NCBI RefSeq assembly: GCF_016097555.1
Contig: NW_024533026.1
Coordinates: 1-64,000 of the forward strand
Direction: 5' to 3'
Source of the DNA: Gigantopelta aegis
Lineage: Eukaryota; Mollusca; Gastropoda; Neomphalida; Peltospiridae
Length of the DNA stretch: 64,000 nucleotides
The notes beneath the pieces were generated by a model. It did no database searches and had not been told where the DNA came from. It saw only the letters and a list, made by a program, of their open reading frames with translations. The position numbers and the translations under genes are program-made. This document shows, piece after piece, positions 1 to 64,000 of the stretch (positions within the stretch are counted from its first letter, which is position 1; each line of letters begins with the position of its first letter).

Positions 1-399
1 AAATATAGAGGGAGCTATTACAGTAGTGATTCCTATATGACCTCAATGAAATGTAACCATATTTACCATCAGTAAGAGTACCGAGTTGATTCCAGAATAA
101 ATCCGTCAATGAATTACATATATGATAGATGGCACGACTCTTCACACCACCCCCACACATGAACAAAAATAATATGATTACCTCTCAAAAGTTTGAATCC
201 TTGTCATCATAGCAGGTACAGTCTTTTTGCACTAACTTTTAGAATCTCACTTGTCCGATGTTCACCGGTAAAGCAGAAAATAACTCAAAAAATCAATTAC
301 CATTATACCTTTAGTATTAATTGACAAGACAAGTTTGGTAAAGTATTGATTAGCTTCTAAAAATATCCACACAGCTCTTAATGGCTGGGAGAAAGGCAT
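1..399 (-). CDS. Theta-class glutathione S-transferase-like gene, copy 1 (5' exons, cut by window edge)
   Basis: Two exons are readable on the minus strand. Exon 1 (399 to 309) starts at an ATG and encodes an N-terminus reading MPFSQPLRAVWIFLEANQ. This matches the theta-class GST opening, in which the Ser of the S-Q-P motif activates glutathione. Exon 2 (265 to 182) continues the thioredoxin-like fold and contains the V-P-A segment that holds the cis-proline contacting glutathione. The remaining exons lie beyond position 1. The expected role is conjugation of glutathione to electrophiles in the cytosol. The acceptor before exon 2 reads CG where copy 2 (1621-2403) has AG, and one base is off frame inside exon 2. 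The family assignment rests on the N-terminal motifs and on better coverage in copy 2. Confidence 0.65.
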
Positions 400-1620
400 A
401 CTTTAAGTCAGCAGCATGTTTGCAAAACAGTATACGGAGCTTATTATTTTCTTGCTAGCTTTATATTTCTTAACCACAAATTCAGAAGATTTCCGTTCAC
501 ATCGGTAAACCCTCTAGCTAAGACTCCACGTGGAAAGAACATATGATATATATATATACCCAGTAGGTTTTAAATAAATCTAAATTTATAAAAACTAACT
601 CGTGTGTTGTCCAAATGATCCCTCCTCATCTCACCATTGGGGTCTCCACTAGGCTCCAGGATCCCTGCTATTGCAACTGGAAACCGGCACCATTGGCCTG
701 TAACCCTCGTCCAAGACGAAGTCAACCCTGGCTGGAGCTGACTTCACAACTAGCCATATGGAATTCTAGATCTGCGGGAACAAGTCTAAGCAAGTCATTG
801 TAAGCAGAGAACCGGCCCCACAAATAAAACCAGCCTCATCTCGTTTAAAGGAGATACTACCAGCCCTATCCTAGTCGGCCTTTTGGATACTTGAAAGAGT
901 ATGCTGGTAACCATCCCTCAGAGGTCGTGTATGCATCCAGAATGCTGGGCCTACAAACACACTGGCAATCATGACTGTTTCATTTTGTTTTTATATGTAC
1001 TGCAGATTTTATCTTCATTCTTATTTGTGGGGCACTCACGTGTTCACCTATGAACTCATTAATGTGGTTCCAACATCGATTCAGTAAAAGTAAACTATAT
1101 TTTTAAGGCCAAACAATAAAACTAGATCAACTTAAACAAACTAAAACAGCACTACTACTAGTTATAATAATTTTTTATCATCAGTTTTAATTTTATAGAG
1201 GCTTTCAAAATAAAATGACTTTTAAACACTCTTCTTCATTTATCTTTTGTTCTATCTAAATTTATAACAGCTCCTGTAAAACTGTCTCCAGAGATATCTA
1301 TTGATGACTGATTTGTTACTTCCATTTGAATCTTATCACTGGAGTTAGCACTTTTATTCCAACTATTTAACAAAGTATTTCATATAATGTCATATTTTGC
1401 AGCAAACTGGTCTGCGGGACCATTTTTGCTATACGGGACAATTTTGAAGCCAAAAAGATCTGGAGAGATCAATTTTGGGTTACCCATTCAACAAGAAAAC
1501 AGTTGTTTTTCTATATAACTACAACAATTATGATAATAATTAAAAATATGGACTATAATTATACAAAAATAACAAATTACTCAAACAATAATTTGCTTGC
1601 AAAGTTAAAAGATTCCATTT
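400..1620. other. Intergenic stretch with a GC-rich island at about 600-960
   Basis: This lies between the start of GST copy 1 and the stop of GST copy 2, which are tandem on the minus strand. Most of it is AT-rich with no recognisable coding signal. About 600-960 is visibly richer in G and C than anything nearby and lacks the local T-runs. It contains a 62-codon open frame at 615-803 that resembles no family I recognise. It may be a fragment of an inserted element. Confidence 0.4.
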
Positions 1621-2403
1621 TCAATATGTGCAGTATTTGATCCATTTGTGAGCCATTTCAAAATGAGGACCAAGGTTCTTTCTGACAGTCTTTAACCACT
1701 TGTCAATCGTGAAATTATCGTGGAGTGTCTCTATATCCTGCTGCCCAGAACCTGTGTAAACTCACATACAGCTTGTATATCAGCAATGATATCTCTCATT
1801 GCTACTAATAAAACTGGGTCTGGATAAGAAATATTTGTATATACTCTTTTGCAATCAACCTTGTAAAGTCATTAAGCTTTTTTGGGTTGGTTCCATACCA
1901 AAAAACTTTTACTCCAATGTATATATGATATGATGAGTAATAGAAATATATTATTTACAGGTATTACCTTTTCTAACATGTACCCAGCAGCTCCCCTTCG
2001 AAGATTGCCAGAATGCTGCCTAAGTTACTCATCAATTTTGGCTCGCTTTTCTATACCCTTGGATACCAGTGATCAGGAACATTGTGTGGTTAGCAGCCAG
2101 ATTACTTATTTTCATGATAGCAGTATATGAAATATAGACTAGATATATTAACACAAAATAGTATGATTACCTCTCAAGAGTTTGAATCCATTGTCATCAT
2201 TAGCAGGTACAGTCTTATTTGCACGTGACCTTTTAGGAAATCTCATTGTCCTTCATTTGTCCTAAGTTCACCTGTAAAGCAAGACCTCATAAAAATATAT
2301 TATCTATATTTCCATTATATACCTTTGCAATTCGACAAGACAAGATTGATAGTATTTGATTAGATTCTAAAAATATCCCTACAGCTCTTGATGGTTGGGA
2401 CAA
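1621..2403 (-). CDS. Theta-class glutathione S-transferase-like gene, copy 2
   Basis: Four exons are visible on the minus strand. Exon 1 (about 2403 to 2323) encodes G-L-S-Q-P-S-R-A-V with the catalytic Ser region. Exon 2 (2271 to 2171) has a proper AG acceptor and carries V-P-A and G-F-K-L-L-R. Exon 3 (about 2118 to 1968) carries N-V-P-D-H-W-Y-P, then a K-R-A-K-I-D-E-type helix and N-L-R-R, a diagnostic stretch of theta GSTs. Exon 4 (about 1912 to 1621) encodes the C-terminal helices, including D-I-Q-A-V-C-E-F-T-Q, and ends in TGA. At least three single-base frame breaks are present and I see no initiator ATG at the expected place. It may be a decayed paralogue of copy 1 or a real gene with base errors. 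Confidence 0.65.
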
Positions 2404-2520
2404 ACCTGATCAAAAAAGAACTTGAAATTGGCTATAGTAAGATCCTCCCACAACTACAGTCTTGTCTTGGTCGTGTACGGAGTTTTTCCGCTTATGTGGG
2501 AGCTCAACGCCTCCTCACAG

Positions 2521-3617
2521 ATGGAGTGGCTCTTGTATTTTTGGTGTGATCCTTCTCTTTTGTTCCTTTTTCCTTTTTTCTTCTTAATGTATTCAGACTG
2601 CAATTTAATTTATATATTTCTTATGAAAAATGAGACCAAATCTTCACAAAAATTAAAGGCAAAGTATTTGGATACAGGGGCTTCCTCCGGCAATGTGAGA
2701 AAATCTTGGCATACACTTTACTAAATTAGGTGCTAAGTTAGTCCTGTGCAGCAAGAAGAGAAACTGAATTACACAGAGTATTAGATTTTAAATGCCAAAG
2801 TAAACCACTCACCACTCAATAATTATATGATTTGTTATTATAGGTCTGTCACCAGAGGAATATAAAAGGTCTCATATGATAATGGTATTAGATATACTTT
2901 CAATATGATAACGCCATTCATCTTGTGTAGAACAAGTTATCAATCATTATGGCAAAGTAAAGCAAGGTATTGATCATAAATTTTATATTATGTTATGATG
3001 TATAGATTGATTATTTAATCAATAATGCTGGTTATTCTCAATGAGCTGTTGCTAATGGATACTAAATTAGAAGTCCACAAGTTCCTTTAGACACTAACTT
3101 TCTTGGTACTGTTCTCTCAGTACAACTATACTTCTTTATATTGTTAAAGAGAGGGATGGGTGTATTGTAGTTGTTAGTAGTCTCATAGAAGATAGGTACA
3201 TCATTAGTAGGTATACTGTCATATCAATCTGTTTTATGTTAGGGACACCTGGTTTAGCTGGACATTGTGCTAGTAAACATGCTATACAGTAGCTATAATA
3301 TAACTTATGATCTAATAATATTATATTATGATAAGCGTACTTTAATTATTTAAGAACTGAGTTAGCAGATTCCGGAGTGAATGTTCTTTTAATATGTCCT
3401 GGACCACTTTATACTGGAACTTGAGAAAACTTTTAGGGCCCACATTAAAGAAGGTTTAATAATGGTAGTTTGTATATGAGGTTTTTTTTATTTAGGAAGA
3501 TTGCACTTGACTTTCTTTAGTTTAGGCTCCTGTATATTATGCTATGTCTTTTTATACTAGATGTATAGAGAGATCCCTTTAGTAGAACTGTCAAGTTATC
3601 AATTTCAGGAACCCTTA
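2521..3617 (+). CDS. DHRS7-like short-chain dehydrogenase/reductase, copy 1
   Basis: The ATG at 2521 opens a hydrophobic membrane anchor (L-L-F-L-F-P-F-F-F-L-M). A Rossmann fold follows with the cofactor glycine motif T-G-A-S-S-G and a downstream L-A-K-L-G-A-K-L-V-L-S-A-R-R strand. Later segments encode the structural L-I-N-N-A-G motif, a V-V-V-S-S strand, H-C-A-S-K-H-A and the I-C-P-G-P loop. Order and spacing match DHRS7-type ER-membrane NAD(P)-dependent dehydrogenases. The position that should be the catalytic Tyr of YxxxK is His (CAT) here and in copy 2. Short introns and some one-base frame breaks interrupt the reading. The last exon, around 3555-3617, is approximate. Confidence 0.7.
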
Positions 3618-3827
3618 TATATATATATATATATATACAGGATATTTCCAATGTGATTAGTAAGTAACATAGTCTGTCAATTCTTATGGACTTATTCTAC
3701 AAATAGTTTTTAGTTATACTACAGTAATTTAGACAATTTGTAGTTATTTCTGTTGTATACATTGACACTATACATCATAAAGATAATTAGGAAATTCTTT
3801 GTATAAAACTTTGACCTGAAATACAAA

Positions 3828-4268
3828 ATGGCTGATGAGCAGACACATTTGAACTCTGGAGAACAACCTAGACGAGTGAGAATGAGATGGTTGTCTATGA
3901 GGAAAAGATACCAATTCTCCTGTGTTCATAATAAAGGAGCTTTTCTGGCTGTAATGTGGAGTGTACTTATCAGTAACTTTGGTATCTACTTATCGTTACT
4001 TTTGACGCCACTATCATCTAGTGTTAAAATATTACATAAATTCTCAGCTGTATTTGTTCTAATAGCCATATCTTATCTTTTGTATCCATTTCTAGGATTA
4101 TTAGGTGAGAAATGGACAAGATACAAAGTCATGATGGTTGGCACTATTATGTGTTGTCTTAGCTATCCCTTCTTAGTGATGTCCAATGTTATAATCTTAA
4201 AATATGAACATGTCTGTCACAAGGGATTCTTTATTATTATCATTTGCTTTGTTTTTAAGTTTGCTATT
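3828..4268 (+). pseudogene. Truncated POT-like transporter (type I), 5' part only
   Basis: This matches the first third of the transporter at 5525-7230: the M-A-D-E-Q-T-H-L start, a basic K-R-Y-Q-F-S-C-V-H-N-K-G-A segment and the first membrane helices through Y-P-F-L-G-L-L-G-E-K-W-T-R-Y-K. At about 4268 it switches abruptly to dehydrogenase sequence, so no transporter C-terminus follows. It is the right-hand edge of the first unit of the tandem duplication. A functional transporter is not expected from it unless the duplication is an assembly artefact. Confidence 0.75.
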
Positions 4269-5312
4269 TATAATACATTTAATTTTATTTTATTATGACA
4301 AAATGAGACTAAATCTTCAGAAAATTAAAGGCAAAATAGTTTGGATTACAGTGGCTTCTCTGGTAATGGAGAAATCTTGGCATACACTTTAGCTAAATTA
4401 GGTGCTAAGTTAGTCCTGTCAGCAAGAAGAGAAATGAATTACACAGAGTATTAGGGAAATGGCAAAGTAAACCTTCCCACTCAATAATTATATGATATTG
4501 TTATTATAGGTTTGTCACCAGAGGAATATAAAAGGTGTCATATGATAATGGTATTAGATATACTTCAATATGATAAGCATTCATCTTGTGTAGAACAAGT
4601 TATCAATCATTATGCAAAGTAAAGCAAGTTATTGATCATAATATTTTATATTTTGTTATGAATGTATAGATTGATTATTTAATCAATAATGCTGGTTGTT
4701 CTCAACGAGCTGTTGCTATAGATACTAAATTAGAAGTCCGCAAGTTCCTTTTAGACACTAACTTTCTTGGTACTGTTTTTCTCAGTACAACTATACTTTT
4801 TTATATTGTTAAAGAGAGGGATGGGTGTATTGTAGTTGTTAGTAGTCTCAGTAGAAAGATAGGTACATCATTAGTAGGTATACTGTCTATATCAATCTGT
4901 TTTATATTAGGGACACCTGGTTTAGCTGGACATTGTGCTAGTAAACATGCTATACAAGTAGCTATAATATAAACTTATAATCTAATAATATTATATTATG
5001 ATAAGGGTACTTTAATTATTTAAGAACTGAGTTAGCAGATTCTGGAGTGAATGTTCTTTTAATATGTCCTGAACCACTTTATACTGGAACCTCAAGAAAA
5101 CTTTTAGGCTCCACATTAAAGAAGGTTTAATAATGGTAGTTTGTATATGAGGCTTTTTTATTTAGGAAGATGAACTAATATCTTAACATTATTTTTGAAG
5201 ATTGCACTTGACTTTCTTTAGTTTAGGCTCCTGTATATTATGCTATTTCTTTTTATACTAGATGTATAGAGAGATCCCTTTTAGTAACTGTCAAGTTATC
5301 AATCAGGAACCC
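4204..5312 (+). CDS. DHRS7-like short-chain dehydrogenase/reductase, copy 2 (5' end replaced by transporter sequence)
   Basis: From about 4269 this repeats dehydrogenase copy 1: L-Q-K-I-K-G-K before the Rossmann motif, S-P-E-E-Y-K-R, L-I-N-N-A-G, V-V-V-S-S, G-H-C-A-S-K-H-A, then Y-F-N-Y-L-R-T-E-L-A and the I-C-P-G-P-type loop (here I-C-P-E-P). The anchor exon of copy 1 is missing. The reading frame instead enters from the transporter fragment at an ATG (4204) that happens to supply a hydrophobic helix. The T-G-A-S-S-G motif is blurred by base changes (T-V-A-S-L). The intron before the G-T-P-G-L-A-G segment is only about 48 nt. Catalytic Tyr is again His. Confidence 0.6.
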
Positions 5313-5524
5313 TTATATATATATATATATATATACAGGATATTTCCAATGTGATTAGTAAGTAGTACACAGTCTGTCATTTCTTATGGACTTATTCTAC
5401 AAATAGTTTTTAGTAATACTACCGTAATTTAGACAATTTGTAGTTATTTCTGTTGTATACATTGACACTATACATCATAAAGATAATTAGGAATTCTTTG
5501 TATAAACTTTGACTGAAATACAAA

Positions 5525-7230
5525 ATGGCTGATGAGCAGACACATTTGAACTCTGGAGAACAACCTAGACGAGTGAGAATGAGATGTTGTCTATGAGGAA
5601 AAGATACCAATTCTCCTGTGTTCATAATAAAGGAGCTTTTCTGGCTGTAATGTGGAGTGTACTTATCAGTAACTTTGGTATCTACTTATCGTTACTTTTG
5701 ACGCCACTATCATCTAGTGTTAAAATATTACATAAATTCTCAGCTGTATTTGTTCTAATAGCCATATCTTATCTTTTGTATCCATTTCTAGGATTATTAG
5801 GTGAGAAATGGACAAGATACAAAGTCATGATGGTTGGCACTATTATGGTGTTGTCTTAGCTATCCCTTCTTAGTGATGTCCAATGTTATAATCTTAAAAT
5901 ATGATAACATGTCTGTCACAAGGGATTCTTTCATTATTATCATTGCTTTGTTTTTAAGTTTGCTATTTTATCTTGGTCTGGGTATGTTTGAAGCTAACAT
6001 AGTTCAATTTGGTTCTGATCAACTACAATTTGCTTCTTCAATTAAGCTAAGTAGTTTCGTACGTTGGTTTGTTTGGATTTCTTTCTTTCCTGGAGCTATT
6101 GGTACTATAATAGAATCTGTTGTACTAACTCTAGTCCCTCAACATGTAGCATTAGAGTACCATATATGTATTTTACTAGCATTTGGTTTTGTGTTTCATG
6201 TTCTCTCATTTATATTGGTTTGTGTTCCAAACATCACATTGCATCTGATCCAGTAAGACGGACAAATCCGGTCATACTAATCTGGAGAGTGATGAAGTAT
6301 GCTTGGAAACATAAACAACCAGTTAGACGTAGTGCCTTCACTTATGGAGAGCCTCCTCCCTCCAGACTAGACATAGCAAAAGAGAGGTATGGAGGACCAT
6401 TTACTACTGAACAAGTAGAAGATGTTAAAAGTTTCTGGAACATTTGGTTGATCATTATTGTTCAATTTGGATTTGCTCTTCAGGATAATACATCGCAAGT
6501 AACATTCCCATATATGCAACATGCCAGCAATGCTAATGTTACCTTAACTTATATAGAAAATGTAGTTTAGTCTTTCCAACTTCTACAGTGTACTCTGTTG
6601 TGGCTGTAGGTATTCCAATCTTTCAGTTTATGATTGTTCCTTGTCTACCTCATTTTTATTCCTAGTATATTGAAACGTATATGGATAGGTTTATTACTTA
6701 CCCAATTTCAATCAATTGTGTTGTTTGTAATCAGTTTTATACTCACAAGAGATACTTCAAATGCAGGAGGTTTTTGTAGAAATTTATTTTCTCTTGACAA
6801 TCTTACTATACCATATTATGTATTGCTTGCTCCTCAAATTTTATCTGGGTTCAGTACATTGCTAATCTTTATATCTGGTTTTGAATTTATATTAGCTCAA
6901 GGACCTCGTCACATGCAAGGAGTCTTGATTGGATTGTGGTTTATGCAAAGCTTTGTCACCAATATTAATTTAACATTATTGACTTCATCTTTGGGTTGTT
7001 ACTGGGAATATTATGCTGTTAAGACAGGTGTTGTATTCATTTCTGTCATCTGTTATACTGTTGCTGCATATAAATACATGTATAGACAACGTGATGAACT
7101 ATCTGATGTTAATGAGAGAGTTATCATTACACAATATACTGAGAGACAATTAGACCGAAAGCAGCAGTTAGATAAAGATGCAAAAAGTAGACGGACATCA
7201 TTTTATATAATATCAGAAAACACACTTTAA
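5525..7230 (+). CDS. SLC15/POT-like transporter, type I, nearly complete copy
   Basis: This essentially intronless gene of about 565 codons encodes a polytopic membrane protein of the proton-dependent oligopeptide transporter (POT/SLC15) superfamily. Visible landmarks are M-A-D-E-Q-T-H-L, the cytoplasmic K-R-Y-Q-F-S-C-V, Y-P-F-L-G-L-L-G-E-K-W-T-R-Y-K after helix 2, and F-E-A-N-I-V-Q-F-G-S-D-Q-L-Q-F. The long central loop reads R-R-S-A-F-T-Y-G-E-P-P-P-S-R-L-D and then Y-G-G-P-F-T-T-E-Q-V-E-D-V-K. Next come L-A-Q-G-P-R-H-M-Q-G-V-L-I-G-L-W and a polar tail with S-D-V-N-E-R-V-I-I-T-Q-Y. One-base frame breaks near 5585, 5855, 6255 and 6570-6640 split it into five overlapping frames. The E-x-x-E-R proton-coupling motif of classical POTs is not seen in helix 1. 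Substrate is unknown. Confidence 0.8.
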
Positions 7231-8540
7231 TGATGTTTTTACTCATGCAATATATATAATTATGCAACCTTTATTTTTTAATGTTTTTATGCTAAGAATA
7301 GTACTTATGTTTCATCTTTATAGTAACACTCATTTTCTTTAAATGTACTAAACCAACAGATTGTCTTTAAAATATGCTACAAAAGCATACAGTATACATA
7401 TAGAGAGTGTGTAGCAGTTAAATGGGAAATGACTATGTGATATCTGCTCAGAACTCCAATGCTTTTTACTGTTGTCACATTCTAAAACAACTGTTTAGAT
7501 TGCTTAGATAAATTTAATAGACCTATTATAATAACAGCTTTGTCATATCAGTAGAGGTTGTTGTAAGTTCATAGCAGTTCACATTAAGTTATTACAAGTG
7601 GATGCACTAGATGGATGCTAGATCTGATATATCAACTGTAACATTTTTAATAATACTATATATATACATTAACTTTTATAGGATATTTTCTAAATTTAAA
7701 ACAGCCACTGAATATGTAAACAAGATTTTAAATTACATACTTATATAACCTGATATGAAATAATTATTATGGTACAAACAACCTTATTCAAAAGCAGCAG
7801 ATCAAGAAATCATATAATGAATAACTACTTTGTCAAAAGCATAGTTTATAGTATACAGTCTGTTTGCTGAGTATCCTTTTATATCTAAATTAAGACAGCT
7901 ACAAAAATATAACAGCATGAAAGCAGTGTTGTAAATAATGATATATTAGAAACTACCTGTGTTTGTTCAATATGGTAGGTTAAGGTTCTAATGTCCAGAC
8001 CAAAAATAGTAGATATAATGGATAATAGTCTATTTGTTGCAAACATTATATATACAGTTTTGGTAGGAAAATTAATAGGTGAACCCAGGTTGTTACAAAC
8101 ATTTACAGACTGGTGAATGTCACACAGACTAGGGTGTCTACCCTAAACAACATGCATAAAGGAAGGTTCTAAAAACAGTGCTTTAATCATTTTACATTGA
8201 AAAGCTCAGTTGACTCATTTCTCTTATCATCTTTCATGGCATAAACTACATAAAGTATTTATACATAACAATAATGCATCAATAATACAGTTAATACGAC
8301 AACATTTCTAATAAATGTTACATAGATATTGTCTTTTTATCTATACTCCTCTACCAAGATAGTTCCAAATGTAAGTATATCTGCTAATACAGTTACTGAT
8401 ATGGATATTATACACAACATTAATGTTTTGTATGCTTTCATACCAAAGAGGATGAATAACACTTTTTAATACTTGACAAATGAATGTTGGTCATATGACA
8501 TTTGGATACACAAATGAAAGAGCTGATATCTGATGTGATA
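7231..8540. other. AT-rich intergenic stretch
   Basis: No coding frame of note, no splice-site pattern and no recognisable element. Poly-A and TA-rich tracts are scattered throughout. Confidence 0.5.
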
Positions 8541-8544
8541 AATT

Positions 8545-9100
8545 AACTGATAATTCCTAATTATGAACAACTTGATCAAGCATCATTAAGACTAGTTCAG
8601 ATCAACTTGTCTCTTAGTATAGCCATTCTTAACCAGAACATTGGTAGGAGAGCTGTGTCTTTAATTACAGGGTCTGTATTGTAATATGTTCCATTGGTAA
8701 CACTGTGTTGTGATTATTGGTTCAAAATCTTAAAAAAGATTTGAGAAGAAATTATAGACAGTGCAATGTTGGGGTAAGACATTAAAAAGTTCCATTCACA
8801 ATTTCAATTACACTATCAATTGCAGTCCATATAGTTGTGCTCTTTTAGTAGTAATGGTAATCTATTAACAAGAACTGATGGTGGTAGTGCTTATATTGTT
8901 TATCCTAACAACTGGAAATCAATCATAGGTTAGTATTATGATATAACGGAGTTTAATTTAATTTATTTACATATATTGAATGATGTTGCTCCACCATTAC
9001 TTGTGTTGTGGTGGGAAACATTTCTCTGATTGTAGTAGTTGTTATTATAATCATAGACCTAATGATAATTGTGAAGATTACTCTTGCTTGCCATCCCCAG
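8545..9100 (+). pseudogene. AMOP-domain-like exons (mucin-4/SUSD2-type), partial gene or remnant
   Basis: Two short plus-strand stretches read like halves of an AMOP domain. About 8820-8928 gives S-S-N-G-N-L-L-T-R-T-D-G-G-S and ends at a GT donor. About 8979-9100 gives D-V-A-P, L-C-C-G, then Y-Y-N-H-R-P-N-D-N-C-E-D-Y and ends at the donor gtaaat. The D-V-x-P / C-C / C / R-P-x-D-x-C-x-x-Y order is the AMOP signature known from extracellular adhesion proteins. An upstream open stretch (about 8545-8680) ending in G-R-R-A-V-S-L-I-T-G may belong to the same gene but is not recognised. No start, stop or neighbouring NIDO or VWD domain could be assigned. Confidence 0.35.
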
Positions 9101-9943
9101 GTAAATAAGTTGTCCTTTTATAGATGCAAATGTAAATATCCATCAATTAATCCTTGTGTAAGCTCTAACAATCATACTGTGGTTTGCATGAATAATATTT
9201 ATTTGTAAACCCTGAACACTAGTATAGGTATTAGTGTCATTACTCTAACCAAATATACTACTCTATATATGAATTTCACTAAATGTCTGAGTACAAGGGC
9301 ATTTGTTTGGAATTTCACTTTTAAACAGTCCCAAACATTGTTTTGACACATTATCTATATATATAAATACTCTAGAGAAAGTCAACATATCATACTTTAC
9401 TTATTATATCAATTTATATGAAAGGTTATTAATTTTTTGACAATGTTTCTGACAACTTTGGAATAGTTACAGCAACAATGGTTTCCTTCCAAAATGTGTG
9501 GTAATGGTCACCATGTCTAAAATCTTCTCATTTTAGTAGAAAACTGCTTTTTAGAGAAATTTGACAATTATTCATGGAAATGGCTACACAAAAGCCATAC
9601 AATTTATTTGTCATAAAAGATATTATGAACAACAAGCACCTTAAAGTTAAAGGACCTTATATAGCAGTAATAATATGACTGATTTGCAGGATGTTCAAAA
9701 TCTTCAACTAACATATATGATGAAGTAGTCATTCAAAATTAATTTTCACAGCTTAAGATATACAGAAATGGTAGGTTACATTGTTTGTGTGAATACAACA
9801 AAGTGGGCCGACCAACAATTACCAGTACTATTTTAATAGTATAACATCATTCATGCTGCCACGCCCAAAGTCAATAAGACAAGGATATATTCATGGCTTG
9901 GTTGACTCATTTCCACCCAAGATTAAATTACAACAGCTAAAAT

Positions 9944-10036
9944 ATGTTGCTCGAATTTTTGTTAGGGCTCTTGCTTTGCTTATCTTCAAGAGATACAGTA
10001 GTTGCTCAAACATGTACACATGGCTCAGTTCGTGTG
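9944..10036 (+). other. Exon 1: start codon and signal peptide of the giant aGPCR
   Basis: An ATG in a non-obvious frame opens [17 protein letters not shown], a short n-region and a Leu-rich core. It continues [13 protein letters not shown]. Cleavage would fall near V-V-A-Q. The exon is 93 nt and ends in phase 0 at the donor gtaagt, matching the phase-0 start of the next exon. A longer open frame over the same bases (9853-10053) is a shadow. Confidence 0.7.
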
Positions 10037-13000
10037 GTAAGTTACCAATGTGACAAAATGTATATGTATAGTGCTCATTATCTAGTCCTCATCTTCTTCC
10101 TATGGAGCTGTTGAAATCTGTTTGGAAAGTACATGGGGTAGTATTGTACTGATTCTGGGATAATAATGATGCTAGTGTTGTCTGTAAACAACTAGGATAC
10201 TCTCCTTATGGTAAATAATCTTTGCCTAATGTGTTTTACCAGCAGATTATTTTATATTATGCACAGGTGCAGTAGGATCTACTATAGTCTACTATTCCTC
10301 ATCAGCTATCAAACATAACATCATTGATTTAAATTTGTACTGGTAATGAGAACAGTGTACTGGACTGTCCTTATAATGGTCTCTCTCTCTACTATTGTTC
10401 TCTGAGTAAAGATGCTAACATCTTTTGTCAATGTAAGTACTAATTTCCTAGTATACTAAATTATCCTATTTTGTATAGCTATGAGTGTTGCTAATTATAG
10501 CAATTGTACTGATGGAGATGTTCGTTTAGTAGGAGGGGCATCACAATATGAAGGGAGAGTTGAAGTGTGTCTTAACAGAGCATGGGGAACAGTCTGTGCA
10601 TACAATAACTGGGACAGTCAAGAGGCTCAAGTTCTAGTTGTCTGTATTCAGATTAGTGCATTAACAATAGGTAAGCCTTACCATCTTTTAAGATGTGGTA
10701 TATTTTTATCTCATTGCAAATTTTATCATTATTATTTATTTTAAAGCAAAAGACATAACGTTGTTACAACTAAAATGATACTACTTTAAAAGTTTTTACC
10801 AAAAACATTTATTAGTCAAGCATTTAGGAAAAGTAGAAATAAGTTTTAAGTTTAGTATTGACTTCTCAGTCTGAGGAAAGAATCTAATGTAAATTAATAG
10901 CATGAGTGGTGATAGTTTCATCTATACATGACCATAAATGTGAAAAGGAAATATGTCATGTTCTCTTGTAGTTTTGAATTCAATCAAAAACTACAAAATA
11001 GACTAATTATATTATAGTCTAATTTTTAAATTATGTATGTATTTTGAGAAATTCTGGTTGTGTAATTTGGGATATCTAAGCTAGAGAGTATACAGTAATG
11101 CATTGTATGTCCTAACATTTTTGTTATGGGAATGGCACTACTGCCATTGTTGCTATTCAATATCTTTGTGTAGTTTCTGAACTTCTTTATGTCATCGCTC
11201 CTAGCTTGTAGTTGATTTAAACATTTGATTTCAGGATACTCTTATGGCTACGTTGAAGACATGGATTCTCACAAGGGACTGGACCTATTCTATTTGGATA
11301 TGTAGATTGTAATGGAACAGAAGCTAACTTGGTTGAGTGTACGCAGAACTATAACAATACTCATACTTACTGTCAGAGTCACTATTATGATGTAGCTATA
11401 GTTTGTGATAGTAAGTACTTTATGTTCTAAATATTAGTAATGTTACCTAATTGAGATAGGCATAGCTTATTCATAGCTTTCATCTAAATAAGTACTACTT
11501 GAAGTTGTGTTTAATTATAAGCCAATTCCTGTTCCTTCTTTTTTCTAATCCTACGTCTGTTACAAACCAGCAATTACACCCACCTCAATTGCAGCTACCA
11601 CAATCAGTGCATCTCTATCACCTTTAGGCAAGCTATAGTTATAGTAAAAACTATAGATAAGAATTGAAGCAGACATAGTTTAAGTGGTGTAACATACAAT
11701 GGTATTCGGTTTTCCTTCAACAGTTTCATGGTAAATTGTTTCAAAATGTTTAGGCATTGATACATGTAACAATATCTTGATGCAATATTGACTTGATCAA
11801 TTCTATATTAAAGTGATCTTAATATATAGAATTGATTAATTCAATATTGATTTTATATTGAATCAATCGCTTCAATATTGAATTGATCAGGTCAATATTA
11901 GATTGATTGATTCTATATGAATTGATTAGGTTGATATTGTATTAATGTAGTATGTATCAATGCCTAAACAATTTTGAAACAAACAGCATGCCATATTGGG
12001 CCACTTGGTATTTATTACCTTCGCTAATCAAAAATCCCTCTGTAGTGAAATACAGACATGCATCAAAGATTTGATTATAAATTTCTACTATCTTATTTAC
12101 TTTTGTCAAAGCTTTCTCTGTTCTCACAATTGATTTTAATCCTTTTAATTTATGCATCACAAACAAATGCATAAGGAATTGCATGAAACTCTTAGCTAGA
12201 CATTTAAATATAGAAAGCAGAGCAGATTAAACAGGGAAACCATTTAGAGAAGTCAAAAGTGGATGTAGGGATAAGAATGACAAAAAGTAATACAGAAACA
12301 AGGTAGGCATTATATATTGTACACACAAATCCTTATAAAATCCTTACACTACCTGATTGTTACTATATGAACTAAATATGTAGGGATTTGAGAATGTGTA
12401 AACACTAGACTGGACTACTGGAATAGAGGACTAATCTTTAAATATTTATGTAGGTGTGACTTAACTAAATAAGCATGTGATGACTACATTGTAGTTTCTT
12501 TGCAAGACTGCGTAGGCTAGGCTACTGGTAGCTTAAGTTCATCTTGTAACTCTAGTTAAAGCTTACATTATTACAGCTAGAAACTTTTTTGTTTCTCAAT
12601 ACCTTTCTTATCAAATATACACATGAATTCTGACCTTTTCTGTAGGATTGTCATACACAATTAATGATACAAGCTCATAAAGTTTGTAGTTTTGTTAAGA
12701 CTTGCAGGACACACATATGTATTTACAAATCCATGAAATAACCCTTGTATATTGTATATTATTATGATTGTGAAAGATCTTACCCTAAGTGGTCTGATGT
12801 TGATAACATTAAAAGTTTAACAGTTATATGTTGACAATGTTAACTCCTAACTAAAATGTCAAAATTAGCAAAAAGAATGCATGCAATATTTTAATGAATT
12901 TTAATAAATTCACAAATCAAAAAAAAATGATTGTTATTGTTATTATTATTATTATTATTATTATTTATTATTATTATTATCATTACACTATTGTAGTACT

Positions 13001-16000
13001 TAATATGTAGAAATCATTTCACAGAAACTTGTATTGCCAACTTATACAATCAACTATTTAGCCTATTACTTGATTTTAAATGTATAATTATTGTGTAAAA
13101 GGTACAAATAAATTTATAACCTCTATTCACATAAAAATCAAAGGACACAATGATAACTTAATTTTGAATTGTGAATTCACTATGAACACAGCATATCTTG
13201 ATTTTAATACCAACATTCACCATTATTTCTTTTTACTTTATTAATTTTACTTTTTATATTATTTTATATATTTTGTACAACCATATTAAAGGTTAGTCCA
13301 ATCCAGTAATCTAGTCTAGATTTTAAAGACTTCTGGATTTTGGTATTTGTGTACAATTTAATATTGCATTGTCATTCTTACATCCACTTTACACTGGATT
13401 TTAAAGTGTTCTTATTACTTGTTAATATAATATTCATCAAATCCTTTAAAAGACATAAATGCATGTTCTACTAATACTCATAGACATGTGATCCTAATGC
13501 TAACTGTATCAACACTGCTGGCAACACTGCATGTACTTGTAACAGTGGATATGAAGGAAATGGAGAGTTGTGTACAGGTTTGTGTTTTATTAGACAAATA
13601 CATGAACATTAATAACATAATTAAAAGAAATAATGAGTAATTTTTAATGCAATATTAATTCCATCTTTAGACATAAATGAATGTTCTACTAATACTCATA
13701 ACTGTGATAGTAATGCTACCTGTATCAACACTGCTGGAAATTTTACTTGTACTTGTAACACTGGATATGAAGGAAATGGAGAGTTTTGTACAGGTTTGTA
13801 GTTTTACTATATAAAAAAAATTAATAACAAATTGATAAAATATATTAATAAAATATCAATATAAATTTTCTTTAGACATTGATGAATGCTTAACAAATAC
13901 TCATAACTGTGATATTATTGCTACCTGTATCAACACTGCTGGAAGTTTCACATGTACTGAATATGAAGGAAGTGGACAGTCATCTACAGGTTTTTCATTT
14001 ATTAAAGTAGACAATTCTTTGTCAATACTGCATATACTGATCATTAATCTTAAAAACTAAGGTAGACTAGAGTTAATCTCATTCATTTCTAGATGTAGAT
14101 GAATGTTCTACTAATACTCATAACTGTGATGCTAATGCTACATGTACCAAAACTGCCAGTAATTTTACATGTACATGTAACACTGGATATGAAGGAAATG
14201 GCCAGTCATGTACAGGTTTGTAGTTTATCATATATATACAAGCTCACTTATATGAAGTGAAGAAAACTATTGTCCATTTATTATCATAATATGAATTATC
14301 TTTAGACATAGATGAATGTTCAACTAATACTCATAACTGTGATAGTAATGCTACCTGTATCAACACTGCTGGCAATTTTACTTGTACTTGTAACACTGGA
14401 TATGAAGGAAATGGAGAGTTCATGTACAGGTTTGTAGTTTATTAGTAATATACATGAACATTAATAACAAAATCAAGAGAAATAATGAGTAATTTTAAAT
14501 ATAATATTAATTCCATTCTTTAGACATAGATGAATGCTTAACTAATACTCATAACTGTGATAGTAATGCTACCTGTATCAACACTGCTGGCAATTTCACA
14601 TGTACTTGTAACACTGGATATGAAGGAAATGGAGAGTCATGTACAGGTTTGTTTTTTATTAGTAATATACATGAACATTAATAACAAAATCAAGAGAAAT
14701 AATGAGTAATTTTAAATATATTATTAATTCCATTCTTTAGACATAGATGAATGTTTAACTAATACTCATAACTGTGATAGTAATGCTACCTGTATCAACA
14801 CTGCTGGAAATTTCACATGTACTTGTAACACTGGATATGAAGGAAATGGAGAGTTTTGTACAGGTTTGTAGTTTATTAGAAATATGCATTAACATTAATA
14901 ACAAAATTAAGAGAAATAATGAACAATTTTTAATATAATATTACTTCAATTCTTTAGACATAGATGAATGTTTAACTAATACTCATAACTGTGATAGTAA
15001 TGCTACCTGTATCAACACTGCTGGCAATTTTACATGTACTTGTAACACTGGATATGAAGGAAATGGAGAGTCATGTACAGGTTTGTAGTTTATTAGTAAT
15101 ATACTTTAACATTAATAACAAAATCAAGAGAAATAATGAGTAATTTTTAATATAATATTAATTCCAATTCTTTAGACATAGATGAATGCTTAACTAATAC
15201 TCATAACTGTGATAGTAATGCTACCTGTATCAACACTGCTGGAAATTTTACATGTACTTGTAACACTGGATATGAAGGAAATGGAGAGTTTTGTACAGGT
15301 TTGTAGTTTATTAGAAATATGATCATTAATGTTAATAACAAAATTAACAGAAATAATGAACAATTTTTAATATAATATTACTTCAATTCTTTAGACATAG
15401 ATGAATGTTTAACTAATACTCATAACTGTGATAGTAATGCTACCTGTATCAACACTGCTGGCAATTTTACATGTACTTGTAACACTGGATATGAAGGAAA
15501 TGGAGAGTCATGTACAGGTTTGTAGTTTATTAGTAATATACATTAACATTAATAACAAAATCAAGAGAAATAATGAGTAATTTTAAATATAATATTAATT
15601 CAATTCTTTAGACATAGACGAATGCTTAACTAATACTCATAACTGTGATAGTAATGCTACCTGTATCAACACTGCTGGAAATTTTACATGTACTTGTAAC
15701 ACTGGATATGAAGGAAATGGAGAGTCATGTACAGGTTTGTAGTTTATTAGTAATATACATGATGTTAATAACAAAATCAAGAGAAATAATGAGTAATTTT
15801 AAATATAATATTACTTCCATTCTTTAGACATAGATGAATGCTTAACTAATACTCATAACTGTGATAGTAATGCTACCTGTATCAACACTGCTGGCAATTT
15901 TACTTGTACTTGTAACACTGGATATGAAGGAAATGGAGAGTCATGTACAGGTTTGTAGTTTATTAGTAATATACATGAACATTAATAACAAAATCAAGAG

Positions 16001-19000
16001 AAATAATGAGTAATTTTAAATATAATATTAATTCCATTCTTTAGACATAGACGAATGCTTAACTAATACTCATAACTGTGATAGTAATGCTACCTGTATC
16101 AACACTGCTGGAAATTTCACATGTACTTGTAACACTGGATATGAAGGAAATGGAGAGTCATGTACAGGTTTGTAGTTTATTAGCAATATACATTAACATT
16201 AATAACAAAATTAAGAGAAATAATGAGTAATTTTTAATATAATATTAATTCCATTCTTTAGACATAGATGAATGCTTAACTAATACTCATAACTGTGATA
16301 GTAATGCTACCTGTATCAACACTGCTGGCAATTTCACATGTACTTGTAACACTGGATATGAAGGAAATGGAGAGTTTTGTACAGGTTTGTAGTTTATTAG
16401 TAATATACATGAACATTAATAGCAAAATCAAGAGAAATAATGAGTAATTTTAAATATAATATTAATTCCATTTTTTAGACATAGACGAATGCTTAACTAA
16501 TACTCATAACTGTGATAGTAATGCTACCTGTATCAACACTGCTGGCAATTTCACATGTACTTGTAACACTGGATATGAAGGAAATGGAGAGTTGTGTACA
16601 GGTTTGTAGTTTATTAGTAATATACATAACATTAATAACAAAATCAAGAGAAATAATGAGTAATTTTTAATATAATATTAATTCCATTCTTTAGACATAG
16701 ACGAATGCTTAACTAATACTCATAACTGTGATAGTAATGCTACCTGTATCAACACTGCTGGAAATTTCACATGTACTTGTAACACTGGATATGAAGGAAA
16801 TGGAGAGTCATGTACAGGTTTGTAGTTTATTAGTAATATTTAATGTTAATAAGCAAAATTAACAGAAATAATGAACAATTTTTAATATAATATTACTTCA
16901 ATTCTTTAGACATAGATGAATGTTTAACTAATACTCATAACTGTGATAGTAATGCTACCTGTATCAACACTGCTGGCAATTTTACATGTACTTGTAACAC
17001 TGGATATGAAGGAAATGGAGAGTCATGTACAGGTTTGTAGTTTATTAGTAATATAGATAAAATTAATAGCAAAATTAAGAGAAATAATGAACAATTTTTA
17101 ATATAATATTACTTCCATTCTTTAGACATAGATGAATGTTTAACTAATACTCATAACTGTGATAGTAATGCTACCTGTATCAACACTGCTGGAAATTTTA
17201 CATGTACTTGTAACACTGGATATGAAGGAAATGGAGAGTCATGTACAGGTTTGTAGTTTATTAGTAATATACATTAACATTAATAACAAAATCAAGAGAA
17301 ATAATGAGTAATTTTTAATATAATATTAATTCAATTCTTTAGACATAGATGAATGTTTAACTAATACTCATAACTGTGATAGTAATGCTACCTGTATCAA
17401 CACTGCTGGCAATTTTACATGTACTTGTAACACTGGATATGAAGGAAATGGAGAGTCATGTACAGGTTTGTAGTTTATTAGTAATATACATGAACATTAA
17501 TAACAAAATCAAGAGAAATAATGAGTAATTTTAAATATAATATTAATTCCATTTTTTAGACATAGATGAATGCTTAACTAATACTCATAACTGTGATAGT
17601 AATGCTACCTGTATCAACACTGCTGGAAATTTCACTTGTACTTGTAACACTGGATATGAAGGAAATGGAGATTTTTGTACAGGTTTGTAGTTTATTAGTA
17701 ATATGCATTAATGTTAATACCAAAATTAACAGAAATAATGAACAATTTTTAATATAATATTACTTCAATTCTTTAGACATAGATGAATGTTTAACTAATA
17801 CTCATAACTGTGATAGTAATGCTACCTGTATCAACACTGCTGGCAATTTCACATGTACTTGTAACACTGGATATGAAGGAAATGGAGAGTCATGTACAGG
17901 TTTGTAGTTTATTAGTAATATACATGAACATTAATAACAAAATCAAGAGAAATAATGAGTAATTTAAATATAATATTAATTCCATTCTTTAGACATAGAC
18001 GAATGCTTAACTAATACTCATAACTGTGATAGTAATGCTACCTGTATCAACACTGCTGGAAATTTTACATGTACTTGTAACACTGGATATGAAGGAAATG
18101 GAGAGTTTTGTACAGGTTTGTAGTTTATTAGTAATATACATTAACATTAATATACAAAATTAAGAGAAATAATGAACAATTTTTAATATAATATTAATTT
18201 CAATTCTTTAGACATAGATGAATGTTTAACTAATACTCATAACTGTGATAGTAATGCTACCTGTATCAACACTGCTGGAAATTTCACATGTACTTGTAAC
18301 ACTGGATATGAAGGAAATGGAGAGTCATGTACAGGTTTGTAGTTTATTAGTAATATACATGAACATTAATAACAAAATCAAGAGAAATAATGATTAATTT
18401 TAAATATAATATTAATTCCATTTTTTAGACATAGATGAATGTTTAACTAATACTCATAACTGTGATAGTAATGCTACCTGTATCAACACTGCTGGAAATT
18501 TCACATGTACTTGTAACACTGGATATGAAGGAAATGGAGAGTCATGTACAGGTTTGTAGTTTATTAGAAATATACTTTAATGTTAATAGCAAAATCAACA
18601 GAAATAATGAACAATTTTTAATATAATATTAATTCAATTCTTTAGACATAGATGAATGCTTAACTAATACTCATAACTGTGATAGTAATGCTACCTGTAT
18701 CAACACTGCTGGAAATTTCACATGTACTTGTAACACTGGATATGAAGGAAATGGAGAGTCATGTACAGGTTTGTAGTTTATTAGTAATATACATTAACAT
18801 TAATAACAAAATCAAGAGAAATAATGAACAATTTTTAATATAATATTAATTCCATTTTTTAGACATAGATGAATGTTTAACTAATACTCATAACTGTGAT
18901 AGTAATGCTACCTGTATCAACACTGCTGGAAATTTTACATGTACTTGTAACACTGGATATGAAGGAAATGGAGAGTCATGTACAGGTTTGTAGTTTATTA

Positions 19001-22000
19001 GTAATATACATGAATGTTAATAACAAAATTAAGAGAAATAATGAGTAATTTTTAATATAATATTAATTCAATTCTTTAGACATAGATGAATGCTTAACTA
19101 ATACTCATAACTGTGATAGTAATGCTACCTGTATCAACACTGCTGGAAATTTTACATGTACTTGTAACACTGGATATGAAGGAAATGGAGAGTTTTGTAC
19201 AGGTTTGTAGTTTATTAGTAATATACATTAACATTAATAACAAAATCAAGAGAAATAATGAACAATTTTTAATATAATATTAATTCAATTCTTTAGACAT
19301 AGATGAATGTTTAACTAATACTCATAACTGTGATAGTAATGCTACCTGTATCAACACTGCTGGCAATTTCACATGTACTTGTAACACTGGATATGAAGGA
19401 AATGGAGAGTCATGTACAGGTTTGTAGTTTATTAGTAATATACATGAACATTAATAGCAAAATCAAGAGAAATAATGAGTAATTTTAAATATAATATTAA
19501 TTCCATTCTTTAGACATAGATGAATGCTTAACTAATACTCATAACTGTGATAGTAATGCTACCTGTATCAACACTGCTGGAAATTTCACATGTACTTGTA
19601 ACACTGGATATGAAGGAAATGGAGAGTTTGTACAGGTTTGTAGTTTATTAGATCATTAATATACATTAACATTAATAACAAAATCAACAGAAATAATGAA
19701 CAATTTTTAATATAATATTACTTCAATTCTTTAGACATAGATGAATGTTTAACTAATACTCATAACTGTGATAGTAATGCTACCTGTATCAACACTGCTG
19801 GAAATTTCACATGTACTTGTAACACTGGATATGAAGGAAATGGAGAGTTTTGTACAGGTTTGTAGTTTATTAGTAATATACATGAACATTAATAACAAAA
19901 TCAAGAGAAATAATGAAGTAATTTTAATATAATATTACTTCAATTTTTTAGACATAGATGAATGCTTAACTAATACTCATAACTGTGATAGTAATGCTAC
20001 CTGTATCAACACTGCTGGCAATTTCACATGTACTTGTAACACTGGATATGAAGGAAATGGAGAGTCATGTACAGGTTTGTAGTTTATTAGTAATATACAT
20101 GAACATTAATAACAAAATCAAGAGAAATAATGAGTAATTTTAAATATAATATTAATTCCATTCTTTAGACATAGATGAATGCTTAACTAATACTCATAAC
20201 TGTGATAGTAATGCTACCTGTATCAACACTGCTGGAAATTTTACATGTACTTGTAACACTGGATATGAAGGAAATGGAGATTTCATGTACAGGTTTGTAG
20301 TTTATTAGTAATATACATGAATGTTAATAACAAAATCAAGAGAAATAATGAACAATTTTTAATATAATATTAATTCCATTCTTTAGACATAGATGAATGC
20401 TTAACTAATACTCATAACTGTGATAGTAATGCTACCTGTATCAACACTGCTGGCAATTTCACATGTACTTGTAACACTGGATATGAAGGAAATGGAGAGT
20501 CATGTACAGGTTTGTAGTTTATTAGTAATATACATTAACATTAATAACAAAATTAAGAGAAATAATAAGTAAAGTTTTAATATAATATTAATTCCATTCT
20601 TTAGACATAGATGAATGCTTAACTAATACTCATAACTGTGATAGTAATGCTACCTGTATCAACACTGCTGGCAATTTTACATGTACTTGTAACACTGGAT
20701 ATGAAGGAAATGGAGAGTCATGTACAGGTTTGTAGTTTATTAGAAATATAATTAATGTTAATACAAAATCAAGAGAAATAATGAACAATTTTTAATATAA
20801 TATTAATTCCATTCTTTAGACATAGATGAATGCTTAACTAATACTCATAACTGTGATAGTAATGCTACCTGTATCAACACTGCTGGTAATTTCACATGTA
20901 CTTGTAACACTGGATATGAAGGAAATGGAGAGTCATGTACAGGTTTGTAGTTTATTAGTAATATACATGAACATTAATAACAAAATCAAGAGAAATAATG
21001 AGTAATTTTAAATATAATATTAATTCCATTCTTTAGACATAGACGAATGCTTAACTAATACTCATAACTGTGATAGTAATGCTACCTGTATCAACACTGC
21101 TGGTAATTTCACATGTACTTGTAACACTGGATATGAAGGAAATGGAGAGTTCATGTACAGGTTTGTAGTTTATTAGTAATATACATGAACATTAATAACA
21201 AAATTAAGAGAAATAATGAGTAATTTTTAATATAATATTAATTCCATTCTTTAGACATAGATGAATGTTTAACTAATACTCATAACTGTGATAGTAATGC
21301 TACCTGTATCAACACTGCTGGTAATTTCACATGTACTTGTAACACTGGATATGAAGGAAATGGAGAGTCATGTACAGGTTTGTAGTTTATTAGTAATATA
21401 CAACATTAATCAAGAGAAATAATTAGTAATTTTAAATATAATATTAATTCCATTCTTTAGACATAGATGAATGCTTAACTAATACTCATAACTGTGATAG
21501 TAATGCTACCTGTATCAACACTGCTGGAAATTTCACATGTACTTGTAACACTGGATATGAAGGAAATGGAGAGTTTTGTACAGGTTTGTAGTTTATTAGT
21601 AATATACATTAACATTAATAACAAAATCAAGATCTCAAAATGAACAATTTTTAATATAATATTAATTCCATTTTTTAGACATAGATGAATGTTAACTAAT
21701 ACTCATAACTGTGATAGTAATGCTACCTGTATCAACACTGCTGGAAATTTTACATGTACTTGTAACACTGGATATGAAGGAAATGGCCAGTTATGTACAG
21801 GTTTGTAGTTTATTAGAAATATACATTAGCATTAATAACAAAATCAAGAGAAATAATGAGTAAATTTTTAATATAATATATCAAGAGAAATAATGAGTAT
21901 TTTAAATATATTAATTCCATTCTTTAGACATAGATGAATGTTTAACTAATACTCATAACTGTGATAGTAATGCTACCTGTATCAACACTGCTGGAAATTT

Positions 22001-25000
22001 CACATGTACTTGTAACACTGGATATGAAGGAAATGGAGAGTCATGTACAGGTTTGTAGTTTATTAGTAATATACATGAACATTAATAACAAAATTAAGAG
22101 AAATAATGAGTAATTTTAAATATAATATTAATTCCATTCTTTAGACATAGATGAATGCTTAACTAATACTCATAACTGTGATAGTAATGCTACCTGTATC
22201 AACACTGCTGGCAATTTCACATGTACTTGTAACACTGGATATGAAGGAAATGGAGAGTCATGTACAGGTTTGTAGTTTATTAGTAATATACATGAACATT
22301 AATAACAAAATTAAGAGAAATAATGAAGTAATTTTAAATATAATATTAATTCCATTCTTTAGACATAGATGAATGTTTAACTAATACTCATAACTGTGAT
22401 AGTAATGCTACCTGTATCAACACTGCTGGCAATTTCACATGTACTTGTAACACTGGATATGAAGGAAATGGAGAGTCATGTACAGGTTTGTAGTTTATTA
22501 GTAATATACATGAACATTAATAACAAAATCAAGAGAAATAATGAGTAATTTTTAATATAATATTAATTCCATTCTTTAGACATAGATGAATGCTTAACTA
22601 ATACTCATAACTGTGATAGTAATGCTACCTGTATCAACACTGCTGGCAATTTCACATGTACTTGTAACACTGGATATGAAGGAAATGGAGAGTCATGTAC
22701 AGGTTTGTAGTTTATTAGTAATATACATGAACATTAATAACAAAATCAAGAGAAATAATGAGTAATTTTAAATATAATATTAATTCCATTCTTTAGACAT
22801 AGATGAATGCTTAACTAATACTCATAACTGTGATAGTAATGCTACCTGTATCAACACTGCTGGCAATTTCACATGTACTTGTAACACTGGATATGAAGGA
22901 AATGGAGAGTCATGTACAGGTTTGTAGTTTATTAGTAATATACATGAACATTAATAACAAAATCAAGAGAAATAATGAGTAATTTTAAATATAATATTAA
23001 TTCCATTCTTTAGACATAGATGAATGCTTAACTAATACTCATAACTGTGATAGTTATGCTACCTGTATCAACACTGCTGGAAGTTTCACATGTACTGAAT
23101 ATGACTGGAAGTGGACAGTCATCTACAGGTTTTTCATTTATTAAATTAGACAAATTCTTTGTCAATATTGCATATACTGATCATTAATCATTATATACAA
23201 AACGTTCAAGGTAAAGTAATGAACAATTTTAATATTCATTCCATTCTTTAGACATAGATGAATGTTAACTAATACTCATAACTGTGATAGTAATGCTACC
23301 TGTATCAACACTGCTGGTAATTTCACATGTACTTGTAACACTGGATATGAAGGAAATGGAGAGTCATGTACAGGTTTGTAGTTTATTAGTAATATACATG
23401 AACATTAATAACAAAATCAAGAGAAATAATGGTTAATTTTAAATATAATATTAATTCATTTTTTTAGACATAGATGAATGCTTAACTAATACTCATAACT
23501 GTGATAGTAATGCTACCTGTATCAACACTGCTGGCAATTTCACATGTACTTGTAACACTGGATATGAAGGAAATGGAGAGTTGTGTACAGGTTTGTAGTT
23601 TATTAGTAATATACATGAACATTAATAACAAAATCAAGAGAAATAATGAGTAATTTTAAATATAATATTAATTCCATTTTTTAGACATAGATGAATGTTT
23701 AACTAATACTCATAACTGTGATAGTAATGCTACCTGTATCAACACTGCTGGTAATTTCACATGTACTTGTAACACTGGATATGAAGGAAATGGAGAGTCA
23801 TGTACAGGTTTGTAGTTTATTAGTAATATACAATGTTAATATACAAAATAATAAGAGAAATAATGGGTAATTTTTAATATAATATTAATTCAATTCTTTA
23901 GACATAGATGAATGCTTAACTAATACTCATAACTGTGATAGTAATGCTACCTGTATCAACACTGCTGGCAATTTCACATGTACTTGTAACACTGGATATG
24001 AAGGAAATGGAGAGTCATGTACAGGTTTGTAGTTTATTAGTAATATACATGAACATTAATAACAAAATTAAGAGAAATAATCAAAGTAATTTTAAATATA
24101 ATATTAATTCCATTTTTTAGACATAGATGAATGCTTAACTAATACTCATAACTGTGATAGTAATGCTACCTGTATCAACACTGCTGGCAATTTTACATGT
24201 ACTTGTAACACTGGATATGAAGGAAATGGAGAGTCATGTACAGGTTTGTAGTTTATTAGTAATATACATGAATGTTAATAGCAAAATCAAGAGAAATAAT
24301 GAGTAATTTTAAATATAATATTAATTCCATTCTTTAGACATAGATGAATGCTTAACTAATACTCATAACTGTGATAGTAATGCTACCTGTATCAACACTG
24401 CTGGCAATTTCACATGTACTTGTAACACTGGATATGAAGGAAATGGAGAGTCATGTACAGGTTTGTAGCTTATTAGTATAATATACATGAACATTAATAA
24501 CAAAATCAAGAGAAATAATGAGTAATTAATAAAATATAATATTAATTCCATTTTTTAGACATAGATGAATGCTTAACTAATACTCATAACTGTGATAGTA
24601 ATGCTACCTGTATCAACACTGCTGGCAATTTCACATGTACTTGTAACACTGGATATGAAGGAAATGGAGAGTCATGTACAGGTTTGTAGCTTATTAGTAA
24701 TATACATGAACATTAATAACAAAATCAAGAGAAATAATGAGTAATTTTAAATATAATATTAATTCCATTTTTTTAGACATAGATGAATGCTTAACTAATA
24801 CTCATAACTGTGATAGTAATGCTACCTGTATCAACACTGCTGGTAATTTCACATGTACTTGTAACACTGGATATGAAGGAAATGGAGAGTCATGTACAGG
24901 TTTGTAGTTTATTAGTAATATACATGAACATTAATAACAAAATCAAGAGAAATAATGAGTAATTTTAAATATAATATTAATTCCATTCTTTAGACATAGA

Positions 25001-28000
25001 TGAATGCTTAACTAATACTCATAACTGTGATAGTAATGCTACCTGTATCAACACTGCTGGCAATTTCACATGTACTTGTAACACTGGATATGAAGGAAAT
25101 GGAGAGTTGTGTACAGGTTTGTAGTTTATTAGTAATATACATACAACATTAATAACAAAATCAAGAGAAATAATGGGTAATTTTAAATATAATATTAATT
25201 CCATTCTTTAGACATAGATGAATGTTTAACTAATACTCATAACTGTGATAGTAATGCTACCTGTATCAACACTGCTGGCAATTTCACATGTACTTGTAAC
25301 ACTGGATATGAAGGAAATGGAGAGTCATGTACAGGTTTGTAGTTTATTAGTAATATACATGAACATTAATAAAAAATCAAGAGAAATAATGAGTAATTTT
25401 AAATATAATATTAATTCCATTTTTTAGACATAGACGAATGCTTAACTAATACTCATAACTGTGATAGTAATGCTACCTGTATCAACACTGCTGGCAATTT
25501 CACATGTACTTGTAACACTGGATATGAAGGAAATGGAGAGTCATGTACAGGTTTGTAGCTTATTAGTAATATACATGAACATTATAACAAAATCAAGAGA
25601 AATAATGAGTATTTTAAATATAATATTAAATCCATTTTTTAGACATAGACGAATGCTTAACTAATACTCATAACTGTGATAGTAATGCTACCTGTATCAA
25701 CACTGCTGGTAATTTCACATGTACTTGTAACACTGGATATGAAGGAGATATAAGTCATGTACAGGTTTGTAGTTTATTAGTAATATACATGAACATTTTA
25801 ACGAAATCAAGAGAAATAATTAGTAATTTTAAATATAATATTAATTCCATTTTTTAGACATAGATGAATGCTTAACTAATACTCATAACTGTGATAGTAA
25901 TGCTACCTGTATCAACACTGCTGGCAATTTTCACATGTACTTGTAACACTGGATATGAAGGAAATGGAGAATCGTGTAAAGGTTTGTAGTTTATTAGAAA
26001 TATACATATTATTAATAGCAAAATCAAGAGAAATAATAGACAATTTTATAATATAATATTAATTCAATTATATAGACATAGATGAATGCTTAACTAATAC
26101 TCATAACTGTGATAGTAATGCTACCTGTATCAACACTGCTGGCAATTTCACATGTACTTGTAACACTGGATATGAAGGAAATGGACAATCATGTGCAGGT
26201 TTGTGGTTTGTTATTTAGATGAAATTAATAATGCAGATATAAATAAAGAAAAATAAAGTACATGTCGATGTAGGGGGGGCTAATATCATTATTTTATAAT
26301 GTGTGTAAACAAGATAGTTCCTATGACATTTTGACCACACCTACATAATAGCACTTGTACAAACACTGAATGTTAGTTAAAATGAATTTATAGTTTTAAA
26401 TGGTTGCCTTGTTTGGTTAACTACTTTTCATTTTTCAAAAAATGTGTTATTTTTTTTGTACTTAAAACATTTATGTCAGCAGCATGTTCTTTGACAGCCC
26501 TAAGTAGTGTTAAATAATACAGTATACTTTCTTCTTCTTTTTAATATCTTATGTTTGTTACAAAGCAGCAACTGTAACCAGCTCAATTGTACTTATCACA
26601 ACCAGTACTATTTCTTCTTCTCCATCACCTTCAGGTAAGTCAGCACACACAATAGTGATATCATTCTACACTTTACAATGATATAGTTATTGTACTTTGT
26701 GCAAGTGAGGTAGATTCTGTGTATAACCTTTTGTGGGACATAACGTATGTTGGAAATATTATTACCAAATATTGTCCACCTAGAAGATCAGGTAAATTGT
26801 GTTCTGTATTTAGCATTGAGTAGATATATCTACAATGGTTGTTATGTTTATGTATAGGTAATATCAGTAGACAATGTACTAGTAATGGACTATGGTCTGA
26901 GATCAATCAAAGTGCTTGCCCTTTAGTGCAATTGATAGAAGATTTTGATAAAGTAATGTTGAACACAGCATGCAAAAGATCATGTTTAAAAATGTATCTA
27001 TTGTTTACAATACCACTTCATTATAAATGATATTTCTTTTCTTTAGTTGAAAAAAATAACTTCTAATAACACAAACATTACATCACAAGAACAGAATGAT
27101 GTTATCAACAACATTACTCAAAATATTGTTAATGTCACACAAACAGTATTTAACAACATCAGATGTCATCACTATTAACAAAATTGTAGATACATCAATT
27201 GTCATTCTTACATCTAACATTGGTGATACTAGTGTTACTAATCCCTTCCTTGTATCTGTAAGCATTAATGTTGTTTAAGTACAAAGCCTTGTTAATTAAA
27301 TATGACTTCTTTATTGCTCCAGGAAATTCTTGACATTTTTAATAACCTACTAGATGACCAGCCATACTGATGAATTGTCACAACTTAACGTTTGTAACAT
27401 GAAACAAACTACATTACATATTTTAGTGTGTATTTTCCAAATACAGGATGATTTTGGAGGGGAGAAGCTAATGAGCAACATTGAGGATTATGGCAAATAT
27501 GCAGGAAATTCTTAGTTTACTATGATAATATTACTAATGATACATTTGCAGCTGAAAAAAGAAAAATTTAGGTGATTTTTGTCAATATGCATCACTAATA
27601 TTATGTTTCATTGTACCATAGTATTTCAGGCAGATATTCAGGACAAATATCGTCTTAGTGATGTCGTTTTTTCCTCTTACTTCCAAGTTATCCGTTTATA
27701 CTGTTAATGATAGTTTATCTCATGTAAGAATACCATATCAACATCTTGAAGATCGCCAAACAGAAGGTTTGTTTTAATATTCCTAATATTTGTCTTTTTT
27801 TATCAATTTCATTTTAAGACAACAAAGTTGCTGTAATAAATGCATTAATTAACAACATTGCTGAAGTTCTCCCAACAAGTTTAACAAAGTCAGCATTATT
27901 ACTCTTTTCTGATTGGCTTGATTCAATTTCTGTAGTTTTACTGAGAATGTTCCAGTGACACAAGTTATTACAACTCAAGTTATCTCTAGTAACACTTCTA

Positions 28001-30006
28001 GCCAAATTCCTGGTATTAAATTTCACCACTGTACCAGTATGTAACATATAATTTTGCTAGCTCTATATATAGCTACTTCAGTATAGTTACTGTAAATGTT
28101 TAGTCAAAAATTTGTTCTTTACTTATAACAAATGATTTTGTTAGCCGTATAGCATGCTAATGGAATATATTTACAATAATGTTTAATCAAACTTGTTCTT
28201 TACTTATCACTTAGTTTCAAAATGCATCAAATCCACGATGTGCATTTTGGACTTTTCAACGCAAGTTTTCCATCTAGCTATTATATTATCATTATATATA
28301 TCTGTTATATTTAATAGGGCCAATAGTAATGGTACCTGGTCTACAGATGGTATTGAGTTAGTGTCTATCAAATATAAAAATAACAAAGAAAGGGATTCAG
28401 TATAACCTAATATGTAATAGCAGTCACATAACTCCCTTTGTTGTATTAGTGGATTTACATGGAGTGGAGGTAGACATACCTTATATCATATGTGCAAGTA
28501 CATGATATTTCTGTACCTTAATTCATTCTATAGATTCCAAAAGATGAGTACATTGCTCTAGAGGTAGTGACATATGTTGGTCTCACTGTTTCGAGTATTT
28601 GTTTTGTATCTTAACTATCATTGTTTTACTAACTCTCAAGTAAATGACAGTATAACAATTTATAGGTTCGTCATATATATCTACATTTTACAGAAAAGAA
28701 CTCATTCAAAATGTTCAGTATTTAGTGCATTTTAATTTGAGCATAGCTCTGCTTGGTGGCTATGTCATTTTTATATTTGGTATTGATGATAAAGTTATTG
28801 ATTTAACTAGCTCAAAGGTACATACAAAATTTGTTCTTTATTTATATTCACATGGTATTTTTCAGATTGGTTGTGGATTCATAGCAGCTCTTCTTCATTA
28901 CTTCTTTTTAGCTGCTTTCTGTTGGATGTTATGTGAAGGCATCATGTTGTTTTTACAACTAGTTATTGTATTCTCTTCAATTTCTAAAAGATGGTATCTT
29001 TACCTGCTCATTGGATGGGGTAATAAACATTTTGATACGATAGTATTATTTCTTGTATATAGGTCTACCAATTATTCCTGTGGGTGTATCAGTGAGTATA
29101 CTTTATGAAAATTATGGTGTGCTTGGGAAATAGTAAGTTAGTATAAAAGTATTAATTATTTTATAATATTGTCCACCATGTAGTTGTTGGATTGATTTCA
29201 GTAGACGGGCTGTTATATGGGCTTTTCTAGGACCAGCATTGTTGATTATTTTGGTAATTAAATAGATAGTTAGATAAATATTAAGAGAGAGACCAACAGA
29301 TGAAAAACTGGACTATGTAACAGTTATTAGATAGATGGATACTGTGATGTGTATTATTACAAATTATTATTAAGGTGTATTATTACAAATTGCACATAGA
29401 TCAATATTGTACTGCTGATGTTAGCTATTCCAGCAATGGTACGCTATTATAAAAGACGACAAAAACACAGTCGAATAAAAGACAAGAAAAAAAGGAGATA
29501 TTATCAGGTGTTGAAGCATTGTTGACTTTGTTAATTTCATTTACCTTTATTGTTAGAAAGAAGAAAAAACTATCATTGGGTCACTAATATTGCTTCCTTT
29601 ATTGGGAATAACCTGGCCACTTGGTCTGTTTGTAATCAATCGTCATGCTACAGTGTTTGCTTGGTTGTTCACTATCTTTTCAACTTTTCAGTAATATAAT
29701 GATGCATTTGGAAGTTTTATAACTTTTAACTTTAGGGATGTTTCATTTTCATATTCAATGTGATAAGAATTGAGAAGGTATATAACACAGATTCTTGTAA
29801 TTTGATATATTATATATTTTTATAGATTAAGAAATGCCTTGTTTCAAATGTGTTGTCCAAAGCTATCAAAGGTATAAACTATGATAATGATTATTATTGT
29901 GGATTGTATATTGCTGTAGAAATCAAGACAGCAGGAAGCATTAATCTAGGCAGAACAGAAAGAATCATAGCCAACACATGTCTAACTTTGACAATTTGGT
30001 TCATTA
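9944..30006 (+). CDS. Giant adhesion GPCR: signal peptide, 2 SRCR, 59 cbEGF, HRM-like, GAIN/GPS, 7TM
   Basis: One exon chain fits a single protein of about 3,300-3,500 residues. A signal peptide (9944-10036) is followed by SRCR 1 (10086-10432), SRCR 2 (10479-11410), a Ser/Thr linker (11571-11627) and 59 cbEGF exons (13453-26198). Next come a second linker (26566-26634), a hormone-receptor-like Cys module (26687-26952), the GAIN region (27047-28036), GPS (28215-28469) and seven helices (28534-29800). The tail ends S-N-F-D-N-L-V-H at TAA (30004-30006). Most ectodomain exons end in phase 1, so all junctions from SRCR 2 into the EGF array and out again agree. Family-B2 receptors sense adhesion or mechanical cues and are autoproteolysed at the GPS. 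One-base indels break about ten EGF exons, SRCR 1 and parts of the GAIN and 7TM regions. Whether all exons are spliced into one transcript is inferred, not seen. Confidence 0.8.
10086..10432 (+). other. SRCR domain 1 (two exons)
   Basis: Exon 10086-10210 encodes [14 protein letters not shown], then [14 protein letters not shown]. Exon 10267-10432 encodes the second half with N-S-V-L-D-C-P-Y-N and A-N-I-F-C-Q. This is the Cys and W-G order of scavenger receptor Cys-rich domains, an extracellular ligand-binding fold. Two T bases appear to be missing after W-G-S-I and one T is extra before the C-T-G-N-E segment. All three sites are T runs, and the SRCR frame resumes after each. Confidence 0.75.
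10479..11410 (+). other. SRCR domain 2 (two exons)
   Basis: Exon 10479-10670 encodes [34 protein letters not shown] and V-V-C-I-Q. Exon 11235-11410 encodes [21 protein letters not shown] and D-V-A-I-V-C-D. This is a canonical SRCR domain divided by a 564-bp intron. The frame slips once between about 11260 and 11285. Confidence 0.8.
11571..11627 (+). other. Ser/Thr-rich linker exon before the EGF array
   Basis: A 57-nt, phase 1-1 exon that encodes a Thr/Ser/Ala-rich spacer ([15 protein letters not shown]). Its donor reads gcaagc, so it would be a GC-AG intron. It is clearly related in bases to the linker exon that follows the array (26566-26634), including the polypyrimidine and gttacaaa stretch upstream. 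Confidence 0.6.
11736..11982. mobile_element. Inverted-repeat (MITE-like or foldback) element
   Basis: The left end (11736-11765) and right end (11952-11982) are near-perfect reverse complements over about 30 bp, with the core tgtttaggcattgatacat. The middle is a series of AATTGAT/TCAATATTGA blocks that also pair with each other, so the whole 247 bp can fold on itself. No open frame and no clear target-site duplication were found. Confidence 0.6.
12930..12983. repeat. (TTA)n microsatellite
   Basis: About 16 trinucleotide units with one interruption, inside the long intron upstream of the EGF array. Confidence 0.9.
13453..26198 (+). repeat. Tandem array of 59 cbEGF exons, period about 217 bp
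   Basis: Each unit is a 123-nt phase 1-1 exon plus an intron of about 94 nt. Each exon encodes one six-Cys calcium-binding EGF of 41 residues: D-I-D-E-C, H-N-C, S-N-A-T-C, then [14 protein letters not shown] and C-T. My hand count of exon starts is 13453, 13671, 13876, 14093, 14306, 14524, 14741, 14958, 15176, 15395, 15612, 15828, 16045, 16262, 16479, 16695, 16910, 17126, 17343, 17560, 17777, 17993, 18212, 18429, 18646, 18863, 19080, 19297, 19514, 19735, 19952, 20169, 20387, 20605, 20820, 21037, 21255, 21461, 21679, 21928, 22145, 22363, 22580, 22797, 23014, 23252, 23468, 23685, 23902, 24121, 24338, 24559, 24777, 24994, 25212, 25428, 25643, 25858 and 26076. Lengths other than 123 nt occur at exons 1, 3, 5, 29, 32, 36, 39, 45, 46, 57 and 58. 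The D-x-D-E Ca site and the C-x-N-x4-F-x-C-x-C hydroxylation consensus recur in nearly all. Introns are as alike as exons. Confidence 0.95.
13876..13989 (+). other. Variant EGF exon 3 lacking two cysteines
   Basis: This 114-nt in-frame exon reads [16 protein letters not shown] at its end. It lacks Cys 5 (a 9-nt deletion) and Cys 6 (TGT to TCT). Its following intron is also unlike the array consensus. The same variant reappears at exon 45 (23014-23128), where it is one base longer and out of frame. Confidence 0.75.
26199..26565 (+). other. Intron after the last EGF exon
   Basis: The intron starts with an array-like donor but then diverges completely from the 94-nt array introns, marking the end of the amplified region. 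No coding signal was seen. Confidence 0.5.
26566..26634 (+). other. Ser/Thr-rich linker exon after the EGF array
   Basis: A 69-nt phase 1-1 exon that encodes [20 protein letters not shown]. It is a paralogue of the linker at 11571-11627, with a normal gtaagt donor. It is a probable O-glycosylated spacer between the EGF stalk and the membrane-proximal modules. Confidence 0.65.
26687..26952 (+). other. Hormone-receptor-motif-like (HRM) Cys module (two exons)
   Basis: Exon 26687-26791 encodes [14 protein letters not shown] and K-Y-C-P-P. Exon 26858-26952 encodes [13 protein letters not shown] and S-A-C-P. The order C / W / G / C-P / R-x-C-x-x-x-G-x-W / C matches HRM modules, which often precede GAIN domains in adhesion GPCRs. 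Phases agree with the neighbouring exons. The call rests on pattern alone. Confidence 0.55.
27047..28036 (+). other. GAIN-domain region of the aGPCR (several exons)
   Basis: Exons near 27047-27257, 27323-27390, 27448-27570, 27631-27764 and 27819-28036 encode helix-rich then strand-rich segments typical of GAIN subdomains A and B. Readable pieces are [44 protein letters not shown] and [12 protein letters not shown]. The position just before a recognisable GPS supports the call. Several one-base frame slips occur, and exon borders in the middle are approximate. Confidence 0.6.
28215..28469 (+). other. GPS autoproteolysis motif (two exons)
   Basis: Exon 28215-28264 encodes [12 protein letters not shown], the first GPS half with C and W. 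Exon 28318-28469 encodes [10 protein letters not shown] and later [14 protein letters not shown]. The H-I-T tripeptide stands where H-L-T or H-L-S is cleaved in the family, between I and T. Two of the four usual Cys are replaced (Ile after D-G and Ser before S-H-I-T). One frame slip lies between the halves. Confidence 0.75.
28534..29800 (+). other. Seven-transmembrane domain, adhesion (B2) GPCR type
   Basis: Consecutive small exons encode the helices. TM1 is 28534-28639 ([13 protein letters not shown]). TM2 is 28694-28817 ([11 protein letters not shown]). TM3 is 28866-29019 ([15 protein letters not shown], the hallmark B2 segment). TM4 is 29063-29132. TM5 is 29184-29253 ([11 protein letters not shown]) with 29400-29507. 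TM6 and TM7 are about 29557-29690 ([14 protein letters not shown]) and about 29736-29780 (F-I-F-I-F-N-V-I-R). The conserved Cys at the start of TM3 (I-G-C-G-F) is present. A tail exon (about 29826 onward) and a last exon ending at 30006 follow. Confidence 0.85.
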
Positions 30007-32650
30007 ACGTACCATTACTTTAATTACTGTTACCAACTTAATTACTTGCCATTGTTATAGAAAATTTTGTATCTTGTTTGTTTTTTGATAAAAATTATTC
30101 ACTAGCACATTATTATCATAGCTATAGGTTAAGTGATACTATTTAGTATATACAGGTGTATAGTCTTATCAAAGCTATTGTAAAAAACAAAATATAGCTG
30201 CTATTTCACTTTAATTTTCATAAAACATTTTTTCTACAATGTAATGCACATTATAGTTATGATAGCTTTTAAATATCATAATTAGGACAGCTGTGACATG
30301 CCCATGATAATTATACTGCATGCAGTAGGTTTGAATGGGTATAATTGATAGTGGATCTAATACATACACAATACTATAGCAAACCTTATCAGCTTCTCCT
30401 CCACAACTCACTCTATACATGGAATTCAAATATTCCATAAACTCATATCATAACATCATATGAATTCATATTTACTTTATCATACATGTTATATGATGTA
30501 CTCCAATTTCTGCAAATACTATATAATTAATGTACACATGTATTGGCTGTGAACTCATTTTTAATTAAGATCCTTAAAATCAAACAACTTTAATGAATAT
30601 TTGGATACTTTCGATTATCTTTTGCTGGACTACTTTATATATGTAGTCATTATTAGCTCAGTTTCATAAAGAATTTGTTTTTGGCTTTAAATCTGAACAA
30701 TGGTCAAAATATAAACCCATAAATAGTAAAACATTATAAGTATCATACTTTAAAATGACTTATTGCAAGTAAATCAAATGATTACATTTTCATTGTGATG
30801 ATCACTGAAGGATATATGACATGTGGTGATCAGAAGTCAAAGACTACAAAAATTCACAAAGTTACACAGAATCTATTTAAAAAAAATTCAAATAACAATG
30901 AAAGTTAGAGCAGTGATTATCCCTACATCTATCAAATGACCAACAACCAGTGGAAATATTTGTGTAATGTCATTGGAAACTTCACCAAATTTCGTTATAT
31001 TCTTCAGTCATTCAGCATTAACTTCATCAATGTTATTTTTAATGTATCTGAATTTTCAGTTGGATTAATCCATTGGAAGTTGCATGACTTGAGCAATGTA
31101 ACTAATTTGTGTATGTAAATTGTGAAATTGTAGCCACTTTTACTGTGTCATTTGATGACATAATTACTTCTTTTTATGTTTATATATAAATACATTTATA
31201 ATGGTTGTATCTTAGTAAAATAACAAATAATTTAGTAATATTTACCCATCTAATTGCTTATTTATCTATTAATCCATACATCCATATGTATATCACTCTT
31301 ATTAAGTAATAATCCATATATTAATTAAATCATGAATACATTCATCTACTCAGCAATTTTTGTTAATGTCATTTACAATATATTGTGTATATGGATGTGT
31401 TTTTATTGTTGTGGTTAATGTTGCTTTTGTTATGATTGCAATTCATATTGTAGACATATTATTACTTATTAATAGCATATGCTCAATTGTGTACTCAGAC
31501 CACATGTCAACTCTCTCACTTTTCTAATGTATTTTGTGTTTCTTGTAGTTATCATAGACATAACATTGTTACCAAGCTAAAGATATTATATATACAACTG
31601 CTTCTTTTGATCAAGAATATGAGTTGGAATTAGACATACTTTAAGTAATAATGAATGTGCAACAACAACACACAATTGTGTGCATGACTTAACACTGCTT
31701 GCTCTAGCACATACTAATCAATTGCATATATAGAACATTGGTGTTGAAAGAACCAATCATTAACATTTTACAGTGGTGCACATATTACTATTAAAGATGA
31801 TATATTATTTGACACTGATGTTACTCATGTCTTCACACTTTTCCATTTATGGTATGGTTTTAATATACTAGGTGTACCTTGTCATTGATTAGTGTTAATG
31901 ATTACAAATGCTACAATAAATATCGTGTATAAATGTCTTTTTAATAACCAAAATGGATCAAACACAGCCAAAATAAATTATTAATATATATAAACTAAAA
32001 CTTACATGATGAAATAAGTGATAAATAACATAATCTAAGTGATAAGATGAAGTAACCATAACCTACATGATGTAATAGATAAAATATTGCTCCTACAGGA
32101 AAAGCTCAGGTAAGAACTGAAAAATGATGAAGAATATATGATCTACTTGACATGTCTGTCAATGAACAAAAAAAGGAATAATTACAGTAAGTAAAAATGC
32201 ATTTTTAAAAAAGATATACCTATAAATAAACAGAACACACTAATAATGTAATAGGTAATAAACCCCAACCTCTTACAATTATAGGTGTCCTGATTTACAT
32301 TAAGGGACCATCTTCTGTCAAAACATTTGTGACCTGATTTGTGATATGTTTTATAATAACAGTGGTTTCTTTTTATAAATCAAGTGTTTCCAGAAGTGAT
32401 TCTTTTATTGCATAAGAGGTCACATTTATTTGTTATAATAATTATTCAAATGTCTGTATGTGATAATATATAAGCTATAATATGTAGGCTGCTGTTGCTA
32501 TTGAACAAAGGTACAATGCTAACTGATCATGTACATATATAACACTAACATTGTGATGATGTTAAAACTTACTTTCATTTTCATGGTTTGTTCACACTAA
32601 AGTACAATCAATTATCATAATAATACACAGTCTTTATAATTTGTTACGAC
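30007..32650. repeat. Intergenic block duplicated at 38.97-41.5 kb
   Basis: From about 30012 the sequence runs collinear, with small indels, with about 38965-41501 and continues into the type II transporter start. A 92-codon hydrophobic frame is intact at 40156-40434 but broken in this copy (31332-31560), which argues against it being a selected gene. No other gene is recognised here. Confidence 0.75.
32304..32430. repeat. Small foldback repeat (copies also near 41142-41270 and 48249-48345)
   Basis: The stretch begins aagggaccat and later carries an inverted counterpart near cagtggtttctttt. The segment catttgtgacctgatttgtg also has an inverted partner, gaggtcacaaa, seen best at 41248-41266. 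Similar sequence recurs near 41142 and 48249. This is a MITE-like pattern, though two of the three copies lie inside larger duplications. Confidence 0.4.
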
Positions 32651-33003
32651 ATGAAGTTACTTTGTTACAAGAGGAAACCTAAATGTGCCAGTTCTTGGTC
32701 AGTAATGATGATTATTCTTGTGGATGCCTTATTGTATCTACACATCAACCTACTGTTGAATATGGAATTAAAAGCCTACAATGACAATCAGCTTGAGGAT
32801 GTTCAAAGTTACATGTATATAATTCTATTTGCTATCTTATATTGTCTATTATTTCTTCTACCCTTTTTTTTGGTGTACTTGCTGATGTGAAAACATGGGT
32901 TAGATATAACATTATTATTTACTGGTGTGGCTTTCTCATTTACTTCTTGGATAATTGGTGGATTAGCAGGCATTGCAAGGTTGTACTTTGCAGACTTCAA
33001 TAC
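32651..33003 (+). pseudogene. POT-like transporter type II, 5' fragment interrupted upstream of a retroelement
   Basis: It starts M-K-L-L-C-Y-K-R-K-P-K-C-A-S-S-W-S-V-M-M, with helix 1 and then a frame-shifted stretch carrying F-T-S-W-I-I-G-G-L-A-G-I. It matches the type II genes at 41502 and 45708 up to R-L-Y-F-A-D-F-N and then diverges. The next recognisable piece of the same gene is at 36487-36622, beyond the retroelement. About 300 bp present in the 41.5-kb copy is missing between the two remnants. Confidence 0.75.
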
Positions 33004-33107
33004 TGTTAATTGTTACGTATTGGTAATATGGGTGGTCACTCTCTTTAATGGAAATTCCTTTTATTGTTGCCTGGTATGGCAGTCCTATGATCATTTTGGA
33101 CCACATG

Positions 33108-33198
33108 GTATATATATATATATATATAATTATATATATATATGATATATATTATATATATATATATATAATTATATATATATATATATATATATAAT

Positions 33199-33231
<33 letters not shown>

Positions 33232-33247
33232 AATTATATATATACAC
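33108..33247. repeat. (TA)n tract
   Basis: About 140 bp of almost pure TA dinucleotide with regular taatta interruptions, self-complementary throughout. It borders the truncated 3' end of the minus-strand retroelement. Confidence 0.95.
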
Positions 33248-33254
33248 ACATGAA

Positions 33255-33830
33255 CAGTCCACATGGATTCTAGCCAAGGCTTAGCTGGCCACAACCATGG
33301 ATTAGTGGTGCTCTAGGAGGAGATGGCTTGACAGATAGACAAGGCTCACATGATTTTACTAAGGTGTCTATATCAGAATATACTCCTGGCACCATACATG
33401 GCTTCTCGTAATAGCTTTCATCCGGTAATACCTGGATGATCTTTGGTGCAATTCATTTAACACTTTACTCCTGTATTTGAGTGGTACAAGTACACGAATA
33501 CCCCACATAACACAGTTTCCTTCAATAGTCAGTTCATGTCTACGATTGAAGTAAGTTTTAAGCTCATGAGGTACACTACTAGGCCCACCGTTTGGGTATA
33601 TCTGAGCACCTTAGACAAAATACTGTCAGTAGAAGTGGCTAAAGCCAGTTGTTTAGCAGTCAAAGGTAAGGCTTCTAATTGACTCAAATTAAAAATACTA
33701 TCAAAACAGACACCCCCAATTTTCTCATTAGTGGAAAAGGTAATCTTGACAAGGCATCTGATTAGCATGTAATTTAGTAGGCCTATAGGAGATATCATAA
33801 GTGTAGGCTGAAAGTAAGGCCCAACGCTGG
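33255..33830 (-). pseudogene. Retroelement integrase N-terminal part (zinc-binding linker region)
   Basis: A frame at 33798 to 33529 carries L-P-L-T-A-K-Q-L-A-L-A-T and L-S-K-V-L-R-Y-T. Further fragments toward 33255 read W-G-I-R-V-L-V-P and P-W-L-W-P-A-K-P-W, the usual passage just before the integrase core. The D-D-E core itself is missing at the truncation. Confidence 0.6.
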
Positions 33831-33849
33831 CATCTAGCTGCAGCCTAAG

Positions 33850-34990
33850 GATGGGATACCCCTATTAGGACTCAAAATAGTAGACAAGGGTTTTTATGGT
33901 CTGTTATAAGGGAGAATTTACGTCCATACAAATATTGGTGGAATTTTTTTACACCCAAAAACTAGAGATAAGGCCTCTTTCTCAATTTTTCAGCAGAGGT
34001 GAGAGTGCGTGATGCAAAGGCAATTGGTTTTTCAGAAAACCATCAGGGAATGAATGTGAAATAACTGCACCCACACATAGGCAGAGGCATCAGTAGCTAA
34101 ACTTAGGGGAAGTGACTGTCATAATGTACAAGTAATCGATTAGATACTAACTTTTTCTTGACAGTGGTTTACAGCTTGGTCACATGCAATAGTCCCTTCT
34201 ATTTAGTATCTAGTCTTAACAATTGATTAAGTGGTGTAGAACTGAAGCCAAATTAGACACAAATTTACCATAATAGTTGACGAATTCCCACAGGGATCGC
34301 AATTGTTGTGTATTTTTTGGGGTACTGGGGCATTGAGAATAGCCTGAAGCTTTTTATCTGAGGAATGCAACCCTTTTTCATCTATTACATAACCCCAAAT
34401 ACTCTACTCGATTAGTTAAAATTCACACTTACTGTATTTCACTGTAATTCCTTCACTGGCCAGTCTCTTTAGCACTTCTTCAAGACTCTTCATGGTGCTG
34501 TGTTAAGGTAGATCCCGTCACCAAGATATCGTCGATATAACAGAGCACATTAGGAATTCCTTGCAGTAAGGTATCCATACACACGTGAAATAATGCTGGG
34601 GCTGAGGCAAACCCCAAAGGGAAGCCTATTGTATTGATACAACCCACGATGAGTATTGATTGTTACTAAGTGTCTACTATCTTCATGTAGTGTCAACTGT
34701 TGATATGTTTGCCATAAATCAATTTTGGAGAAATTTTACCACCAGAGAGTGTAGCAACAGATCATCTGGCTTAGGTAAAGATACTATCAATCTCAAGAGA
34801 GGGTTTATAGTCACTTTGTAGTCACCGCAAATTCTTAGTTTCCCATCTTTTTTTGGAACGCGATAATCGGTGCTGCCCCCAACTACTACTAAGTTTGGTT
34901 ATGATGCTGGCATCTTCCAATCGCTGTAACTCTTGTTCATATTTTCCCTCAGGGCAAAAGGCACGGGCCTTGGTCTGAAAAACTTGGGCT
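33850..34990 (-). pseudogene. Retroelement reverse transcriptase and RNase H remnants
   Basis: Pieces in several frames read R-P-V-P-F-A-L-R-E-K-Y, L-V-T-I-N-T-H-R-G-L, Y-N-R-L-P-F-G-V and Y-I-D-D-I-L-V-T-G (the catalytic YxDD box, near 34520-34545). Near 33890, L-I-T-D-H-K marks RNase H. Multiple stops and frameshifts make it inactive as read. Confidence 0.75.
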
Positions 34991-35159
34991 TCGAGCCAGG
35001 TTTGAGATCCAGTTTAGCAGAGAAAGTCTTCATAGTACCTAACTTGTCATCAAAAACTGAAGGATACTTACTAATTAATAATCTAGCTCCATTTGATTAT
35101 TAGAAGTGCGAGTAAAGTTTAATAGAACTCCAATTAAAATGAGATGTGACATCCAATTC

Positions 35160-35400
35160 CGTCCAATCAGACTAGGTCCGACCCTTTTATCACAAGGAGA
35201 CTGAGCTTACATTTCTGACCTTCATAAATGACATCAACATCAAATTGTCCCAACACTATGATCGCTTGAGCTGTATATGTTCGTAGTACAATGTCCAAAG
35301 GGCGTAGTTTGACATTTGAAAATAATTTGTCATATGTAGACTGAGAAATCAATGACATAGCAGCCCCGTTATCGAGTTCCATTACTAAGTTTCTTCCCAT
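35160..35400 (-). pseudogene. Retroelement aspartic protease
   Basis: A 77-codon open frame carries V-M-E-L-D-N-G-A-A-M-S-L-I-S followed by an aspartyl-protease-like strand pattern. The catalytic triplet reads D-N-G instead of the usual D-T-G or D-S-G. It is located between the zinc knuckle and RT, as expected. Confidence 0.7.
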
Positions 35401-35499
35401 TTAATTGTAGCTCAATAAGAACTGGAGGACTGGAATGACTAGAGACGTTACATAATAATAGTTCAGAGGTCATCTATTTCATTAGTTTGTAGCCATTTC

Positions 35500-36240
35500 G
35501 TATCTCTCTTAGGTTTTCACACCACTGTGTCCCAAGGTTCTCCCCCGAGATCCTTCCTTCCGTCTCGTGCAAGCAGGAGCAATGTGACCTACTTTGTTAC
35601 ATGAATGACAAGTGGCATGTTTAAATTTACATTGACTGAGAGCATGCCCTTTTTGCAGCAACGGTAACACGGCCTGTTGTGAGGAGGCCTTCAGCACTTC
35701 AACTCTACTCAGACAATTTGCCAGGATGCATGCCCTGGGAAATTTCATCTGCACTTTGCAGGCTCAGGGACAAGTCAACAGCCTTGACAAGGTGAGATCC
35801 TTCTCAAGTAATAGCCTCTCTTTGTATTCTTCATTATTAAACCACAACGAAGCGTCACGTAGAGCATGTCCAAGTGGGCTCCAAATTTACAATTGGTAGC
35901 AAGGCGTCTCAACTCAGCACAAAATCAGCAATAGTTTCCCCAGACTTTTGATCACGCTTGTAAAACTGAAAGCGTTCAGGCAATAATGATGGGACGGGCT
36001 CAAAATGATCTTCCATTGTCTTAATTAAGTCTTCTAGACTCTGGTCTCGAGGTTTGCCTGGTGAATAGTAGTCGCTAAGGAGAGCATAATTCTTTGCTCC
36101 TATAACAGTGAGGAAAACAGGCACCTTCTTTCTCTTCATGACGCTGTTCGCATCGAAATATAATTTTAGTCTCTCTCGACATAAGTAGAGAATCGCTCAG
36201 TCTCTGGCCTGAACTCCTGGATTTTTTCCTACAATAGACA
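35500..36240 (-). pseudogene. Retroelement gag with CCHC zinc knuckle
   Basis: The upstream part reads V-P-V-F-L-T-V-I-G, D-H-F-E-P-V-P-S-L-L-P-E-R-F and F-Y-K-R-D-Q-K-S-G-E-T-I-A, typical of gypsy gag. The downstream frame (35754 to 35509) holds C-H-S-C-N-K-V-G-H-I-A-P-A-C, a C-x2-C-x4-H-x4-C nucleic-acid-binding knuckle. A frameshift separates the two. Confidence 0.75.
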
Positions 36241-36486
36241 TTTCGTTTATCCCACCCTCGTCGCCAATTGTGATACTTGACTGGGAAAACAATTACGATG
36301 AATAGGATTATAACATGACAAAGAAGAGAATACAACAATCACAATCAAAAAAGTTAACATGTGTCTGAGCCCACTACTACTGAGCATGCTCATAATATAA
36401 TTACATCAAATAACACAATAAGGACAAATTAACATACATTAAATGCATATCAATACACTACAATAACTACTTTCTATTCAATATTT

Positions 36487-36622
36487 GTGGATACTACACC
36501 TCACATTATCAATCCTGTCAAATTGATAGCAAAAGTACTTAAATATGCCAGAAAGAACAAATACCCAAAGAATCGTAGTGCTCTGACTTACTGGGAAGAG
36601 GACTACTTCACGACTAGACCCT
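36487..36622 (+). pseudogene. POT-like transporter type II, internal fragment
   Basis: It encodes V-K-L-I-A-K-V-L-K-Y-A-R-K-N-K-Y-P, N-R-S-A-L-T-Y-W-E-E-D-Y and T-T-R-P. This is the cytoplasmic loop region of the type II genes at 41502 and 45708. It stops matching before the G-G-P-F-T segment. It is the distal remnant of the copy that begins at 32651. Confidence 0.75.
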
Positions 36623-36949
36623 GGGTGCATGATGGTGTATATCCCCACTCTAGGTTGTAGGTATGTTTGTCTCCAATCTAATAAACTCAGGTATTTATTA
36701 TATTTCCTCTTTTTATTTCAAAATTTTACAAATTTATTATCTCTTTCTATTTTTTACGACATTTTGACACATAGTTCCCTAAAAAGGACACGTCTTAACA
36801 TGAAAGCAATTAGATCTGGAATATGATTCGTGCGTTTGGAAGTCTCTGATGACGTCAGGTTATGACAGGAGCTCGAAGACGATCACGTGAGGTAACGTAT
36901 GACATCCTGGTTGATCAAGTTGGTGAATCAAGTCGGAACACCCCTTATA

Positions 36950-38603
36950 ATGGCTGATGAACACACTTCACTGATTTCCAATCGCAGTTCTAATAGACAA
37001 AGATGGTCAAGTTGTTGTAAAAAGTATAGACCATCCTGTGTCCGTTCTAAAGGTGCGGTTTTGACTCTAATATTATGTTTTTTTTAATAATATCGTAACA
37101 GCAATTGTAGTGAACAAACAAAAAAATTCCAATATTGCTCTTGCTGCTTAATGATATACAACGTTTATCCCTTCACCGGATTGCTCCTGTATTTGGTCTC
37201 TTTGCTGTTGTGTCTTTCATATCCACTTCTTGGATTACTGGTGAGAAATGGATAAGAATATAAAGTATCTCAATTGGATTTGTAGTTTCTTACTGTTAGT
37301 TTTATTGTTGTCCTTGGTGAGTTATGCCATCTTAGTGATCAAAACCTTTTTTTTTACAAGACCAAAGTTTTAGTACAAGCATTCAATACACACTAGTAGT
37401 TATAACTTTGGTTGTGGCTAGTATGTTTTCTTTTCCTAGTCTTTGCATATTTCAAGCTAACATTATTCATTTGGTACTGATCAGCTTCAATTGCACCCCC
37501 TCTGAGGAATTGAGTAGCTTTATTCACTGGCTATGGTTGGGTTTATGCATTACCCAATTCATTTGTTCCTGTTTATACTTCATCTGATATATTAATATGA
37601 AGTTGGAAGCAACCTGGTAGTAGTTACTGGTTTAATGTCTGCTATAGCTGGTGTTATTTTTCTTTATTGCTTTAAATGTTATCTGGTTATTGAACCAGCT
37701 CCACACAACAACCCTATCAAAATAATTTGGAGAGTGATGAAGTATGTCTGGAAACACAAACAACCAGTGAGACGTAGTGCCTTCACTTATGGGAGAGCAC
37801 CTCCTTCCAGACTAGACTTAGGTAAAGAGAGATATGGAGGACCATTTACAACTGAGCAAGTTGAGGATGTTAAAACATTTTGGTACATACTTTTAATTCT
37901 TATTGTGACCTTTGCTTTTCCTTTTCAGGAATCGAATATACAGCTACCTTTTTTCCCATTTAATAGCAAATCTCTCATCAAAAGTAAGATTTCTTAATAA
38001 TCCAATTATACCAATAGTCATAGTAGTTATAGTTATTTCTATACATCAGTTATTGATTGTTCCCTATTTCCCTCACTATATTCTTAGTATGTTAAAAACG
38101 TATATGGATTGGACTAATACTTGTGTTGGTACAATTGGTTGTAATGACTGTTTATGTTTCAACTGATGTAAGCTCTGAGCTTATGCCATCAAGTAATCAA
38201 ACTGAACTATCTACTATAACACACGATGTCTTGATTGTATCACAGTTCATTGAAGGTATAAGTATAATGCTTCTCTTCACTGGGAGTTTAGAGTTTTTTT
38301 TAGCTCAAGCACCTCGTATAATGCAAGGCTTTATAATAGGATTATGGTTGATGCAGAACTACTTTTTCGTATTTTCAAATGTACTAATATCATCCTACAT
38401 TGGCAACCGACATCTCTACATATATTATGCTGCTATCACATTCCTTGCATTGATCTCAGTCATTATTTACACTATTACTGCATATAAATACAAATATAGA
38501 CAACGTAATGAACTATCTGATGTTAATGACAGACTTATCATTACACAATATATTGAGAGACAAACTTGAACAAGAGGAAACAGCTACAAAGAGACAAAAA
38601 TGA
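36950..38603 (+). CDS. SLC15/POT-like transporter, type I
   Basis: The ATG at 36950 gives M-A-D-E-H-T-S-L-I-S-N-R, then K-K-Y-R-P-S-C-V-R-S-K-G-A-V-L and helix 1. Later pieces are R-R-S-A-F-T-Y-G-R-A-P-P-S-R-L-D-L-G-K-E and Y-G-G-P-F-T-T-E-Q-V-E-D-V-K, then L-A-Q-A-P-R-I-M-Q-G-F-I-I-G-L-W. The tail reads Y-R-Q-R-N-E-L-S-D-V-N-D-R-L-I-I-T-Q-Y. The stop is TAA-like at 38567 in one frame, or TGA at 38601-38603 if one extra A before C-T-T-G is ignored. Several one-base frame breaks occur between 37085 and 37640. No intron is obvious. Confidence 0.75.
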
Positions 38604-41501
38604 AATATATTATAGCATCAAGTCCATGGTTGTAAACTAACCATGAAAGTATTATGCCCTGTATATGTTAATTACTTATTAAGTGTTAAGTAATTAAATG
38701 AGACAAGTATGACATTGAAAATAGCTATCGTATAGAATGAGTCAGTAGCTGTTAACTTATGATTATACTAGTATCATGTTAAAATAATCATATACATCTA
38801 AGAGATGAGGTCTTGATATTTGTTATCTATTCAGTATAGTTGCTGTATGTATTTGCAGAGCTTAAATGTCCATTCAGAATCTTTCTTTTTGTGAGTAGGT
38901 TGTCAAGTATTTTTTACAAACAATTCTTTGGAAACAGAAATTTTATAATTAAACACCTATTATACCATTACTTTATTTACTGTTTAGCAACATAATTTAC
39001 TTGCCATTGTTATAGAAAATTTGTACTCTTGTTTCTTTCGATAAAATTGTTTACTACATTATTATCATAACTACTGTGTAAGTGATACCATTTAGTATAT
39101 ACAGGTGTATAGTCTTATCAAAGCTACTGTGAAACAGATATAGCTGCTATTTTCACTTTTACATTTTCATAGCAAATCTTATCAGCTCCTCCTCCACAAC
39201 TCGCTCTATATATTCAATCTCAAATATTCCATAACTCGTATCATAACATCATATGAATTCATATTGATATATTTACTGTATCATACATGGTATATGATGT
39301 ACCCCAATTTCTGTCAAATACTATAATTAATGTACACATGTATGGCTGCAAACTCATTTTTAATTAAGATCCTTAAAATCAAACAACTCTAATGAAATTT
39401 GGATAATTTCGGTTGGTCTTTGCTGGATACTTTTATATGTAGTCATATATTAGCTCAATTTCATGACGAATTTGTTTTTGGCTTTAAATCTGACAGTAAA
39501 AAAATGTGAACAAATGGCCTTATAAACCAATGAATAGTAAAAACATTATACTCATACCTTAAAATGACTTATTACTAGTGAATCAATGATACATTTTCAT
39601 TGTGATGATCACTGAAGGATATATGACTTAATTGACATGTGATGATCAGAAGTCAAAGACTCAAAAACATTCACAAAGTTACACAGAATCTATTTAGAAA
39701 AAAATTCAAATAAACAATGAAAGTTAGAGCAGTGATTATCCCCTAGCATCTATCAAATGACCAACAACCAGTGGAAGTATTTGTGTAATGTCATTGGAAA
39801 CTTCACCAAATTTCGTTATATTCTTCAGTCATTCAGCATTAACTTCATCAATTTAGTTTATTGTATCTGAATTCTCAGTTGGATTAATCCATTGGAGGTT
39901 GCATGACCTGGCAATATAACTAATTATATATGTATAAAACAGTCATAACTTAAAATTATAGCCTTTTATTATGCCATTTGATGACATTACTTTCTTTTTA
40001 TGTTATATATAAATACATTTATAATGGTTGTATCTTTAGTAAAATAACAAATAATTTAATAATATTGCCAATCTAATTGTTTATTTATCTATTAATCCAT
40101 ACATCCATATGTATATCAACTCTTTATTAAGTAATAATCCATATATTAATTAATCATGAATACATTCATCTATTCAGCAATTTTTGTTAATGTCATTTAC
40201 AAATATATTGTGTATATGGATGTCTTTATGTTTGTTGTGGTTAATGTTGCTCTTGTTATGATTGCAATTCATATTGTAAACATAGCTATTAGTTATTTAG
40301 CATATGCTCAATTGTGTACTCAAACACATGTCAACTCTCTCACTCCTCTAATGTTTTGTGTTTCTGTAGTTATCATGAGAAATAACATTGTTACCAAGCT
40401 AAAGATATTATATATATATAACTGCTTCTTTTGATTAAACAATATGAGTTGGAATTAGACATACTTTGAATAGTAATAATGGAATGTGCGACTGTCACAA
40501 CAACAGACAATTATGTGCATGACTTAACACTGCTTGCCTCTAGCCCATACATAATCAATTGCATATATAGCACATTGTGTTGAAAGAACCAATGATTAAA
40601 TTTTTAAGTGGTGCACATATTACTATTAAAGATGATATATTATTTGACAACTGATGTTACTCATGTCTTCAACATTTTCCATTTATGGTATGGTTTAATA
40701 TACTAGGTGTACATTGTCATTGATTAGTGTTAAAGATTACCAAATGCTACAATAAATATCGTGTATAAATGTCTTTTTAATAACCAAAATGGATCAAACA
40801 CAGCCAAAATAAATTATTAATATATATAAACTAAAACGTACATGATGAAATAAGTGATAAATAACATAAACTAAGTGACAGGATGAAATAACCATAACTT
40901 ACATGATGTAATAGATAAAACATTACTATCACAGGATAAGCTCAAATAAGAACTGAAAAAAAGACAAAGAGAGACATGTGACCTACTTGACATATCTGTA
41001 GGAGACCAAAAAGGAATAATCACAGTAAGTAAAAATACATTTAAAACAGATATAGCTAACTATTAATAAACATAACACACTGATAATGTAATAGGTTATA
41101 ACCCCAACCTCTTACAATTATGTGTGTCCCTGATTTACATTAAGGGACCACTTTTGTCAAAACATTTGTGACCTGATTTGTGATATGTTTTATAATAACA
41201 GTGGTCCCTTTTCACAAATCAAGTGTTTCCAGAAGTGGTTCTTTATTGCATATGAGGTCACAAACATTTGTTAAAAAATTATTTCAACCATCTATATGTG
41301 ATAATATATAAGCTATGATATGTAGGCTACTGTTGCAATTGCACAAAGTACAATGCCAACTAATCATGTACATATATAACACTAACATTATGTGATAATG
41401 TTTAAAACTTACTTCATTTTCATTGTTTGTTATGCATCACACTAAAGTATAATCAATATTAAGTTACCCTTAATAGCAACAGTGTTATCATTTTTTACGA
41501 C
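38604..41501. repeat. Intergenic block, duplicate of 30.0-32.65 kb
   Basis: 38604-38964 is unique and AT-rich. 38965-41501 aligns by eye with 30012-32650. It holds a 92-codon hydrophobic open frame (40156-40434) and a foldback repeat near 41142-41270. No recognised gene is present. Confidence 0.7.
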
Positions 41502-43046
41502 ATGAAGTTACTTTTGTTACAAGAGAAAGCTAAATGTGTCAGTTCTTGGTCAGTAATGATGATTATTCTTTGGGATGCCTTAATGTATCTACACATCAAA
41601 TCTATGATTGAATATGGAATTAAAAGCAGTCAGCTTGAACCTGGTCAAAATTACACGTATACAATTGTTTTTGCTATTTTATATTGTCTGATTTATTTCT
41701 TCTACCCTTTTTCGGTCGGTGTACTTGCTGATTTTGAAAACCGGTAGATATAACATTATCATTACTGTGTGGCTTTCTCATTTACTTCTTGGATAATTGG
41801 TGGATTAGCAGGCATTGTAAAGTTGTACTTTGTAGACTTTAATGCACTTTTTTGACACTATTTGGACTTTCATATGTTTTTACAAGTCATTGGATACTGT
41901 TGTTTTCGTTCTAATGTTATCCAATTCAATATTGATCAATTAGTTGGAGCTTCAGCTGATGAACTCAGTGCTACTGTTATTGGCACTCATTAAATATACC
42001 ACTAGTCTCACTCATTTCTAACATTGGAGAGTGTTCAGTAGGCAAATATTTTGTCATAGTTTCCTATTAGTATCCGGTGTAGCTGTGTACTACTGTCATT
42101 ATCAGTAATTCTCTTTTCAAACACAGACTGGATACCACACCCCATATTATCATCCTTTAAATTGATTGCTAAAGTACTGAACTATGCTCGTAAGAACAAG
42201 TACCCCCGAAATCGTAGGTGCCTTCACATACTGGGAGAAGACTACCCTTCGACTAGATTTGGGCAAGGAGAAATATGGTGGACATTTACAGAGGAGAAGG
42301 TGGAGGATGTTAAAACATTTCTACGTTTGATGCCTTATTGGTTTGTATTATAGCCTACCAGTTTGTTCTTCTCTGAGTAATACATATTCTAGTCATCACA
42401 GAGATTTACACTTTATTTCCTGTTTCCTAACAAATAATTCTTTGCATTTTTTAGTGGGTCCACAATTCTCATTTTATTGTATCAGTGGGTAATTTATCCC
42501 TGCCTATTTAAATACATTCCCAGTATGCTCCAGAGGATTGGTCTTGGACTTGTTTTTGCTATTCTACTCCACTTTATTATGTCATTTTATATACTTGCCA
42601 TGACAACTTTAATATAAATATAACTTCATATCAAGCTATTATCATTCCCCAAATATTGTATGGAATTTCTTTTAGTTTCATTTATCCAATATCTTTAGAG
42701 TTCAAATAGCTCAATCACCCACATCAAATGAGAGGGTTTATGGTTGGCCCTATGGTATGCAGCATTGGAATTGGTTATGTTATCAACATTACTGTTAAAT
42801 TTCCATTTTAACTGTGAAGAAGATATTAACTGCAAAGTCTTTACTATTATGTTGTTATGACTATTACTGTTTTTGTTTATTCTAATAGTGTTCTTTGATA
42901 CTAGCTAAACATTTACAAGTACAAGTGAGAGGAAATGAACTCAACATACATTTGATAGCTGAAGAACTTATGAAAGATATTTTGACCAGGAATATCAAGT
43001 AGAGGATAGAGAGAGTAATGGGATTCTAATTGAGTCCACAGACTAA
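41502..43046 (+). CDS. SLC15/POT-like transporter, type II (frame-broken copy)
   Basis: It starts M-K-L-L-L-L-Q-E-K-A-K-C-V-S-S-W-S-V-M-M. Helix 2 is followed by F-S-V-G-V-L-A-D-F, then Y-A-R-K-N-K-Y-P-R-N-R, L-G-Q-G-E-type and K-V-E-D-V-K-T-F-L-R-L-M-P segments. The end carries Y-K-L-type basic and L-I-A-E-E stretches and stops at TAA (43044-43046) after E-S-T-D. It keeps the V-L-A-D element of the POT signature that type I copies have lost. At least eight one-base breaks are present, at positions different from those in the 45.7-kb copy. Comparing the two suggests an intact ancestral gene. Confidence 0.65.
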
Positions 43047-45707
43047 GATTAACATTTTGTTATGAATTGGCATCTTAAGTATATGTATATATTTTACAGA
43101 TAAATGACTTCATACATATTTTTTATTGAAAGAATATTTTAATGATGATTTTTAAACTTTTGCAACTTTTTAAGCTTTTTTTTCACATACTCCATGCAAC
43201 ATCAAAATGTGATTGCACATGAAGCAATATCTAATACCTACTTATAGAGTATAGCTTGAATAACTGAAAATTGTTCTCTATGTAAATAGTCAATGCAATA
43301 GTATAAGTAATAATCAAAACAGTATATGACATTAGCTTTTATTTTGCATCAAAATATATAATTACATGCAAAACTGAAAATCATTCGATCAATTGTTTTT
43401 GTAGTGTCGTTCTAAACATCACTATTGTACCTAATAATAATAAATGAACAATTTAATGATGATACTTATGTCAGAATAAGCTATTCAACTATAATTCTAC
43501 ATACCACAAGGGTAGGATTTTTTTTAACTCCTCCCAAACTTAAAATAATTTCTCCTGTAGTGCAATGTGGCTGTCTAGTCTGTATTAATAACCCGATGAC
43601 TCTCTATGTTAATGATAGGGAAAGGGTTGGTGCATTTTAATTAGTATATATAAATGATGTTTGAAAGCAAGGTCATTACATTTAGGAAGGATAAAATCAA
43701 GACAAACAAGGTGAGGAAATATTGCCAACAATCTATTTGCTTGATACTGCAAACTAGGAAATGCTTAATATATAAAGGGCGTAAGAACAATAGTTTCAGT
43801 TTATTTATGGATTTATTAAACTAACAATTTTAGACAATTCTAAACACAATAATTAAACTATAATTATATACAACTCTTTAGAAAATATATATATAATTTG
43901 TCATATCTCTAAATTGCAGGGAAAAATGTCATTCATTCAACTCATCCATTCTTCCTTGCTAACAGCTCAATTTTCAAAAGTGACGGACTAGAAAAATAAA
44001 ATAAATTACTATACTTGTTCTCATATTTGTTTAAGACAACTGTTTTCAAAAAGATAGATAGTTTGTTATATTCAGTCAATAAGACAGATCACTATTGATA
44101 TTGGTGTTGACATAGAAACAATATAGAATAACAATCATATAAATATGGTTCTTGAAAGAGTTTAATACTTTAAATTTCCTTATGATGTCATCAGCACAAC
44201 AGATGATCTTGTACTTCAAACAACCTTTCAGATGCTCCTACTACTAATTGCCATTAATAACATACCGTGATACCAGCATATACATTAATATATATGATAT
44301 TATTGAATATAAGAATTGTTCTATACTGACCTATTAACTGTGAGACGATTCAGATATGTCATTTCAATCAGTTAAGACTATAATACCAATAATGTGGTTA
44401 GTGACATATTCCTTCATTCTTACATTCAAGTATTAATTTTAAAAAGTTGAGCAAAACATGTCTAAATAATCTTTAAGGTGTGTATCATCAAAAATTGTCT
44501 GGCACTATTATTGTTGGATTTACATAACCACTCATGACCAACATATTCCATTCTCATAGAATCCCAGACAGGTGCTTCTACTCCATTTAAAAACCTAGAA
44601 AGTATCTGTTGTAGTTTTATGTGTAAGTTAAGGATGAAATGACCCCAATGTCTTATCCAAAACACTAGTAAATATACATGCTATTGAAAGTTATACAGTA
44701 CTGTATAGCTGCTGCATGTAAGTTTCACCTTGGTTTGCTACCATATTTTCATCATGCTGCCTTCAACAAGTCTTCTTCTGCATCTTATTACAATCTTGTA
44801 CAATTTAACATTTAGGGGTGTTCCAGATTTGGTAATGTCTCTCTTTCTTTTCTGATCTCTTCCTTACTCTTATTTCTCTTTTTCCATGCTCTTTTTCTTT
44901 CTATTCTTTGTATAAACTCGTACAATCCTCAGGCTGAGGGAGAGGCAATAGATAACAGTGGTTCCTTGACATCTTTTTTACTTTTTAGACACTAATCATA
45001 GATGCCAATTTTTTGTTTTTGCCATTATATGCTATCATATAAAATTAGTCCTAGCCAGCTCTACCAGATGCTGACAATGACCAAAGCATTTCCATCCAAA
45101 GACAGACTCACAAATAGTTAAATAATTTTATAATACTTTGTTTTACTAATATTAATGCATGGAGTGACATCCATAGTATATATTGGAACAGTGCATCCCA
45201 TGCAGTAAGTAATTAGCAAGACACAATCATGTTAAAAATGAATAGTTAGTGTAATTATTCTTATTTTGTGATTAAACACTTATGTTTATTAAAAACTATA
45301 TATATAACTATTAACAAACATAACACACTAATGATCTAAAAGGCTCTAACCTCAAACTCTCACACGATTATTGTTATTTGTTAAATAATTACTTTAAATT
45401 GTTAATATTGATAATGTATAGGCTGTTGTTTGCAATTGAGCACCGTACAAAGTTGAACTGATCATGAACATGTAAAACTAACATCCATCACAATATGTGA
45501 TGATGCTAAAGTTTATTTTCATTTTCATTGTTTTTATGCATCACACTAAAGTACAATCAAGTGAACTTATGATAACAATGGGTCTTGTTCTTTGTTAACA
45601 ATACTTAACCTACTTTCATTTTCATTGTTTGGTAAAAAAAATGCATCATGCTATTTATATTCAAGAAAAACTTATCATAATAATAACAATCTTAATCTTG
45701 CTAAAAT
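43047..45707. other. Intergenic stretch; first part duplicated at 47.3-48.2 kb, last part like 41.0-41.5 kb
   Basis: 43047-43980 matches 47285-48190 with many small differences. 45250-45707 matches the leader of the 41.5-kb transporter. Between them the sequence is AT-rich without a recognisable gene. A 67-codon minus-strand frame (44462-44665) is not supported. Confidence 0.6.
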
Positions 45708-47284
45708 ATGAAGATTTTTGTTACAAGAGGAAACCTAAATGTGTCAGTTCTTGGTCAGTAATGATGGTTATTGTTTGGGATACCTTGATGTTTCTTCATG
45801 TCAACCTACTGGCGAATTTGAAATTAAAAGTAACAATGATAATCAGCTTGAACATGATCAAAATTACACGTATACATCTTTTTGCTATTTTATATTGTCT
45901 GATTTATTTTCTTCTACCCTTTTTTTCGGTGTACTTGCTGATTTGAAAACAGGTAGATATAACATTATCATTACTGGGTGTGGCTTTCCTCATTTACTTC
46001 TTGGATAATTGTGGATTAGCAGGCATTGTAAGGTTGTACTTGTAGACTTTAATGCACTTTTTTTGACACTATTTGGACTTTCATAGTTTTACCAGTCATT
46101 GGACTTACTGTTGTTTTCGTTCTAATGTTATCCAATTCAATGTTTGACAATTAGTTGGAGCTTCAGCTGATGAACTCAGTGCTACTATTAATTGGCACTC
46201 ATTAAATATACCACTAGTCTCGTTCATTTCTAACATTGGAAAGTGGTTCAGTAGGCAATATTTTGTCATGGTTTCCTATGTAGTATCCGTGTAGCTGTGT
46301 CTACTGTATTATCAGTAACTCTCTTTTCAAACACAGACTGGATACCACACCCCATATATCAATCTGTTAAATTGATTGCTAAAGTACTGAACTATGCTCG
46401 TAAAAACAAGTACCCCAGAAATCGTAGCGCCCTCACATACTGGGAGAAAGACCACCCTTCACGACTAGATTTGGGTAAGGAGAAATTATGGTGGACCATT
46501 TACAGAGGAGAAGGTGGAGGATGTTAAAACATTTCTACGTTTGATGCCATTATTGGTTTGTTGCTTATAGGCCTACCATTTTGTTCTTCTCTGAGTAATA
46601 CAAAATTCTAGTTTCATCACAGAATTTTTACACTTTACTTCCTGTTCTTTTCCTAACAAATAATTCTATACATTCTTTAGTGTCCACAATTCTCATTTTA
46701 TTGTATCAGTGGTAATTTTGGTTCCCTGCCTATTTTAATTTTTTTACACTTTCAGTATATGCTCAAGAGGATTGGTCTTGGATTGTTTTTGCTGTTTCTA
46801 CTCCACTTTATTATGTCATTTTATACACTTGCCATGATTACTTTAATGTAAATATAACTCATTATCAAGCTATTATCATTCCCAAATATTGTATGGAATT
46901 TCTTTTAGTTTCATTTATCCAATATCTTTAGAGTTCATAATAGCCTCAGTCACCACATCAAAATGAGAGGGTTTATGGTTGGCCTATGGTATGCAGCAAT
47001 TGGAATTGGTTATGTTATCAACATTACTGTTAAAATTTCCATTTAACTGTGAAGAAGATATTAATGCAAAAGTCTTACTATTATGTTGTTATGGACTATT
47101 ACTGTTTTTGTTTTATTCTCATAGTGTTCTTAATACTAGCTAAACGGTACAAGTTACGAGTGAGAGGAAATGAAGTCAACATACATTTGATAGCTGAAGA
47201 ACATTATTAAAAGATATTTTGACCAGGAATACAAAGTAGAGGATAGCAGAGAAAATGAGTCTCTTGATTGAGTCCACAAATTAA
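45708..47284 (+). CDS. SLC15/POT-like transporter, type II (second frame-broken copy)
   Basis: It carries C-Y-K-R-K-P-K-C-V-S-S-W-S-V-M-M, then F-F-G-V-L-A-D-L-K-T-G-R-Y-N-I-I (the POT signature loop). Next are V-K-L-I-A-K-V-L-N-Y-A-R-K-N-K-Y-P, N-R-S-A-L-T-Y-W-E-K-D-H-P-S-R-L-D-L-G and K-V-E-D-V-K-T-F-L-R-L-M-P. It stops TAA at 47282-47284. It is a close paralogue of 41502-43046 with its own set of one-base gaps. The ATG at 45708 is supported by alignment with the other two type II starts, but the first codons are out of frame by one base. Confidence 0.65.
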
Positions 47285-49740
47285 GAATTACATTTTGTTT
47301 GTTTATGTATATATTTCACAATTAATGACTTCACGTGTAGATTTTATGAAAGAATATTTTGATGTTGATTATTAAACCTTTGCAACTGTTTTATTATTTT
47401 TCACACATACTTCAATTCACAACTGGCTAAATCATAATGTGTATAGTTTATGAAACATCATCTAATACACACTTTTAGGGCAGCTTGAATAACTGAAATT
47501 TCTTATCTATTTAATCAGCATGCAATGCAACAGTAGCAATGAATACATCATATATGACATTTACTTTCATTTTACATCAAATAATTGCCATGAAACTTTA
47601 AAATCAACTAAACAATATTCCTGTAGCGTTATTACAAACATTTGTTAATGTACATACCAATCAATTATGAACAAGTTATGATAATACACATGTCACAAAT
47701 CAAACTTATATTGTTTATATCAGGATAGGTCTGAAAACTCCACCCAAATAATCTTCATTAAACTACTATTTTTTCTTTATTGCAATATGGTTGTTTCTAG
47801 CATACAACACTGACCCCCAGTGTCTCTCTGTGTAATGATTGGGAAAGATTGGTGTGTGTCAATAGTATATATAAATGAAGTTTTAAAAGCAAGGTCTTTA
47901 CATTAGAAAGGACAGACCTCAAGACAAAAAGGTAAAAAATATTGCAAACAATCTTTTATTTGATACTACATGTACATCGACATGCCCATTAGGAAATCCT
48001 AGATATATAAAGTGTTTAAGAACAAGAGTATTTAGTTTATCTAGAATTCATTAAAATAACAACTTTTAAACACAACAATTTACTATATATGCAACTCTTA
48101 AGAATAATATAGAAGTCAGATATTTTGGAGAAACATATCATGCATTCAACTTATCCTTTGTTCCTTGCAAAATGCTCAATGTTTGAATGAAATGAAGGAC
48201 ATCGTATGATCCTGTTACTTCACAAAACGTTTCGTGTGCTCCCATTTTTTAGAATAAGTGACCACTTTTGTCATAACATTGTGACCTGATTTATGAAAAG
48301 GAACCACTCTTAAAACACTTCAATAATAACAGTTTGTACACATACAGTGGTCTAATGATAGTCACCTTGGGATGCAGTGTGAGAGATGCACATGCACATA
48401 TCTGGCAAATTTTATCATTAACTTCAGCTAGAGTGACATACACAGGTCAGGTCACAGTGGTACATTCCATACAGGCACAGTGATTAACTTGATATATCAT
48501 GCTAACTTCATATATCATGTTATGAAGATTAGAACTTGTGATATTATATCACATAAGAATTAAATGATGAATTATTTCACAATGTAATTATGTATTATGT
48601 ATTATACTTAATATATATATATAATATATAATATTATTATAATTATTATATAATCTATATACGAATGGAAATAATTTCACAACTAACTATATTAATCAGG
48701 AATGCTGCTGACAGAGCAATTACTCCCACTTTGACCATGCATATAACTCCATTGTCGTATACTGTTAAAATAACACTTAGATTGCATACAATAGTAACAA
48801 CAGCTGTCGTTAATTGAGGTTGTATTAAGTTCATACCAGTTAACATTAACTTAATATCACAAAGTATATATGAATAATTGTCAATTTAAGTTTATTCAAC
48901 TGTTTATCATTTCTTCATCATAAAACATGGTTTGGACTTTGTTTCATATACGTAAAGCAACTCAGCAAAGTAGACCTAAAATGGTATATTTACATAACCT
49001 GATGTATATACTGCTTATTTAAGAACAATGATCATGCATACTCAATATAAAACACTATAAAGGATTATAATGATATAATAAATATGAATAATCATGTGAC
49101 TGTTCCATAAAACGATATCATATGTAGACATTGTAATTATATACTATAGTTACAGGAACTCGCAGGTCATATGTAAATCATATATCCTGATAAGACTACA
49201 GTCAGGTTATATATATATGTCAACTTCCATGGTATATATATATATATACTATAATAATAAGTTTACATATATCAGTAACTCTGTTTAGCTATGTATATTA
49301 AAGATATAATGTGCATATAGATTCAAAGTATAGCACTACAAAAGCACGACAAGTATTAGTGAACCTATCTTCCTACAATAAATCAAGTTAAAACATTGCA
49401 GTGTGTAGTATACTATGAATTTATCCTGACCACACTGTTTTTCAACAACTAAATGACACCAAAATAACGTTTCTACCAGTAGAAAAACAAAGAATACTTC
49501 ACTCTGTCATTTTTTGTCTATTAATTACAGTTAGACTTGAGCATCATTGCCTGTGCATATTAGTCTACATTATATGTATGGATTGATGCATTTAAAATTA
49601 ACTATAATAATGAAAAGGTAAATATGCCCATACAGCAATTGCCTAATCATTCCAAAGGTAGTTGATGAGTTGTCCCGCCCACTTTATGTAAATTTGTGAT
49701 CGAAGGTAGACAGTCAGTTAGCAAATTGAAATAATCTTAA
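47285..49740. other. Intergenic stretch after the second type II transporter
   Basis: The proximal part duplicates 43047-43980. A foldback-like repeat lies near 48249-48345, and TA-rich tracts lie at 48600-48660 and 49205-49250. No coding signal is supported. Confidence 0.55.
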
Positions 49741-51368
49741 ATGTACAATCAAAGTTCGTCTTGCTGTCGAAAGAAGTATCGACCATCGTGTGTTCGGTCA
49801 AAAGGCGCCATCTTAGTTTCTTGTATGTTGCTTCTTTTTTTCACGATTGCTTCTATTTTTTCACCTCATGTTTTAAAGGCTTTACGAACCAGAGCTGGCT
49901 TAACTAAGTTCTTTAACGATATATTTGGGTGATTATCTGCATTGTGTATCTTATATCCCCTTCTTGGATTAGTGGGTGAGTACTGGAAAAGGTACAATGT
50001 CGTTTATGACTTGAGCTGTAATGTTGTCAGTTAGTACTATCATGTTAATTGTAATAGTTGGTGTGTTTCGTTTCATTTTAAAAATGTGGATACCTTTGTA
50101 TGTTCTTACACCATTGTGGCCTTCTTTTATTTTATTGGTCTGTGTTTTATTTGAAGCTAACATTATACAGTTTGGTACTGATCAACTTCAATTTGCACCC
50201 TCTGAAGAATTAAGTAGCTTTGTTCACTGGCTGTCTTGGGTTGTGCATGCAGTGTCGTTTTTTTCCATTTCACTAATGACAACTGCTTTTTCTCAATAGT
50301 GGACAACCTGCGTTTGAATGCTGGATATGGAATGGTAATAGCTACTATATTACTTGCTATAATTGGTGTTTGGTTTTTGTATCCCTTCAGACGTCATCTT
50401 ATTATTGACCCAGCTCAACGCAACAATCCTGTCAAACTAATATGGAAAGTGATGAGATATGCTTGGACTCACAAACAAGCAGTTAGCCGTAGTGCCTTTA
50501 CTTATGGAGAGCCTCCTCCTTCTAGACTAGATTTTTGGTAAAGAGAGATATGGAGGACCATTTACCACTACACAAGTAGAGGATGTCAAAAGCTTCTGTT
50601 TTTATTATTTTTATTATTTTTGGGAGTTTTGGTTTTTCTATCCGAGAATCTATATACATATCTGTATAATGTCCACTATTCCAGTACTCTCAATAGTAGC
50701 GATAGTGATCTTTTGATTGATGGTGTAGTTCTTAATTTTCCAGCAATATTAACATATTTTGTAGTGGCTGTAGCTATCCCTATTCATCAGTTTTTGATTG
50801 TTCCTTACTTCTCTTGCTGCATTCCAAGTATATTGATACGTATCTGGATTGGACTAGTGTTGGTTCTATTACAGATGGCAATATTTACTGTTTATTACTA
50901 GGTATGTTACTGATTCTGACAACCTCTTTAATATGGTTTTGGTTTGGTTTGGTTGTGCTGCAGATATTTGCAGGTATTAGTGACATGTTGGTTTTCATTG
51001 GTATTTTAGAGTTCATTTTAGCTCAAGCACCTCGTACTATGCAAAGTATATTAATAGGATTGTGGTTGATGCAGTATAACTTTTTTCATTTGATGGATAT
51101 GTACTCACATCGTACCATAGCAATCAACAATATTCCAAAGTGTACATATATTATGTTGTAAAGGCAACTCTTGTTTCAATCTCAATCATCATTTTCACTA
51201 TTGCTGCATATAAATACAAGTATAGACAACGTAATGAACAATCTGATGTTAATGAGAGAGTTTATTATTACACAATATATTGAGAGACAACTAGACCTGG
51301 AGGAACAACTACAGAGAATCGAAAATATTGGAGATGAAACCTTTTATATTTTGTCTGAAGTTTTTTGA
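49741..51368 (+). CDS. SLC15/POT-like transporter, type I
   Basis: The start M-Y-N-Q-S-S-S-C-C-R-K-K-Y-R-P-S-C-V-R lacks the M-A-D-E leader of other copies. Landmarks are F-E-A-N-I-I-Q-F-G-T-D-Q-L-Q-F-A-P, E-E-L-S-S-F-V-H-W, R-S-A-F-T-Y-G-E-P-P-P-S-R-L-D, T-Q-V-E-D-V-K-S-F, L-A-Q-A-P-R-T-M-Q-S-I-L-I-G-L-W and Y-K-Y-R-Q-R-N-E. The end is F-Y-I-L-S-E-V-F and TGA at 51366-51368. Frame breaks occur near 49930, 50020, 50295, 50540, 50900 and 51160. Length and helix pattern fit one 12-helix transporter. Confidence 0.75.
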
Positions 51369-51539
51369 TAATGTCCATATTTATTATCAACAGGTATGAT
51401 GAAAATAATTTATGCAAACTTTTCTACTATATGCATTAGTGTTATGGATTACGTATATACTTTAAATTTACTATATTGCTGTGTGTATCACGTTAGTGCA
51501 AATAATATTGTGATAAACATTTAGAGACTATCTGACATA

Positions 51540-51790
51540 TTGTTTTGATTTATTTAATGACACAGTTGTGAGTAGTGTTGAATTGGCATTGGTACATTAG
51601 TAACTGCTATAGTTGGTCTCTCATACATCTGCTTTATTCTAATAAAACGTTACTTGATAATTGAACAATTGCAAGCTCAAACTAATAATCTTGTCAAACT
51701 AATCTGGAGTGTAATGAGGTATGCTTGGAAACACAGTACATCATCTAAAAGTGTCATAGGTGTTAGAGATCTAGTGCTATCTCAAGGGAA
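51540..51790 (+). pseudogene. POT-like transporter type I, short internal fragment
   Basis: It encodes G-T-L-V-T-A-I-V-G-L, Y-L-I-I-E-Q-L, N-N-L-V-K-L-I-W-S-V-M-R-Y-A-W-K-H, then loses similarity. It covers only the helix-plus-loop segment seen in intact copies and lacks start and end. It is a remnant just downstream of a full copy. Confidence 0.7.
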
Positions 51791-53592
51791 TAGAAAATGA
51801 TATCGCGACAACAATATCCTATTCGTCAGACTTCACAAAAACTATTGTCCTGGCCAGAATATTGTCTGTACAAGACTATTATTGTTGTTAATGTTTCAAG
51901 TGTACAGTATACTGACTACTCCATTAACAGAGAGGTTTAAAATAATTACAAAGATACAGTGCAGGCATATTTGTAAAGAGATATGCCATCCTCATAATTG
52001 GTTTGTTATTTAAAGTTTTCATATGTACATCATAAAGCATTAAGAGTAACTATTTCAGTTCTTCAATTAACTTCATTTTAAATAATCCTTATTGCTAAAC
52101 ACTTATAAATAACATATTAAAATACACAGTGAAATTTGTAGGGCAATAACTAGTTAATTATAAAATAAGTCAGCAATACCTATGCTCAATCTGCATTAAG
52201 CCTGTATTCAAGTACTGACAGTCCTCACAAAGCATCACTTAAATTTATCACAATTGAATATATACTAATGAAACTATTATGTGCAATTAACAACTCATAT
52301 CTGACACTAGAGACAAGTTTATATATTGATTGATTTAGATCAAACATCTCCTTGTAGTGTGGAGTAGATCTCTTAGTCTCAGTTAGATGTTCATTTTGCA
52401 CTAAATCCCAAGGCTCACCTTCATTTACTGAGCTCTGACAGTGAAACACAACTGGCACTGTTGATGCGATTGCCATTTTCTCAGTTAGTATGCTAAAAAA
52501 GAAGCATTCCATATTAGGTAAAAACCCAAAATACAAACCTTTCACATGCAACTACTTGATTCCAGTCTCACATTCAAATGACTCAATTGAGTAGGTGTTA
52601 GGAATGTCTGTGATGTGATTTTCTTAGAAATGTTAGTTCAAATAATGCAAGGCTAACTTCAACTATGTCAAATGTAGGCTTTTCTTGTAACATGATATGG
52701 CTTCATATGAATATATATTCACTGTACCTTATCAATGGTGAATGATGTACTCCTAATTTTAATAAGCATTTAATTATATATATGTACAGGATGTTTTTAA
52801 GTTACATAATCAAATAATTTTGACAAAAGCAACCTGGAATACAATTAATTAACCATACTTATTGACTAACACGCCTTCATGGAAATTTAATACAAATTTG
52901 GGAGCATGCTTTGCAAGACTAAAATACTTGTTTTGTTTTCGTGAGGAATTTTTAAACTTAGTTACAACAAATCACTTTGTGACCATTAAAGTAGATTTTT
53001 CAGCTAATTCTAAGTCACTTCAATTGATAAATCTTTTAAAAATACTTTAGTTATTAATATATGCTACATATACTTTGATTACTAATTACTATATAACCAC
53101 ACAGTTTGTGGTACTTAAACAAACAAGCATGTGTTCATGTGTAGTAAAAGGAACCTTATAAAGTGCATTTTTATAGTAAAAACTCATATTTACAATGACA
53201 TAGCAAAATATCACAGATTATTTGATGGCATTCTTCACACATAGGCCTAGTGTCTATTAAAATTATTTTTCCTAAGTATAAATAATATATTAAAAAGAAT
53301 CTTTATAATTGTTCTCATTATTAGCTAAAAGACTTGTCAATCAGTATATTTTAGGAATATCACAGCTTACTGTAAAAAGGTTTTGGTAATATCATTATAC
53401 ATACAGTATATGAGAAAAGTCTATTATTATACAAGCTTGTGCCTCCATTTTGAGTTCTCCTTGAGTAGCCTCTCTATACACTTTACAAGTAAGAAACTAT
53501 GTCTGTAGCCACTCCTACTTCAATAAAGTAAGAGCGTATAAAGTGAGTCTACTTGTTTATTTGTATTTTGTGTTGCTGATGACTACACTTCA
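51791..53592. other. AT-rich intergenic stretch
   Basis: No recognised gene. One 108-codon minus-strand frame (52551 to 52225) has fairly ordinary composition but no family match, no splice context and no duplicate in the window, so it is left uncalled. Confidence 0.45.
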
Positions 53593-55236
53593 ATGATTAC
53601 TAATCAAAGACTTTTATGCTGGCGTAAAGAAATATCGACCATCATGTGTCTACTCAAAAAGGCGCCGTACTAGTTTTAATGATGTGTTTTATTCTATTTA
53701 CTATAGCTGCTTTTTGGTTAACTATAACGCTGATATTTCATGGTGACATCACTCGGTGGATTTACGGTATTTCGTCTGTCTTCTGTATTGTATATCCATT
53801 TCTTGGATTATTAGGTGAGAAATGGTGTAGATTCAAAGTATTTTGATTGGAGTAGCAATAGTTTTTGTTAGCATCTTTATTCTGGCTCTAGGTGTAGGTA
53901 TTGGAATCATAGTAAATTAATGATAATTCTGATCATGTCAGTATTCACACGAGCATAATTATACCCTCTCTCTTGGGTTATATATTTTACCTCATTGGTA
54001 TGTGCATATTTCAAGCAAATATTATCCGTTTGGGACTGATCAGATTTCAATTTGCTCCTTCAAAAGGAATTGAGTAGCTTTGTTCACTGGCTGTTTTGGG
54101 TACAGGCACTTGCCAATCTTTTCGTAGGTATTCTAACCTACATTATTGTTACAACTGTATCCTTTAATAATGTTTTAAATGTGTCATAGCTATTGGTGTA
54201 ATAACTGCTATTCTTGGTATCTTGTATGTTTGTTTTATTTTGATAAAATTTATTTGGTAATTGAACCAGCTCAACACAACAATCCTGTCATACTAATTTG
54301 GAGTGTAATGAGATATGCTTGGAAACACAAACAACCAGTGAGACGTAGTGACCTTCACTTATGGAGAGCCTCCTCCTTCCAGACTAGACCTAGTAAAGAA
54401 AGATATGGAGGACCATTTACTACTTTACAAGTGGAAGATGTTAAAAGTTTTCTTCCACATAATTCCTGTAATTTTTTGCAATTTTTTTCTTTCTTTTCAA
54501 GACTCTAAAATAACATTGCAACATTTGTACCGATAGTAGTAATAGTACTGTGTTCATGGAAGAAGTAATTCTGTTTATACCAAACATTATTCCATGTTTT
54601 GTAGTGGTCCTGTCAATTTTTTTTCATCAGTTTTTAATTGCTCCTTCCAGTTTTGCTTCTTTCTGAGTATGCTAAACGTATATGGCTTGGACTTGTGATA
54701 TTGTTGCTAGAGTTAGTAGTATTAACAATCTTTCAGTACTTTATTGATAATGCTACTAATTCATGTTGCTGACTGTATAGCTTTTGAAAATCAAAAATCA
54801 GACATATGTGTTTCACCCATATTATATCTTTATAATATCACAAATCTTTGCAAGGTATTAGTATGATGCTGTGTTTTATTGGAAGTTTGGAGTTCATTTT
54901 AGCCCAAGCACCAAGAAGTATGCAAGGTTTATTAATAGGACTATGGTTGATGCAGTACTATGGCATTTGGAATTTTGATGCAGTAATATTGGCTATCATT
55001 AACATAACCCAATATATACTGCAGTAAAGACAGGTTTTGTCTTCATTTCAGTCATTATTTACACTATTGCTGCATATAAATACAAGTATAGACAACGCAA
55101 TGAACTATCTGATGTCAACGAGAGAGTTATTATTACACAATATACTGAGAGAGACAATTTGGACCGAATGGAACTGTTAAATGATGATATTAGTGGACAA
55201 ACATCAGTTTATATTATATCTGAGGATGTGCTTTAA
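53593..55236 (+). CDS. SLC15/POT-like transporter, type I
   Basis: It carries K-K-Y-R-P-S-C-V-Y-S-K, Y-P-F-L-G-L-L-G-E-K-W-C-R-F-K-V, E-L-S-S-F-V-H-W-L-F-W and I-E-P-A-Q-H-N-N-P-V-I-L-I-W-S-V-M-R-Y-A-W-K-H-K-Q. Next are T-Y-G-E-P-P-P-S-R-L-D-L, L-A-Q-A-P-R-S-M-Q-G-L-L-I-G-L-W and S-D-V-N-E-R-V-I-I-T-Q-Y. It ends S-E-D-V-L with TAA at 55234-55236. The ATG at 53593 is a guess because a frame slip lies between it and K-K-Y-R-P. At least seven one-base breaks. Confidence 0.7.
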
Positions 55237-56741
55237 TGAAAATTTGTTGTATAACATATATTTATAACTTGATATGTAAACATTATTTTGTTTATGTTTT
55301 CATCAATGTTGCATGTGTTTTACTTTAGTCATTTTTAGTGGCAAAAAGGTAGTCCTTATAATGGACAATTTCTGAAACTTTTTTTTCATATACACTACAA
55401 AAGCATAGTACATAAGTAGGGATTGTATAACAGCAAGAGGTAAAATTTTACAAATGCATGAACAACCTTGATTACACTTTTTCCTACCAAGAGCAATAAA
55501 AGAATATCTAAGTATTAATTACTTTAATTACTGTTAAATGATGCCATATAAGAATATCTAGCAACAAAGCTCTGTGATTTCAATTTGTTATTGTATATAT
55601 ATAACACTTTAAAAATAAATTGGTTATTTTAAATGATTCATAGATTTGTTAGTATGCAAGCTTATAAAATTCTTTGAAATGTCTTTGTATATATCAATAA
55701 TTCCATAGTACAGCCTACCTCTTATTTGTCTAAAAATAAACATACCATCATAGTTTCTAGCAATTAGCTACATGAATAGTTAATTCAATAGTACATCTAC
55801 TACATTAGTAATCACATTACAGATTTGACAATGTTTTGTGATGTCAGATAGAGTATATTGGGCAGGTCTGAGTAAGCCCCATACAATATAATCAGTTGGT
55901 ACCAGACATCATTCATTGTATCAAATTCAAGGCGCAGTAGAATTAAGTCTAGTAACAACAGCGAATACTTTCAAGTGGAACTGAGAGAAGAGAGAAAGTA
56001 AGACAAGCTAATGAAACACTGTAATATATCAAAATTTTGAAGGAAACTGAAGCTTTCTTATTTAAATTAGATACTAAGTTTGCTAAATTCTAAGTAGTGT
56101 GGGTCTAACAAACCTACAAGAAAACTGAGTTGTTTACTCAAAATTACTGTTCTATGTCAATTTAGGTAGGATCTCCTATGCATGTAATAACTTCAAACAT
56201 AAAATATTTATAGTCACTGTTAATGAGTGACATGTTAGTCTTATTGACATTAGGGATTTCTTCAGCTCATTTTAGTATGAATATAGTTAATTTCAGTGAG
56301 ACTGTGATAAATGCAATACTACAATTTTCATAACATGGACTGAACTAGTGTCAAATTGTACTATAATCCAGCAGTCAACATTTGAAATGGATATATCTCT
56401 TGAGTTTTATCTCATTTATACTGTGATGCATAGAATAACAAAATATAAACAAATAATGATTATCAGATGTTAATATAAGTGTATCATATACAATAGCCAC
56501 AGAGAACAGAGTGACCATTTATATTTTATCTGAGGTTCAGTGATGTCATATTATCCGGATCCACTATTATAATTATTTATTACTTACTGGATTGCTGTAA
56601 GTGTTCCCTTTATCAATTTATGTGTAATGACTCTTAATGACGGACATTTTAGAAGTAGTTCTATATATAGAAATCTAATTACAAAAACTATGTGGTCATT
56701 GTTTTGATAGGGATATTAATTGTGGTAGTTATTAATTGAAA
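55237..56741. other. AT-rich intergenic stretch
   Basis: No coding signal was recognised. A short piece near 56500-56545 echoes transporter tail sequence (T-I-Y-I-L-S-E-V-like) and may be a tiny remnant. Confidence 0.45.
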
Positions 56742-58447
56742 ATGGCTGACGAATTAACTTCATTGATCTCTGTCTCTCGTGTTCGTCATGACATTTTTGT
56801 CTTATTTCAATTAAAAAGACTTAAATTATCTTGCGTTCGTTCTAAAGGAGCTCAGTTGGTTGTAGTATGGAGTGGTCCTGTCAGTTACATCTTACGTCAA
56901 TATTCAAGTACCTAATATTACAATAATCTCTCTCTTATGAAATATTCTTTCTGGTTGATTCTAACAGTCTTAATTCCAGTTCTAGCAGTCATAGGTGATA
57001 AATGGATGAGATACAAGGTTTTGATATTGGTTCATTGATTATGATAATTTCATATGCTGTTATGTTAGGATTAAAACGACAAAGCAGTTATTCATATAAA
57101 TGATACGATCACAGCAATTCTTTCAACTATTGTTTAATTGCCCCCTACATCTTCGGTTTAATTTTTTGTTTTAGCTAATTTTATTCAGTTTGGCAAACTG
57201 ATCAAAACTTCCATTTTCATCATCTCAAGAGTTGAGTAGCTTTATATATTGTTTGTTTTTGGCCTTACTACTTTTGTGTGACTGTAATTGGTCTTGTACA
57301 ATCAGCAGGCATGGCTAATGTTGTTCATAAGAATGCCAGCGTATATGATAAACTATGTAGTTGTTGGCTTTGTACATAATGTTTATTGGAATTGCTTTAT
57401 TTGTTTGTTTGTTGTTTTCAAACATCACTTGATTATTCTGCCAGCTCAGCACAACAATCCTTTCAAACTAATCTGGAGAGTAATGAGATATGCTTGAAAC
57501 ATAAACAACCCTTGAGACGTAGTGCATTTACTTATGGAGAGCCTCTTCCCCTCAGACTAGATCTAGCTAAGGAAAGATATGGAGACCGTTTCCACTGAAC
57601 AAGTAGAGAATGTTAAAAAGCTTCTGTTATCGCATATCAAGCATTCTGATTGCAGCATATGGTATTAAATTCTATAATGATGATTTATCAAGGCTTTCAT
57701 CTCAATATTTTTAGTTTTGAATCAACAGTCAAATAGAACTGTTGTGTTTACTGAGACATAGTTCTAGCTTTTCCATTAATAATACCATATTCTTTATATG
57801 CTATCTTTGTCCAATCTTTTCAATTTATAGTTGTTCTTTTTTTTTTCTTGCTTCATTCGCTAGTTAGCATGTTAAAACGTAATGGTGGGACTTGGGACTA
57901 GTAGTTTTGCTACTACAGTTGGTCTGCTACAAAACTGCTATTGCTTTTATAGTGAAAAAAGATGTTAGCAGAGGTTTGGTGATGACATTGTGTCTGTTTG
58001 TGACTTTCTCTTCACATAAACCTCTTTTGTAGGAATGGAAATTTTTACATTACCATACATACCCTGTTTTCATGTACCACAATTGTTCTAGGTCTTTGTA
58101 TAGTCCTTCTTTTTATTGCTGGCTTTGGATTTATATTGGCTCAAGGTCCTCGAAGTATGCATAGGATCGTTGATTGGATTATGGCTTATTGGAAACACTC
58201 TTCATAACATCAATAATACCATTTTGCCTTTTACTTTTAGTTGTCGCTGGGAATATTATGCTATTAAACATGTCTTGTTCTGCTTTCAATCATTGTTTAT
58301 ACTATTGCTGCATATAAATACAAGTATAACAACGTAATGAACTATCTGATGTCAATGAGGAGAGAATCATTACAAAAATATACTGAAAAAACAACTAAGA
58401 CAATGTAGGAAAAATATGAAAGATTAGAGAGTAACAAGTTGTCTTGA
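56742..58447 (+). CDS. SLC15/POT-like transporter, type I (divergent, frame-broken)
   Basis: The start M-A-D-E-L-T-S-L-I-S-V-S-R is clear. It is followed by L-S-C-V-R-S-K-G-A-Q-L-V-V-V-W-S, G-D-K-W-M-R-Y-K, L-P-A-Q-H-N-N-P-F-K-L-I-W-R-V-M-R-Y-A and R-R-S-A-F-T-Y-G-E-P-L-P. Next are L-A-Q-G-P-R-S-M-H and G-L-W-L, and the tail ends around a TGA at 58445-58447. More substitutions than in the other type I copies, including D in the G-E-K-W motif, and many frame breaks. It could be a pseudogene. Confidence 0.6.
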
Positions 58448-60550
58448 CAATGACATTGGATCATTGGTTGTGAATTGATTCCATTGGGGACATATATGTT
58501 AAGTTTGTCAAATGTTAATAATTAATTTGTCTCTCTTATAAGGTTTATTCTTAGCCAACACACTTAATTATCATTGCATTATTGAAGTATATACTCTACA
58601 ACTTGTCTGTTCATATTTTGCATACTTTCTTTCATGCAATAATGTACTAAACTGTGGTCAACGAGAGTTATTTTTATTACTGAATGTATACAAGTTAATT
58701 AATTATTCAATGAAAACTCTATTTTAAAAAAGACCTCTCTTTTTTCATTTCTTTTGATTAGCACTTTATTTTAAATACAGTGTTAAGATAATTATGTTCG
58801 TCAAATATGATTGGTATTAAATTCATTACAATGCATGGCTATCCCATTCTTATGATTAATACTACCTTATCAAATGAGTAGTCTTTGTCCAATTATCAGG
58901 CAAATGCAATTTTCAAGATCCAGTTAATGTCTGAAGATCATCATGATCTTGCTACTACAAATACAGCATTTTCATTTGAGTAGTGCAATTGTATAATTGC
59001 GATTCAATATTCAGGATCGTTCAGACAAAGAGGATAACCATCCTACGGATTGGACCACACTTCTTTATTGGTTGTTAACTAACACATTAGATTCATTAAT
59101 AAAGACACTATCCATTGTCCAGGTGTTCAGCTTTTGGACAACTGCTATAAAAGTAAGAGTTCCTAACTGGATTTACTAGGTGTTATTAAAGATGATAGAT
59201 AAGTGATATTTTATGGCTTTTGTATTGTGTGAGGATATAAAAATATTGTATAATTATAATACAACTAGTATATACTTATACTATTTTTTGCATTGGTTGT
59301 TCACATGATGAACACCTTTCAAACTGCAGCTTGCATATACACTACCTACCAGTACTTTACTAAGATTAAAATATAATGATAATATAAACCTGGTAGCTTA
59401 AGAATAAATATTACAATCTGGTAAAATTGGATTTAGTAACCAATCAATATCAAATATTCTTACAATGTCATGCCTTTTATTCAATCTTAGATGAATACAA
59501 TTGAAGACGACAATAGTTTATCTGTATATATTCAAGTTGTGGGTCAGCATTTTTAGCTATCTCTAGTTTATCAATAATTTGGATAATTATTACATGATTT
59601 TTGTATAATTCTGTCGATTGAAACTATCAAGAACACATTATTATAGTTGCATATACTTCATTTCTTTTCTTTTAGGCATTGTCATCTTTACATCATCTTC
59701 AATTTAAATTATCTTAATTACTTCTGTACACACAATTATAACTGAATTGTGCTCACAATCAATCTATCAAAATAGTTTATAACGTACCTTATTGTTTACA
59801 ACAAAGTCTATATAGTGCACTTTGAAATTAATATTATTTTAACAACAGCTAATTAGTACTTGCATGGATTGAAATATTATGGGAATGCAATCCCTTCATG
59901 TGAATTACTCACTCTATTTGTTTTTTTTTACTATATATAACATAAACAAATTATATAGTGATTAATTCACATTAATTCTAGATTCCATAGTAATCCGTTC
60001 ATTAAAGTTGGAAATTAGCTGTTAAAATAACATATTAACTTTTACAGCAGTTAGTAAAAGATCTATATATCTCCTAATCTGATCAGGTATATAGTTCAAA
60101 TTAGAAACTACAAAACATTCGTCTTTGAACAAAGAAGACCTTTAAGTACTAAAAATGGACTCTATACTCACTCGTACTTTATTATTTTTTTAGCTTGCAA
60201 ATGAAAAATGTGACCAGGAAACCACTTTTCAGTCTATTTATTGGAATATCCGACTACTTACTACTACTAGAAATTCACCATCTTTCAGTTTGCTTGTATA
60301 AAGAATGTTAGGTCATTTATTTAATATGTTAAAATATATCTACATTGTCAGGATAATATAAAGGTCTTGATTTCAATTACAACTTATTAATCCTATATTT
60401 ATAATTAGATGCATGGCTTAATAAATATAATAATATTCAGCTATAATATAATACAAACGTATTCCTCATTGACATATAAATGAATATATTACATCATGTT
60501 TGTACAATACAAATATATTGAGTAACAATATAGAAAACACAATAAATCTT
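58448..60550. other. Intergenic stretch with one unexplained open frame
   Basis: It is mostly AT-rich. A 60-codon frame at 58997-59179 reads D-W-T-T-L-L-Y-W-L-L-T-N-T-L and ends N-W-I-Y. It has less biased composition than its surroundings and may be an exon of an unrecognised gene. Confidence 0.35.
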
Positions 60551-60551
60551 C

Positions 60552-60934
60552 ATGCTTACAAAAAAAATCTTTTTCCTGCTTTTCACCTTCGATAAATTAA
60601 TACATATTAATATATTAATATTAACGCATTTAATTGTGCTATTCTTGCTAAGTATTTGGGTTTTATCTATTGTTCTTGCATTTACAGTAATAAATCTAAT
60701 GGTTACCCAAGTGAAGCTGAATATGCAAATCTACTAGTTTATATTGATTTTATTTCTACATATCTGTCATGTCATGTTATTGTGATTCACATATTTATTG
60801 CTTCACGTCCTATATACAATTTTGCTGCGTTATCACCATTTCAAAAAAAAGCAGATTATGACTTGATAAAGTTTACAATAGTCCATGGCCTTAGATGGGT
60901 TACATTAGATAAGGTAAGAATGGAAGTTAAATGA
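60552..60934 (+). CDS. Unrecognised membrane-protein exon
   Basis: Overlapping frames encode hydrophobic helices (L-I-V-L-F-L-L-S-I-W-V-L and I-S-T-Y-L-S-C-H-V-I-V-I-H-I-F-I-A). These are followed by a polar stretch with S-P-F-Q-K-K-A-D-Y-D-L-I-K-F and G-L-R-W-V-T-L-D-K. A GT donor (gtaaga) follows D-K near 60912, suggesting a spliced exon. A one-base slip separates the two frames. No family recognised. Confidence 0.3.
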
Positions 60935-61199
60935 CTTAAATATAATAAAATTATATTTGGAATGGCATTAGACTTGAAAGTGTTTATGGTGATGAAACAC
61001 AAGGTACCATGTAAATGTTGATCGATTTCAAAAAATTTTATGTACAGATTAAAATATGTTCAAATTTTTTATTTAATGTTTCATTATATTAAATTGTTAT
61101 TATTTGTACCTCATTTGCTCTCAAGTACTCAATGTACTCGTCAATTTATTTTATAAAAATACTGATTTTTCTTTAAAAATGACTAGAATCAAATTTTCC

Positions 61200-62228
61200 T
61201 GTTTACTTAATCAAACAATGGTTTATGAACTCACACCTTGTCATTGTTCCTTCGTGTCTATAATATAACAAATCTTTGTTCTGTGTGAATGACATGGAAG
61301 CATAAAATCAATTCGTCAACAACTCTTGACAATGTTGGAATTGTGTTAATATGTGTTTTGAACTTTGTCATCATAACACTATTTTCAGTGAGGTGTATAC
61401 ACTTTATACAACTGAGGCTAATGTGTTATTCAGTTTGGTACTGAGGTCGACTCAGCTTTCAACAGCTAAAGAGGCTGAGTAGTTTTATTTTACTGTTTTT
61501 TTACACGTATTCTTGCCCCGCTAGCTGTAGTACTTTGTAATGGGCATTTATTTTAACAGGATTAGTACATAATAAACACTATCTATTATGTTTTTACTGT
61601 TATGTTTTGCTTCAGTTTTGTTTTTATTTCCTTTTCATTCTTGTCCTTTGTTGTTGTTTTAAAGCATCACTTGAGACATAGGTAAGCAAAAATTAAAACT
61701 GTATACGGATGTCAAACGTTTTTTGTACATAATTAGTACTCTTTATGGCTCTTTGATTATAAGATATTAGATCAATATTTTAGAGTTTAATGTAATGAAA
61801 GTGTTTTGTTAATATACCCCTGGCAATTGCATATTGTGCAATTGTATTCGCTGTTCCTTTATACAATTGTAATTATTCCTTGTTTCTCTCAATTTATTCC
61901 TAGATGTTCAATCATATATGGATTGGACTAGTGGCAGTATTAGTAGTATCTTTCATTACCATTCTTATTAACTACATTATCATTCATTGAAAATATAACA
62001 TTTTGATAATTGAACTAAATTAGGACATGAACTTTGCACTACCTTTGCATATCATGGCTGTTCCTTTTTTCTGTTGCTGGAAGTTTTTTGCTGTTAAGTC
62101 AGGTATTGCTTTCATTTCAATTACTGTTTTTGTTACAGAATTTACTGAGAGAACAAGAACAGGAATATAACAGGAATATATATAATTCTATACGCTGTAA
62201 AGGAAAGCTAGTCTTTGAACAGTTTTGA
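61200..62228 (+). pseudogene. Degenerate POT-like transporter remnant
   Basis: Scattered short matches in collinear order echo the type I transporters: V-I-Q-F-G-T-E (about 61430), a K-H-H-L-like loop entry (about 61660), H-I-W-I-G-L-V (about 61915), and the polar tail L-L-R-E-Q-E-Q-E-Y-N (62140-62175). Most of the gene between them is unreadable. Decay is beyond what base errors would explain. Confidence 0.5.
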
Positions 62229-63030
62229 TCTATGCATATGTAGTTTTCACATAGACCTAAAATTTATAGTATTAAATATATTAATTTGTACTTTGATTCA
62301 CTAATATATCCTGTTTTATCTGTAACAGTGTGAGTTATTATTATTATTGTAAGGAATTTTAGGAATTAATTTTATTATTTTAAAATATCAATAATTTGCA
62401 TATATTGGTTGGTATACTTGAAAATCAACATTTTAAATACCATGTTACTCATTATTATTTTTGATGACAGAAAAATTAGAAGATAGTTTGCTCTATATTT
62501 TGAGAACTATTCGTGTCTACATGCGTGTATGTTTTTTGGTGTATTTTTTTGTGTGTTTGTACAATTACAATAAAGCCGTATATATATACAAAAAGCAGTC
62601 TAATATTGATTCTGTAACACATAATTTCTGGTCATCAATTGATATAACGATAATTTTGTTAGTCACTAGGTTGCTACATATGCCAATTAGAGATCACCCA
62701 CATATTACATACATAATTTATACATTATACATATGTCCTATACACACACCTACGTACATATACATACTGTGTATATATATATATATATAATATTATATTT
62801 TTTTTATTGATATGATTACTTTTTCTATATACCTTGTTATTGTTATGGGCTATGATATTGAATTAAACCATAATAGTTATGTAATAGTGGAAGGTTTAAA
62901 AATACACATGTTTATTCAATTTGCCCAATACTAAGTAATGTTGTATGAACTCATACAAGATGTATAGACCTCTAACCAGAGTTGAATGGCAGAATCAATA
63001 CCTTTATATCAAATAAACTCTTCAATAAAA
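62229..63030. other. AT-rich spacer with TA/CA-rich low-complexity stretch
   Basis: A 109-codon frame (62461-62790) ends in Y-I-Y-I-L-C-I-Y-I-Y-I, encoded by tata/cata simple repeats, and is not considered a gene. Confidence 0.5.
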
Positions 63031-63039
63031 ATATATCGT

Positions 63040-64000
63040 GTTCTTGTTCAGGAGCAGGGTGCAATGTGTCTGCATTGAATCAAAGGAGCGCCTGTTAGTT
63101 TAGTTATCATATTCTACTGGCTACAAATCATATTATCTGGAGCTCTTTCCTAACATATTTTCACTGACAAACATTCTGTCTTATTTTTGCTGCAGATAGG
63201 ACTGTACTATCTTTCTACCCTATCCTTGTTTTTATTAGGTGAAAATGGATGAGATATATAATAATGATAATTGAAATAGCATTAACATGTGTGGGATTTT
63301 GTTCATATAACAGTATGTTCAGTGGGTCTGTACTTATACAGTTTGATAGCATACAGCTGTGACATTATCGTAACTGTAACTTTTCCTTTCTTTCTTGGGT
63401 ATGGCTTTGTTTCAATCTAATTGATCCAGTTGGTATTGATCAACTTCAGTTTTCAGCTTCTGAAGAATTGAGTAGTTTTATTTACTGGCTTTTGGTACAT
63501 GAATTTAATTGTCCACTATCTTAGTACGTGAATTGGCATCTATTGTAACAGTTTTAGTACATAATAACACTATCTATTAGTTTTTACTCGTTATATTTGG
63601 CTCTGGTTATGTGTTTATTATCTTTGCAATCTTGTCTTTTTGTTGTTTTACAACATCACTTTGTATGTGAACCAGCTCAACACAACAATCCTGTCAAATT
63701 AATATAGATAGAATAAGTAGGCTTGGAGAAACACAAACAACCCGTGAGACGGTAATTTCCCTTTACCTTTGGTATCTCCTCCTTCAAGATTAGATTTAGC
63801 TAAAGAGAGATATGGTGAGGAACCTTTACTACTGTACCAGTAGAGGATGTGAAAAGCTTTTTGTATATACTCAGTATACTTTTGGGAATCTTTTGCCTAT
63901 GACCTTGTGGACACTGAATCAAGCTTTTAGATCAATATTTACAAGTGTTGTACGATTGAAAAACTGAGACATATTACAATGTGCTGGAAAGTAGCTATTA
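63040..64000 (+). pseudogene. Degenerate POT-like transporter type I, running off the window
   Basis: Recognisable pieces in order are a K-W-M-R-Y-like loop (about 63240), G-I-D-Q-L-Q-F-S-A-S-E-E-L-S-S-F-I-Y-W-L (about 63430-63490), E-P-A-Q-H-N-N-P-V-K-L-I (about 63668-63703) and L-D-L-A-K-E-R-Y-G (about 63790-63815). A V-E-D-V-K-S-F equivalent lies near 63845. Numerous stops and indels. The 3' half lies beyond 64000. Confidence 0.6.

Follow-up and report, generated by a model that had tools for sequence, protein, structure and literature searches.

A predicted demosponge adhesion GPCR gene with SRCR heads and a tandem cbEGF exon array on a contig of the Gigantopelta aegis assembly

An unplaced contig of the Gigantopelta aegis assembly carries exons for scavenger-type heads, a very long EGF repeat array and a seven-helix domain. 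This raises the question of whether these exons form a single receptor gene, to which organism the gene belongs, and how far the length of its stalk can be trusted. We analysed the first 64,000 nucleotides of contig NW_024533026.1 (the window). The proposed gene spans 9,944 to ~30,005 on the forward strand (+), with all named elements in order on that strand. Pfam was run on spliced pieces in which X was placed at frame changes.

9,944 to 10,036 (+): exon 1, predicted signal peptide, ending in phase 0
10,086 to 10,432 (+): SRCR domain 1, exons 10,086 to 10,210 and 10,267 to 10,432, Pfam SRCR 4e-17, three single-base frame changes
10,479 to 11,410 (+): SRCR domain 2, exons 10,479 to 10,670 and 11,235 to 11,410, Pfam SRCR 7.4e-19, one frame change in the second exon
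11,571 to 11,627 (+): Ser/Thr-rich linker exon A of 57 nt in phase 1-1, with a GC-AG donor (AG/GCAAGC)
13,453 to 26,198 (+): 59 tandem cbEGF exons (123 nt, phase 1-1) with similar introns of ~94 nt, 48/59 clean
13,876 to 13,989 (+): EGF unit 3, a variant in frame that has four cysteines and lacks C5 and C6; over its full length the unit is 86% identical to unit 45
23,014 to 23,128 (+): EGF unit 45, second copy of this variant type, assembled one base out of frame
26,569 to 26,634 (+): Ser/Thr-rich linker exon B of 66 nt in phase 1-1
26,714 to 26,951 (+): HRM domain, exon 26,714 to 26,791 and a second exon from 26,858 (end approximate), Pfam HRM 5.3e-7
27,047 to 28,200 (+): candidate GAIN-region exons with frame changes, boundaries approximate
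28,215 to 28,470 (+): GPS motif (CAFW...) followed by the predicted tethered-agonist segment, end approximate, Pfam GPS 2.1e-5
28,534 to 29,880 (+): seven-helix exons (7tm_2), single-frame core 28,656 to 29,030, boundaries approximate, Pfam 7tm_2 1.9e-47
29,915 to 30,005 (+): gene end, position approximate, with what is presumably a short cytoplasmic tail

Sequence from 30,010 onward is part of a duplicated block.

The two SRCR regions scored 62.8 and 68.4 bits (cut-off 26.1) as pieces with X at the frame changes, which assigns them to the SRCR superfamily. The HRM match (30.4 bits, cut-off 26.2) places the product among HRM-bearing adhesion GPCRs, and a GPS precedes TM1 (25.4 bits, cut-off 22.5). 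The GAIN family PF16489 was absent from the Pfam list at E-values up to 1 in this frame-shifted region. The 7tm_2 domain is of the adhesion type and clusters with sponge adhesion GPCRs, as expected for class B2. Membership of the ADGRE group was rejected, as the window 7TM fell in a sponge clade and the ADGRE rows P0047 and P0109 fell elsewhere in the tree. The GPS reads H-I-T followed by Pro (HIT-P). To our knowledge, a Pro directly after the GPS Thr is unusual, and for this reason cleavage of the predicted receptor at this site is uncertain. An earlier note on this DNA had proposed an adhesion GPCR with two SRCR domains and a GPS-7TM module, which the Pfam matches and the 7TM tree bear out, with a receptor of sponge type. 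Its signal peptide, SRCR, cbEGF, GPS and 7TM elements were all recovered, but it had overlooked the HRM domain and the two linker exons, and the frame changes in the EGF, SRCR, GAIN and 7TM exons went unremarked.

At 163 kb and unplaced, the contig is not of chromosome scale, and its membership of the snail assembly is what speaks for a native snail gene. The 7TM tree combined the window with 40 proteins that we chose and with five of the eight snail loci. The window 7TM fell within a 23-row clade (97/100) made up of itself, 17 named rows and five others; all 17 named rows are Demospongiae, and the five snail chromosomal rows (of eight fetched) lay outside. Among the best 35 protein matches, 30 belonged to named sponges and the remaining 5 carried no species name. 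GC content (30.5% for the contig vs 37.2%) also argues against a snail gene, as do the small size of the contig and the sponge-like character of C1624, another small contig of the snail assembly. We therefore regard a native snail gene as very improbable, and rejected it on the 7TM tree, the GC content and the small contig. The contig is most likely sponge contamination in the PacBio-built snail assembly, and we infer that the array was assembled from low-coverage reads by wtdbg2 (PMC7895826).

The array is a tandem repeat far above chance expectation. Tandem Repeats Finder (TRF) reported 13,451 to 26,213 with a period of 217, 58.6 copies and a score of 19,638, and we counted 59 exon starts, each opening an exon+intron unit of ~217 bp. 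The 59-unit cbEGF stalk of the earlier note was thus upheld as an assembly-level count. Exactly 123 nt, an open frame and six cysteines were found in 48 of the 59 exons, the others being units 1, 3, 5, 29, 32, 36, 39, 45, 46, 57 and 58. A three-unit sequence matched EGF_CA (1.7e-33) and EGF_3 (2.6e-37) in Pfam. Read in the first frame, the EGF_CA pattern with Ca ligands occurred in 54/59 units and the Asx-hydroxylation pattern in 52/59. At least two N-glycosylation sequons were present in 53/59 units and an O-fucose consensus in 56/59. The next DIDEC starts one residue after each sixth Cys.

The array is also under coding-type constraint. Across 48 units, pS was 0.097 and pN 0.0115 (pN/pS ~0.12). 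Of the 84 minor alleles among the 46 clean units that follow unit 5, 71 lay at third codon positions and 11 at a single Ser/Phe/Leu site. Indels occurred at 1.23/kb in exons vs 8.63/kb in introns (53/59 units), and mean pairwise identity was 97.5% for exons and 91.1% for introns (51 units). Unit identity was flat with distance and no higher-order repeat was seen at offsets 1-15, 20, 25, 30, 35 and 40; the array edges were diverged, and four unit pairs were identical.

These exons probably belong to a single demosponge adhesion-GPCR gene, with a product of ~3,350 residues predicted from the sequence. The proposed product would comprise a signal peptide, two SRCR domains, a Ser/Thr linker, ~59 cbEGF modules, a second Ser/Thr linker, HRM, GAIN-region/GPS and 7TM. 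Once the SRCR frame changes are allowed for, every exon from exon 1 up to the HRM start joins the next in a compatible phase, and this agreement favours one gene; the array and linker exons are all phase 1-1. The single orientation and compatible splice phases claimed earlier thus stand for orientation and order, and for the phases checked exon by exon up to the HRM start. The alternative is that 9.9-11.6 kb encodes an SRCR protein of its own, secreted or truncated, and that an EGF-HRM-GAIN-7TM receptor with a missed first exon follows. The 1.8 kb intron that separates linker A from EGF 1 and the GC-type donor of linker A fit such a split, and SRCR-only products make up 53.66% of 1,747 SRCR genes from 29 species (PMC10855680). 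The frequency of signal-peptide-like ORFs, 215 on the plus strand of the 64-kb window, fits it too; at this background of 3.36 per kb, such an ATG is weak evidence alone. Scanned stretch by stretch, 9,700-10,040 held one signal-peptide-like ATG (that of exon 1), 11,640-13,452 only two nested poly-Ile ORFs (12,894/12,927), and 26,199-26,567 no candidate, a pattern that against this background hardly separates one gene from two. Against two genes stand the matching phases up to the HRM start and P0028, a predicted protein which carries SRCR and HRM-GPS-7TM on a single chain. The linkers on either side of the array are moreover paralogous: over the exon plus 30 nt upstream they scored 79, with 200 shuffles reaching at most 45. 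Over the whole flanking introns the linker similarity is ambiguous (132; shuffles mean 106, sd 8.6, maximum 138), with other window stretches reaching at most 119. We consider two genes unlikely.

By our own reading, single-base frame changes number four in the SRCR exons and at least four more in the GAIN/7TM exons, and because of them the locus has no uninterrupted ORF as assembled. If genuine, these at least eight changes outside the EGF exons, together with the 11 unclean EGF units, would point to a decaying pseudogene. However, indels are seven times rarer in exons than in introns, 7/8 exon indels lie at or beside polymorphic sites, as expected of a mixed consensus, and five nearby transporter copies in the window also match in two frames. 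The assembly settings were those for low coverage (PMC7895826), and the low pN/pS likewise speaks against decay, although decay may have begun recently after earlier constraint. A pseudogene is therefore rather improbable, and we dropped it as the main reading on the exon/intron indel contrast and the similar damage in neighbours. Compatible with an intact gene, and possible though not probable, is a real array whose length was collapsed or expanded in assembly, so that the true number is far from 59. The use of wtdbg2 with --rescue-low-cov-edges and of correction at corMinCoverage=0 (PMC7895826) would favour such an artefact, as would whole units that are identical, including the adjacent 43 and 44. 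On the other side, 53 of 58 compared units are matched exactly by no other, and only within units 40-44 do three or more unit pairs in a row exceed 98% identity. Since the contig is likely sponge contamination built from low-coverage long reads, the count of 59 is provisional. As a whole, a predicted one-gene receptor with an EGF stalk is probably the best explanation of the locus.

Protein searches spanned lengths of ~560-1,780 aa and 1,166-3,710 aa, the latter scoring only the 7,978 candidates that shared most words. Multiple SRCR domains are known on the Amphimedon queenslandica adhesion GPCRs Aq712029 and Aq715659, as on the window gene, and a figure legend names EGF among sponge adhesion GPCR domains; the parts of that article consulted mention no EGF array for either protein (PMC4302439). 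Within the clade of the window 7TM, P0028 (JGI, 1,428 aa) shares SRCR upstream of HRM-GPS-7tm_2 but contains an Ig domain and matches no EGF family, and its sequence starts inside SRCR. The sister of the window 7TM (99/98; 51% identity over 278 columns) is P0002 (JGI, 582 aa), matched by GPS and 7tm_2 only. P0017 and P0026 (Dysidea avara) are, like the window gene, sponge adhesion GPCRs with EGF (EGF-HRM-GPS-7TM); one pattern finds two EGF-like matches in either protein, a looser pattern up to five in P0017 and four in P0026. P0100 (ENA), P0095 (Asterias amurensis) and P0109 (Misgurnus ADGRE1) likewise bear cbEGF stalks, with EGF_CA stretches of 18, 11 and 9 in Pfam and 17, 15 and 13 modules by Cys pattern, against 59 here; they lack an SRCR match and occupy separate tree branches. 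The EGF-richest adhesion GPCR among the matches thus has ~17-18 modules, so that the "handful of EGF repeats" previously attributed to such receptors was too low. Similarly long tandem arrays occur in the fibrillin-type P0097 (fibrillin-2-like) and P0096, with 48 and 50 EGF modules by one pattern and 53 and 53 by a second (56 for the window model), but their domain lists hold no 7tm_2.

In the literature searched, consisting partly of incomplete main texts, we recognised no receptor that joins SRCR and a 7TM through a long run of EGF domains; the terms SRCR and sponge do not occur in the first 300,000 characters of PMC13197933. Of the combination earlier described as unusual, SRCR on sponge adhesion GPCRs was already published (PMC4302439). 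The predicted receptor is of a known kind, an adhesion GPCR, here with a stalk that would have been enlarged by exon-unit amplification and with a mode of action that we infer.

The stalk would have grown as a single exon+intron unit of 217 bp was multiplied by unequal exchange. With every exon of 123 nt and phase 1-1 supplying one further cbEGF and leaving the frame intact, length would shift in one-module steps. Tetrahymena LRR genes likewise have tandem exons of exact length and uniform intron phase, an arrangement ascribed to unequal crossing over in which retrotransposition may also have had a part; that case differs in being a ciliate, LRR, phase 2 and 90 bp (PMC6564038). The array might even be a coding VNTR: as the units are near-alike and phase-symmetric, unequal exchange would then alter reach by whole modules from one individual to another with the frame kept. 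Every sponge genotype could in this way have an SRCR display height or glycan density of its own, a length-coded filter for self/non-self or symbionts acting through an adhesion GPCR, though we consider this hardly probable.

A cbEGF domain is ~2.5-3 nm long. If Ca2+ occupies every DIDEC junction, the predicted stalk, with its one-residue linkers, would form a stiff rod of ~150-180 nm, a geometry suggested by the single residue that separates each sixth Cys from the following DIDEC. Such a stalk would place the SRCR heads far off the membrane, where the ligand could be microbial, matrix or on a neighbouring cell. In other adhesion GPCRs, pull on GAIN/GPS exposes the tethered agonist to the 7TM. 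Here, load or binding would tug on the GAIN/GPS fragment, and the tethered agonist (T/PFVVLV...) would become accessible to the 7TM. Whether the receptor serves long-reach, force-linked recognition seems to us about evenly balanced.

The finding also suggests that small contigs in the snail assembly contain sponge DNA. If the count holds, this would be the longest cbEGF run on a seven-helix receptor among the matches, about three times the richest (17-18), and its EGF number would fall within or slightly above the range of the fibrillin-type matches (48-53). The gene would provide an animal example of a receptor stalk extended one exon at a time, in which intron identity still averages 91%, and would set an immune-type head (SRCR) atop a long stalk in a sponge. 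It may thus offer a natural experiment relating ectodomain length to adhesion-GPCR activation.

The exons of a modular receptor lie on one strand of the window, and this observation is real and notable. Exon reading and Pfam searches of the pieces, which matched SRCR, EGF_CA, HRM, GPS and 7tm_2, bore out in substance an earlier note that read two SRCR domains, a 59-EGF stalk, a GPS motif and a 7TM region in one orientation. The elements named there were recovered, but that note had overlooked the HRM domain as well as both linkers and the frame changes. The features are as follows.

9,944 to ~30,005, + strand: modular receptor exons (exon reading, Pfam on pieces)
From 9,944, + strand: signal-peptide exon, the first ([15 protein letters not shown]; exon reading)
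3' of the signal-peptide exon, + strand: two SRCR domains, each of two exons (Pfam 4e-17, 7.4e-19)
11,571-11,627, + strand, between the SRCR domains and the EGF array: linker A, Ser/Thr-rich, 57 nt (exon reading)
13,453-26,198, + strand, between linkers A and B: 59 EGF exons (EGF_CA 1.7e-33 for three units)
26,569-26,634, + strand, between the EGF array and HRM: linker B exon, 66 nt (exon reading)
3' of linker B, + strand: HRM domain (Pfam 5.3e-7)
3' of HRM, + strand: GAIN-like region with GPS motif (Pfam GPS 2.1e-5)
Last part of the gene, + strand: seven-helix exons (Pfam 7tm_2 1.9e-47)

Manual reading placed four frame changes in SRCR exons and four or more in GAIN/7TM exons. The compatible splice phases claimed earlier hold from exon 1 to HRM, but only if single-base changes are tolerated in SRCR exons. 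Upstream of the gene, an open stretch (8,984-9,208) would encode a segment that is strongly hydrophobic and resembles a transmembrane helix.

Two features of the proposed gene, an intron of 1.8 kb and a GC donor, would suit two genes rather than one across 9,944-30,005. Against this, the phases agree from exon 1 to HRM with those SRCR changes, and a related protein model, P0028, joins SRCR, HRM, GPS and 7tm_2 within a single chain. Both points favour one gene from SRCR to 7TM in our model, which was built from genomic exons alone. A scan of selected stretches found a signal-peptide-like start at 9,944 and none in 26,199-26,567 or 26,634-26,736; 11,640-13,452 held two nested poly-Ile ORFs. The scan decides little, since such starts number 215 on the whole + strand, at 3.36 per kb, and the array and 10,040-11,640 were covered only by this whole-strand count. 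Between linker A and EGF exon 1, the intron also contains a foldback, MITE-like element (11,743-11,974), with 32-nt arms, 84% complementary and 168 nt apart, and further inner inverted repeats.

Tandem Repeats Finder gave 58.6 copies of a 217-bp unit, and 59 EGF exon starts were located. Each unit joins an exon of 123 nt to an intron of ~94 nt (exactly 94 in 31 of 59, the last being cut by us). The exons run from phase 1 to phase 1, so the frame is kept at any exon number. Donors, found via the string GGTTT, read GTTTGT in 57 units and GTTTTT in two, and the acceptor is TAG in 58 of 58. A typical exon encodes [41 protein letters not shown], with six cysteines. With the generally known forms of the patterns, EGF_CA was present in 54 of the 59 units, the Asx-hydroxylation pattern in 52, the O-fucose consensus in 56 and at least two N-glycosylation sequons in 53. 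Between the sixth cysteine and the following DIDEC there is a single residue, the same spacing as in fibrillin pairs that form rods. By sequence, the best structurally solved relatives were NELL2, NEL, ADGRE5, uromodulin, NELL1 and Notch; fibrillin ranked below them. Clean exons (123 nt, open) numbered 48 of 59, the others being units 1, 3, 5, 29, 32, 36, 39, 45, 46, 57 and 58. Unit 3 has 38 residues in frame. Units 3 and 45 look like an older sub-type occurring twice, because they share a different intron, lack the last two cysteines and are 86% identical to each other (each ~72% to the core).

The array shows coding constraint, past or present, as judged from its variation. In the 46 clean units beyond unit 5, the 84 minor alleles fell at third codon positions (71), one second position (11), the Ser/Phe/Leu site preceding the last cysteine, and first positions (2); variation per site was 5.2% in introns and 3.8%, 0.6% and 0.1% at third, second and first positions. 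Nei-Gojobori proportions for 48 units were pS 0.097 and pN 0.0115, a ratio that is descriptive rather than a test because units are non-independent and polymorphisms are common to several. Against the consensus, 53 units (5-58 minus 45) had eight exon indels (1.23/kb) and 43 intron indels (8.63/kb). Seven of the eight were single bases at or adjoining sites that are polymorphic (offsets 13 and 110-114 of the exon), as would be expected from a consensus mixed from different units; the eighth was at offset 70. In pairwise comparison, exons averaged 97.5% identity and introns 91.1% (51 units: 6-57 minus 45).

In a comparison of units 1-58, mean identity among units 6-57 was 93.8% and did not fall as units lay further apart (93.2 to 94.6% over twenty offsets tested, up to 40). 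Units 31, 43 and 44 were identical, as were 35 and 53; units 1-4 were diverged, and 57-58 less so. Flat identity with diverged edges is the pattern expected from unequal exchange and conversion across the whole exon-intron unit. Linkers A and B are paralogous: compared as exon plus 30 nt, they scored 79 (one set of 200 shuffles averaged 25, and another reached at most 45); wider flanks were ambiguous (132; shuffle maximum 138, other stretches 119). The EGF module thus appears to be flanked on both sides by copies of a single linker. A parallel for such growth of an exon array is found in Tetrahymena LRR genes, with 90-bp phase 2 exons (PMC6564038), whereas the exons here are 123 nt and phase 1-1.

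Amphimedon adhesion GPCRs with multiple SRCR domains were published in 2014, and a domain-figure legend for sponge adhesion GPCRs there includes EGF (PMC4302439). In Amphimedon, no other domain accompanies SRCR in its genes as often as EGF_CA does, and in A. planci, a sea star, 7tm_2 ranks among the top SRCR partners (PMC10855680). Among our adhesion GPCR matches, Pfam found 18 EGF_CA stretches in P0100, 11 in Asterias P0095 and nine in Misgurnus ADGRE1 P0109; the cysteine pattern gave 17, 15 and 13 modules, and 14 in Biomphalaria P0060. Fibrillin-type matches had 48-53, depending on the pattern. None of the 87 and 75 matches listed combined SRCR, EGF and 7tm_2 in one protein by their listed Pfam domains.

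The window lies on contig C863, which is 163,235 bases long, in an assembly of 1.149 Gb and 5,216 contigs. COX1 of the assembly is 98% identical to that of Gigantopelta aegis and, equally, to that of Dracogyra subfusca. Publication of the G. aegis genome gave 1.15 Gb, 15 pseudo-chromosomes and a GC content of 37.22% (PMC7895826), figures that agree, so the assembly is probably that one. The window itself has a GC content of 30.5%. A 7TM tree of 46 rows (40 proteins chosen by us, five snail loci and the window) placed the window inside a 23-row clade (97/100) with 17 species-named rows, all demosponges, and five without species; the window's sister was P0002, a JGI protein (99/98). Outside this clade were the snail loci and a calcareous sponge row on a long branch. 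The best 35 database matches comprised 30 named sponges and five without a species name. Sponge-like DNA occurs in what is apparently the G. aegis snail assembly on the small contigs C863 (window 1-64,000) and C1624 (L014), whose best matches were also sponges. Two further small contigs, C743 and C612 (L011-L013; GC 30-32%), carry split 7tm_2 matches, most with stops on C743; their best matches within the protein set were not sponges (tunicate, sea star and nematode for C743; brachiopod and snail for C612). Chromosome-scale contig C6 contains a full-length COX1 match (42,729,340-42,730,680), in which six TGA are read as Trp; it is either an insertion of mitochondrial DNA or a mitochondrial contig put in the wrong place.

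The simplest reading of C863 is low-coverage sponge contamination, which would account for the indels as well, and the exact count of 59 hinges on a probably low-coverage assembly. PacBio reads were assembled with Canu correction (corMinCoverage=0) and wtdbg2 (--rescue-low-cov-edges) and polished with Racon and Pilon, and removal of bacterial contamination is the sole filter named in the methods section (PMC7895826). Nearby POT-type transporter copies seem damaged likewise (one query, window only): matches fell in two frames in five copies (42, 46, 50, 54 and 57 kb) and in one frame in three, the query included, with two more too short to judge. These diverged tandem copies occupy 3,800-8,000 and 36,000-64,000, and their PTR2/POT match (PF00854) is sub-threshold (24.6 bits, cut-off 27). 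Local duplications pair 2,603-4,269 with 4,277-5,968 (93%), 30,376-33,001 with 39,169-41,843 (87%) and 41,406-43,988 with 45,607-48,200 (81%).

Beyond the established architecture, phases up to HRM, constraint, amplification pattern and sponge-type 7TM, a mechanism can be proposed. The stalk would be a calcium-stiffened rod of about 150-180 nm, at 2.5-3 nm per domain, flexible at the Ser/Thr linkers and at the units without the last cysteines. The SRCR heads would be ligand-binding tips, and a tethered agonist exposed following GPS cleavage would give the signal, provided HIT-P is cut. On the boldest reading compatible with the data, the array would be a coding VNTR that makes the reach of the receptor variable.
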